From Entrophospora sp. SA101 (Eukaryota; Glomeromycota; Glomeromycetes; Entrophosporales; Entrophosporaceae), in assembly GCA_958430865.1 (NCBI GenBank), contig CAUDNR010002224.1, positions 65,515 through 129,514 on the forward strand: DNA of 64,000 nt, read 5' to 3'. Position numbers and translations under genes: made by a program. Numbering within the stretch: position 1 is the first letter of the stretch; each line of letters begins with the position of its first letter. A model generated the notes under the pieces. The model was given only the letters and a program-made list of their open reading frames with translations, did no database searches and had not been told where the DNA came from. Positions 1-64,000 of the stretch are shown piece after piece.

Positions 1-660
1 AACAATATTAAAATCATTCAACTTTGCCGAAGGCCAGAAATTTTTCTTCAAATAGTAACTTTTATTTGAATAGAGACCTTAAAACAGTAAATAACAAGTA
101 ACACTAGTGACGAAGTCACTGTCATAAAGCATTCATCTAGTTTACTTTTATTTTTGTTTCATTTATTTTATTTTATTTGAATAATTCTTATTTAGAACTC
201 TGATTAAAGATCGTTATATATACATATATATGAAAAATTCTACTACATCCCCAAGAGTAAAAAAAACTTTTTTTTTTTTTTATTGGTATTAAACAATACA
301 ATAATGAAAAACGAGCCTCAGATTGTTGATTATTTTGTTCAAAACAAAGCCCTCTCATCATTAACCCCGAATTTAAGGAACTCGCTCGTCATTAATTTGA
401 CAAACTTTCTTTTTAATAAAAAACGTCATTAATTAAATGAGAGATTGATCTCTCGGAAACTAATTAATTGAATTGACCGAATCATTGTTAGTATATATTA
501 ATTGAATGAAAAAAGTCTAATCTTGATCTAAAATGTAAACAAGTCCGAATTCAATTTTTTAATTATTAATGAATTTGATTATCAATAATAATGTATTTAA
601 AGTAAGCAACTTATTCTCTTTCTCAAGTCTGTATACAAAAAAATAATAATAATAAAAATA
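1..660. other. Upstream AT-rich non-coding stretch
   Basis: No coding region is supported. It contains poly-T/poly-A runs and a motif (CTGATTAAAGATCGTTATATATA near 200) that recurs with small changes downstream of the next gene near 1660, so the gene at 661-1592 is bracketed by a short direct repeat. Confidence 0.5.
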
Positions 661-1592
661 ATGAAAAATAATTTTGTTGTCGTCATTTTACTCTTTCTTG
701 CTATAATGGGTTTAGGATTTTCAGCACCACAAAAAAAGCGACAATATCTGATATCACTCAGATGAAATCGCTAGGGTTGCTAAACTTACTCAGGGTCAGG
801 ACCCAATAGCTTTAGTGGAAGATTTATCGCAATCATGTCAAACTGCATTACTTAGTATTCTTACCTCTTCAGAACTTATACAATGCATTCCAATTCCTGC
901 TTTTTTACCACTTTTACCAATTTTAGTCGATCCTAGTGAAATTGCATCACTTATTTCCAATCCAAAGACTGGACTTCAAAAACTTCAACCTAACTTGATA
1001 GAATTCTCTAATGAATTCTGTGCGGCACCAAAATGTTCTGATCAAGGTGTTGCATATGCTATTAAGACAATTCAAACCGGATGTAATCCAGATGATATGA
1101 AAACCACAGCAATGAAAATCATATTTCCTGCTGCCGTTTTCTATTCTCCTGTGAGGGAAACAATATGTTTTAAAGACTCTGGAAACCCAAGCCACTTTTG
1201 CTTAGTTGAAAATGACATCACCACTTCAATCAACTTACCTAAATCTCCGTTCAATCTTGGTGGCGGTGACTTTATAGATTCTATTGTAGTTGCTGATCCA
1301 ACAGCCATCTGCACTACATGTAACAAGGCAATTTATAACACCATTGACAATTTTATCAATACCAAGGATTTGGCTAAACAAATTCTTGCTGGGGATCAGG
1401 TTATTTTGTACCAAGTTAGAGTTTGGTTTGCTATTAAATGTGGTATTGGATTTGAAGGTAAATATATTCATACCTTTATAAAAATATGTATACTGTATAT
1501 AATAAATATCAATTAGCTTTCGAATTCTTTCATTTTTTTTTATTTTAGATGGTAATGTACCTGATCCATCAAAACCACCACCAAAAAAATAA
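661..1592 (+). CDS. Putative secreted protein, two exons, with a frameshift just after the signal peptide
   Basis: An ATG at 661 opens a classic signal peptide: a short basic start, a run of V/I/L/F, then a small-residue site before APQKKRQ. This frame stops at TGA near 763. The frame one base over reads on as YHSDEIARVAKLTQGQDPIALV and continues to 1457. A GT-AG intron (1458-1548) joins it to a last exon ending DPSKPPPKK and TAA at 1590-1592. The mature part has several spaced Cys residues (CQTA, IQCIP, CAAPKC, GCNP, CTTC), which fits an extracellular disulphide-bonded protein. I recall similar small secreted families in Rhizophagus but cannot name the family. Skipping one base near 755 would restore a single frame, so this is either a recent pseudogene or a sequencing error. 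Intron phase agrees (GAA G / AT), which argues that the rest is under coding constraint. Confidence 0.6.
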
Positions 1593-2341
1593 CGAATTTC
1601 AATCATTTAATATAATTTTTATTTATTCATAATATAACTTAACTAACAAATTAATTTGATTCTGATTAAAAATCGTTATATATATATATACACCTAGACA
1701 AAAGTTTTCGGACACCTGTTTTTACTGATTGCGCAAAACTACACATAATAACTATACATAAAATTTTATCAAAATGTAGCTTAGGTTATGATGTTACTAA
1801 ATAACCGATCGTCACCTTCCAAGAGGCTTTGTTACTTCTAGGAAACCATCTACTATATATACTAATTTGAATAATTGTAGTGTATATATACTTACATGTG
1901 GACATGGTTGTCGCAATCATTGTCTAAAAAGGAGCCAATCTAAACGTTTGATATCTTGGACTATCTTGAAGTCGAAATCAAAAAAAAAGTCAACGCACTA
2001 AAGAAAGTATAACGAAAAGATCGAACGAAATGAGTTTATCAAAAATATCGAAAATACAGTTGATGATAATCTGGGTAATATTGAATCAGCAATAAAGGAT
2101 GCAGCAACAATGGAAAATTTTATTAGGACATGCAAAAAAAATTTTTTTGGGTTGTAATTTTAATTTTATTAAATAAATTTGTTTGATTTTTTCATACATC
2201 GTTCATGTTTTGTCTTAATCGTATATCTTAAATGTTGACATCCGTTATATCAAGGTTATTTTGGTTATATTGAGAGATATGGTCAAGAGAAGAGTTATTC
2301 TTCAACCAAGTCGAAAACCAACCCTTTAAATACATTTTCGA
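1593..2341. other. Intergenic, with a Tc1-like terminal sequence near 1690
   Basis: At about 1693-1714 the sequence CTAGACAAAAGTTTTCGGAC resembles the conserved terminal repeat of Tc1/mariner elements. No matching inverted end was found within the next few kb, so this is a truncated end. Downstream, 2030-2150 has a short open stretch (NIENTVDDNLGNIESAIKD) of unknown origin that soon stops. Confidence 0.35.
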
Positions 2342-2560
2342 ATGGTACAATTTAATTTGTTAGACTATTCAAAGGTTTGTCCGCATGGTTGCTTCCAATT
2401 TCTTAAATTCGAACCATTTGTTAACGAAACAACTGTTGGTGAAGTAATTGTTGACAAACCAACATTTATTTATTTTTACGTTATCAAATTCACAATTTTG
2501 ATTGGTCAATCAACAATTGCATGGGTTAAATTTTTGTTACCTGTTCGCTCAAACAAATAA
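2342..2560 (+). CDS. Short open reading frame, not recognised
   Basis: A 72-codon frame starts at ATG 2342 (MVQFNLLDYSKVCPHG). It has a hydrophobic C-terminal half (FIYFYVIKFTILIG). No domain is recognised, no neighbouring exon with matching phase is convincing, and composition is not clearly coding. It may be a chance ORF or a piece of a decayed gene. Confidence 0.15.
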   Translation: MVQFNLLDYSKVCPHGCFQFLKFEPFVNETTVGEVIVDKPTFIYFYVIKFTILIGQSTIAWVKFLLPVRSNK

Positions 2561-4054
2561 TTGTTTTTTGTGTCAATATTTAATAAACGTTCTGGTCTTG
2601 GACAATTCTTATTATGTATAGCAATTAAAACTGTAAAAATTGATTAATATAATAAATAATTAATTTTCTTAAAATTTTTTTTTCTTTTAATTTCTTCCAG
2701 ATCAATCCACAAGTTGATTGCATCAATAGTATTATTAAATCTTGGTATATCTATGCCATTACATATTTTATAATGTAGCAAGAGCTTTTTGTTGATTCAT
2801 TTTTGTTAAAAAGGAATTAATTTTATAAATGTAATTAATTGGAAAACATAAGTTGGATTTTTTTTTAAAAAAATTTAATTATTTTCGTGAACATAAGGGA
2901 AAGAATTGTCTTAAATATGTTGACAAAAGAAATCAATCCAACAATTCTTTGATCGATTTTGTTTCACTAATACCAGACTAATTCTTTTTTATATTTTAAA
3001 ATAAATCCTTATCCATATGAACCAACACAAACCAATAAAAACGAAATGCTAAGTTCTTAAAAGAAATAATTTTAACAAAGTCGTTTATTTGTTTTACTGA
3101 TGAATTTAAACAATTTATAATTGCTAAAAATTACATAGGATAGAGATTATTCCAAAAATGGAATAAATTTATTGTCGTTTTATCATTTATCAAGATTTTG
3201 CGGATGAAGAAAATATAAACTGCTATAAAAATTTTTTTACTGAAGAATCAGTATCAATATTTTAATGAATTGCAAAATTGCAAATATCTAATGTTAATGT
3301 TAACATTAATGATGTTATTAATATTTCATAAAGTTCTAGGAACAATAAGAAATAAAAATACGTATTTGCAAATTCTACAGATATTATTATGGTGATCACC
3401 CCAAAAACAGTAGCTAACCAAGAGAAAGATTTTAACCCATGGGAACCGCAAATTTGCGGAAAAATACATGATTATACTGCAACATAAAAACACAATTCAG
3501 CCAAAACTCAAGAAGGTTAGTACCATCTACCTTGCAACATGTCATTTGATTGGTAAAGTGTTAAAAAAAAAGAGGAAGGAAATAAAGACTTTGAAATTAT
3601 TTCATTTTCATTGGTATTTATTGTGATTGATATTCATGTTTCTTCTTTACCATTCAACTTAGTATATTTTATGTTGTCAAAATAGTATCCTTCTTTCTTT
3701 AATTTCGTAAACAAAAAGATGATGCTTTGGTGGATGAATATTTTTTTTTTTTCTCAATTATTATTATAAAGATACACAAAATTTTGCGTAAATTGATGGA
3801 TGATGGTGGATATTGATTAATATATATGCAAATAAATGCGGGAACAAGAATGATAAATTCGATATCTACATACAATTTAATATTTTAATTTTTAATTCTG
3901 ATTTTGACTTGAAGTTTTATTATTAGATTCTGATTCTTCGTTAGTGCAATTTTTTTCCATCATGCAAAAATCATTGTGTTGAGTAATTTAAGTGTATCAC
4001 TATAAATACTGTTTTTTTTAAATAACTCATCTTTATTTTTGTCAAATTTGCTAC
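2561..4054. other. AT-rich stretch with no recognisable gene
   Basis: Both strands are broken by stops every few tens of codons. Nothing with a recognisable motif was found. Confidence 0.4.
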
Positions 4055-4832
4055 TCAGGCTCTTTTGGGTGTGTGATTAGTGGCTCTGATGAATTTTCCA
4101 GGTAAATTGGATACTGATAAATTTGATGCTAACCTTGGAAAAGAGGAACCAACAGCTTTCTTGCCAATTTCAATACGCTTGACAGATTCTTCAAACCGTA
4201 CCTGTTATTCAAATAATTAATGCATTACTGTAAATTTATAACCCTTACAGAAAAGTATAATTGTGAAAATGGAATGTGTTCTTACTTTACTTGTGAGCAC
4301 TTTTTGGATCCCATCTATCAACTTGTCAATATCCTGTAAGATTGTTGGTATCTCAAAACTATCAATCTCATTTCCAAGATAAACACCACTCCCTAAAACA
4401 CGCATTACATAAATTCCAACACGTTTTTCTAGGCAAAACAAAGGAATGAGGAATATGATCACATAGTTACATAATACAAGCATTACAAGTTTACTTACTT
4501 TGAATCTTGTATCCTGTTGCTTCAATCTCCATGATAATTTGCTGTTGATCTTTTGGTAGACTACCAAAAGCAAATTCTAATTCATCTGAAAGTTCTTGCA
4601 ATAGTTTTCCGGTATTTTGTTGATCTGTTACAAGATCATCATCTTTTTTTATCTCTCCACACATTAGCTGTGGTGATTCTACTAAATGAAAATCAGGTTT
4701 GTTCCCTGATTGGACTCTTACTTTCATTAAATTCTCTCTATTACGGCGATCACGTGATGGAATGGACTGAACAACATTTCTACAGACAGGACAATAGGTT
4801 AGAATTTGAATAACAGGGAGAAAAAAAAACAA
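4055..4832 (-). CDS. Uncharacterised multi-exon gene (3' exons)
   Basis: Three minus-strand exons splice cleanly: one at or below 4832 down to 4499, then 4428-4286, then 4201-4055 (TGA at 4057-4055). Donors are GTAAGT and GTAAGA, acceptors are CTAG and ACAG, and phases match (A/AA, then phase 0). The protein is acidic-to-basic with LQELSDELEFAFGSLPKDQQ, then GIYVMRVLGSGVYLGNEID, then a basic tail ending NHTPKRA. The general plan (a strand-rich YVM..SGVY segment, then IDKLIDGIQKVL) resembles the C-terminal region of a family I recall as abundant in Rhizophagus; that is a recollection only. A CPVCR peptide can be read upstream of 4779, but it may be intronic because an acceptor-like CTGTAG follows it. 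The 5' end is not resolved, and duplicated sequence begins at 4846 directly upstream. Confidence 0.5.
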
Positions 4833-5265
4833 AGTACCTCTCTACTAACCCCTGATCAAAATAACAGAATTCGATCAAGGGGTTATTAATATTCGCTGAC
4901 CACCAATCTTCACTTGTACTTAGGATTATATGGTTTCGACCATATATATCTACCCGCCTTATACTACAGAGAATATATAATGAATATTAATTAGCCAATT
5001 AATCTCTAAAATTAACAATTCATTAAAATTACTTACAATGCTTGAATGGCATTCACAACATAAATTTTGTGATGATATTTGAATCATTCGTGGATTTTTT
5101 TTTGTCTTGTTTTTTTTTATTTTATTCTAAAATAATCAATAGAAACCAATTATTACCAACAAGTAAAGTTGTTTAAATAGTAGCCAATATGATTATAATA
5201 ATTATTAATTAAAAGGCCCAAGATTGATCCCAGGTAAATAAATATCTTGATTGGTGAAGAGAAAC

Positions 5266-5376
5266 AGGTAATCCAATACTTGAACATATTTGTAGTGTCA
5301 CCTTGGAATATGGTGAATGTATGCCAGATTATATTCTAGGACAAACAATGTGTAGCTTTATTTCTAAGATGAGATA
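5266..5376 (+). pseudogene. ERCC1/Rad10 exon relic (unit A)
   Basis: The stretch translates as GNPILEHICSVTLEYGEC, then IPDY-type sequence and LGQT. It aligns with exon 3 of the intact gene at 49221-49324. Lesions relative to that exon: an extra base in the segment for CALF, which shifts the frame, and the splice donor AAG/GTGAG changed to AAGATGAG. No other ERCC1 exon is found nearby. In the tandem arrangement this relic lies downstream of a preceding unit's IMPACT relic, as expected if the old IMPACT-ERCC1 gene was split. Confidence 0.75.
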
Positions 5377-6320
5377 CCAAACATATTTTCTCGATTTTGT
5401 TTTTTTTAAAAATAAAAATAAAAAATAAACTTGAACTTTGCTGTTAAAGATAAAGTAAAACTGCACACCATTAAAATTTTTTAACAAATATCTTGTGTGG
5501 AATTCTCTGTATAAAGAAAGCTACGACTATTTAAAAACATTGTTACTTTTTTCTTCAAAGCTGAAGATAGGTAGGTGGTCGAGTAAGTGTAAAATACCTT
5601 AATCTTTCATATGGTTAATAAGTTTTAAAGAGACTCATAAAACTTGTTTAATAGCATTGCATTAAGAAATGCAAGTGTATAATGAATTTTCCAAAACGAA
5701 GAATTAAACACAATGACTTTTTTATTATAAAAAGTGGGTACTATATATATAAAGAATAGAAAAATATTTATAATAATGAAATATTTAATTCTAATTGTTA
5801 TCTTATAATTAAAGGTATCCATCAATTGAAAGGTTATATATACATTTATTTATAGAGAAGGTGATAAGAGATTAAACAATACGATTTAATTTGTTCATAT
5901 TGATGTTGTAAAATTGTAAAATTTTCATATTAATCATATTAATTATAATAAACCTGAAAGTGTTAATGGCAATCTATAGTAACAAAAATATTTAACTAGA
6001 TTTTTTTCAAAATAATGTAGGTTCCTAACATATTTTTCGAATAAAATATCAAGGAAACATACATATTTCTTTATTATATTAATGGGTAATGATAAATAAT
6101 AAGATTTATTTTATTTTTATTTTACAATGTCATTCACATAACAAGATATTCAATTTTGCATTTGGTATTTTGCGCGGTCGCCAAAATTATTATTATACTA
6201 TTTGATGTAGCTTTAGATGGTTAAACGATCTGATCCGAAAAGAGTTGGTATGTAACCATTAATCAATAGAAAATATTTCAGGAAAATTCTAAATTATCAA
6301 ATTGATATATATAATCATTA
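5377..6320. other. Non-coding part of the unit flank
   Basis: Short open frames exist, but none has a recognisable motif or supported splice sites. AT-rich. Confidence 0.4.
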
Positions 6321-6588
6321 CAGTCAGGGATACTTCTTTGTTATATCTATGTTACATTTTCTAAAAATAAATCGGTTTATAATAATTGAAAGAATAAAGA
6401 TTATTATTTTTTATTCAACGAAAAGATCTGCACAGAATTTAGCCAATTAGAATTTCTTTTCATGATGTCGATGATTACAGGGTATTATCCCTGATTGAAT
6501 TTAGCCAATCAGAATTTCTTCTAGAATTTTTCATACAATCGATCATTACGGTATTTAGTATTTCCATCTATGGAAATATCCCTGACTG
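6321..6588. mobile_element. Inverted-repeat element with CAGTCAGGGATA ends and CATTA target duplication
   Basis: The left end CAGTCAGGGATACTTC (6321-6336) and the reverse complement of the right end (6573-6588, CAGTCAGGGATATTTC) match at 15 of 16 bases. A 5-bp direct repeat CATTA flanks both sides (6316-6320 and 6589-6593). Inside are a near-duplicate of GAATTTAGCCAATYAGAATTTC and a palindrome CAGGGTATTATCCCTG. There is no coding capacity, so this is a MITE-like non-autonomous element. Units B and C keep only its right part (ending 26680 and 43380), and a lone left end lies at 41857. The 5-bp target site does not fix a superfamily. Confidence 0.7.
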
Positions 6589-6729
6589 CATTAGCAGTGT
6601 TGAAATTTCGTTGTGTAACTATTACAAATTTAGAAACTATATATATATATATATATATTCAAAAATTAAAATTTTGATTGGTGTGTAATGTTACTCCTCA
6701 CATTCCCCACACTGGATTTTCAACACTAA

Positions 6730-6877
6730 TCATTAGCCAATCAAATCAAATTTCACGTGATATCTTGGTGACAATTTTTAACCAATCAAATATGATCGAC
6801 GAAAATGTCCACTATGCTACACAAATTTGATGTAATTATCCAATTATTCAGTAAACAATATCAAATATGTATAAATA
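6730..6877 (+). promoter_or_regulatory. Promoter of the four-helix membrane protein gene (copy A)
   Basis: TATAAATA at 6870-6877 lies 76 bases before the ATG at 6953. CCAAT-type boxes lie at about 6736 (GCCAATC) and 6781 (ACCAATC). A CACGTG-like CACGTGA is at about 6753. Identical in copies B and C. Confidence 0.5.
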
Positions 6878-6952
6878 CGGCTTTGATTTTAAAAAAATTC
6901 AAAAAAAAAAATATATATTATTATATTATATATTTATTGTAAATATACATAA

Positions 6953-8004
6953 ATGAATATTAATACGAAAAAAACAAATCATTTATTGATTTTAAGATTA
7001 TTTCAAATTTTATTCTCAATTATAGCATTTGGATTAGGTAAATAACTGATATCAATAACTGATAATTGATATAATGGATATTAATTTTCTTATTTCCACA
7101 CAGAAATAACGCAAATAGTGTTTTGGGTATTATTACATAAGTCAGTTATTGTTACATATTATACTACTTATTATTATAATAAAATTCGATAGTAAGTTCC
7201 TTTTTTATTATTTCAATCTCTCAAATTACATATTTAATTACTGTTTTTTTATTTATTTTTTGTTCTATTCATTAACCATGTTAATAGTTATTATGCAGTG
7301 AAATGGCTTTATTTTACAGTTGTCATTACGTCTGTGCTGATCATAGGTAAATTAATTAAATAATGACAATGATGATGATAATGGTTAATGATTATTATGA
7401 TTTAATGACGATAATAATTAATTAATGATTATTTTTTATTATTAGGATATTTTATTATATTTTATAAGAAAAGATTAAAAAGTGGTCCATATAAAAAAGA
7501 TTATTTTATTGACAGGTAAACAGTTTATTTAATTAGAGATTTCTTGTTTTTAGTCAAAGCATTTAATTAATTCATTAATTAATCAATGATTCAATTTTTT
7601 TCTAAAAATTATAATCATCTAGTGGACTATTCGTTGTATGGATACTTACAAGTATGTCTTGCTTTTTTGTTTTTTCGAAAAATCACAAATTAAATTGCAA
7701 TTAAATTAATTCACTTGTATATTTTTTTTTTCAATCAATTAAAGGTATCAATTATAAATCAACAACTTATCAGAAATTAACAGCACTTCCAATACAATGC
7801 GCAGAAATCAGCTCAGTTCCTACTGAATATTCAATCTTATGTTACATGTACACCATATGTATGATTCTAAATTTCTTCATAGCTGCTAGTTACATATTAT
7901 CATTCGTAATTTCTTTTCATTTATACCACTATCATCATCAATGCCATGATCAAGCTTACAAAGCAATAAAGAATAACAGAGAAGAAGATGATAAAATTTT
8001 TTGA
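6953..8004 (+). CDS. Four-transmembrane protein, MARVEL-like, six exons (copy A)
   Basis: Exons 6953-7037, 7104-7191, 7288-7346, 7446-7515, 7623-7651 and 7745-8004 all have GT-AG borders, and phases match throughout, giving 196 codons plus stop. The protein has four hydrophobic segments: LFQILFSIIAFGLG; LYFTVVITSVLIIGYFIIFY; a shorter GLFVVWILTS; and ICMILNFFIAASYILSFVI. It ends in a short hydrophilic tail rich in His, Lys and Glu. A W-x-x-T-S motif opens the third segment and a single Cys (PIQCAE) follows in the loop, a layout typical of fungal MARVEL-domain membrane proteins. The substrate is unknown; a role in plasma-membrane domain organisation is only an inference. The gene is intact, unlike everything else in the duplicated unit. 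Confidence 0.75.
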
Positions 8005-8167
8005 AAAAATCATTTTATTTGAGTTTTGATTTTTAATTATTAATATGTATAATATAATATATGATTGACATCATTATGTGATTATTACAGATAATAAATA
8101 TACTATTTAAACTAGAAAAAATAAAATTATTCCATATAATTTTTGAATTCTTATAGTAAATAAGATA

Positions 8168-8527
8168 TGGATGTTTATTCGGATCAACCTCTCCAACCAC
8201 TGATACCAATACTAGTAATTCATTTCAATCACAAGAAGAACATAAATTAAAAATGGCAAAACAAGAACAAGAACACAGCAACAAAAAGGACAACAACGAT
8301 GGCAACATTGCCACAATAATTATCAACAAGGACATCATAATTATCGACAGCAACATCAACAAGGACAATATTCATCAGCTCAACAACAATCTCAATCAAC
8401 ACATTCTCCAGCCTATTAACTTTCCTTCAAATTCATCATCACCATATCCTTATAACTCAGTAACTTTGCCACAGCAACAACCACCTTCATTCAACCAAAA
8501 TATCAATAAAAAAGATTATAGTTTATA
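8168..8527 (+). pseudogene. Gln/Asn/His-rich coding remnant (copy A)
   Basis: One frame reads LFGSTSPTTDTNTSNSF and continues from MAKQEQEHSNKKDNNDGN (ATG 8253) to the stop at 8528. A second frame over 8290-8417 reads as a more natural low-complexity protein (QQGHHNYRQQHQQGQYSSAQ) and ends THSPAY, after which the first frame continues FPSNSSSPYPYN. The switch between frames suggests a decayed Q/N-rich exon. No domain is recognised. Confidence 0.3.
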
Positions 8528-8528
8528 A

Positions 8529-10530
8529 TCATTTCAAAAGTATTTATCATTTTTTTCTTAAATTGCTTAATTTTATTATGGTCATTCATAATAATAAATA
8601 AAAATATATTTAATTAGATCAAAAAACAATGATAAACAAATTAAATAACTCAGAAGAGCCATATGGTAATTATTATAATCATAATAATAATAAGGAATTT
8701 CTCATATATCACATTAATAATTTTAACTTTTAATCAAGGAATGCAAATTGCTGATGGCAAAATGAAAATGAGTTCTGGTTTACTTAAATTTGAAACTATT
8801 TCAGATTTAGGAATTTATAACACATCTTCTATAAACCAAGGAATTGTAAAAATTAAAAATTGAATTCCAAATTATAAATTCCATAGATGTTTATTATTGG
8901 TGATGAAGTTTATGATGATAAAATTTTTCTGATAATAAAGTTTTTCTTCTATATTTTGAATCAAATTTCCACATTACCATCAACAATCCACGAAACAAAA
9001 AAAATGTCAAATGTAAATGTTCCACTACATAAAAAACTTGCAAACAATCCTAATATATTTCCAATAACCCTTTGCAATAATTTGGAAATAGTGATGCTAA
9101 AAAATTTTTGAATAATAGCCTAATTCTTTAAAACTTTCATTAAATATTTGATGCCACCTAAATTCAAAGTCAAATAGATATTATAAATAATTTAAAAAGA
9201 TTTAGAGTTAGAAGTTATATCTATGCATGTGCATGTGTATGTATGTATACGTACCCTTCACTCCATAAATCTTTTGGGTTTGATGATAATCATGCTTTAT
9301 TAAATAATGGCTCTGATTCAAATAATGTCCTCCTCAACCAATTCCTAATCCTTGCTATTATTGTTGTTGTTTTTAATAGAAATCATTGAAGAGATACAGA
9401 GAAAAGAATATTTGCAATATTATTATTATTGGTATTATTAGTAGCATTTAATAATAATAACAATTTATTTGTGATTGGTGATGAAATATTTTCCATGAAC
9501 CTGCTGATATTAAGAGAAGTTGTTCATAAATAGAATTCATATTAATATATAGAAATATACTATATAATAATATTGTTGATTAAGTAACAAATGATGCAGA
9601 TGCTGATAATGATATGTGATCTAATGTTTGATCCATTAGGAGCAGTTGTGATGGTGGTGATGATGATGCCAATTTAATGATGCAGTTATATAGTCCATTA
9701 TTCTCAGAACATATGGTCTATCAGATATTGAGATGGTGAATGATTCCATGAATATTAAGCAGACCTCTCAAATTTGAAACATTTCAAGAAGGCTAAATAA
9801 TCTTGACAATAAATATGATTTAAGATTTATTTGTTCCTTTTTTTAATTGAGTCAGTAAAGTTGGTAGAGTTGATGATTTTATCATTAGTGCAACTCAAAT
9901 TATCTTAGTGAAATAGTGCCCATATGAAAGGTTTGAAATCTTTTTCTATTTCTTTTTGTGTTCTTTTTATTCTAGTTTCTGTTGATTTTTTCAATCATGA
10001 CAACATTTTGAATGTTAAAGATGCTATTATAACAGGAATTGACAAATGATTTTTACATGAAAGCTTGTTGCAACAATTAAAGATAACAAGTAAATTGATA
10101 AAATCACCAATATTAATTAATATTAACATTATTATATATGTAGAAAATGTAAACTTTTTTGTTATTATTAACAAGTTTCCAAAAAAAATAAATCTAATCA
10201 TCATTTTTTTTAATATACAGGTGTTAGCAGAAAGGATCTACATGTAAGTCTATTACTATTATAGATTCATGGAAAGTACAAAATAAAGATAGTAATAGTC
10301 TATACTAACTTTTCGTCTTTCTTAATTTTATATATTCATTTAGTAATAATAATAATAATAAAAATAATAATGATATATAATTTTTTTTGTTCGCATAAAT
10401 ATTTTGTGAACACGAAAATTTATATTATCATCAAGTGAAAGAGATCTAATGCTCGATATTTCAGGCTTAAATTTTTTCATTTCAAATTAAATAATCGTAG
10501 AAAAAATTTTTATTTGGTTTTCATTTCATT
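8529..10530. other. Unit interior without a convincing gene (copy A)
   Basis: Several short open frames (for example 8663-8863 with SSGLLKFETISDLGIYN) look like scattered exon fragments, but no consistent splice sites or motifs were found. The stretch also has GAT/TTA simple repeats and a purine-pyrimidine tract near 9220 (TGCATGTGCATGTGTATG). Confidence 0.4.
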
Positions 10531-11600
10531 TCATTGCCTCTCTTTGAAATCAGCATAGAATTTTTCTATATTTTCAACATCATCTTTGCTACCCAAGAAA
10601 AATAGGACATCCGGAATGAATAGATTCCAGTACAATATCAAGCACTCGTTTCCTACCATCTGTAACTTGCCACTCACCATTTTGTTCAGCCAAAAAGACA
10701 ATTCATACAAGATACGAAGCTTGCCATTTTTTGATTTTTTGTCACCTGGATATGCGGATATTTCACTGTATAACAGAATTGAACCAATGTAACGAGTTGA
10801 ATAAGGATTTTTACCGAGAATCGAAATGTTTCTTACATGGTTCATATCAATATTTTTCATTTCCCTCACTTATTGAACATATCTTTCCACGAGATGGAAT
10901 TATGATCTGTGTTAGTTGAGCGAGAGTGATCGAGGAAATAAATAAATCAACTAACTATAATAATTGGATGGATAGATTAATTAGATGTATTAATGTTTAC
11001 ATTAGGATGAGTAAGAAAAAAATAAATCATGTAATAATATTAACTTCCTTCGCGCTAAAATTAATAATTTAATAATAAAAATTTTAAACTTTTGCGCGTC
11101 AAATAGTTACTAATTGACTATTTACCGTTCTATAAATATCCAAAAATTGTACCAACATTTACATCAATATTAGAAAATCCATTTAATGGATCAAAAACAA
11201 TGCTTAACAATAATTGTATGTTTATCATCTTCTGAAACCATTACAGCAGCTTTACCAGATGAACAAAGTGTATTAACAGGCATCCCATTGGAGACACATC
11301 AAAATGTTTTATTCTTCACCTGAAATATTTGTTGAACCACCTACAGGTCCAGCTCTGAATTATTTGGGAAGGTGGTAGAAGGGAAGGAGGACAATTACCG
11401 CTCTTATCAATTATTAATTATTATTATTTATTATTTGCTAATTCAAAAGTCTAGCTCTTCTAACATTAGTAGCTACAAATTTGCAACCAAATTGAGTTGC
11501 ATTTAACAATCACCACTTGCATCCTTATGTTTACGTTGTTCATCAAGAACATGTCTTGTCAATGTGATAATATCAGTCGCAATATTACTTTAGACATATT
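10531..11600 (-). pseudogene. Fructose-1,6-bisphosphatase pseudogene (copy A)
   Basis: Read on the minus strand, recognisable FBPase blocks lie in order. At 11600-11450: ITLTRHVLDEQRKHKD. At ~11345: STNISGEE followed by a premature TAA where the family has a Gln. At ~11270: SSGKAAVMVSEDD. At ~11195: FDPLNGFSNID, the metal-binding signature with D-to-N and S-to-F changes. At 10835-10531: TRYIGS, KKSKNGKLRILYE and FLGSKDDVENIEKFY near the C terminus. Lesions include a 10-base deletion in the N-terminal exon just after KHKDASGD, in-frame stops and frame changes between blocks. The functional enzyme hydrolyses fructose-1,6-bisphosphate in gluconeogenesis. This copy cannot encode it. Confidence 0.85.
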
Positions 11601-11711
11601 TTTATTAATGAACCTAAACTATTTATATTATTATTATTATTTTGTAGATTTACTTGAATTATTACTTCCTCCGTATTATTATTACTTTTTTAAAAAAAGC
11701 AATTTCCCTAG

Positions 11712-11962
11712 GTAGCAATAATAATAATCATGATGAAAACTACGTTTCAGATTCTGAAGGTCAGTATCATCAGTAAAAAAATGGAGATCATGAAAGTGAA
11801 CAAATCAAAGATCGTAAAAGTGTATTTATAGCATATGCCAAAATGCGTAGAAAATTAGAAACAAGTCGAGCTGTTTAAGGATGAAATGGAGAGAGAAAAC
11901 AATACTGCAACACACAGCATATAGAATGAAGAAAGACGATGGCGGAACAACAATTGAAGAAG

Positions 11963-12019
<57 letters not shown>

Positions 12020-12330
12020 TTTGGAGAACTTTATCATAAAGAAAGACAGCAGACAATTATAAGTATAAAATTTTAGAATTTATTGATGATGGTGAAAAAT
12101 CCGAGTTTTAAATTTATTAAAATCATTGGATGTTAAAAATGTGGTAATTATTATTATTGTTTCTAAATGGTATGATGAAGTTATGCTTGGTCCGGCACGT
12201 TTTGATCATTATTGAGAAATGTGCAAAAGTATTAGATAAAGGTAATTTTGTAAGTGGTAAACGAATTACTCCTGTGGTGGTTCATGTTTATCAATTAGTA
12301 AGATAATTGTTAATGTTTGAAATTGTTGTA
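11712..12330 (+). pseudogene. IMPACT-ERCC1 pseudogene, IMPACT part only (copy A)
   Basis: Homologous to 48500-49134. Recognisable pieces are [31 protein letters not shown], and after intron 1 [20 protein letters not shown] sequence and MLGPARFDH, then KGNFVSGKRITPV and KIIVNV. Frame changes and stops interrupt it (for example after RRKLETSRAV). Intron 1 has been replaced or expanded by a TAA microsatellite. The SNNNNHDEN segment is in frame with the conserved SDSEG, which helps to judge the start of the intact gene. The ERCC1 exons that should follow are absent; kelch-related sequence follows instead. Confidence 0.8.
11964..12018. repeat. TAA trinucleotide microsatellite (copy A)
   Basis: About 18 perfect repeats within the old intron 1 of the IMPACT pseudogene. 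Length appears identical in copy B (32056-32110). Confidence 0.9.
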
Positions 12331-13368
12331 ATTGTAATTGCTGTTGTTGTTGTTGGACCAAATTTAGGTAGACTATACATTTATGGTGTAATAATTATTA
12401 TTGTTGTTGTTGATATCACTACCATATATCGAATTTGTTGGGGTTGTGTAGTAATCATTGGTAAATTTTATGATGCAGGATCAATATATAACATTGAAGG
12501 TGAGCTAGTATTGTTTTTGTTGTTGAAATTGTTATTGCTATTAAAACAAATTATAAACAGAATTATGGTTTGAAGGACTTTGACTATTAGATGATGATAT
12601 TAATGATGGTGTTGTTGTGAAAAATACTTTGACCTTTGAGAAGAAGGTGGAGGAGGTGGAGGAGGAAAAGACATCATTTTCGTGCTACAAGCTGATGATG
12701 AAGCATTATTAAAGATGATAAAGATCCTTATACGTCCTTTTTTGTCTATTTCTATTTAGCAATCACCAATATTCATACAATTTTATACGATATAAAAGGA
12801 AAATACCGATTGATACAGAAATAATCAAAGTAAGACAAACTGAAATCACAATTGCTGAAACCGTTAAGGTGATGGCGGTGCAGGACTCGGTGAAGGTGAA
12901 ATTGCTGTTGATGTTATATTGCTAGGAAATAGACCAGGAAATGATTTTACCCATTTGTAATTAGCTATATTAAGTAATTCACCAACAAATACTTGACCTC
13001 ATTTTCTAATTTGATTTTGTCTTCATGATTCCTTAGGCTTGAGCTCCTTCCAAAACCACCAGATAGGTATGCTTTTACTATTTATCATATTTTAATTGAA
13101 TTACTCGTTTCAACAGGTGGCCCAGCTTTATTTGTTAGATACATAAATAATTTAATATATTGTCATAATTATCATCACTTTTATTAATTAATTTATTTAA
13201 TTACTAAATTTTACAATCATATAATCTCCAATTAAGTTTGCTTTATGGCGTGTAAGCGAGTTGATAGCAAATTCTGGTATTGTTACTGAGGTATATTCCA
13301 TTTAAAATTGTTTGCTGTTGTGTCTAACACAACTAATTCATGATTAGATGTTGATCCTAATGTCACCT
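12331..13368. other. Decayed low-complexity region between pseudogenes (copy A)
   Basis: Contains Val/Ile codon runs (TTG/GTT repeats), a GLGEGEIAVDVILLGN-like stretch near 12885 and a GGAGGTGGAGGAGG tract near 12645. A GRLYIYG fragment near 12365 could be a further kelch-blade remnant. No intact gene. Confidence 0.35.
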
Positions 13369-13882
13369 GGCTCTTCAAGGAATTGCACCTGAAACACGTA
13401 GAGAATTTTCAAGCGTTAGTGATCCATTTGCTGGCAAATTGTATATTCATGGTGGAGTGCATGATGTGAGTATTCCTACTGTAAAATATTTTAAAGATTT
13501 TTTTATTCTACATGGAGATGATTTATCCTGGAGCCCAATTGGAACAACTGGTATAAATATGCCACCTTCTAGAATTGACCATGCTGCTGTATTGATTGCT
13601 ATGGATTGGTCGTTTTTATTGGTGGAAGAGAATCTACTGAGATATACGTGGAGCTCTCATGAATAAGGTAATAAATAATAACTATAATGATTAATAATAA
13701 ATGTTTAGTTATTAATTCAATATCAATTTATCATTTATTTAAAAAAAGCTTACATTATATATATACGATACTATAGCTGACACCTGGGGTGTAATGGTAA
13801 TTATTAATTAACACAGGTTATAGTTTGTGGTCCAAATATTGATCCCTGTATTGGACATACAGCTGTATATGGTAAATAATAA
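13369..13882 (+). pseudogene. Kelch-repeat pseudogene, C-terminal half (copy A)
   Basis: Reads IAPETRREFSSVSDPFAGKL, then YIHGGVHDVS, then DDLSWSPIGTTG, PPSRIDHAAVLI and, after a one-base shift, FLIGGREST. Further on are IYDTIADTWGV and IGHTAVYG. These are consecutive kelch blades (GG doublets, W about 20 residues later, PPxR-H-A). Frameshifts and stops break it. Kelch propellers mediate protein-protein contacts. The matching N-terminal half lies inverted just downstream. Confidence 0.7.
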
Positions 13883-13963
13883 TGATAATTTTTTTCTTAT
13901 CATCATTTAAAAAAATTGGTTTTTTTCATTTTGTATATTTGTTTCATGGTCAATCAATAGTCT

Positions 13964-14345
13964 ATATAGGTATTTACACCTGGTTTACTAACCATTGGTT
14001 GCTTTTAAAATCATGGATATAAACCACATTTTCAAACTCAATTCACCAGTTACAGTATCAAACATGATACCATCAAATAAAAATATTATATCATTATTAG
14101 TGTTAGAACTAGCTGTAGCCCATGATATTAATACCGACAATGGCGCGAGGTTGCAGTTAAATCCTTCCATGGCGAAGTTGTTGCATCAAATGCTTGTGAC
14201 AAATCAAGAGAAAAAATTCTTTTGATAGCCGACCATTAGAGAAACCACCCATAATATATAAATTATCGTTAACAATAATAGTGGAATGTACAAATCTTGG
14301 TCGGTTGGGCAGAATTTACTACTAATACTAAAAACAAGCATTTGA
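13964..14345 (-). pseudogene. Kelch-repeat pseudogene, N-terminal half, inverted (copy A)
   Basis: On the minus strand: RFVHSTIIVNDNLYIMGGFS, then LDLSQAFDATTSPWKDLTAT, then SWATASSNTNNDIIFLFDGI and, in a shifted frame, NVVYIHDFKSNQW. The order of blades corresponds to the front of a kelch protein, whereas the plus-strand piece at 13369-13882 corresponds to later blades. At least two frameshifts are present. Confidence 0.7.
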
Positions 14346-15357
14346 ACAATGTTAAAAATATTAAAAAGATACTTTGAAAAGTCATTTTTTAATTAAGATT
14401 GATTCGTACGGCGATGTTGCCATGTATCCAAACCTGGACTTTAGGCTTAATCCTTCACCTGAAATTGTTAGTATTCGTGTTGTCAAAGTTGAAGACGAAG
14501 GTGGTTTGGGTTTAAAATGTGGTAAACGATAGAGATAACGGTATTATTACATTTTTATAAAAAATTATTTTTTCAAGAATAATAAATTTATTATTAAACA
14601 ATTTAATATAGCTTAATTAAATAGATGTCTAAGGGATTTTTAGGCGTATATGATAAAGAGGAAACTCTGGTCATATTTACCATTAAACAAATAATTGACA
14701 ATATAAATAAATTTGTTTGTTCAGACTGCTATTCTTTTTTGACTTTCAAAGTTTTTAGAAATTAAAGACAATTTTGAAAGTGAACAACGTTACTGAAAGT
14801 CCAACTTTCCACAAGATCTTTTTTATTAGAATTTTTTTTACCTTTAAAATAAAATCAATTTTTATTAAATGTTGCTTCTGGTTGTGTACTTTTCTATTAA
14901 TCCGTCAATAGTCCATTCTTGAGTCAATAATTCTGGAATATTATAAATACATAGATCACAAGCTAAACGTTTACCATATTTCTCCTTGATCAAAAATACT
15001 AAAGAGTGAAAACCCCAAGAGTCACGTAAAAAAACCTTTGATTAAATTAATGCTTCATTCAATTGCTTCGCTTAATTTGTGGACATTTTCCAATTGCCAT
15101 CATTTAAAATACCGCGGGTAGATAACAATCTAAAATATTATATCATGATGTGAAATACTTACTCATTGTATGGTTAAGCCAAATACAATTTCCGATTTAA
15201 ATGTTAGCTTCGCCCACCATTGATGTTTCCCAATCGAAGGATAAAACATTCTTAGACAAGCCAGTCAAATTTTTGTTGAGTGACCCAAAAACATTGCCAA
15301 TAATTGAATATTTAAAAGAGAACCGAACAAATATTTGCTAGATCTAGTAAAAATATT
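14346..15357. other. Mostly non-coding, with a minus-strand coding scrap at 14865-15040 (copy A)
   Basis: The scrap reads RDSWGFHSLVFLIKEKYGKR, then LACDLCIYNIPELLTQEW, and ends TTRSNI-stop. It looks protein-like (Cys pair, Trp residues) but I do not recognise it. A plus-strand open piece at 14400-14531 (IDSYGDVAMYPNLDF) is also unrecognised. Confidence 0.35.
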
Positions 15358-15888
15358 GTGACACGCTCCAACCAACGCGTGCTTAATGTCGTGCCCAAAC
15401 CATAATGAATGTGACGTGGCACGCCCAATTCCGTGCCTCAGTTGGTACATGGCTCTTCCGTGAATTCCTGCCCTTCTTCCATAGTGTCGCCAAGCAAATA
15501 ATCAGTTGCCAGTCTAAATTACTTGTGGGGACAAACATGCATTATCAGTACCGCCTTACTGAACAGCATTCTGCAGAATCGGGGTGGAGACTGTAATAAT
15601 AAGTGGAAGCTTTATGCCACCTTGCAAGCTCACTCTTATATATGATTGAAGCCAACCGAGAGGCCTATACAAGGGTCCCATCTGATGAACTACCACGGAC
15701 ACCCCACTAAGTGAGATGCCATAGGCAGTCTTGAGCACAGTCAAGAAAAAAAAAAGAAATGGATTGATTATTTATATGTATAAAAATCTGTAATACATGA
15801 TTTTTCAAACAAACAATTCTTTGTCCAATAATATTCAATTGTTTTTTTTTGGCGTTTTTGTTTTTTATAATTGATCTACAACAACACA
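15358..15888. mobile_element. Possible solo LTR-like insertion (copy A)
   Basis: This block is visibly richer in G+C than its surroundings. It starts TGTGACACGC and ends ACAACAACACA, matching the TG...CA convention of LTRs. No target-site duplication could be found, so boundaries are uncertain. Short open frames in it are probably incidental. Confidence 0.3.
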
Positions 15889-18195
15889 ATGGATAGTTAC
15901 CACATAGGGTAACTCCGCTCTTTTCAATAATAGAAACAAGGAAATTTAAAATTAGAATATACGAATTAATCTACATAAGTCCAAGTCGCTCCAAACGAAT
16001 ACCATTTATGGTAAAACAATCAATTAATCGTTAAAGATCTACCATGGAATTCAGGAATTATAGCACTATCAATCTCATTTGCATAAACCTCATAAGGTTT
16101 AATCCAGAGAAATGGGTCAAGACCCCAGGAAAAAGAAGAATGGACCTCGTGAGGGGTATTTACCACCAGATAATATTAATATTCTAGTTCATCTGATTCA
16201 AAACCATTTGTCAAAGTGCCTTTGCCTTATTTTCCCAATTTTTATGTTTTCTTTTTGCTTTCCGTGCTTAACTTTACTTTTGGGATATTTGAGTCCAAAT
16301 AAAAAACAAACAAACCTCGTTATTTGATATCACATATTTATGTTCAACAAATTTAGTCTTTGTTAAATAGATCATGCATGATGCTGCTTTACCAAAATAA
16401 ATATTTGAATAAAAAATATCAATTGTAACGTAGCTGAGGAAGAAAGTTCTACCATTTTAATCGATTATTAGTTTTTTATATAATGAATTTATTTGGTAAT
16501 TCAAACTAAACCATTTATCTCATTTAAAAAATTATTTTATAAATTATAAAGGATGTTGAACGTCAATGTGAATCTGTTAATAAAAAACTAATTCGCCAAC
16601 ATTGGATTGGAATTCCACCGAGATTTTTTAACAGCATTGAATATTCTGTCTATTATAACCTTCCAAATTCGGCTTTTTTCTTCAAAAAAGATTGCAGCAA
16701 CATTTTTTATTAAAATAATTGATAATACAAGGAATAGGAAATCATACAAGTCCGATAATTAAAATTAATTTAATTTTTTAATTTTTAATAATGAAGTAAA
16801 AAATATATATCTTTTGATAGTCATGATAACTATCTCGCTGCCAGAGTTAAACTGGCTTTTTAAATAGGGGTTTGAAATCACTTTTAAGCAAGCATTGGAT
16901 TTCTGAAGGAACTCGAATAAAGATAATAATCATATTAATTCATTTTTTATATTGAAATAGTATTATTAGTTTTTTTTAATATAAAGAACTCTCTGCAATA
17001 AATTTGCCATTCTTCTGGTAAGTTTATTAGTATTAGTACTTTCAATAAAACAATTATTGAATTTACATTTGATTAAGTTTCATTTCTTTTATTAACATAT
17101 CTCTATTACCATAGCTAACATAGGCATAAAATACATATAGATGGAAGATTTGTGTAAATTGTATTTTCATCAATGGCAAAGTTTATGTTATATTTTATAC
17201 ATAAAGGAAAAAGATATGTTTTTTTATAACAGGAATTGGTAATTTATATAAATATGCAATCATTCACATCTACAAAATAAATATTTTTTATCTTTTACCA
17301 TTAAATCATTGTAATTTATATTTCATTATCAAATACTAACATTTTAATCGTCACAATAAACTTGAACAAGAATAAAATGGGGAAAGCCTTAGTTCAGTTT
17401 AAAAGAAATCAAATTGACAGAAGAGGAATCAGAGAGTGAATGCCACTAGTAGAATGATGTCAAATCGGAGATCGTAATTGGCTACTCAATATACAATAGA
17501 TAGATAGATTATTGTAACATGCTGATTGTGTCAATTTATGGCGTCATTCGGTATTTGGTATTTGATAATTAATCAGGTTATTTTGGCAGCAATTTCAAAG
17601 TTTAATCGAATATCTTTTGGTTTACTAATTGATCTTAATTGATTGAAACATTCACATTTGATTCTTTCAATCGATATGCTATAATGAATATCTGGTTGAA
17701 CTTTATTTAATTAATCAGACATCATTCATATGGCTATTTAAAATCAGCCAGCATTCTGACTAGTATTAACCGTGAGTTATATGTGCATCTAATTGCTTTT
17801 TATTTTATTTTAAATTTATAATGAATGTGAATTGATTTATTTTCAAATAATAACAACCAAATTTTGGAATTGATTCTTTTATAACAGAATTCTTTTGTTC
17901 TTTGAATGTTCTTTTAATTTCCCTTTAGATTGGTAACTTCTTTAGAATCCAATTGATTTTCTGCTAGATTTTATTATTTTTATTTAATAAACAGATAAAT
18001 TTCATGAATATAAATTATAATCAGATTGCATTTCTGCTACAAATTTGTATTTTGATTATCAGAAGATCCAGTATATTTGTTGTTAAAAATGCATCATGAT
18101 TTTTTTTGTTGGTTTTACCTGAGCTAACCATATTATTTGTAATTACTGTTGATCAACAGGTGTAAAAAACAATAAATTAATTGCATTTTATATAC
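15889..18195. other. Right part of unit A, no convincing gene
   Basis: An open frame at 16112-16327 (MGQDPRKKKNGPREG) and an exon-like piece at about 16554-16707 (DVERQCESVNKKLIRQHWIG) are not recognised. From 17381 onward this copy differs from B by several percent with indels. Confidence 0.35.
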
Positions 18196-18289
18196 CTTTC
18201 CCGGCCTTTGCTTCTTTCTCTTGAACCATGTCAATTTTATATGAATCATTTGCAGATTTTTTTTTATATTTGTATTTTTTTTTAGCCAT
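18196..18289 (-). CDS. Possible first exon of a small lysine-rich protein
   Basis: ATG at 18289-18287 opens MAKKKYKYKKKSANDSYKID and runs to a GTATAT donor after KAGKG. Two related copies exist: in B the end of the exon (KTDMVQEKEAKTGKG) survives up to 38275, where unit D begins, and a decayed match to its start lies near 5100 and 38530. No downstream exon was identified. It marks the end of the tandem unit. Confidence 0.3.
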
Positions 18290-18395
18290 TTTATTCTAAA
18301 GTAATCAATAGAAAACAATTATTACAAACAAGTAAATTTATTTAAATAATTGCCAATATGATTGTAATAATTAATAATTAAAAGATCCAAAATGG
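18290..18395. repeat. Diverged start of a next tandem unit
   Basis: This stretch (TTTTATTCTAAAGTAATCAA onward) matches 5125-5225 and 38555-38655 at clearly less than full identity. Unit A is therefore followed, as unit B is, by the beginning of another unit. Here it is truncated. Confidence 0.6.
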
Positions 18396-18736
18396 ATGAT
18401 GGCAGATAGGGATGGGCAGATCAGTACTATATGTATATTGCATATAGTTCTAGAACTATATACCTATGTAAACATGATAAGTTGGTCACTCCAAAAAGTT
18501 TCGCCTCTTTTTTTTACTATGGTGCACCAACTCTTAACTTGATGATCACGTGACATGTTTCAATTTTCTTTATGCAGTGTAACATAATATTATTCAACAA
18601 AATTCAAGTATTTTAATATAAAAAGGACTATTCTTCTAAGAAATAAAGATAACTTGTATTTTTACAATAATCAAAGTACCTGTTTGTAGAAAATACATTT
18701 TTGTTTTATCTTTGAAAAATAATTCATACAATTGTA

Positions 18737-19298
18737 CTATGGTGCAAATCACTTAGTCACTGAACTTTTTGTGCCATGATGCCAATTTTGAGAAAAAATA
18801 TTCCAATCAAAAATGCAGTAAAAAAATTTAGTTGCGTGATTTTTGAAGATTGCAAACCAACTTAATTTTAATGTCAACATGATGCTAAAATAGATAAATT
18901 TTTGATCTTGCGTAGCATGACATGCATGATTGCATAATACATAAAAAAGCAATGTATTCTCAGTTGTAAAATTTCATTATTATTATTATCACGTGATATA
19001 GATTGGCCATAAAAAATTTAAAAATTTCAATTCTTCCAATTCATTCATTTTTAATATAATTTTTCTTTCATGTAACACACCATCTGGGGGGTTAACATAG
19101 TAAATTCGTGAACTTTGATGCATCGTTCTTCTATGGTAACATTACATATCAATGAAATGAAATCATTGGATTGTAGAGAAAGGTCTTAGCTTTAATTCTA
19201 TGATTTGTTTTTTTTGGTCATACATTTCCATTTTTGGAGGAGATCAAGGATCTACACAGCCAATAAAAAGTTCAGCAACTAAGTGACTTGCACTATAG
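18737..19298. mobile_element. Nested inverted-repeat element
   Basis: Ends CTATGGTGCAAATCACTTAG and the reverse complement of 19265-19298 agree at 30 of 34 positions. The first ten bases (CTATGGTGCA) equal those at the end of the enclosing transposon, so the two are probably one family. No coding capacity and no clear target duplication. Confidence 0.6.
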
Positions 19299-19316
19299 CT
19301 TAATTTTTATATAAAA

Positions 19317-20204
19317 TGCCTCATCCTAGTGATTGTAAACAACAAGTGACAACTAGACACCAAAATAAAAATGGTTGTTTTTCTGAACTTCAAGAGCAAC
19401 AACTGGAATTAATAGAGAATGATGATGGTCAAATCCAAGAAGTTTAGAAGAAAGTAAACAATGGTCAGTAGAAGATTTATAGGAATTTCAAGACTAAAGC
19501 TCCTCACGAGCTGGCTTGCAAGCCAAAAAACTTATTCAGCTTGCGAGCCTACTAAGTTATTTGGCTTGTGAGCTGGCTCATGCAGAGCCTTATTCAAGAC
19601 ATTGAAAAAAGGCTGGAGTTAGTATGGAAGAAAGATGCATTAAAAAATAAGAGAGTTTACTATAATTCTACATCAAGAACCACTCAATAGTGTAGATGTA
19701 AAGCAATAGAAGAATTAAAAGAACATGCAAAGTCAATTGAAAAAATTGATACTTTTTTTCAACCATCAATATCTACATCTGCACCTACACTTTCATCCTC
19801 ATCCATGTGGTCAATATCACCATTAACATCCTTACTTTTGTCAAATTCTTCTGCTTCATCATTATTCTTCTCTGACTTGCAAGCATGTTTAGAGGATTTG
19901 AATGATCATTGCAAAATCTCTAAATCAAACAATTCTTATGGTGCTTACAAACATATACAACTTTTGAGTTTAAGCCAGTATTATCAATTATGTTAAATGG
20001 AATGGGGAAAATAGATGCAAGTTTGCAGGTTGCAAAAATTTTTTGGAGAAAAGGAACTACATGTCACATTGTATTAGAGCTTGGGGAAATTATTTTTTTC
20101 ATAATGGCAAGCTTCCTGACCATCAACCAGATAATCTTAATGAATTTTTGGAAATTGAAACAATTTAAAATTATTGCACGTGACATAAGTTACATTGAAT
20201 ACTA
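19317..20204 (+). pseudogene. Decayed transposon coding region
   Basis: Starts MPHPSDCKQQVTTRHQNKN at ATG 19317, stops early, and continues in pieces through SSTSAPTLSSSS-like low complexity and the DLNDHCKISK block to LNEFLEIETI. Multiple frame changes mean it cannot encode an active protein. It lies wholly inside the TATGGTGCACC-ended element. Confidence 0.55.
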
Positions 20205-20268
20205 AATTTGGAATGATTGCCACCCACGATATGTTTCAATTTTTGGCAGAACTTATAAAAATACTTCA

Positions 20269-20408
20269 ACTTTGAAACCTTTCAACTCAACATAGAATCA
20301 TTTTTTTGGCAAACCAACCAGTAATTTTGTAGTAATTATTGCAATGAACATATTTACTGGTATATTTTTAAAAAAAGGTCTCTATGCTGAGTTGAAAGGT
20401 TTCAAAGT
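20269..20408. repeat. Long hairpin (29-bp arms)
   Basis: ACTTTGAAACCTTTCAACTC at 20269 is repeated inverted up to 20408, with two or three mismatches across about 29 bases. The arms are separated by about 80 bases. Likely a small palindromic element inserted in the transposon's 3' part. Confidence 0.7.
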
Positions 20409-20448
20409 CAGGTGATTTTATTGCCAGGTTAAGAGTTGGTGCACCATA

Positions 20449-20820
20449 TTTAAAAAAATTCGATAAGTCAGTTGATCTATGTAAAACTGTGATAAGTGCT
20501 AAGTTGGTCAATCACTTAGCCCAAATGAATCACAATAAGTCGGTCTCACATGATGTTTCATGTGAAGGGTCATCATTACTATTTTAGTAATTGTAATTTA
20601 ATAATTTTAATATTTCGTCACTAGCAAAATGATTATTATTATATGTAATAAAATATCTGATGTAAGAGAACTTTTTTCACTTTAATCATTTGATGATTTA
20701 CCACAAATAATGCATTAATATTTTATTATCTCAGCAGTTGTATCTTCAATTGTATCATTCATTTATCATAAAATAATTGTGGTGTTCCATGGCTGTTGAT
20801 CATCAAACATATGTTACATC
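20449..20820. other. Non-coding spacer
   Basis: AT-rich. A short piece resembling the element ends (AATCACTTAGCCC near 20510) is present; otherwise nothing. Confidence 0.4.
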
Positions 20821-21001
20821 AGGACCCCGAACAATCTTAGGAGATGGTACATTTGAAAAAATACCCACTTTATTACCATTTTTGGAAATAATTTACAAGA
20901 TCATCACAAAATTTATCCTAATTAAGAAATGATATTCGATTTTGAGGGCCATTTCTACCCAAAATTGAAATGTACCATCTCCTAAGATTGTTCGGGGTCC
21001 T
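20821..21001. mobile_element. MITE with perfect 34-bp terminal inverted repeats
   Basis: Starts AGGACCCCGAACAATCTTAG and ends with its exact reverse complement; 34 terminal bases match perfectly. Total 181 bp, no coding capacity. A target duplication is not evident. The undecayed arms suggest recent insertion or selection for pairing. Confidence 0.8.
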
Positions 21002-21243
21002 ATGGAACCCAAGAATTATATATAGTACTATCAGTAGTATTTTAAAAAAGGAACAAGGCGAAAAAATTGCTCAAAATAAATGATACTCAGACAATTGAAA
21101 CTTATCTAAGGAAAGAAAGATTACCTATGAAATTTACCAAGAAAGAAAAATGATAAACATCAGTAAAAGAAAGCAGAACAAAGATATGATATTACCTAAC
21201 AAAAAAACAGAAATCCTTAGAAGGAAAATAATATGAAAAATGA

Positions 21244-21941
21244 AGTCTTATGGTTGAACAATTAATCTATTTTTTCCTTTTAATTCTTTTAGTAACATAA
21301 ATCATAGCAATTATAAAGCCTAAGATTAAAGTTATACTTGCTATTCATAATCCAATAGATTTACCATCAAACTTTTCTTCATTCTTTGAAGTATTGTTTT
21401 TATATTCCTCAGCAGCTTTGGCAAAGTCTTGATATTTTAGATTGCTAACAGTGGTTTTTGGGTGATAAAGATTATCTTCCTGAACATGACAATTAGATTT
21501 ATAATCAGGCATTACATAGGTTTTCTCTGAACCAATAGTTTTCTGGTTGAGGTTATTCATGTATGACCATCATCAATAAAAATATCAGAATCAGGATGGT
21601 TTTCTTTTATCCATTCTGAAAGGTGAGGCTTATTTTGTCCATCAATTTTACAAAGTCTAATCATTTTTAAGTTACACTGGGGAAAATTTCCAAAAGCCTT
21701 CCCTCTTGAATTTCCCATTTGCAGACATTTTGTTTTCTTTAGCATTAGTAGAAGAAATAATCACTAAATCATTATTAATCAAATCATTTTTTAAAGCCAA
21801 TAGTAAGTCATTATTAAGGGAAAGTAATGGAGTATTATCTAAACTATCCACTTCTGAGTATTTATCACTGCCTTTTTTTCTTTCTTCTCTCCTTAAATTT
21901 TTCAATCTCAAAGTCTTTAACAAGTAATTTTTCTTTTTCAT
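21244..21941 (-). pseudogene. Decayed coding region ending in a membrane anchor
   Basis: Minus-strand open pieces overlap in shifted frames: MKKKNYLLKTLRLKNLRRE, NNDLVIISSTNAKENKMSAN, then HLSEWIKENHPDSDIFIDDG, then YQDFAKAAEEYKNNTSKNEE and, past a TGA where Trp would fit, IASITLILGFIIAIIYVTKR, a clear transmembrane helix with a basic tail. A GGAGKS peptide is readable just upstream (about 21985). Function not recognised; it may be a type I membrane protein relic. Confidence 0.4.
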
Positions 21942-22648
21942 TTTCTCCTACATATTCATTCAATTTCTTTACTCTTACCAGCACCACCTCTTCAATTAAC
22001 TATAGTTACTTTTTCCCAAAAAGTTTTGAAAAAATCTTCAAAGGAATATCTAACCAAAGACCATGCTTTTGGCCAAATTTATAAATTTCATGAGGTCAAT
22101 AAGGAAACAAAAATTCATCCAATCACAAATAATTTTTAAGGATCTTGAGACTTTTGTTTGATTAGAGAGTCAATTTTATTTTGATTCATAATATATTTTT
22201 ACTGTAAGTTGGCTTTGGACAAGTAATATCTTTGTTAACATTAAAATAGATAAAGCTTTAATTTCTTCAAAAATATCTGCTTTCTTGGTTTTCAATAAAT
22301 TGAATTCAGTAAAAGGTCCATTAACAGCTTCAAAAAGAAAATGTTGATATTTCTGTATACTGGTAATTTCTTAAAATAAATTCCCAAAATTGATTTGATA
22401 TCCAAGTATTGAAAGCCTTTTCCATCTTCATAACATTGAGTTTTATTCAATCCTGCTGGACTAGATCTTTTCACCACCTCAACCACATGGTCCACACAAT
22501 CCACTTGTTTTTCTATAAAGTTTTTTAATAATACAAAACTACCATCACACTTGAATTTGGTATGTCTGAAATTTAATTCAATACTTTCATAATAACCACA
22601 AATTACCAATAAAATTGATTTTTTGATTTTTTCAATTTTGATTATCAT
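21942..22648 (-). pseudogene. Transposon-associated coding remnant (DUF7869-like, tentative)
   Basis: From ATG 22648 on the minus strand: ICGYYESIELNFRHTKFKCD, then VDCVDHVVEVVKRSSPAGLN, then GKGFQYLDIKSILGIYFKKL, after which frames shift (GPFTEFNLLKTKKADIFEEI in another frame). I recall this peptide order from a multi-copy Rhizophagus family related to DUF7869 transposon proteins, in which the GHTKF-D-F segment follows a D-GGQNKNN segment. That segment is absent here, so the copy is 5'-truncated. The family name is an inference. Confidence 0.4.
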
Positions 22649-23932
22649 GATATACTTTTATGATTACTTTTAAAGCTTCACATACAAAGTTTATTAATAC
22701 TATAATTGCATTCAAGAATTATATACAACTGTTAGAATTTTCAAACTCATCATATTTGAAAAAAATATGATTTTCAATTATGCAAATTGTTAATAAGTTT
22801 CTATAATTATTATTAACATTATTATCCTTGAAAAAAAAAATATATTTATGAAAATTCTCATGTAACAAATATAAATTTAGGTGTCTGGTAACATCTAGTT
22901 AATACTAAAATTATTAGTTAATACTGCTTGCTCTTTCAATTGTGACTTGAATCAATCAGTTCCTTATAGTTCTCTACTAGGGCTCCGGACAATCATATTA
23001 GAGGTCATAGGGCACTCAATTAGTGAGAATGACCATTTTTACCCCCAAAAAGCTTGATAATTTTACCCTGAAATTTTCATATCACATCCAAAAATATATA
23101 ATTTTACCTATGAAATTACCTATGATATTTTATTTGTTTTATTTAAACATTTAGACAATGCAGAATAGACAATAAAATCTTTTCATCTGTTAGAATTTTA
23201 TAAATTTTAAATGCATTTGAGTGTAAAATAATCATATTTGTATTATTCATACTATTCACACTAATTGAAACTTGAACTATCAAGATAATAGATGATTTGT
23301 TTTCATGACAAATGTGAGAACAATTCATGTTCATCTTTGCTTGTTAAATAAATAATATTATTTTGAAGATTAATATATACTTTACAGAAAACATTTGAAA
23401 TAATATTGTCACCGATTAAACTTTGGGAGAGCGTATTTTTAATTGGTGATAACAATTATTTTTATTTTGTGTGGATCAGAATGAAGGTTATCAACGAATT
23501 GATTTTGGGTTAGCGAATAATTTTGTTTAAAGAAGATAAAAGTTTTAAATAAAATATTTATTATTTTATTTATTTAGTTTTTCTTAGTCGAAACTAATTA
23601 ACTTATTACAAAGTTACTTTACAAGTACATTGAATTCAAGCTCCTTATATACAATTCAATTAATTAGTAATTCTAATATTTCAAAATTGAAATTTCCGTT
23701 CAATATTGTAATAATATTTCAAAATTGTGCCGATATTTCAAAATTGTAATATTGGAAATACGATTCTTCCTTAATAAAGTTAAATAAATTACGACGTTAT
23801 ACAAATAATTAATAGAAATAAAAATAAAAATAAAACATATTACGAAAATAGATGTAATACGGATAAAATAATACTAAATTAAGAAAATAAATAAAATATA
23901 ATAATAATAAAAATTAAGAATTTCGGAATTAG
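22649..23932. other. Non-coding stretch
   Basis: AT-rich with many stops. Interspersed ATTTCAAAATTG repeats at 23675-23745. No gene supported. Confidence 0.4.
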
Positions 23933-24710
23933 TTAAATTCGGCCAAAAGAGCATCCGAATCTAATTCCAGTGACAATATCAACATTAGTTATTGACTCTT
24001 TTGTGTAAGAATGATAATTTCCTGTAGTTGAGTGATAATATAATGCTAGAAATTGAACAAGATGGATTTTAGAATTAATTAATGCAAAGGCAAATCCTCC
24101 TTTAATTGCTGGATATATTGATGAGATATTTGCAATGGTGATAGCTGGTATAGAAGGTTATTCTGCATTAAATTTAAAATTAGTAACATGTTTTTGAGAA
24201 AATTTTATGAGATTAAATATTCTTACCAGAACTATTTAAATTTAGTTGGTTCAATCCAGTATCTTGAGTTATTTGATTTATATTGTCTAATCTCTTTCTC
24301 ATTCCCCATCTTATTAAACATAATTTTGGTTGATTGTTATTACTATTAAGATTGCTAACTGCTTGTGACACTAAACTACTTATTGTAGATGGATTTGTAT
24401 TTGTATTTGAATTTTGGTTGGTTAATTGGATATTTGCTTTGATTCGAAACATATTTTTAGAAGTGTATGCTTTGTTTTGAGTACAATATTCTATTAAAGC
24501 TGAAAAATTAAGTGCATGAAACTAAATTTCATTAAAATCAACAAATTAGTCAATTAGTTTTAAATATTTTGAGAACTACTTTTACTTGCACTAAATAACC
24601 AGTCACAACTAGCACCATGAATTTTATATTTTTTAGAAGTAGAGGGTGTGAAATGTATAGATGATGATAATTCTTTTCTAAATTTTGATGTTCTTGATTG
24701 AGCTTCACCA
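23933..24710 (-). CDS. Uncharacterised multi-exon gene (3' exons)
   Basis: Three minus-strand exons join in frame: 24710-24586, 24499-24227 and 24144-23933 (TAA). Donors are GTAAAA and GTAAGA, acceptors are TTTCAG and ACCAG, with matching phases. The protein reads GEAQSRTSKFRKELSSSIHF, then YKIHGASCDWLFSA, IEYCTQNKAYTSKNMFRIK, an N/Q-rich linker, and a C-terminal block ISSIYPAIKGGFAFALINSK through to GIRFGCSFGRI. An upstream exon is likely at about 24785-24835 (ISSYMDSHY). I do not recognise the family. The compatible splicing over three exons suggests a real gene. An alternative is a well-preserved remnant. Confidence 0.45.
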
Positions 24711-24839
24711 CTGATAAAAAATAGTATATGATTTATTATTAATGGTCATAAAGATTTTATGATTTTCAGATAAAGAAGTTACTTACTAATGTGAATCCAT
24801 ATAACTTGATATACATTTGTATACATGTACATTGAAAAA

Positions 24840-25234
24840 AAAAGTCTAAATCACATTCTGAATTCTGTCTGTTAGGTATGCCTTTATCTATCATTTCAAT
24901 ACTAATCACAAATTTTTATTAGAAAATAAATTTAATATTTATCAATAACATTCATAATTTTATGAACAGTTTTTATGTGTATCTCAATAAATTCAAAATA
25001 TATTGAATGTCACTATCTTCACAATCCATAGAAACTAGATTAAAACTTTGAGATTTTTCTGCAATTGTTAGCTGATCATGTTTACAATTTGATTCCAATG
25101 AATAATTTGAAATACTTGAGATAGTGTTTCTAAAACCATTTATAGCAACAGATCATCCAATATTTGCTAGATCTAGTGATTAATCTGAAAAAATACATGT
25201 TTAAAGAAATTATCAAGATAATTTGAATCACTTA
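24840..25234. other. Upstream region of the minus-strand gene
   Basis: Further exon-like minus-strand snippets may occur, but none can be placed with confidence. Confidence 0.3.
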
Positions 25235-25812
25235 TTATAGTATAGAGCTTGGATCCGGATATCCTATTCATTTGTATTATTAATATTAATATTATTGTGA
25301 TAGAAAAACGGGTTTATCGAAACACCATCCAATCATATGATGGCATGTGACATAGCCTTTTTCGTTTTCGTTTTTCTTTTTTTTTTGTTAATATTAATAT
25401 TAATATTCGTATTCTTAATTAGTATTTTTTGTCATCATTATTGTCTATTTATTTGTTAATTAGTTAGTGGGACAAAAATAATTTAATTTTGACTGAGTAA
25501 AAATATATCTTTCTTGTTTAAGAACAAAAATAAATCAAAGAATTAAATAAGTAAAATAATTTAGTTAGTATTAGATCAACCAAATATTATTATTATATAT
25601 ACTAATACTAATGTGGATATTAATATAGTAATAGAAATCCATTTCTCACCTTACAGATATCTGGATATCCGTTTATCAAAATCTCTCATCCAGATATCCT
25701 ATCCATTCATCAAAACCCTATCTGGATATCCTATCCATTCATCAAATCTCTATCCAGATATCTGCGGATATCCTAAGGATTTTACTATCCGGATCCAAGC
25801 TCTATTATAGTA
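25235..25812. mobile_element. hAT-type MITE with 8-bp target duplication
   Basis: The element spans 25243-25804 (562 bp) and begins TAGAGCTTGGATCCGGATA. Its end is the exact reverse complement of those 19 bases. Flanks are perfect 8-bp direct repeats TTATAGTA at 25235-25242 and 25805-25812. Eight-base target sites and TAG-starting ends are characteristic of hAT elements. The right third holds about three imperfect ~32-bp repeats built around GATATCCTATCCATTCATCAA. No transposase frame, so non-autonomous. Confidence 0.88.
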
Positions 25813-25940
25813 TTCTCACCAGCATAGTGGACACTGTTGCAGGTCACAAAAAAATGATCAACTTAACATATGTTATGGTGAAAGTTCTTGCAAAAGTTTG
25901 ATTATAAAAGTGTGAGATAATTTTGATCTTGCTGATGATC

Positions 25941-25950
25941 NNNNNNNNNN
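25941..25950. other. Assembly gap (10 N)
   Basis: Ten N. The sequence to the right is the start of unit B and is identical to 42651 onward, so the contig ends inside a repeat. Confidence 1.
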
Positions 25951-27044
25951 AATATTAATATGTATTTACGCTTTACTCTCAAGTCAGGTATGTCTTCACT
26001 AAACCAAATTTATTAAATATTACCTCATTAAAAGAAAAAATAGAGACAAATATAAAATAAGAGGAAATTATTATGCATAGAACTATCATGAATTCATTGT
26101 TTGAGATAGGTTTATTATCATTACGAAAATATATAATTCAAAGACAAGGTCAAGGTCAGTTTTTATTTATTTATTATTTTATTAATTATTAACTAACTAT
26201 TCTAACTATTATGAGTTTTTCCAACTACTTTTTTAAGTTAAGGAAATTATAATGTTATTATACATGTTAAAGATTCAATTATCTAGCTCTCCAATTTCTT
26301 AAATGTAAATTAAAGATAAACAACCTTTCTTTTGAGAATAATTAATGAATGATTTGAATTCAGAATTAAAGAAATATTACAATTTAAAATGTTAGGAATA
26401 ATATTTCTTGGTAATTTCTGCAAGTTAATTATTTTATGGAAATTATATGACCAATCAATAAAGCTTTCGCCATGTTTTTCTTGTTTTCTTTTTCATTAAA
26501 GATTATTTAACGAAAAGATCTGCACGGAATTTAGCCAATCAAAATTTCTTTTCATAACGTCGATCATTACAGGGTATTATCCCTGGTTGAATTTAACCAA
26601 TCAGAATTTCTTCTAGAATTTTTCATACAATCGATCATTACGGTATTTAGTATTTCCATCTATGGAAATATCCCTGACTGCATTAGCAGTGTTGAAATTT
26701 CGTTGTGTAACTATTACAAATTTAGAAACTATATATATATATATATATATTCAAAAATTAAAATTTTGATTGGTGTGTAATGTTACTCCTCACATTCCCC
26801 ACACTGGATTTTCAACACTAATCATTAGCCAATCAAATCAAATTTCACGTGATATCTTGGTGACAATTTTTAACCAATCAAATATGATCGACGAAAATGT
26901 CCACTATGCTACACAAATTTGATGTAATTATCCAATTATTCAGTAAACAATATCAAATATGTATAAATACGGCTTTGATTTTAAAAAAATTCAAAAAAAA
27001 AAATATATATTATTATATTATATATTTATTGTAAATATACATAA

Positions 27045-28096
27045 ATGAATATTAATACGAAAAAAACAAATCATTTATTGATTTTAAGATTATTTCAAAT
27101 TTTATTCTCAATTATAGCATTTGGATTAGGTAAATAACTGATATCAATAACTGATAATTGATATAATGGATATTAATTTTCTTATTTCCACACAGAAATA
27201 ACGCAAATAGTGTTTTGGGTATTATTACATAAGTCAGTTATTGTTACATATTATACTACTTATTATTATAATAAAATTCGATAGTAAGTTCCTTTTTTAT
27301 TATTTCAATCTCTCAAATTACATATTTAATTACTGTTTTTTTATTTATTTTTTGTTCTATTCATTAACCATGTTAATAGTTATTATGCAGTGAAATGGCT
27401 TTATTTTACAGTTGTCATTACGTCTGTGCTGATCATAGGTAAATTAATTAAATAATGACAATGATGATGATAATGGTTAATGATTATTATGATTTAATGA
27501 CGATAATAATTAATTAATGATTATTTTTTATTATTAGGATATTTTATTATATTTTATAAGAAAAGATTAAAAAGTGGTCCATATAAAAAAGATTATTTTA
27601 TTGACAGGTAAACAGTTTATTTAATTAGAGATTTCTTGTTTTTAGTCAAAGCATTTAATTAATTCATTAATTAATCAATGATTCAATTTTTTTCTAAAAA
27701 TTATAATCATCTAGTGGACTATTCGTTGTATGGATACTTACAAGTATGTCTTGCTTTTTTGTTTTTTCGAAAAATCACAAATTAAATTGCAATTAAATTA
27801 ATTCACTTGTATATTTTTTTTTTCAATCAATTAAAGGTATCAATTATAAATCAACAACTTATCAGAAATTAACAGCACTTCCAATACAATGCGCAGAAAT
27901 CAGCTCAGTTCCTACTGAATATTCAATCTTATGTTACATGTACACCATATGTATGATTCTAAATTTCTTCATAGCTGCTAGTTACATATTATCATTCGTA
28001 ATTTCTTTTCATTTATACCACTATCATCATCAATGCCATGATCAAGCTTACAAAGCAATAAAGAATAACAGAGAAGAAGATGATAAAATTTTTTGA
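27045..28096 (+). CDS. Four-transmembrane protein, MARVEL-like (copy B)
   Basis: Same six exons, splice sites and 196-codon product as the gene at 6953-8004, shifted by 20092. The promoter (TATAAATA at 26962-26969, CCAAT boxes) is also identical. Confidence 0.75.
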
Positions 28097-28259
28097 AAAA
28101 ATCATTTTATTTGAGTTTTGATTTTTAATTATTAATATGTATAATATAATATATGATTGACATCATTATGTGATTATTACAGATAATAAATATACTATTT
28201 AAACTAGAAAAAATAAAATTATTCCATATAATTTTTGAATTCTTATAGTAAATAAGATA

Positions 28260-28619
28260 TGGATGTTTATTCGGATCAACCTCTCCAACCACTGATACCA
28301 ATACTAGTAATTCATTTCAATCACAAGAAGAACATAAATTAAAAATGGCAAAACAAGAACAAGAACACAGCAACAAAAAGGACAACAACGATGGCAACAT
28401 TGCCACAATAATTATCAACAAGGACATCATAATTATCGACAGCAACATCAACAAGGACAATATTCATCAGCTCAACAACAATCTCAATCAACACATTCTC
28501 CAGCCTATTAACTTTCCTTCAAATTCATCATCACCATATCCTTATAACTCAGTAACTTTGCCACAGCAACAACCACCTTCATTCAACCAAAATATCAATA
28601 AAAAAGATTATAGTTTATA
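28260..28619 (+). pseudogene. Gln/Asn/His-rich coding remnant (copy B)
   Basis: Identical to 8168-8527, including the frame switch. Confidence 0.3.
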
Positions 28620-28620
28620 A

Positions 28621-30622
28621 TCATTTCAAAAGTATTTATCATTTTTTTCTTAAATTGCTTAATTTTATTATGGTCATTCATAATAATAAATAAAAATATA
28701 TTTAATTAGATCAAAAAACAATGATAAACAAATTAAATAACTCAGAAGAGCCATATGGTAATTATTATAATCATAATAATAATAAGGAATTTCTCATATA
28801 TCACATTAATAATTTTAACTTTTAATCAAGGAATGCAAATTGCTGATGGCAAAATGAAAATGAGTTCTGGTTTACTTAAATTTGAAACTATTTCAGATTT
28901 AGGAATTTATAACACATCTTCTATAAACCAAGGAATTGTAAAAATTAAAAATTGAATTCCAAATTATAAATTCCATAGATGTTTATTATTGGTGATGAAG
29001 TTTATGATGATAAAATTTTTCTGATAATAAAGTTTTTCTTCTATATTTTGAATCAAATTTCCACATTACCATCAACAATCCACGAAACAAAAAAAATGTC
29101 AAATGTAAATGTTCCACTACATAAAAAACTTGCAAACAATCCTAATATATTTCCAATAACCCTTTGCAATAATTTGGAAATAGTGATGCTAAAAAATTTT
29201 TGAATAATAGCCTAATTCTTTAAAACTTTCATTAAATATTTGATGCCACCTAAATTCAAAGTCAAATAGATATTATAAATAATTTAAAAAGATTTAGAGT
29301 TAGAAGTTATATCTATGCATGTGCATGTGTATGTATGTATACGTACCCTTCACTCCATAAATCTTTTGGGTTTGATGATAATCATGCTTTATTAAATAAT
29401 GGCTCTGATTCAAATAATGTCCTCCTCAACCAATTCCTAATCCTTGCTATTATTGTTGTTGTTTTTAATAGAAATCATTGAAGAGATACAGAGAAAAGAA
29501 TATTTGCAATATTATTATTATTGGTATTATTAGTAGCATTTAATAATAATAACAATTTATTTGTGATTGGTGATGAAATATTTTCCATGAACCTGCTGAT
29601 ATTAAGAGAAGTTGTTCATAAATAGAATTCATATTAATATATAGAAATATACTATATAATAATATTGTTGATTAAGTAACAAATGATGCAGATGCTGATA
29701 ATGATATGTGATCTAATGTTTGATCCATTAGGAGCAGTTGTGATGGTGGTGATGATGATGCCAATTTAATGATGCAGTTATATAGTCCATTATTCTCAGA
29801 ACATATGGTCTATCAGATATTGAGATGGTGAATGATTCCATGAATATTAAGCAGACCTCTCAAATTTGAAACATTTCAAGAAGGCTAAATAATCTTGACA
29901 ATAAATATGATTTAAGATTTATTTGTTCCTTTTTTTAATTGAGTCAGTAAAGTTGGTAGAGTTGATGATTTTATCATTAGTGCAACTCAAATTATCTTAG
30001 TGAAATAGTGCCCATATGAAAGGTTTGAAATCTTTTTCTATTTCTTTTTGTGTTCTTTTTATTCTAGTTTCTGTTGATTTTTTCAATCATGACAACATTT
30101 TGAATGTTAAAGATGCTATTATAACAGGAATTGACAAATGATTTTTACATGAAAGCTTGTTGCAACAATTAAAGATAACAAGTAAATTGATAAAATCACC
30201 AATATTAATTAATATTAACATTATTATATATGTAGAAAATGTAAACTTTTTTGTTATTATTAACAAGTTTCCAAAAAAAATAAATCTAATCATCATTTTT
30301 TTTAATATACAGGTGTTAGCAGAAAGGATCTACATGTAAGTCTATTACTATTATAGATTCATGGAAAGTACAAAATAAAGATAGTAATAGTCTATACTAA
30401 CTTTTCGTCTTTCTTAATTTTATATATTCATTTAGTAATAATAATAATAATAAAAATAATAATGATATATAATTTTTTTTGTTCGCATAAATATTTTGTG
30501 AACACGAAAATTTATATTATCATCAAGTGAAAGAGATCTAATGCTCGATATTTCAGGCTTAAATTTTTTCATTTCAAATTAAATAATCGTAGAAAAAATT
30601 TTTATTTGGTTTTCATTTCATT
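28621..30622. other. Unit interior without a convincing gene (copy B)
   Basis: Same content as 8529-10530. Confidence 0.4.
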
Positions 30623-31692
30623 TCATTGCCTCTCTTTGAAATCAGCATAGAATTTTTCTATATTTTCAACATCATCTTTGCTACCCAAGAAAAATAGGAC
30701 ATCCGGAATGAATAGATTCCAGTACAATATCAAGCACTCGTTTCCTACCATCTGTAACTTGCCACTCACCATTTTGTTCAGCCAAAAAGACAATTCATAC
30801 AAGATACGAAGCTTGCCATTTTTTGATTTTTTGTCACCTGGATATGCGGATATTTCACTGTATAACAGAATTGAACCAATGTAACGAGTTGAATAAGGAT
30901 TTTTACCGAGAATCGAAATGTTTCTTACATGGTTCATATCAATATTTTTCATTTCCCTCACTTATTGAACATATCTTTCCACGAGATGGAATTATGATCT
31001 GTGTTAGTTGAGCGAGAGTGATCGAGGAAATAAATAAATCAACTAACTATAATAATTGGATGGATAGATTAATTAGATGTATTAATGTTTACATTAGGAT
31101 GAGTAAGAAAAAAATAAATCATGTAATAATATTAACTTCCTTCGCGCTAAAATTAATAATTTAATAATAAAAATTTTAAACTTTTGCGCGTCAAATAGTT
31201 ACTAATTGACTATTTACCGTTCTATAAATATCCAAAAATTGTACCAACATTTACATCAATATTAGAAAATCCATTTAATGGATCAAAAACAATGCTTAAC
31301 AATAATTGTATGTTTATCATCTTCTGAAACCATTACAGCAGCTTTACCAGATGAACAAAGTGTATTAACAGGCATCCCATTGGAGACACATCAAAATGTT
31401 TTATTCTTCACCTGAAATATTTGTTGAACCACCTACAGGTCCAGCTCTGAATTATTTGGGAAGGTGGTAGAAGGGAAGGAGGACAATTACCGCTCTTATC
31501 AATTATTAATTATTATTATTTATTATTTGCTAATTCAAAAGTCTAGCTCTTCTAACATTAGTAGCTACAAATTTGCAACCAAATTGAGTTGCATTTAACA
31601 ATCACCACTTGCATCCTTATGTTTACGTTGTTCATCAAGAACATGTCTTGTCAATGTGATAATATCAGTCGCAATATTACTTTAGACATATT
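30623..31692 (-). pseudogene. Fructose-1,6-bisphosphatase pseudogene (copy B)
   Basis: Carries the same lesions as copy A: 10-base deletion in the N-terminal exon, premature stop after STNISGEE, and an altered metal-binding signature FDPLNGFSN. Confidence 0.85.
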
Positions 31693-31803
31693 TTTATTAA
31701 TGAACCTAAACTATTTATATTATTATTATTATTTTGTAGATTTACTTGAATTATTACTTCCTCCGTATTATTATTACTTTTTTAAAAAAAGCAATTTCCC
31801 TAG

Positions 31804-32054
31804 GTAGCAATAATAATAATCATGATGAAAACTACGTTTCAGATTCTGAAGGTCAGTATCATCAGTAAAAAAATGGAGATCATGAAAGTGAACAAATCAA
31901 AGATCGTAAAAGTGTATTTATAGCATATGCCAAAATGCGTAGAAAATTAGAAACAAGTCGAGCTGTTTAAGGATGAAATGGAGAGAGAAAACAATACTGC
32001 AACACACAGCATATAGAATGAAGAAAGACGATGGCGGAACAACAATTGAAGAAG

Positions 32055-32111
<57 letters not shown>

Positions 32112-32422
32112 TTTGGAGAACTTTATCATAAAGAAAGACAGCAGACAATTATAAGTATAAAATTTTAGAATTTATTGATGATGGTGAAAAATCCGAGTTT
32201 TAAATTTATTAAAATCATTGGATGTTAAAAATGTGGTAATTATTATTATTGTTTCTAAATGGTATGATGAAGTTATGCTTGGTCCGGCACGTTTTGATCA
32301 TTATTGAGAAATGTGCAAAAGTATTAGATAAAGGTAATTTTGTAAGTGGTAAACGAATTACTCCTGTGGTGGTTCATGTTTATCAATTAGTAAGATAATT
32401 GTTAATGTTTGAAATTGTTGTA
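31804..32422 (+). pseudogene. IMPACT-ERCC1 pseudogene, IMPACT part only (copy B)
   Basis: Identical to 11712-12330, with the TAA microsatellite (32056-32110) in the old intron 1. The ERCC1 exon relic expected downstream is found about 6.3 kb away at 38696, in the following unit D. Confidence 0.8.
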
Positions 32423-33460
32423 ATTGTAATTGCTGTTGTTGTTGTTGGACCAAATTTAGGTAGACTATACATTTATGGTGTAATAATTATTATTGTTGTT
32501 GTTGATATCACTACCATATATCGAATTTGTTGGGGTTGTGTAGTAATCATTGGTAAATTTTATGATGCAGGATCAATATATAACATTGAAGGTGAGCTAG
32601 TATTGTTTTTGTTGTTGAAATTGTTATTGCTATTAAAACAAATTATAAACAGAATTATGGTTTGAAGGACTTTGACTATTAGATGATGATATTAATGATG
32701 GTGTTGTTGTGAAAAATACTTTGACCTTTGAGAAGAAGGTGGAGGAGGTGGAGGAGGAAAAGACATCATTTTCGTGCTACAAGCTGATGATGAAGCATTA
32801 TTAAAGATGATAAAGATCCTTATACGTCCTTTTTTGTCTATTTCTATTTAGCAATCACCAATATTCATACAATTTTATACGATATAAAAGGAAAATACCG
32901 ATTGATACAGAAATAATCAAAGTAAGACAAACTGAAATCACAATTGCTGAAACCGTTAAGGTGATGGCGGTGCAGGACTCGGTGAAGGTGAAATTGCTGT
33001 TGATGTTATATTGCTAGGAAATAGACCAGGAAATGATTTTACCCATTTGTAATTAGCTATATTAAGTAATTCACCAACAAATACTTGACCTCATTTTCTA
33101 ATTTGATTTTGTCTTCATGATTCCTTAGGCTTGAGCTCCTTCCAAAACCACCAGATAGGTATGCTTTTACTATTTATCATATTTTAATTGAATTACTCGT
33201 TTCAACAGGTGGCCCAGCTTTATTTGTTAGATACATAAATAATTTAATATATTGTCATAATTATCATCACTTTTATTAATTAATTTATTTAATTACTAAA
33301 TTTTACAATCATATAATCTCCAATTAAGTTTGCTTTATGGCGTGTAAGCGAGTTGATAGCAAATTCTGGTATTGTTACTGAGGTATATTCCATTTAAAAT
33401 TGTTTGCTGTTGTGTCTAACACAACTAATTCATGATTAGATGTTGATCCTAATGTCACCT
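32423..33460. other. Decayed low-complexity region (copy B)
   Basis: Same as 12331-13368. Confidence 0.35.
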
Positions 33461-33974
33461 GGCTCTTCAAGGAATTGCACCTGAAACACGTAGAGAATTT
33501 TCAAGCGTTAGTGATCCATTTGCTGGCAAATTGTATATTCATGGTGGAGTGCATGATGTGAGTATTCCTACTGTAAAATATTTTAAAGATTTTTTTATTC
33601 TACATGGAGATGATTTATCCTGGAGCCCAATTGGAACAACTGGTATAAATATGCCACCTTCTAGAATTGACCATGCTGCTGTATTGATTGCTATGGATTG
33701 GTCGTTTTTATTGGTGGAAGAGAATCTACTGAGATATACGTGGAGCTCTCATGAATAAGGTAATAAATAATAACTATAATGATTAATAATAAATGTTTAG
33801 TTATTAATTCAATATCAATTTATCATTTATTTAAAAAAAGCTTACATTATATATATACGATACTATAGCTGACACCTGGGGTGTAATGGTAATTATTAAT
33901 TAACACAGGTTATAGTTTGTGGTCCAAATATTGATCCCTGTATTGGACATACAGCTGTATATGGTAAATAATAA
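33461..33974 (+). pseudogene. Kelch-repeat pseudogene, C-terminal half (copy B)
   Basis: Identical to 13369-13882. Confidence 0.7.
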
Positions 33975-34055
33975 TGATAATTTTTTTCTTATCATCATTT
34001 AAAAAAATTGGTTTTTTTCATTTTGTATATTTGTTTCATGGTCAATCAATAGTCT

Positions 34056-34437
34056 ATATAGGTATTTACACCTGGTTTACTAACCATTGGTTGCTTTTAA
34101 AATCATGGATATAAACCACATTTTCAAACTCAATTCACCAGTTACAGTATCAAACATGATACCATCAAATAAAAATATTATATCATTATTAGTGTTAGAA
34201 CTAGCTGTAGCCCATGATATTAATACCGACAATGGCGCGAGGTTGCAGTTAAATCCTTCCATGGCGAAGTTGTTGCATCAAATGCTTGTGACAAATCAAG
34301 AGAAAAAATTCTTTTGATAGCCGACCATTAGAGAAACCACCCATAATATATAAATTATCGTTAACAATAATAGTGGAATGTACAAATCTTGGTCGGTTGG
34401 GCAGAATTTACTACTAATACTAAAAACAAGCATTTGA
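34056..34437 (-). pseudogene. Kelch-repeat pseudogene, N-terminal half, inverted (copy B)
   Basis: Identical to 13964-14345. Confidence 0.7.
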
Positions 34438-35449
34438 ACAATGTTAAAAATATTAAAAAGATACTTTGAAAAGTCATTTTTTAATTAAGATTGATTCGTA
34501 CGGCGATGTTGCCATGTATCCAAACCTGGACTTTAGGCTTAATCCTTCACCTGAAATTGTTAGTATTCGTGTTGTCAAAGTTGAAGACGAAGGTGGTTTG
34601 GGTTTAAAATGTGGTAAACGATAGAGATAACGGTATTATTACATTTTTATAAAAAATTATTTTTTCAAGAATAATAAATTTATTATTAAACAATTTAATA
34701 TAGCTTAATTAAATAGATGTCTAAGGGATTTTTAGGCGTATATGATAAAGAGGAAACTCTGGTCATATTTACCATTAAACAAATAATTGACAATATAAAT
34801 AAATTTGTTTGTTCAGACTGCTATTCTTTTTTGACTTTCAAAGTTTTTAGAAATTAAAGACAATTTTGAAAGTGAACAACGTTACTGAAAGTCCAACTTT
34901 CCACAAGATCTTTTTTATTAGAATTTTTTTTACCTTTAAAATAAAATCAATTTTTATTAAATGTTGCTTCTGGTTGTGTACTTTTCTATTAATCCGTCAA
35001 TAGTCCATTCTTGAGTCAATAATTCTGGAATATTATAAATACATAGATCACAAGCTAAACGTTTACCATATTTCTCCTTGATCAAAAATACTAAAGAGTG
35101 AAAACCCCAAGAGTCACGTAAAAAAACCTTTGATTAAATTAATGCTTCATTCAATTGCTTCGCTTAATTTGTGGACATTTTCCAATTGCCATCATTTAAA
35201 ATACCGCGGGTAGATAACAATCTAAAATATTATATCATGATGTGAAATACTTACTCATTGTATGGTTAAGCCAAATACAATTTCCGATTTAAATGTTAGC
35301 TTCGCCCACCATTGATGTTTCCCAATCGAAGGATAAAACATTCTTAGACAAGCCAGTCAAATTTTTGTTGAGTGACCCAAAAACATTGCCAATAATTGAA
35401 TATTTAAAAGAGAACCGAACAAATATTTGCTAGATCTAGTAAAAATATT
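34438..35449. other. Mostly non-coding, with a minus-strand coding scrap at 34957-35132 (copy B)
   Basis: Same as 14346-15357. Confidence 0.35.
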
Positions 35450-35980
35450 GTGACACGCTCCAACCAACGCGTGCTTAATGTCGTGCCCAAACCATAATGA
35501 ATGTGACGTGGCACGCCCAATTCCGTGCCTCAGTTGGTACATGGCTCTTCCGTGAATTCCTGCCCTTCTTCCATAGTGTCGCCAAGCAAATAATCAGTTG
35601 CCAGTCTAAATTACTTGTGGGGACAAACATGCATTATCAGTACCGCCTTACTGAACAGCATTCTGCAGAATCGGGGTGGAGACTGTAATAATAAGTGGAA
35701 GCTTTATGCCACCTTGCAAGCTCACTCTTATATATGATTGAAGCCAACCGAGAGGCCTATACAAGGGTCCCATCTGATGAACTACCACGGACACCCCACT
35801 AAGTGAGATGCCATAGGCAGTCTTGAGCACAGTCAAGAAAAAAAAAAGAAATGGATTGATTATTTATATGTATAAAAATCTGTAATACATGATTTTTCAA
35901 ACAAACAATTCTTTGTCCAATAATATTCAATTGTTTTTTTTTGGCGTTTTTGTTTTTTATAATTGATCTACAACAACACA
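35450..35980. mobile_element. Possible solo LTR-like insertion (copy B)
   Basis: Identical to 15358-15888: GC-richer block with TG...CA ends and no target duplication seen. Confidence 0.3.
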
Positions 35981-38275
35981 ATGGATAGTTACCACATAGG
36001 GTAACTCCGCTCTTTTCAATAATAGAAACAAGGAAATTTAAAATTAGAATATACGAATTAATCTACATAAGTCCAAGTCGCTCCAAACGAATACCATTTA
36101 TGGTAAAACAATCAATTAATCGTTAAAGATCTACCATGGAATTCAGGAATTATAGCACTATCAATCTCATTTGCATAAACCTCATAAGGTTTAATCCAGA
36201 GAAATGGGTCAAGACCCCAGGAAAAAGAAGAATGGACCTCGTGAGGGGTATTTACCACCAGATAATATTAATATTCTAGTTCATCTGATTCAAAACCATT
36301 TGTCAAAGTGCCTTTGCCTTATTTTCCCAATTTTTATGTTTTCTTTTTGCTTTCCGTGCTTAACTTTACTTTTGGGATATTTGAGTCCAAATAAAAAACA
36401 AACAAACCTCGTTATTTGATATCACATATTTATGTTCAACAAATTTAGTCTTTGTTAAATAGATCATGCATGATGCTGCTTTACCAAAATAAATATTTGA
36501 ATAAAAAATATCAATTGTAACGTAGCTGAGGAAGAAAGTTCTACCATTTTAATCGATTATTAGTTTTTTATATAATGAATTTATTTGGTAATTCAAACTA
36601 AACCATTTATCTCATTTAAAAAATTATTTTATAAATTATAAAGGATGTTGAACGTCAATGTGAATCTGTTAATAAAAAACTAATTCGCCAACATTGGATT
36701 GGAATTCCACCGAGATTTTTTAACAGCATTGAATATTCTGTCTATTATAACCTTCCAAATTCGGCTTTTTTCTTCAAAAAAGATTGCAGCAACATTTTTT
36801 ATTAAAATAATTGATAATACAAGGAATAGGAAATCATACAAGTCCGATAATTAAAATTAATTTAATTTTTTAATTTTTAATAATGAAGTAAAAAATATAT
36901 ATCTTTTGATAGTCATGATAACTATCTCGCTGCCAGAGTTAAACTGGCTTTTTAAATAGGGGTTTGAAATCACTTTTAAGCAAGCATTGGATTTCTGAAG
37001 GAACTCGAATAAAGATAATAATCATATTAATTCATTTTTTATATTGAAATAGTATTATTAGTTTTTTTTAATATAAAGAACTCTCTGCAATAAATTTGCC
37101 ATTCTTCTGGTAAGTTTATTAGTATTAGTACTTTCAATAAAACAATTATTGAATTTACATTTGATTAAGTTTCATTTCTTTTATTAACATATCTCTATTA
37201 CCATAGCTAACATAGGCATAAAATACATATAGATGGAAGATTTGTGTAAATTGTATTTTCATCAATGGCAAAGTTTATGTTATATTTTATACATAAAGGA
37301 AAAAGATATGTTTTTTTATAACAGGAATTGGTAATTTATATAAATATGCAATCATTCACATCTACAAAATAAATATTTTTTATCTTTTACCATTAAATCA
37401 TTGTAATTTATATTTCATTATCAAATACTAACATTTTAATCGTCACAATAAACTTGAACAAGAATAAAATGGAGAAAGCCTTAGTTCAGTTTAAAAGAAA
37501 TCGAATTGACAGAAGAGGAATCGGAGAGTGAATGCCACTAGTAGAATGATATCAAATCAGAGGTCGTAATTGGCTACTCAATATACAATAGATAGATTGT
37601 TGTAACATGCTGATTGTGTCAATTTATGGCATCATTCGGTAAGTAATCAGGTTATTTTGGCAGCAATTTCAAAGTCTAATCGAATACCTTTTGGTTTACT
37701 AATTGATATTAATTGATTAAAACATTCACATTGATTCTTTATTTTATTTCAATCGATATGCTATAATGAATATCTGGTTGAACTTTATTTAATTAATCGG
37801 ACATCATTCAGATGGTTATTTAAAATCAGCCAGCATTCTGGTTAGTATTAACCGTGAGTTATATGTGTATCTAATTGCTTTTTATTTTATTTTAAATTTA
37901 TAATGAATGCGAATTGATTTATTTTCAAATAATAAAAACCAAATTTTGGAATTGATTCTTTTATAACAGAATCCTTTTGTTCTTTGAATGTTCTCTTTGG
38001 ATTGGTAGCTTGTTTAGAAATCAAATAGCATTCAATCATTAGGCGATTGAAACCTACATATCAGAAGATCAAGAAGATAATAAGTATATTTGTTGTTAAA
38101 AATGTGTCATGATTTTTTTGTTGGCTTTATCTGAGCTAACAAAAGTTTTGTGAGGCAGCACAGGAGGAATGTGAGTAGGTGACTATATTATTTGTAATAC
38201 CTTTCTTAATGTCAATCAACAAATAAATTATACCTTTCCCGGTCTTTGCTTCTTTCTCTTGAACCATGTCAGTTT
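35981..38275. other. Right part of unit B, no convincing gene
   Basis: From 37473 it diverges from copy A by several percent with indels. It ends in the minus-strand exon tail MVQEKEAKTGKG (38230-38275), which is cut exactly where unit D begins. Confidence 0.4.
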
Positions 38276-38502
38276 TAACCCCTGATCAAAATAACAGAAT
38301 TCGATCAAGGGGTTAATAATATTCGCTGACCACCAATCTTCACTTGTACTTGGGATTATATAATTTCGACCATATATATCTACCCGCCTTATACTACAGA
38401 GAATATATAATGAATATTAATTAGCCAATTAATCTCTAAAATTAACAATTCATTAAAATTACTTACAATGCTTGAATGGCATTCACAACATAAATTTTGT
38501 GA
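38276..38502. repeat. Inserted hairpin-headed segment at the start of unit D
   Basis: Begins TAACCCCTGATC ... GATCAAGGGGTTA. Relative to the uninterrupted exon at 18196-18289, about 225 bases are inserted here between DMVQEKEAK and the lysine-rich start. The same segment begins unit A at 4846. A small inserted element is the simplest reading; its right boundary is approximate. Confidence 0.45.
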
Positions 38503-38695
38503 TGATATTTGAATCATTCGTGGATTTTTTTTTGTCTTGTTTTTTTTTATTTTATTCTAAAATAATCAATAGAAACCAATTATTACCAACAAGTAAAGTT
38601 GTTTAAATAGTAGCCAATATGATTATAATAATTATTAATTAAAAGGCCCAAGATTGATCCCAGGTAAATAAATATCTTGATTGGTGAAGAGAAAC

Positions 38696-38806
38696 AGGTA
38701 ATCCAATACTTGAACATATTTGTAGTGTCACCTTGGAATATGGTGAATGTATGCCAGATTATATTCTAGGACAAACAATGTGTAGCTTTATTTCTAAGAT
38801 GAGATA
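38696..38806 (+). pseudogene. ERCC1/Rad10 exon relic (unit D)
   Basis: Same sequence as 5266-5376: exon 3 of the intact gene with a one-base insertion and a lost splice donor. Confidence 0.75.
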
Positions 38807-39750
38807 CCAAACATATTTTCTCGATTTTGTTTTTTTTAAAAATAAAAATAAAAAATAAACTTGAACTTTGCTGTTAAAGATAAAGTAAAACTGCACACCA
38901 TTAAAATTTTTTAACAAATATCTTGTGTGGAATTCTCTGTATAAAGAAAGCTACGACTATTTAAAAACATTGTTACTTTTTTCTTCAAAGCTGAAGATAG
39001 GTAGGTGGTCGAGTAAGTGTAAAATACCTTAATCTTTCATATGGTTAATAAGTTTTAAAGAGACTCATAAAACTTGTTTAATAGCATTGCATTAAGAAAT
39101 GCAAGTGTATAATGAATTTTCCAAAACGAAGAATTAAACACAATGACTTTTTTATTATAAAAAGTGGGTACTATATATATAAAGAATAGAAAAATATTTA
39201 TAATAATGAAATATTTAATTCTAATTGTTATCTTATAATTAAAGGTATCCATCAATTGAAAGGTTATATATACATTTATTTATAGAGAAGGTGATAAGAG
39301 ATTAAACAATACGATTTAATTTGTTCATATTGATGTTGTAAAATTGTAAAATTTTCATATTAATCATATTAATTATAATAAACCTGAAAGTGTTAATGGC
39401 AATCTATAGTAACAAAAATATTTAACTAGATTTTTTTCAAAATAATGTAGGTTCCTAACATATTTTTCGAATAAAATATCAAGGAAACATACATATTTCT
39501 TTATTATATTAATGGGTAATGATAAATAATAAGATTTATTTTATTTTTATTTTACAATGTCATTCACATAACAAGATATTCAATTTTGCATTTGGTATTT
39601 TGCGCGGTCGCCAAAATTATTATTATACTATTTGATGTAGCTTTAGATGGTTAAACGATCTGATCCGAAAAGAGTTGGTATGTAACCATTAATCAATAGA
39701 AAATATTTCAGGAAAATTCTAAATTATCAAATTGATATATATAATCATTA
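38807..39750. other. Non-coding part of unit D
   Basis: Same as 5377-6320. Confidence 0.4.
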
Positions 39751-39987
39751 CAGTCAGGGATACTTCTTTGTTATATCTATGTTACATTTTCTAAAAATAA
39801 ATCGGTTTATAATAATTGAAAGAATAAAGATTATTATTTTTTATTCAACGAAAAGATCTGCACAGAATTTAGCCAATTAGAATTTCTTTTCATGATGTCG
39901 ATGATTACAGGGTATTATCCCTGATTGAATTTAGCCAATCAGAATTTCTTCTAGAATTTTTCATACAATCGATCATTACGGTATTTA

Positions 39988-39997
39988 NNNNNNNNNN
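39988..39997. other. Assembly gap (10 N)
   Basis: Ten N, between unit D and the kinase fragment. The left contig ends inside a repeat. Confidence 1.
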
Positions 39998-40347
39998 CTC
40001 CAGAATGTTATATTAAGTTAGCATACAGATGCACAGATGCTGATCCTGAAAAAAGACCAACAGCAAATGAAATTATTAAAATTATTTATTTTTGGAAAAA
40101 TGCTATGAGATCATATCAGGGTGGATATTCTAAAGAACAGCTTGATGAATTAAGAAAGATGAAAAAAATATTTGAGGAAGCAGATAAAAAACCCTTTAAT
40201 CCTTCAACAATTACAGCAACTATTCATCCAGATGCTGTTTATACAAGTAGGTTATTGAATTTTACAAATCTTCCTCAGCCTGTAAACTCCAATAAAGTTA
40301 CAATTATTAGCAACAATGATGGTAATTATCAATTATTTGATTATTAA
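39998..40347 (+). CDS. Protein kinase, C-terminal part only (5' cut by gap)
   Basis: The frame is open from the gap: PECYIKLAYRCTDADPEKRP, then TANEIIKIIYFWKNAM, a basic-acidic linker, and a tail HPDAVYTSRLLNFTNL ending QLFDY and TAA. The C-x-x-x-DPEKRPTA segment is the conserved end of the protein kinase fold (subdomain XI, with the invariant Arg). The HPxAxYTS tail is what I recall for the expanded tyrosine-kinase-like family of Rhizophagus. The catalytic lobes should lie in the missing sequence. Decayed SNQIDLD/SNQMDLD repeats after the stop (40399, 40621) each follow an acceptor-like ATAG and may be alternative last exons. Confidence 0.8.
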
Positions 40348-41856
40348 TCTTAAAATTCAATATTGGCATTAATATTATTTTTAAATAATCATTTTATAGA
40401 ATCTAATCAAATTGATTTAGATAGTATTAATAATGGTAATTATTTGATTATTGATTTAAATTCAATATCAATATCAATATTAATTAAATTAATCATATTT
40501 ATAGATTTTAATCAAATGAATTTGAATGGTAATTATCATTATTTATTTATTAGTTTTAAAATTAAATATCAATTTCAACATTAATATTATTTTTATTATG
40601 TGATAAATTATTATATTATAGATTCTAATCAAATGGATTTAGATATTTAAATTTATGAATAAATTTTATTCATCTGATTGTTGGAATTTTGCATTAGGCT
40701 TTTTATTATAAGGAAGTGTACAAAAACTTATTATTATTATCATTTTTTTTAAAATATTAGATACTTTATATTTGTCTAAATCCTTCCTTGCAATTGAAGT
40801 GACCTATTACCATGCCTATTATTATTGTAATTATTATTATTATTGTAATTATTATTATTATTATTAGTATTTTTATATTCAAACATTTATATATATTTAC
40901 CTCAGATAAATTTGAATTAACCTTTGAGCTACACTCATTGATTAATTGCAAGCTTTTATATTCCATACTCATCAATTAAGTTATTTTATGAATTTATCTA
41001 ACAATTTTCTTGCTTACTGCCTCCTTTTTATACTTGGAAGACTTTGACAATCTGTGAGTGCACTTTATGGTACAATTTATGTATATTGGCAAAAGTTTCT
41101 TTGACTACTTAAAGCTTTATTAATTTGGTCTCTTTACAAGACTCCTTAAACTGTTCATTTAACAGCTGTATGTTAACAACAATTATATTAACACAAATAA
41201 AAAATGTGTTAAGGACTTTGGTTAATAAATTTCTGCACTTTACATTGGTTAATTATTACATCAGGAAATTTTTTCTAACATGGATTTACATGATTATTAC
41301 ACTATTTATGTAAGTTTACAGTGGGCCCCATAATATTATGCAATTATTACATTGAGTGTAAATATTACATAATTTTTTATGCAAATATTACAAATTTAGA
41401 TATTAAAATTTATGGACAGTGGGAAAATTTCCCAATGAAGTTCTATACCACTCTGATAACTAAGGACAATTAACCCACTGTTAATTTCTGACTACAAAAG
41501 TGTTCTATTAAGCAAAAAAAATAATAATTTGTAAAGAAATAATTTAATATTTCTGCCTTTACTCTTATGAGCAAAGCTCTGAAATATTAAAACAATTATT
41601 TCATTACTAGTTAATGTTAATTGATTAACCAGTTGTCTTTTCACTTGGTCAAAAAGTGAACTTATTTTATCTTTCCTTTTCACTGATTTCTTTAATAAAC
41701 AAGAGGAATGCCATGAAACTTTTTTTTTATAGTGCAAGTGTATAATTTCAAACATAGCTCAAGAGGTATCTGATAAATATATATGGTTGGCTCGGTCTAA
41801 AGACCTCCTAATGCTGCGCCATGCGGCCAAATTTCATAAATAGCAATTTTGTAATT
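40348..41856. other. Intergenic, with kinase 3' repeats and no other gene
   Basis: 40380-40650 contains three imperfect copies of a piece like the kinase 3' end. An (ATT)n-rich tract lies at 40820-40870. A CAGTGGGCCCCATAATATTA sequence at 41320 resembles the end of a DNA transposon, but no partner was seen. A minus-strand open frame at 41492-41755 is unrecognised. Confidence 0.4.
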
Positions 41857-41873
41857 CAGTCAGGGATATTTCC
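41857..41873 (+). mobile_element. Isolated left end of the CAGTCAGGG element family
   Basis: CAGTCAGGGATATTTCC matches the terminal repeat of the element at 6321-6588. No right end follows within 800 bases. Confidence 0.5.
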
Positions 41874-43744
41874 ATATCGGGATTCGATTCCAGAATGATC
41901 TACGCAATTTTAATAGGCTCTTGTGCATTCATTTCCGTTGTAAAAACTTCATGTTTCATGTGACTTTACACAAAAAAATTTTGTTGTAATTTTAAACCAT
42001 ATCATAAAAATAAACAAACAAACATTCATATTTTAATAATCACCAAAGAGTTTAAAATAATCACCCAGACTTCAAAAAGTAAATGAGAGCTAAAAAGAGG
42101 AAAATCTTGTAATTTTTTACAAAAATTCTTATTAATATTAATAATTTAAAAAGTACTACGAGAGGAATAGATAGTATAAAGCTTTCAGTTTCAGATTAAC
42201 TATTAACTAAGGTCCTCAGTAAGCTGGATCTCAAATATATTAGTTTAAAAAAAGAATGTTTTCGTTGATTAACTTTAAAAAAGAGTAATTTCGTTAATTA
42301 ATTTCTTATTAATAGTAACATAGGAATATATAGAGTAAAAATACTTCTAGTCTGGACAGTTACCTATCAATGAATATGTAATTTCGCTTTACATGTAAGA
42401 ATTATTCAAAATAATATTTATATATATATATATATATATTAAATTTATTAAATTTATACATATATTAAATTATTAAATTTATATATTTATTGTTTTATGA
42501 ATTATTAGAGTTTATATTTAATGGGCAAGGTGAAATGGAAAAAATCTATGAGATCATGTCTGAGTTTCTATGATGATGGTGCATTTATTTAATGTTTATA
42601 CTATTACAAAAATACAATTTCTTCCAATATGCATAACAACAATTTCCATGAATATTAATATGTATTTACGCTTTACTCTCAAGTCAGGTATGTCTTCACT
42701 AAACCAAATTTATTAAATATTACCTCATTAAAAGAAAAAATAGAGACAAATATAAAATAAGAGGAAATTATTATGCATAGAACTATCATGAATTCATTGT
42801 TTGAGATAGGTTTATTATCATTACGAAAATATATAATTCAAAGACAAGGTCAAGGTCAGTTTTTATTTATTTATTATTTTATTAATTATTAACTAACTAT
42901 TCTAACTATTATGAGTTTTTCCAACTACTTTTTTAAGTTAAGGAAATTATAATGTTATTATACATGTTAAAGATTCAATTATCTAGCTCTCCAATTTCTT
43001 AAATGTAAATTAAAGATAAACAACCTTTCTTTTGAGAATAATTAATGAATGATTTGAATTCAGAATTAAAGAAATATTACAATTTAAAATGTTAGGAATA
43101 ATATTTCTTGGTAATTTCTGCAAGTTAATTATTTTATGGAAATTATATGACCAATCAATAAAGCTTTCGCCATGTTTTTCTTGTTTTCTTTTTCATTAAA
43201 GATTATTTAACGAAAAGATCTGCACGGAATTTAGCCAATCAAAATTTCTTTTCATAACGTCGATCATTACAGGGTATTATCCCTGGTTGAATTTAACCAA
43301 TCAGAATTTCTTCTAGAATTTTTCATACAATCGATCATTACGGTATTTAGTATTTCCATCTATGGAAATATCCCTGACTGCATTAGCAGTGTTGAAATTT
43401 CGTTGTGTAACTATTACAAATTTAGAAACTATATATATATATATATATATTCAAAAATTAAAATTTTGATTGGTGTGTAATGTTACTCCTCACATTCCCC
43501 ACACTGGATTTTCAACACTAATCATTAGCCAATCAAATCAAATTTCACGTGATATCTTGGTGACAATTTTTAACCAATCAAATATGATCGACGAAAATGT
43601 CCACTATGCTACACAAATTTGATGTAATTATCCAATTATTCAGTAAACAATATCAAATATGTATAAATACGGCTTTGATTTTAAAAAAATTCAAAAAAAA
43701 AAATATATATTATTATATTATATATTTATTGTAAATATACATAA

Positions 43745-44796
43745 ATGAATATTAATACGAAAAAAACAAATCATTTATTGATTTTAAGATTATTTCAAAT
43801 TTTATTCTCAATTATAGCATTTGGATTAGGTAAATAACTGATATCAATAACTGATAATTGATATAATGGATATTAATTTTCTTATTTCCACACAGAAATA
43901 ACGCAAATAGTGTTTTGGGTATTATTACATAAGTCAGTTATTGTTACATATTATACTACTTATTATTATAATAAAATTCGATAGTAAGTTCCTTTTTTAT
44001 TATTTCAATCTCTCAAATTACATATTTAATTACTGTTTTTTTATTTATTTTTTGTTCTATTCATTAACCATGTTAATAGTTATTATGCAGTGAAATGGCT
44101 TTATTTTACAGTTGTCATTACGTCTGTGCTGATCATAGGTAAATTAATTAAATAATGACAATGATGATGATAATGGTTAATGATTATTATGATTTAATGA
44201 CGATAATAATTAATTAATGATTATTTTTTATTATTAGGATATTTTATTATATTTTATAAGAAAAGATTAAAAAGTGGTCCATATAAAAAAGATTATTTTA
44301 TTGACAGGTAAACAGTTTATTTAATTAGAGATTTCTTGTTTTTAGTCAAAGCATTTAATTAATTCATTAATTAATCAATGATTCAATTTTTTTCTAAAAA
44401 TTATAATCATCTAGTGGACTATTCGTTGTATGGATACTTACAAGTATGTCTTGCTTTTTTGTTTTTTCGAAAAATCACAAATTAAATTGCAATTAAATTA
44501 ATTCACTTGTATATTTTTTTTTTCAATCAATTAAAGGTATCAATTATAAATCAACAACTTATCAGAAATTAACAGCACTTCCAATACAATGCGCAGAAAT
44601 CAGCTCAGTTCCTACTGAATATTCAATCTTATGTTACATGTACACCATATGTATGATTCTAAATTTCTTCATAGCTGCTAGTTACATATTATCATTCGTA
44701 ATTTCTTTTCATTTATACCACTATCATCATCAATGCCATGATCAAGCTTACAAAGCAATAAAGAATAACAGAGAAGAAGATGATAAAATTTTTTGA
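43745..44796 (+). CDS. Four-transmembrane protein, MARVEL-like (copy C)
   Basis: Same six exons and product as 6953-8004 (offset 36792). All three copies are intact, in contrast to the neighbouring FBPase. Confidence 0.75.
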
Positions 44797-44959
44797 AAAA
44801 ATCATTTTATTTGAGTTTTGATTTTTAATTATTAATATGTATAATATAATATATGATTGACATCATTATGTGATTATTACAGATAATAAATATACTATTT
44901 AAACTAGAAAAAATAAAATTATTCCATATAATTTTTGAATTCTTATAGTAAATAAGATA

Positions 44960-45319
44960 TGGATGTTTATTCGGATCAACCTCTCCAACCACTGATACCA
45001 ATACTAGTAATTCATTTCAATCACAAGAAGAACATAAATTAAAAATGGCAAAACAAGAACAAGAACACAGCAACAAAAAGGACAACAACGATGGCAACAT
45101 TGCCACAATAATTATCAACAAGGACATCATAATTATCGACAGCAACATCAACAAGGACAATATTCATCAGCTCAACAACAATCTCAATCAACACATTCTC
45201 CAGCCTATTAACTTTCCTTCAAATTCATCATCACCATATCCTTATAACTCAGTAACTTTGCCACAGCAACAACCACCTTCATTCAACCAAAATATCAATA
45301 AAAAAGATTATAGTTTATA
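44960..45319 (+). pseudogene. Gln/Asn/His-rich coding remnant (copy C)
   Basis: Identical to 8168-8527. Confidence 0.3.
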
Positions 45320-45320
45320 A

Positions 45321-47322
45321 TCATTTCAAAAGTATTTATCATTTTTTTCTTAAATTGCTTAATTTTATTATGGTCATTCATAATAATAAATAAAAATATA
45401 TTTAATTAGATCAAAAAACAATGATAAACAAATTAAATAACTCAGAAGAGCCATATGGTAATTATTATAATCATAATAATAATAAGGAATTTCTCATATA
45501 TCACATTAATAATTTTAACTTTTAATCAAGGAATGCAAATTGCTGATGGCAAAATGAAAATGAGTTCTGGTTTACTTAAATTTGAAACTATTTCAGATTT
45601 AGGAATTTATAACACATCTTCTATAAACCAAGGAATTGTAAAAATTAAAAATTGAATTCCAAATTATAAATTCCATAGATGTTTATTATTGGTGATGAAG
45701 TTTATGATGATAAAATTTTTCTGATAATAAAGTTTTTCTTCTATATTTTGAATCAAATTTCCACATTACCATCAACAATCCACGAAACAAAAAAAATGTC
45801 AAATGTAAATGTTCCACTACATAAAAAACTTGCAAACAATCCTAATATATTTCCAATAACCCTTTGCAATAATTTGGAAATAGTGATGCTAAAAAATTTT
45901 TGAATAATAGCCTAATTCTTTAAAACTTTCATTAAATATTTGATGCCACCTAAATTCAAAGTCAAATAGATATTATAAATAATTTAAAAAGATTTAGAGT
46001 TAGAAGTTATATCTATGCATGTGCATGTGTATGTATGTATACGTACCCTTCACTCCATAAATCTTTTGGGTTTGATGATAATCATGCTTTATTAAATAAT
46101 GGCTCTGATTCAAATAATGTCCTCCTCAACCAATTCCTAATCCTTGCTATTATTGTTGTTGTTTTTAATAGAAATCATTGAAGAGATACAGAGAAAAGAA
46201 TATTTGCAATATTATTATTATTGGTATTATTAGTAGCATTTAATAATAATAACAATTTATTTGTGATTGGTGATGAAATATTTTCCATGAACCTGCTGAT
46301 ATTAAGAGAAGTTGTTCATAAATAGAATTCATATTAATATATAGAAATATACTATATAATAATATTGTTGATTAAGTAACAAATGATGCAGATGCTGATA
46401 ATGATATGTGATCTAATGTTTGATCCATTAGGAGCAGTTGTGATGGTGGTGATGATGATGCCAATTTAATGATGCAGTTATATAGTCCATTATTCTCAGA
46501 ACATATGGTCTATCAGATATTGAGATGGTGAATGATTCCATGAATATTAAGCAGACCTCTCAAATTTGAAACATTTCAAGAAGGCTAAATAATCTTGACA
46601 ATAAATATGATTTAAGATTTATTTGTTCCTTTTTTTAATTGAGTCAGTAAAGTTGGTAGAGTTGATGATTTTATCATTAGTGCAACTCAAATTATCTTAG
46701 TGAAATAGTGCCCATATGAAAGGTTTGAAATCTTTTTCTATTTCTTTTTGTGTTCTTTTTATTCTAGTTTCTGTTGATTTTTTCAATCATGACAACATTT
46801 TGAATGTTAAAGATGCTATTATAACAGGAATTGACAAATGATTTTTACATGAAAGCTTGTTGCAACAATTAAAGATAACAAGTAAATTGATAAAATCACC
46901 AATATTAATTAATATTAACATTATTATATATGTAGAAAATGTAAACTTTTTTGTTATTATTAACAAGTTTCCAAAAAAAATAAATCTAATCATCATTTTT
47001 TTTAATATACAGGTGTTAGCAGAAAGGATCTACATGTAAGTCTATTACTATTATAGATTCATGGAAAGTACAAAATAAAGATAGTAATAGTCTATACTAA
47101 CTTTTCGTCTTTCTTAATTTTATATATTCATTTAGTAATAATAATAATAATAAAAATAATAATGATATATAATTTTTTTTGTTCGCATAAATATTTTGTG
47201 AACACGAAAATTTATATTATCATCAAGTGAAAGAGATCTAATGCTCGATATTTCAGGCTTAAATTTTTTCATTTCAAATTAAATAATCGTAGAAAAAATT
47301 TTTATTTGGTTTTCATTTCATT
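45321..47322. other. Unit interior without a convincing gene (copy C)
   Basis: Same content as 8529-10530. Confidence 0.4.
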
Positions 47323-48450
47323 TCATTGCCTCTCTTTGAAATCAGCATAGAATTTTTCTATATTTTCAACATCATCTTTGCTACCCAAGAAAAATAGGAC
47401 ATCCGGAATGAATAGATTCCAGTACAATATCAAGCACTCGTTTCCTACCATCTGTAACTTGCCACTCACCATTTTGTTCAGCCAAAAAGACAATTCATAC
47501 AAGATACGAAGCTTGCCATTTTTTGATTTTTTGTCACCTGGATATGCGGATATTTCACTGTATAACAGAATTGAACCAATGTAACGAGTTGAATAAGGAT
47601 TTTTACCGAGAATCGAAATGTTTCTTACATGGTTCATATCAATATTTTTCATTTCCCTCACTTATTGAACATATCTTTCCACGAGATGGAATTATGATCT
47701 GTGTTAGTTGAGCGAGAGTGATCGAGGAAATAAATAAATCAACTAACTATAATAATTGGATGGATAGATTAATTAGATGTATTAATGTTTACATTAGGAT
47801 GAGTAAGAATAAATTTTCCAATTGCCTAAAAAGATAAAAAAAATAAAATCATATGTAATTGTCAACAAAATTAATGATTATTAATTAATTGTCCTTACGT
47901 CAAATAGTTACTACCAGCGTCGGATCAAATACCGTCAACAATGATTGAATATTCGTCCTTCCGAAACCATTTACAGCAAACTTTACCAGATGAAAAAAAT
48001 GTATCAACAAAATCTCATTGGAAATCACATCCCTATTTTTTTTTGTTCTTTACCTGAAATATTTGTTGAATCACCTGCAAGTCCAATTCTGAATTATTTG
48101 GGAAGGGAAAAGAAGGTAATTCTTTGGTTTCAATTCATAAATTACATATGATATATATATATCAATTATTGACAATTATTATTATTAATTACTATTAATT
48201 GCTGTTATTTATTACTTACAAATTCAAAAGTCTAGCTTTTCTAACCTTATTAGCTACAAATCTACAACCAAGTTGAATTGCATTTAACAATGTTGTCAAA
48301 TCGCCACCTGTATCTTTATGTTTATGTTGTTCATCAAGAACATGTCTTGTCAATGTGATAATATCAGTTGTAACCTTTACTTCGGCTGAACTATTTATTT
48401 TATATTTACTTGATTTGTTTGTATTGCAAACACATGCACGATTATTTCCT
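47323..48450 (-). pseudogene. Fructose-1,6-bisphosphatase pseudogene (copy C, better preserved N terminus)
   Basis: The N-terminal exon (about 48440-48222) is undamaged: TTDIITLTRHVLDEQHKHKD, then TLLNAIQLGCRFVANKVRKA, followed by a good GTAAGT donor. Splicing to an AATTCAG acceptor near 48095 gives IGLAGDSTNISGKEQKK, after which the frame breaks (TGA). Near 47930 the metal-site segment reads FDP and then AGSN only after a frame change. The C-terminal exon (47323-47625) is the same as in A and B. No start codon in frame is visible, although an ATG exists one frame over. Lesions differ from those of A and B in the middle exons, so decay was partly independent. Dead as an enzyme unless the middle region is misassembled. 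Confidence 0.8.
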
Positions 48451-48528
48451 CCATATTTATTTAAAAAAAAAAAATGTCTCAACAAGTAAAAAAAAGCGCG
48501 GATTCTCCAGATAGCAATAATAATAATC
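48440..48528. promoter_or_regulatory. Compact divergent promoter between FBPase and IMPACT-ERCC1
   Basis: The first conserved FBPase codons (minus) and the possible ATG of the plus gene (48474) are separated by only a few tens of bases containing a poly-A tract. Any promoter must therefore be shared or overlap the coding starts. No TATA box is obvious. Confidence 0.35.
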
Positions 48529-50418
48529 ATGATAAAAAACAACGTTTCAGAATCTGAAGGACCAATAGCATCAACAGTGGTGGTAAAAAATGGAGTTTAT
48601 AAGAGTGAACAAATCGAAGATCGTAAAAGTGTATTTATAGCATATGCAAAACGCGTAGAAAATAAGCAACAAGTCGAACTGTTTAAGGATGAAATGGAAA
48701 GAGAAAATAATACTGCAACACATAACATCATAGCATATAGAATAATGAAAGACAATGATGGAGCAACAATTGAAGGTTAATAATAATTTTTTTTTGTTGG
48801 GAATTAGAGAACTTTGTGTGCATAGCGCATAAAGAAAAATAATAATTATAAAGTATAAATTTTTATTTTTATTTTTATTTTAGAATTTATTGATGATGGT
48901 GAAAAATATGCAGGAAACCGAGTTTTAAATTTATTAAAATCATTGGATGTTAAAAATGTGGTAATTATAGTTTCTAGATGGTATGGAGGAGTTATGCTTG
49001 GTCCGGCACGTTTTGATCATATCGAGAAATGTGCGAGAGAAGTATTAGATAAAGGTAATTTTGTAACTGGTAAACGAACTACTCCTGTTAGGGGTGGTTC
49101 ATCAACTGGTAAGATAATCGTTAATGGATGTCAGGTAAATGTCTCGATTAATGATCTTTATAATTTTTAGAAAAAAAAAAAAAAATAATCTTTTTGCAAA
49201 AAAAATTATTAATATTGAAGAGAGGTAATCCAATACTTCAACATATTTGTAATGTTACTTGGGAATATGGTGAATGTATACCAGATTATGTTCTAGGACA
49301 AACAACGTGTGCTTTATTTCTAAGGTGAGATATAACATCAATTGATAATCATAATGATGACAATGATGATTATTATTAATACAATAATATTAATATTACT
49401 GTTGTTTTTTAGCCTTAGATATCATCGACTTCATCCTGAATATATTTATAATAGAATTCAACAATTAAAATACAAATATCTATTAAGAATACTTTTGGTT
49501 TTAGTTGATATAGTATAGTATTATTATTTCATTTCACTAATTAATTCATTCATTGGTTTTAGAGAGAGTTGGGGCTTGCTAGGAAATTGGCAACCAAAAT
49601 GAGATTTTTTTTGCTTAATGTTATTATATTTTTTGTCCTGCTAAATTTTCTTTTCTTTTTTTTTATATGATGTAAATAGGATTCTCATCAAGATTCTATT
49701 CGTGAACTTAGCAAAGTTTGTGTAATTAATAATTTTACTGTGATATTAGCTTGGAGGTAAAAAATTGAAATTAATTAATTATGAATGATTGATCTTGGAT
49801 TAAATAAAAATAAATTTATTTTTTTTCCAAAAAAATTAACAATTTAAAAAGTCAAGAAGAAGCAGGAAGATACCTCGAAACTTATAAATCATTTGAGTAT
49901 AAGCCACCAGATATGATTATGGAAAAAGTTCAAGATGATTATTTGTCAAGGGTAATTATATCTAATGTTAATACAGTTGGTATTAATATATTATTTAATA
50001 TTAATTTATTGTTAATTTATTATTGATAGTTAACTCATTCCATGACGCAAATAAAATCAGTTAATAAAACAGATGTGATAACACTTGCTTCATCAGCACG
50101 TGTAAGGATTTTTCTTTTTTTTATAAAAAGTTAAAATATAAATACTATTTGATTTTTATATTAATGAATGAATTAATTGGTTTGACGTTGGTGGTGGTAA
50201 TCATAGTCATTGAAAAGGTTGATGTCAATGCCATCTGATGAAATTGGATTGTGTCCAGGAATTGGTGAACAAAAGGTAATAATAAATTAACTGGCAAAAT
50301 GAGGAAGGAATTAATATATTTATTTTACTTTATTTATATATTTTTTTATTTTTAGGTCAAAAGAATTTTTGAGACATTTAATGAACCATTTTCACTAAGT
50401 AAAAAGAAGAAAAATTGA
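48529..50418 (+). CDS. IMPACT (UPF0029)-ERCC1/Rad10 fusion protein, nine exons
   Basis: Exons: 48529-48775, 48884-49134, 49221-49324, 49413-49512, 49680-49756, 49852-49951, 50030-50101, 50207-50275, 50356-50418. All are GT-AG with matching phases, giving 360 codons. Residues 1-140 form an IMPACT/YIH1-type domain: [58 protein letters not shown]. From about residue 155 the protein is ERCC1: KIIVN-x-x-[77 protein letters not shown] and the second helix-hairpin-helix [25 protein letters not shown]1 partners XPF in 5' incision during nucleotide-excision repair; IMPACT proteins bind GCN1 and restrain GCN2. Exon 2 encodes both the end of IMPACT and the start of ERCC1, so the fusion does not rest on a predicted splice. 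The start could instead be ATG 48474 (MSQQVKKSADSPDSNNNN) if one A in the run near 48535 is an error. Confidence 0.85.
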
Positions 50419-50787
50419 AATTTAATTGTACATTTATATATTAAATAATTAATTTAATTAGAAATATTTAATTTAAATTTAAACCAAAATCTTAAATGTT
50501 ATCATATATAAATTATAATTTTCTTTTAATAACCATTGAAACCACTCGGATTTACCACCACATTTGGTGGTGATTTTAAACAGGTTGGCATTGGAAATGG
50601 ATCGTAATTAAAAAGGAGGGCACAAATTACTATTCCACATACCGGTCTATATAATTTATGCAACCTCTCATTATATTAATTATCATAAGAAAATTAATTA
50701 ATAACCAGAAATCCCATTTTAATTGAAAATAAAGCTACATTCACATTATGGGCTAAATGAAAGAGAATGGAAAAGTAAAAAGTGAGA
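50419..50787. other. 3' intergenic region
   Basis: AT-rich. No gene; CCACCACATTTGGTGGTGA palindrome near 50558. Confidence 0.4.
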
Positions 50788-50885
50788 TACACATCTAAAC
50801 TCGATAAGTCGGACAATTTATTTATATTAATAAAGTACTTTAAACAATTGATTGCTGCGTCCGACTTATCGAGTTTAGATGTGTA
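50788..50885. mobile_element. Minimal palindromic MITE, 98 bp including TA flanks
   Basis: CACATCTAAACTCGATAAGT (first 20 of 25 bases) at 50790 is exactly inverted up to 50883. TA lies immediately outside on each side, as expected for a mariner-type target duplication. The internal loop is only about 44 bases. There is no coding capacity. Confidence 0.8.
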
Positions 50886-50941
50886 CAACTAAATTGATTA
50901 TAATTAATAAATTATAATTTAGTGTTATTAACTCCATTACA

Positions 50942-50973
<32 letters not shown>

Positions 50974-51520
50974 TTAAAAAAATATAATAGTATAACAGTT
51001 GATTTAATACAATTAAAAATCATCAATTATCTAGGTGTATATATATATATTATTTATTACATAATATTACTAATACACATTTCTTTTCCAAAAAAATATT
51101 AAAATTTTGGGGTGGGGTGTTTGGATATGAAATTCTGATTGGCTAATTTGAATTTCGCATGTGTAAATTACAATATTTCATTTTCACGCACAACAATTGT
51201 TACGCGACTATTATTATTATTATTTATTTTAACGTGCAGTTTTTTATCATTTTTTCTTTTCCAAAAATGTAGAAAGAATTGTTACATAAAAATAAATTTG
51301 GATGATCGACATAATATGGCCTACGTTTATTCGTAGTGTTAAGAATTAAAAAATGCGATCCATATTAAATAACATTCAGTAAATTAATTGTATAACAATG
51401 AAAATTGTGTTTTAATATTCTTCAAGTTATCAGCGATATATTATTATTATAATGATCAATCATTGGTTGAATAAGTATATTTATATGTTGAACCAGAATA
51501 AAAAATAATTTTTTTTTAAT
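50886..51520. other. AT-rich spacer with ATT microsatellite
   Basis: (ATT)n at about 50943-50971. An open frame at 51139-51336 with a hydrophobic middle is unrecognised. Confidence 0.35.
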
Positions 51521-51935
51521 GTTAGATGAATTAAATGTTGAAGATGTTCATGAATCTGGAGTAGACGCTGATATCAATATCATAATAAATTGGAATCTTT
51601 TGGGCAATGTTGGGAACAATTTAATATTTTTGAAGATGATATTATCAGTGTTAGATCTTTGTGGATGAGAGATCACAAAATTGTAAATTGAAGATATATT
51701 GATTCTGATGCTGGTATTTTAAAATCAACCTTCAATGTTGATAATATTGCAAATGATACAAATGGAAAACTTCAAAATAATTTTAATGTTTTAATGAAAT
51801 CAAGTAAATTAGAAATTCCTTATAGAATGAATAAAAGACAATTAAAACAAATTTCAACGTATATTTGATAAATATATTGTAATTCTGAATGGTAAAAAAG
51901 AATCACCACATACATTACCTGCATCTTTAAAATGA
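51521..51935 (+). pseudogene. Decayed gene of unknown family
   Basis: Protein-like sequence is spread over three frames: LDELNVEDVHESGVDADINI, then WEQFNIFEDDIISVRSLWMR, then RYIDSDAGILKSTFNVDNIA and LMKSSKLEIPYRMNKRQLKQ, then FDKYIVILNGKKESPHTLPA. At least two frameshifts and a TGA. Not recognised. Confidence 0.4.
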
Positions 51936-53379
51936 TTTTGGTCATGAAAAAAAAAAATAGGCCCTAATTTAATGTTAAATGGTTGTTGAGTCGGTTTAAA
52001 AACCGTGCAGTCTGTCGATCATATACTTAAATGCGATTGGTCAATTTTTAACAACTGTGGTTGATAAATATGATTGGTTAATTTTAATAACCGCGATTTT
52101 AGTACAATCGATATAATTTATTAAATTAAAATTAAAACCCAGATTGATTGATTATCTATCATTTAAAATGATTCAATCGATGGTTCAACCATATTTGGCT
52201 TGGTTTAGCCGTTGAGTAAACTGTTTAAACATCCCTAAATTTAATATTTAATTAATTAATAAAACCCCCATTATTTTATGTGTAGATCAGTCGATAAACC
52301 ATAATAATTTTCTTTAAATTTTATATTTATTGGCTGAAATTTTTTACGCGTGATAAATTTTAAAAACTCAATCTTTTATGTTGTGAAACATACGATAAAA
52401 ATGGGCGCCGTTTTTTTCACAGGTAATAATAATATTTGTTTTACTTCACTTCAATTTGGACAATTTGATCAATTAGAAGTAAAACTTTAAAGGTTTCAGA
52501 GATCTACACACATCAGAATTGTTCCCTTACTTTTTTATAAGTATCGTTGTGAAAATTAACTGTAATGTTAAGAATGATTGAATATTCTTATGATCAACTC
52601 TTTTATTACAATAATAATAGGTAGTGAGTGGTAAAATTTTATTTTTACATTCTCATTTATATGGTAATATACTTTAGAAAGAAGTATTTAATTTTATAAT
52701 TTATATAAATTATATAATTCTTTTTTATAGCACATAATGTAAGAAGGTAATGTAATAGAAAGATTACATGTGTTTTCTTGTATATATATAGGTTATTTAT
52801 ATTATTTAAAAATAGGAAGGCAACAAGTATTGACAAACCTACTAGACAACGAGTAGTAAAAATGATTTAATGGTGAAGACAAAGAGTAGGTAAAAGAGAA
52901 GATATTAAGACTACTGTCCAACAATTAAAGAAATAAAATAAATATGACATCAAGAAATAATAACGAAGACAAATAAATAATAAATAATCATATTAATATA
53001 TTTATTTAGAATGTCATATATAAAAATTTGAATAATAGAATCATCGAGCCAATAAAATTTGTGACAATTGGAAATAAATGATCATCATAATTTAGCCAAT
53101 GCAGGCAATGAGATCAAATGTTCAGTAATTTTTTGAGTAACGTAATAAAGTTTAATTTAACTTCAAAAACCACGTGACCAAAAATGGTAATTCTAGACTA
53201 TAAATATCAACCAATCAATTTAAACAATGTATTACGTAACACTAAACTCTGCCGTTTTCCTTTTATAATAAATATTTTTATTATACATGTAGTTCCAATC
53301 GAATGTTTCTTTTCTACAACAAACTGTTCAAATTTTTTTTTCTAAAAAAAATTTTTTACTTGTAAAAAAATAAAGAAGC
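51936..53379. other. Intergenic, no gene supported
   Basis: A 29-codon ORF at 52401 (MGAVFFTGNNNICF) and a possible transposon end TTAGGGATGTTTAAAC (inverted, near 52235) are the only notable items. Confidence 0.35.
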
Positions 53380-53783
53380 TAAATCCAAAAAATTCAAAAA
53401 AAAAGGAGAAGAAAGAGAAGAAAGAAAGAGTGGGAGGGAAAAAAAAAAGAAATTCGTAAATTAGTAAAGGTTTTGTATTTTATATTATTTCCGACATTAA
53501 GAAAAAAGATATTAATTATTCACAAAATAATATATATGACATTAGAGCAATTTATTAATAAAAAAGTAATAATAATATTTATTAATATATTTTTTAGGAT
53601 TTAAAATTGAATATTTTTAAAAAAAATTTTCACAGGCAAAACATTTAAAAAAAAATTTATTTTTATTCAAGGTATCTTACTTTATTTTAATAACTTTATT
53701 TTTTTATTTTAAAAATAGTTATTAATATATTTATACATTTTTTTAAAAAATTAAATATTGATAATTAAAGAAAAAAGATAAAA
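53380..53783 (+). promoter_or_regulatory. Probable promoter/5' UTR of the ankyrin gene, purine-rich
   Basis: A strongly purine-biased strand (AAAGGAGAAGAAAGAGAAGA and onward) lies at 53400-53455. Long A/T runs follow up to the ATG in AAAAATGGGAGG. A transcribed leader is likely; no TATA box is convincing. Confidence 0.3.
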
Positions 53784-53919
53784 ATGGGAGGAAAGAATAG
53801 TTATGAAATTGATATGGTTGATTCAGAAGATGGTTATGCGGCAACTAGAGGTGATTGTTCAGAAACAGAAAAAGATGAATATTTAAGACGTAGAAATGAG
53901 GAAAAAGAAGAATCATCCA

Positions 53920-53950
<31 letters not shown>

Positions 53951-56900
53951 CAACATTATCAACATTAATAGTAATAATAACAATGAAAATATAAAAAAAT
54001 CTATTAATTCAAATGGTAATAGTAATGGTTGTGGCAACAACATGAAACGCATGAGATCTAATTCTTCATTTGATGGTTATGATGATTTTTATGATGTTTC
54101 TGAATTAAGTTCTGTTGATTCTAATGAAGATTCTAGTAGTAGTAGCAGTAATAGTAGTAATAGTAGTGATGATGATGATGATAATGATATTACTAATAGT
54201 AATAGTGATGATGATGATGATATTATTAATAGTGATAGTAATGGTAGTGGTAGTGGTAGTAGTGATTATGATGATGATGACGACGATGACGATGATTATG
54301 ATTATCATCGTTTTAATAGGACAAGTAATAGTAAGAATAATAAAAATAAGAACTCGCAACCAAAAAAACGCGGAAGACCTTCTAAAAGAATTTCATTATC
54401 AAAAACAAGTGACGAAGAATATATTCCTAATAAAGATATTAAACAGACAACTAATAACAATAGTAACAATTATTATTATTACAATAATAAGATTAGTGGC
54501 AATAATAAAACAAAAGGAAGTAGAAGACCTGGTAGACCGGCAGGTCAAAAGAAACAACAAGAACTACAGCTTGGTAGAAATAAATCTAATAATAGTGCTT
54601 CAAAAAAACAAAATTATAAGGACAATTATTATATAAATAGTATAAACAATGACAATAACATGAATTATAGCACTACTGCTAATAATAATAATAATAACAA
54701 TAATAATAATCAAAGACCTACTAGTAAAAAAAAAGGTATCGACGAAAATGATGTATTAGCAAGAGATAGAGCAGGTCAAACTAATTTACATAAAGCTTGT
54801 CAGTCTGGGAATATGGAAAGGACGAAGGATTTAATAAAAAGAGGGTCAGATATAAATGCTCGTGATCATGCAGGTTGGACTTCTCTTCATGAAGCATCTC
54901 TTAACGGCCATTTGGAAATTGTATATTATCTTTTAGAAAATGGTGCTGATGCTAATGCTGCATCACTTGATGATTGTGATACTCCACTTCATGACGCGTG
55001 CGCTAAAGGTCATTATGATGTTGTATGTGCATTATTAGAATATGGTGCTGATCCCGATAAAGCAAATGCAAAAGAAGAAAAACCTGAGGATCATTCTAGC
55101 GAGGAAAGTATCATTAAATTATTAAAAACTCCAGTAGAATATGTAAAAATACCTGAAATCATACATTATAATTCATCACAAAGATACTCACCTTCTTTAT
55201 ATATAACGGGTGAAGGTATTTATTGATCGTTATTATTAATTTTTAACAAATTAAATTATTTAATTGTTTATTTATTACTTTTATTATTTAATTTTTATAA
55301 GATTTTGATAGCAGAAGAACGTCATTGATTTCGGGTAAACGTGGTAGACCTAGAATTAAACAAGAAGATATCAAAGATAGTGGTTTATCTAAAAGATCTG
55401 AAAATCAAAAAACTACTCGTAGAAGAGTCTCACTCCGAGATAGTAAAATTCGTGAAGGTGATTTACATAATAATGGTGCAAGGGCAATTGTTTCTGCTAA
55501 CGATGTTCTTAGGATGGATCTTAAAAGTAGAGACTCATCCGGACGTAGTAACCTTCATATTCATGCCAAAAGAGGTAATGCAGAAATGGTTGCAAACATG
55601 ATTGAGGCAGGTGCTATGATCAACGGAACTGACAATCATGGCCGTACTCCATTACACGAAGCTGCATCAGAGGGTCATAACACAACAATGGAAATATTAC
55701 TTGCTTTTGGTGCAGATATAAACGTCAAAGATAAAAAATTAAATACACCGCTTCATGATGCTGCTCATAAAGGTCATATCGAAGTTGTAAAAATACTGTT
55801 ACAAAACAACGCTCAACCTGATGGTAAAAATATTGATGGTAAAACACCTTTGGATTTGGCTAGGCGCAGAAAAGACATTGTTGAGTTGTTATGTGAAGTT
55901 CTTGATTTGAATCCAAAAGACTACTTAATTCCAACCAGTTGTAATAATAATAACATTATTATTAGTGATAATAGTATTGGTGGTGTTAGTAGTTGCAATA
56001 GTCGCAGTAGTAGTATTAGTGCTAGTAGTAGTAGGAGTAGTAGGAGTAGTAGGAGTAGTAGGAGTAGTAGGAATAATAATTATAATTATAATATTAGTAA
56101 TTGTAATAATAACAACAATGATAATTATGATGATAAAAGGAAAATTACATCTAAAATAAAATTAGAATCATCTGATTGTGAAGCTATGTTGATAGATGAT
56201 GATGATGATGATGGCAATAATTCACCACAAGAATTTGATGAACTTGCAATTAGTCCACCGCGAGATTCAATGGAAATTCAAACACCAGATTATTTAAGAA
56301 TAGAATTTGCAGATAAATATATAGGACCGTTGTACACAGTTCAATTGGATACCACAAGCACCGGATATCCACTTACCACACCTACGATTCCTCCGACAGC
56401 AACTTTATTTGTGGTTGATTTACAGGTGGAATTGTTTTTGCAATGGAAAGTAAATTCTTTAACAACATCACAACCAAATCTTACCAGAAGACTCATCACA
56501 ACAATAGAAAAAGAACGACTCTGGCCATTGTTACGATCCATAGTATGGGCACCACCAAAATCTATTCGTCCTTCTGAAATGGGAATACTGGAAGATGCTA
56601 GAAAAATAAAATTTTTAGAATATCAAATGTATTTTGTAAAGGTTAGTATTTAAATATTGTATGTAGCTATGAAATAAATAAATAAATAATCTTCTAATAA
56701 TACTTGTTTACTTGATTTAAATAGTATGAAGAAGTTCTTAAGTTAATGGAAATTCATTTCAAAAATTCATTTACCAAATCCATTTCAACTATGGCATTGG
56801 ATATTTCAGACTATCCAAATCTAGATGTAGCTCTTTGTCATCATTATAATGATCGTAACAATAATAATAATCATAATCAAAATCATAATCATCTTTATAA

Positions 56901-57177
56901 TCATCGTCAACTAGATAATAATAATGATGATGAAAAAATTAACAGCAAGAATAATTCAATGGAATTAGACGATTTTTCATCTAAATTACCACTTACACCT
57001 ACTTCACCAACTACACCACTTCTTAATTCTCAATGGGGAGTTACAACTAATTCTCCGCCTCTTATAACAGCTTCTACTACTACCACCACTGCTTTATTTA
57101 TAAAAAAGGAACATAATGGAAAATTTAGAGACAATAATAATATTAGCAATACAAAACAATTAAAAGGGTTGAGCTGA
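53784..57177 (+). CDS. Ankyrin-repeat protein with AT-hooks, three exons (chromatin-associated, possibly Hos4-like)
   Basis: Exons 53784-55215, 55302-56641 and 56725-57177 join in frame (phase 1, then phase 0) into about 1074 residues. An alternative donor at 55210 keeps the frame. The N-terminal ~190 residues are acidic and Ser/Asn/Asp-rich. Three AT-hook cores occur: KKRGRPSKR (~193), RRPGRPAGQ (~246) and GKRGRPRIK (~488). Two ankyrin blocks follow: ~328-430 (TNLHKACQSGN, WTSLHEASLNGHLEIV, TPLHDACAKGHYDVV) and ~555-680 (TPLHEAASEGH, TPLHDAAHKGHIEVVKILL). A conserved-looking C-terminal domain runs from ~806 (PDYLRIEFADKYIGPLYTV to LEYQMYFVK|YEEVLKLME), then an N-rich tail. AT-hooks imply binding of AT-rich DNA. 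Ankyrin subunits of this general build occur in the fungal Set3 deacetylase complex (Hos4), which is my best but unproven suggestion. Confidence 0.85.
53924..54312. repeat. Trinucleotide tracts within the ankyrin gene
   Basis: Runs of AGC/AAC, AGT/AAT and GAT codons encode Ser, Asn and Asp tracts. Because the repeats are near-pure, other frames are open too, producing spurious Ile/Val/Met-rich frames on both strands. Confidence 0.8.
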
Positions 57178-57459
57178 GTAATATTATTATTATATCGTAT
57201 TTATTGACTTTATTATTTATTATTTATTTATTTTCTAATAACAAAATCATCCATTGACAATTCACCCAACATCATAACTTCTAAATTAATTTTTTAAAAA
57301 AAAATTTTAATCTAGGATATAAAATATAGTATAAAAAGAAATCAAATAATAACTACCTTCAGTTGTAACAAAATCCTTGACTTTAATTAAATAAAAAGGA
57401 AACTTAAAATAAATTTAAAATTAAAAATTTAACAATTAGTGAATTTTAGTTCATCAATT
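57178..57459. other. 3' region of the ankyrin gene
   Basis: AT-rich; nothing else seen. Confidence 0.4.
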
Positions 57460-57750
57460 TAATTACTTTCATTATCATCAATTTCAGAAACAACTTTAGA
57501 TACTGGACCAAGTTCAGAATCTTGTAAACTTTTATATTTAGCATTACCATCTAATATCTTGTTTGAATGTTCAATCAATTACTTCAGATACTTATTCAAG
57601 TTCGACATCATTTGTAAACTTTTATATTTGGTAATATAATCATCTAATATTCTGCTTGAATGATCAATTACTTCAGATACTGGCAAGTTCAAAATCATCT
57701 TGTAAACTTTTATATTTGGTAATATCGTCATCTAACATTCTGCTTGAATG
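57460..57750 (-). pseudogene. Decayed gene end made of three ~35-residue tandem repeats
   Basis: On the minus strand the unit SSRILDDYITKYKSLQ recurs three times (SSRMLDDDITKYKSLQDD in a broken form, ILDDYITKYKSLQ, and ILDGNAKYKSLQDSELGP) with frameshifts between. It ends VSKVVSEIDDNESN-stop at about 57460. A lost protein with helical repeats is likely; family unknown. Confidence 0.5.
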
Positions 57751-58165
57751 ATATGCCAATGGATGTATACATTTGTCGTGATTTATTTTACAGTTTCATC
57801 TAGTGATTGATTCATTCATACGGGCTGAAATCGAACATTTACATAATAATAAAGTGTGATAATTCCGAATTCTGTGAGACAAAATTGTTTTTAAAAATTT
57901 TTTATTTTATTTTATTTTCATTTTTAAACCAATAAGCAACTATATATATGTTTTTCCTATGTTATATATGTTTTCCAATCCTATGTAAGTTGTGAGGATC
58001 TATCTAATACGAATAAAAAAAAGTGCTAAAAAGATTTTTTTTTTTACAATCCAAAATTTGTTTCCATTTACTATTTTATGAATGAAATCGTTAATATTTG
58101 GAGGAGTTTTTATTACTATATAGTTTGTTAATATTAATTATATAAATTGTAAAGGTAAATTAAGT
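57751..58165. other. Non-coding spacer
   Basis: No coding signal. Confidence 0.4.
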
Positions 58166-58172
58166 ATAGTGA

Positions 58173-58710
58173 TTATTTTTGTATGTCACAACTATAGTCA
58201 CAACCAGTATCCTTAAAATGAAGATTAATATCTACATGTAAAAAATCATTCCTTGCACTTGATGAAGAAATGTTGCTAACTCCAATTATATTAGAATCAT
58301 TTGAAATTACAGTGAACTGTATTTTATTTTCTGATAAATATGTTGTTTTACAGCAAACAGAAAATTTTGACAAAATAGTTTGAACTTCATAATTGTTGGG
58401 AATTTTATATTTTTTACAGTAAATATTGTATTTTCTGGATAGTATCCAAGAGATAAGATAGTATATGTTTTATATTTCTTTAAGTTGGAAATTAAAGTTG
58501 CTTCAATAGTGGGATTGTTAGGATAGTTATGTAAAAAGGTACGAGAGCTTGTAGAAATCATAATATTTTTAAAAGTTATATTTATATGACGTGTAATAGG
58601 TAGTGATTGACCATAAACAATGGTAAAATAACAATGATCCCGTTTGTTAAACCTTTCACTGGTATTGAACCAGTGATCAACTAAACCTACTTGGTTTTAC
58701 GCGTTATTTA
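58173..58710 (-). pseudogene. Frameshifted gene of unknown family, beta-rich
   Basis: From about 58710 down: VGLVDHWFNTSERFNKRDHC, YFTIVYGQSLPITRHINITF, TFLHNYPNNPTIEATLISNL, YTILSLGYYPENTIFTVKNI. After a frameshift near 58385 it continues SKFSVCCKTTYLSENKIQF, VISNDSNIIGVSNISSSSAR, to CDYSCDIQK and stop at 58173. Alternating polar/hydrophobic residues, Asn-x-Ser/Thr sites and several Cys suggest an extracellular beta-sandwich protein. One base change would restore the frame, so a sequencing error is possible. No start codon was assigned. Confidence 0.45.
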
Positions 58711-59032
58711 TTTTTGATGTTAATATAGAATTAAAAATAATAACAATAAGATTATTTAAATGATCAACATCATCTTTAACTTTCTCATTACAAAAAAAAA
58801 ATTCAATCAGTTTTAAATAAATATATATATAGTTTGAAAAGAAAGAACATTAATTTTTTTTTCAAAATGACTAGTAACGTCCTATTAATTTTTTTATACA
58901 TAGATTTTTTTTTGTAAGGCGTTTTTACTTCAATAAACAAATAGAACATTCTATTTATAAACAAAGCTTATCAGAGGCAATAAATAGTAATAAAAATAAT
59001 GAGATAATTTTATTTTTATTTTTTAAAAAAAT
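58711..59032. other. Non-coding spacer
   Basis: AT-rich; no gene seen. Confidence 0.4.
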
Positions 59033-59033
59033 A

Positions 59034-59315
59034 TAATGGAAAAAATATAAAAAAGAATTGGCTGAATTCTGGTCCTTAATCAACAAAAACAATATTTCAA
59101 GAACCTGCACTACATATAAAAAATTAAACTTTTTGGAAAAGCATATAATTCAATATGGGAACCAAATTAATTTAAGGAATAATGTTTTAGAAAACTTGAT
59201 AGAATTTGTAAAAAAGTATGAATTATCTAACATGATTGAATATAAAATTTGTTTAATTGATGAATATGAAAAGAAATACATTAGAAGAAGTAAAAAAGTT
59301 ATTTTATTAAATTAA
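59034..59315 (+). CDS. Open frame of unknown function, possibly an exon fragment
   Basis: Reads KKYKKELAEFWSLINKNNIS, CTTYKKLNFLEKHIIQYGNQ, ENLIEFVKKYELSN and on to KKVILLN-stop. It looks like a charged helical protein with a plausible amino-acid pattern, but it has no ATG in a good position and is closed upstream by a stop. Perhaps the last exon of a gene or a relic. Confidence 0.3.
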
Positions 59316-59520
59316 TTAGCAAAATTAATTAATTCGCAGATCATTTATCAACCAGGGGGCTTTAATAGAAAATGCGGGGTACATTTACTAATTTAAAAAA
59401 GGAAAATAATTGACCATGTTTGTAAAATGGTTATATATACAACGAACAGGAGAGAACGTCCTATATAAGGAATGGATTTTCACAATTGATTTCAATTTTT
59501 TTTATACAGTTTAAAATACT

Positions 59521-59530
59521 NNNNNNNNNN
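59521..59530. other. Assembly gap (10 N)
   Basis: Ten N. Confidence 1.
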
Positions 59531-60160
59531 ATTTCGTTGTTACACATTTAGAAAAAAAAACAGGATAAAGATATGCAGAAAAAAAGAATTAATTTTACAG
59601 ATAAGCTTCTTGTACAATTTATTTATTTCTCCAAAAGAAATTCATTTGAAGATATGTGAGATATGTGCGTATTAGAATTTTGGAATATTTAAATATTCAT
59701 AATTATAAATATTACGAATAATCATAAATATTGTGGATAAAGATTGTTCAGTGATGTTGGGGATTGTATAACATCAAAGAAGGAAATTCGAAACCGGAAA
59801 AATGATGCTTTAAAAAAAATAAAATCAACGACATGATTAATTTCATTGAAATTAACTGATTAAATAATTTGATTAACTGATTGATAATTTTACAATTAAT
59901 GATTTGATTGCTCGAAATATTTATTATTGTCACATTATTTTGAACGGCATAAATCCCTCAAGTACACAATAACAACGAATCGATCTTTAAATAAATAAAC
60001 ACGACGCCAGAGATTAACATTGATTAATTTTCTTGTTTCTTGCATGATTATTGTACGCGCATTTCACCAATATGGAAATTGTTTAATCTTAAAATCATTT
60101 TTGTGATTGTAAATAATCAGTCAATATGATCAATATTATGCAGTTATGAGGAAAAAATGT
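59531..60160. other. Intergenic, upstream of metallothionein
   Basis: AT-rich. A palindromic ACTGATTAAATAATTTGATTA region lies near 59856; no gene. Confidence 0.4.
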
Positions 60161-60303
60161 TAATATTTAAAGGCACTAGATTCTCCCTTCTCTCTTTTTT
60201 TTTTTCAACAATCAAACAAAAATTAAAAAATAAATTACAACAATAATAACAATAATAAACTTTCAAAACTTTTTAATTTTTAATAAACATCGAAATAAAA
60301 AAA
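60161..60303 (+). promoter_or_regulatory. Core promoter and leader of the metallothionein-like gene
   Basis: TATTTAAA at 60164-60171, then GGCACTAGATTCTCCCTTCT, a pyrimidine-rich initiator-like block and an A-rich leader to ATG 60304. The TATTTAAAGGC block with its pyrimidine run is conserved upstream of the decayed second copy (62050). Confidence 0.5.
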
Positions 60304-60610
60304 ATGCCTTCAATTCAAGGATGTAACTGTGGTGAAAATTGCCAATGTACTTCAAGTTGTGGTTGCGATAGTCAGAAATCTAATGGAGGATGCGGAGAAG
60401 GGTATTTATCATTGCCCCAGAAAAGGATCAATATTTAGTATTGTTGTCCTGGGGTTTATTTTTTTGTTTATTTTTTTTCCACGAAACAAATTGATTTTTA
60501 ATTGAGTTTTTTATAATTTCTTCCTTACCTCCTAATTAATGTTAAACAGTGGTTGCAATTGTGGTTCAAGCTGTACCTGTAGCGCATCAGAATGCGCTTG
60601 CTCTGAATAA
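60304..60610 (+). CDS. Metallothionein-like protein, two exons
   Basis: Exon 60304-60401 and exon 60550-60610 join in phase 2 through a GT-AG intron to a 52-residue protein. It has 13 Cys in C-x-C and C-x-x-x-C clusters (QGCNCGENCQCTSSCGC, then GCNCGSSCTCSASECAC). No aromatic residues are present. This is the signature of fungal metallothioneins, which chelate Cu, Zn or Cd in the cytosol. Glomeromycotan metallothioneins of this type are known (for example GintMT1); I do not claim identity with any. The intron sits between the two Cys clusters, so each exon encodes one metal-binding block. Too short for most automated gene finders. Confidence 0.88.
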
Positions 60611-62046
60611 CTAACTCAATAATCTCGTCGTTCTCGCGTTCACCAATTTTCTATTTTTCTATTTTTTATTTTATTTATTATGTATTTCATTTATTTGTTT
60701 ATTATTAACAATATATATTAAATAAATTACATAAGATCTGTTATATATGTAATTAAGTAAAAAATCGTCAATAAATTTGTAATATTTATTATTATTGGCC
60801 CAACATTTTTTAATTTTGCCAACTTTATTGAGATCTTTAAATAAATTTAATTGTAAAATAATATATAGAACTAAAAGCTACCACTTTTCTAAAGAAAGAA
60901 AATTGAATTTGGAGCAAGTGCCAACATCTTAGCATTTTTTTAAAACTTAAACTGAAATCGAAGTTGCGATTTTTGCTTAATTGCCTTGAGATTTTACAGG
61001 TTTAAATCCTTTATAAACCTTGTCGAGACTACCTTTTATATCATCGTTATAATAGAGTTTTGAGATATGACGCAACAAAAATTTAAGGTTAATTTAAATA
61101 ATAATAAACTTGATATATTTTAGATCTTAAAAATATCAATGTTATATTTATTAGTGATTGTATATATATATATACCTTAAATCCTTCATCTTCGCCTCCT
61201 AGTTCTTCGTTTTTCTTTGTTTATCTTCAAATCATTCATACATATTATTTAATTTTAATAACTCACACTGTTTCTTCTTTTTCATTATCCATTCCAAATT
61301 GGCATTAAATATTCTTAAATAATTATTCCACGTCACCACCACTGACGACTTGTTAAATTGATTTTATATTCGGAAATATTTGCCAATTTTTTAAGCACAA
61401 GTCGAAGTTAGATATATATATAGGCTTAAAAATTTTATATCGTAAAGAAACTAGTTTTACTTTTTACGTTACGAGAAGCGTTTTTTGTGATGAATGTGTT
61501 GTTTTCCAAATAAACTTCTCAATTTTAATAAAAGATGTGTGCATTAAAGGTAGGGATCCTGTTCATCGCCCTCCTTTTGAACATTCATTTATTATTATTA
61601 ATAGATTACCCATTATTATCATTATTTGCAAAAAATTACTGCCACTTCAGAATATTGGGAATTGTGCAACACCGGAAAAATTATAAAATTGAAGACATAA
61701 TTATTAGTAAATTTTAATTTTTTTAAATAAATAAATCAATTATAATTATAGTATTTGCTTGAACAGGTTTGGTATGGACCTCATACGTATGCACTCCTGT
61801 TTCGCATAACAAAGAATTTTCAAGAAAGAGATATTTTGCCAAGAAGTAAGTGATTGCTCGAAAAGTGTAAATGCAAAAAGACGTTAAAAAATATTGCTAA
61901 GCACTATTTTAATCAGAAAAATAAAAACTATTTGCTTCTAAACCTTGGCAAAAAAAAATTTTTTATTTGATTCGTTCTATATATAAAATAAAATGTAGAA
62001 ACATGAGGTTTGGCTCAGTATATGCACGTAAAGAGACGAGGAAATT
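60611..62046. other. Intergenic between metallothionein copies
   Basis: A 60-codon frame at 61535-61717 (MCALKVGILFIALLLNIHLL, hydrophobic) is possible but unsupported. Otherwise nothing. Confidence 0.35.
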
Positions 62047-62140
62047 TAATATTTAAAGGCGCTCGATTCTCTCTTCTCTTTTTTTTTCCCCCATCAAATA
62101 AAAATAATAATAATAAAAATAAAAAAAATAATAATAATAT
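62047..62140 (+). promoter_or_regulatory. Duplicated metallothionein promoter
   Basis: TATTTAAAGGC at 62050 followed by GCTCGATTCTCTCTTCTC matches 60164-60200 with few differences. The duplication included the promoter. Confidence 0.5.
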
Positions 62141-62340
62141 ATGACTGCCTTCAATTCAAGGATGTAGTTGTGATGAAAATTGCCATTGCTCTTGTTCTGG
62201 TCACGACAATGTAGATTCTCATCATGGTTCAGAGTATTTATCGTTGCCCCGAAAAGGTGTTAATAATTAATTAATAGTTCCTGCGATTGTTCAGGAGGAA
62301 AATTGTCGCTGTCGCAATTTTCAAATCATTATTTTTTTAT
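62141..62340 (+). pseudogene. Metallothionein-like pseudogene (second copy)
   Basis: From 62148 the Cys-rich frame reads PSIQGCSCDENCHCSCSG, then an HD/H-rich linker HDNVDSHHGSEY. A second block SCDCSGGK follows an ATTAATAG acceptor-like site. Four inserted bases (ACTG) after ATG 62141 put the start codon out of frame. The second cluster has lost most of its Cys, and the intron is shortened to about 50 bases. A rescue start is not visible. Confidence 0.7.
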
Positions 62341-62842
62341 TTATTTATCAATTTCAATTATTTATTAAATGTTTATTTATTTATTGTATGTATATATATT
62401 AAATAATAAAATTTACAAATATTTATATTAAGCAATGTCTTTAATAACTAATCCAGCATTTCTAATTTATTGATTTTGAGTCTTTTATAATAATGATTGT
62501 TGGCTTATTGAAAAAAGAATGAGCCAATGCACCTACACAAATAACCAATTAATTTATGCATATTTATTAGATCCCAATCTAATATTTATGCTATGAGATT
62601 TTTACCTGCAGTTTCTGAATTTTTTAATTTTTTTGTAAGTATAATAATCTCCCTCTCCAGTTCTTCTACTTTACTCTTCCATTTCTAAAAAGAATGTTGT
62701 TTGTGCAGAAAAACAAAAATTAACTCTTGATATTTATCATTGAGTATTAAATACCAAATTATTGAAATAAATAATATGATTATACTCTTTTGTTATCATC
62801 TATAAAATTCTCTTTATTTCTAAACAATCATGTCCTAAATAG
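62341..62842. other. Spacer with a coiled-coil-like scrap
   Basis: On the minus strand near 62690-62605, KVEELEREIIILTKKLKNSE reads as a short coiled coil. No gene can be built. Confidence 0.3.
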
Positions 62843-62980
62843 GGTTTGTATTCGTGGATACCATGAATACTGTTAAGAGGGTTACACAATATTGAAACAG
62901 CAAAAAATCCCTTAAAAACACTTGATTTTAATGTTGTATGACCCTGTGTGACCTCCTTACGGTATCCGCGAATACAAACC
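62843..62980. mobile_element. Small inverted-repeat element (138 bp)
   Basis: GGTTTGTATTCGTGGATACC at 62843 matches the reverse complement of 62961-62980 at 19 of 20 positions. Weaker inverted similarity continues inwards (TAAGAGGGTTACACA versus TAAGGAGGTCACACAG). No coding capacity. Confidence 0.65.
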
Positions 62981-62989
62981 ATCAACATT

Positions 62990-63305
62990 ATTCCAAGGGT
63001 AAAACACAATATTGTGGTATTGATGCTACTGCTCATTATAGTTATGATTGAGCCCAAAATGTTCATGTACCACATTTAGATCAACAAGTAAGTAAAATTT
63101 ATTATCTTAGTTCATGCAAAGTTCACTTATTTGGTATTCAAGATGAAGCAGTAAGGGAGCAAATTAATTATGCTCTTAATGAAAATGAAATTATAGGAAA
63201 AGGACTCAATGGTGGCAAAAGCTATCGTATAAATATATATGCAAGACAGAAATTTAGATTTTTTATATGTATTGTCATTATTAATAATGATAAAAAAAAA
63301 ATATA
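62990..63305 (+). pseudogene. Transposon-associated coding remnant
   Basis: Reads GKTQYCGIDATAHYSYD-stop-AQNVHVPHLDQQ, then KIYYLSSCKVHLFGIQDEAV, REQINYALNENEIIGKGLNG. I recall this as the segment preceding the region seen at 22292-22648 in the same multi-copy family, so the two may be different parts of related elements. One in-frame TGA and a degenerate end. Confidence 0.45.
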
Positions 63306-64000
63306 GAAAATAATATTAATAATAAATACATCTATTGTAAAATTTGGTTTAGGACGCAAGAATTTTATTTCTTTTGGACATCGCATCCAAACTCGATCCT
63401 GCAATAAAAGATTTTTCAAATGAATGAACGTTTGTTATCTACAACTATTGTTACTTCTGAATTACCATTAAAGAAATACCTGCAAGTATTTCCCGATAGA
63501 ACAGTTATAATCCACCGTTCTCCTTTGGATGGCCTTTCTCATCCTTTTACCATCAAAGACTGCACGTTGTGCATTGTTATTACTATTATTATTGATATTA
63601 TTATTATACATGACGATAATAAAAATTAGAAAAATTATGGTGATCGTTCAATTAAGGATATTAATATTCAAATAAATGATTGGATAGCCAATTTTTTTCT
63701 TTTTTCATATTAATATGTAATAAAAAAAAAGTCTTTGCACTTTCTGATAATATTAAACAAAATTTTTCTGTGATAATAACGAAATATAACCAAAGAAAAA
63801 ATTCAAAGATTTAAAAGATTATAAAAGATTAAATGTTTTAATAGAGAATTGATCATCTTTAACAAAAAAAAAAAGACCATCTTTAAAAGGAAAGGAATCA
63901 CCAGTATTATGGAAACCAATCATCTAGAAGTGCTGCCGCTGTTGCCCCTTTCAAATCAATTTCTTGAACTTGATTTTCTTTGCTATGTAATTGGCTCAAA
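63306..64000. other. End of window, no gene supported
   Basis: An open frame at 63420-63629 (MNERLLSTTIVTSELPLKKY) is unrecognised. On the minus strand near 63990-63910 the stretch IDLKGATAAALLDDWFP looks protein-like but is isolated. Confidence 0.35.

Follow-up and report, generated by a model that had tools for sequence, protein, structure and literature searches.

ERCC1/Rad10 is the non-catalytic partner of XPF, and the available text of PMC6320978 assigns the binding of XPA and FANCG to ERCC1 residues 92-119, names GGGF as the XPA motif and describes a role for F293 in the contact with XPF. IMPACT/YIH1 proteins combine an RWD domain with an 'ancient' domain (UPF0029); in the accessible portion of PMC4503747 the latter is said to be conserved in all kingdoms, with its function and partners stated to be elusive, while the available part of PMC7140605 ascribes Gcn1 binding by Gcn2 and Yih1 to the RWD domain. 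The bacterial YigZ/TT1547 family shares the fold of the ancient domain at its N-terminus (1vi7, 2cve) and adds a C-terminal domain, PF09186 (DUF1949). A survey of Fanconi anaemia proteins in early fungi covers ERCC1 and names Rhizophagus; in the text available, it proposes FANCM-XPF fusions in chytrids and describes domain architecture as conserved in all analysed Opisthokonts, with FANCJ and SLX4 as exceptions (PMC11061109).

The locus described here joins the first two of these families in a single protein. On balance, it is best explained as the ERCC1 of the fungus, in which an IMPACT 'ancient' domain would replace the usual variable N-terminal tail and would serve in docking or gating. Like ERCC1/Rad10, the protein contains the central domain, the XPA-contact residues, the (HhH)2 region and the terminal Phe; unlike ERCC1/Rad10, it opens with a folded IMPACT domain. 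Like IMPACT/YIH1, it carries UPF0029 with the same motifs, but it lacks the RWD domain and is joined to ERCC1. The N-terminal fold is also that of the YigZ/TT1547 family, whereas the second domain of that family is not found. The closest parallel in kind, the proposed chytrid FANCM-XPF proteins, is likewise a lineage-wide fusion with a subunit of XPF-ERCC1 in early fungi; as described in the available text of PMC11061109, however, it involves the other subunit, a different partner and a different lineage, and both of its parts are known repair proteins.

The window analysed comprises 64,000 nucleotides (positions 65515-129514 of contig C1352) of the 101-Mb, 2123-contig genome of Entrophospora sp. 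SA101, and carries the gene at 48529-50418 on the plus strand. Nine exons, separated by GT-AG introns of 78-167 bases with matching phases, translate into 360 residues with zero internal stops, which bears out the preliminary description of a nine-exon gene with consistent phases and no stop between the halves. Exon 1 (48529..48775), read from the ATG at 48529, encodes the first half of the UPF0029/IMPACT domain according to the spliced translation and Pfam. Exon 2 (48884..49134) is the junction exon and, as had been noted, contains the end of IMPACT together with the beginning of ERCC1: spliced translation, Pfam and an alignment of relatives place in it the second half of the IMPACT domain, a linker and the initial ERCC1 residues GKIIVNGCQ. 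Spliced translation and PDB alignment assign the central domain of ERCC1 to exons 3 (49221..49324, RGNPIL...), 4 (49413..49512) and 5 (49680..49756), the end of this domain and the start of the helix-hairpin-helix region to exon 6 (49852..49951), and the remainder of that region to exons 7 (50030..50101) and 8 (50207..50275, with LCPGIGEQK). Exon 9 (50356..50418) supplies the C-terminus and the stop, including the XPF-contact Phe that a residue check equates with human F293.

A second copy of window positions 47215-59519 lies at the end of contig C2069 (23533-35845), 97.6% and then 100% identical, and may represent a haplotype, a duplication or an assembly overlap. Over 48300-50500 the two copies differ only by two single-base indels, both in A runs. 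On C2069 the reading frame begins at the ATG corresponding to window position 48474 and yields 378 residues; the N-terminus that it adds (MSQQVKK..., window 48474..48528, plus strand) is nearly the same in the Entrophospora candida protein (P0001). The window has an additional A near 48534 that shifts this ATG out of frame and leaves the ATG at 48529 as the start; the IMPACT domain is whole in both readings. The comparison indicates that 48474 is the natural start (378 residues), which corrects the start at 48529; the additional base may reflect an assembly error or allelic variation. Immediately upstream, in head-to-head orientation to the fused gene, open frames on the minus strand (47323-47661 and 48216-48596) contain pieces of fructose-1,6-bisphosphatase (PF18913, PF00316) and look degenerate by eye.

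Pfam places UPF0029 (IMPACT, PF01205) at residues 32-137 (E 1.2e-32) and Rad10 (the ERCC1 central domain, PF03834) at residues 160-272 (E 1.9e-50) of the 360-residue protein. In PDB alignments, yeast Yih1 (6bqi) matches fused residues 22-142, and residues 92-293 of human ERCC1 (6sxa) correspond to fused residues 151-352, gapless over 202 residues, with a complete ERCC1 half beginning at about residue 151. The terminal helix-hairpin-helix of the preliminary description is confirmed by this alignment, which reaches human residue 293; the HHH_5 profile stays below significance in the window protein (it did not reach E 0.001) and is detected in all three relatives scanned. The position of human F293 is occupied by F in 11 of 12 fused rows, the remaining row being a truncated model, and the XPA-contact positions N110, Y145 and Y152 of the human protein's XPA pocket are kept in all 12. 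The work of ERCC1 as XPF partner, in gripping DNA and in docking XPA, is most likely unchanged. As in other eukaryotes, the ERCC1 half would pair with XPF through its (HhH)2 domain, in what is predicted to be a heterodimer, and XPA would bring it to lesions. The same genome contains an XPF-like locus on C328 (an ERCC4 domain, with a 131-residue frame matching human XPF weakly, E 2.6e-4) and an XPA-like locus with DTRGGFLAEED on C1814.

At least 11 proteins among the best 120 of 2673 ERCC1 matches contain both PF03834 and PF01205. They belong to Entrophospora candida, Gigaspora margarita, Cetraspora pellucida, Scutellospora calospora, Rhizophagus irregularis (a 10-sequence cluster), Funneliformis geosporum, F. 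mosseae, Diversispora eburnea, Geosiphon pyriformis, Ambispora leptoticha and A. gerdemannii. A search with the IMPACT piece (a 126-residue query, giving 14 candidates and 5 matches) adds Dentiscutata erythropus and Racocetra fulgida, each with both domains, as well as an IMPACT-only piece, marked partial, from Acaulospora morrowiae. The in-frame fusion, proposed from the window sequence together with a search of other Glomeromycotina for its domain order, is thereby borne out: that order recurs in 13 named species besides the window. These span four of the five orders of Glomeromycetes (Glomerales, Diversisporales, Archaeosporales and Entrophosporales), partly by taxonomy look-ups and, for Rhizophagus, Funneliformis, Diversispora and other genera, by their customary placement; none of the fused species seen belongs to Paraglomerales. 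PF01205 is absent from the other 109 of the best 120 of 2673 ERCC1 matches, which include two incomplete models from the same fungal group (SA101 P0012 and the partial Acaulospora morrowiae P0014); within this set, no IMPACT domain is present in the ERCC1 of Mortierella, Mucor, Umbelopsis, Basidiobolus (partial), chytrids or animals. The Geosiphon IMPACT region, used as a query (120 of 122 matches listed), retrieves two proteins with Rad10, both from the arbuscular mycorrhizal group, and cannot prove absence elsewhere since it misses 9 of the 11 fused proteins from the ERCC1 search.

The IMPACT-ERCC1 fusion is almost certainly real. An artefact of gene prediction or assembly is ruled out by the 13 other named species with both domains in one protein, even though gene models of relatives vary at their edges (P0001 is without part of exon 2). 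The same 13 species rule out a recent rearrangement within a repeat-rich contig, and a decayed copy on contig C161 also retains the junction. IMPACT-ERCC1 represents a lasting fusion in most orders of arbuscular mycorrhizal fungi, with none found outside them among the matches listed, and constitutes a molecular trait common to at least four of their five orders. No description of it was found in the literature titles and abstracts searched (most subscription journals lay outside this scope). Both domains are annotated on these proteins in public databases, where the fusion can be seen, but within the literature searched it is undescribed.

A rival explanation holds that the halves work as two proteins, or are cleaved into two, or that alternative first exons give ERCC1 alone; this is very improbable. 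Its support comes from a public protein of Entrophospora sp. SA101 (P0012), a 96% match to the ERCC1 part over half of the query, whose model begins at exon 3, without the IMPACT half. However, the first two residues of that model differ from the exon 2/3 reading obtained here, and the gene finder may have missed the 5' part of the gene on account of the exon-1 indel. The junction itself falls within exon 2. Furthermore, in none of 10 relatives (P0002-P0011) does a Met separate the RW motif from the beginning of ERCC1, and the next one lies 58-98 residues inside ERCC1. The window protein and P0001 have a single Met in this stretch, within the IMPACT motif, and the following one lies 123 residues into ERCC1. 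Given these positions, internal AUG initiation cannot produce a complete ERCC1 that is free of IMPACT sequence. A metagenomic frame (P0122) runs on past NGCQ, and the A. gerdemannii model has 14 extra residues past NGERQ; both would fit an intron at the same place as the exon 2/3 border.

Genome-wide, the Rad10 profile has eight matches: two exons at this locus, their counterparts on C2069 and an exon-3-like fragment that occurs four times on C1352, in a search run exon by exon on a fragmented assembly for which this gene was the sole positive control and 14 control genomes gave no match. A DNA search with the whole gene yields 16 matches. Two are full copies, four cover the 5' half (75%), four correspond to the exon-3 fragment (89%), four come from a decayed fused copy on C161 (68-71%) and the remaining two are small. 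The C161 copy contains stops and preserves the order IMPACT end, junction, ERCC1, so at least one decayed copy had been fused too. A separate complete ERCC1 gene, which the preliminary description had named as one observation that would count against a fusion, was sought in this genome and none was found, only decayed pieces; from the profile and DNA searches together, the fused gene is the sole ERCC1 found. A separate IMPACT gene, by comparison, is present: the four UPF0029 matches fall here, on C2069 and in two exons of one gene on C1552, a canonical YIH1 of three exons and 342 residues with RWD and UPF0029.

This YIH1 gene bears on the other proposal of the preliminary description, a coupling of XPF-ERCC1 through its IMPACT half to the GCN1-GCN2 amino-acid stress pathway, which is not borne out and appears improbable. 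The RWD domain (PF05773) is not found in the window protein or in three scanned relatives (P0005, P0009, P0010), whereas the same search detects it in the genome's own YIH1 (E 1.1e-12), and only about 20-50 residues precede the IMPACT domain in the fused proteins. A link with GCN2 would draw on the family membership that the fused domain shares with the ancient domain of IMPACT/Yih1, and some work reportedly credits that domain with adding to Gcn1 binding. The available text of PMC4503747 describes yeast Gcn2 as taking part in the G1/S delay after DNA damage, and IMPACT overexpression as reducing Gcn2 activation by UV. However, the coupling is weakened because Gcn1 binding is ascribed to the very domain missing here; when overexpressed by itself, RWD is a strong inhibitor of growth during amino-acid starvation (PMC7140605, available part), and this genome also has a separate RWD-IMPACT gene.

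The first intron of the fused gene and that of the genome's YIH1 interrupt the same aligned residue in the same phase (E83 and D248; phase 1), which marks the IMPACT half as of the eukaryotic kind. A bacterial origin of this half is unlikely in view of the shared intron and of the lack of a PF09186 match in the window protein. A redundancy filter reduced the 132 rows of the domain tree to 49. In the 49-row tree the fused rows do not form one group (two changes are needed, and one group appears in 40% of bootstrap trees); once five long-branch rows are dropped, the 13 fused rows fall on one side of a branch (100/100 in 44 rows) and stand apart from the genome's YIH1. Duplication of the lineage's own YIH1 is not shown by this best 44-row tree, which separates the two, though a tree holding them together is not rejected (p-AU 0.559). 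A literature search found nothing on YDL177C-type fungal IMPACT proteins, which lie outside this comparison. The fusion may have arisen once, before the four orders split, from a eukaryotic-type IMPACT domain, and would have been kept since.

Conservation within the fused proteins is uneven. Mean pairwise identity among 11 of the 12 fused rows (P0001 being omitted for its incomplete exon 2) reaches 0.77 in the ERCC1 core, 0.66 across the HhH part and 0.62 in IMPACT, against 0.30 for the linker and 0.13 for the N-terminus. At least three quarters of the 13 fused rows retain 29 of the 35 positions that 31 YIH1-type rows conserve. This retention, set against an adjoining linker that varies freely, argues against the idea that the IMPACT half is a passive passenger, joined by chance and perhaps aiding the folding or stability of ERCC1, with no partner of its own. 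Such a passenger appears unlikely, although it accords with both Ambispora proteins having lost several IMPACT motif residues, including part of GETAAG, and with the function of the domain being stated as unknown in the available texts of PMC4503747 and PMC7140605. Fusions retained across a whole deep lineage usually unite parts that work together.

The preferred reading gives the IMPACT half a task beside ERCC1. The IMPACT half would fold separately, tethered by its short variable linker beside the XPA groove; the predicted structure (pTM 0.43) leaves the relative orientation of the domains unfixed. Lying a short linker ahead of the residues of the XPA/FANCG site, the domain would be well positioned for gating that site or for retaining another partner there. 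The invariant motifs of Yih1 and YigZ share a single face and are proposed to bind a conserved target (PMC4503747, in the text available), and the conserved loop face of the fused protein could dock XPF-ERCC1 on a partner or gate access to the groove, a role to which we give an even chance. Of the earlier suggestion that IMPACT replaces the ERCC1 N-terminus as a docking module, the position and its recurrence in the 13 further species stand, and docking is a proposal of that same even standing. Literature on YigZ and on the ERCC1 N-terminus yielded no role for those parts.

The conserved IMPACT domain at the front of ERCC1 hints at a DNA-repair job for IMPACT, and the fusion offers a concrete lead tying the ancient domain to the XPF-ERCC1 nuclease. 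Tentatively, the ancient domain might have a general role in DNA repair, a link that Glomeromycetes would have fixed by joining the domain to their sole ERCC1; there it would gate or target XPF-ERCC1 where XPA docks. Yih1 has a cell-cycle role at G2/M that is independent of Gcn2, and it binds Cdc28, as reported in the available part of PMC4503747; both would fit a nuclear task of the domain. Control of ERCC1 in arbuscular mycorrhizal fungi may accordingly differ from that in model fungi.

Downstream of the gene, frames at window 51492-51868 are joined to ERCC1 in the publicly available E. candida and Entrophospora sp. SA101 models (the SA101 tail being matched by eye). This join looks like an annotation over-run, since ten other fused proteins stop soon after ERCC1. 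Elsewhere in the window, degenerate copies of the upstream region and IMPACT half occur at 11269-12315 and 31361-32407, with 72% identity to 48000-49126; such 5'-half copies, four on the contig, contain stops and frame breaks. Fragments resembling ERCC1 exon 3 (89%), also four on the contig, include those at 5255-5376 and 38685-38806, each lying 6-7 kb from an IMPACT-half copy. Large segmental repeats of 99.5-100% identity pair 6411-17915 with 26503-37998, 25951-31113 with 42651-47813 and 4846-6557 with 38276-39987, and gene fragments in or near such repeats recur elsewhere on the contig.
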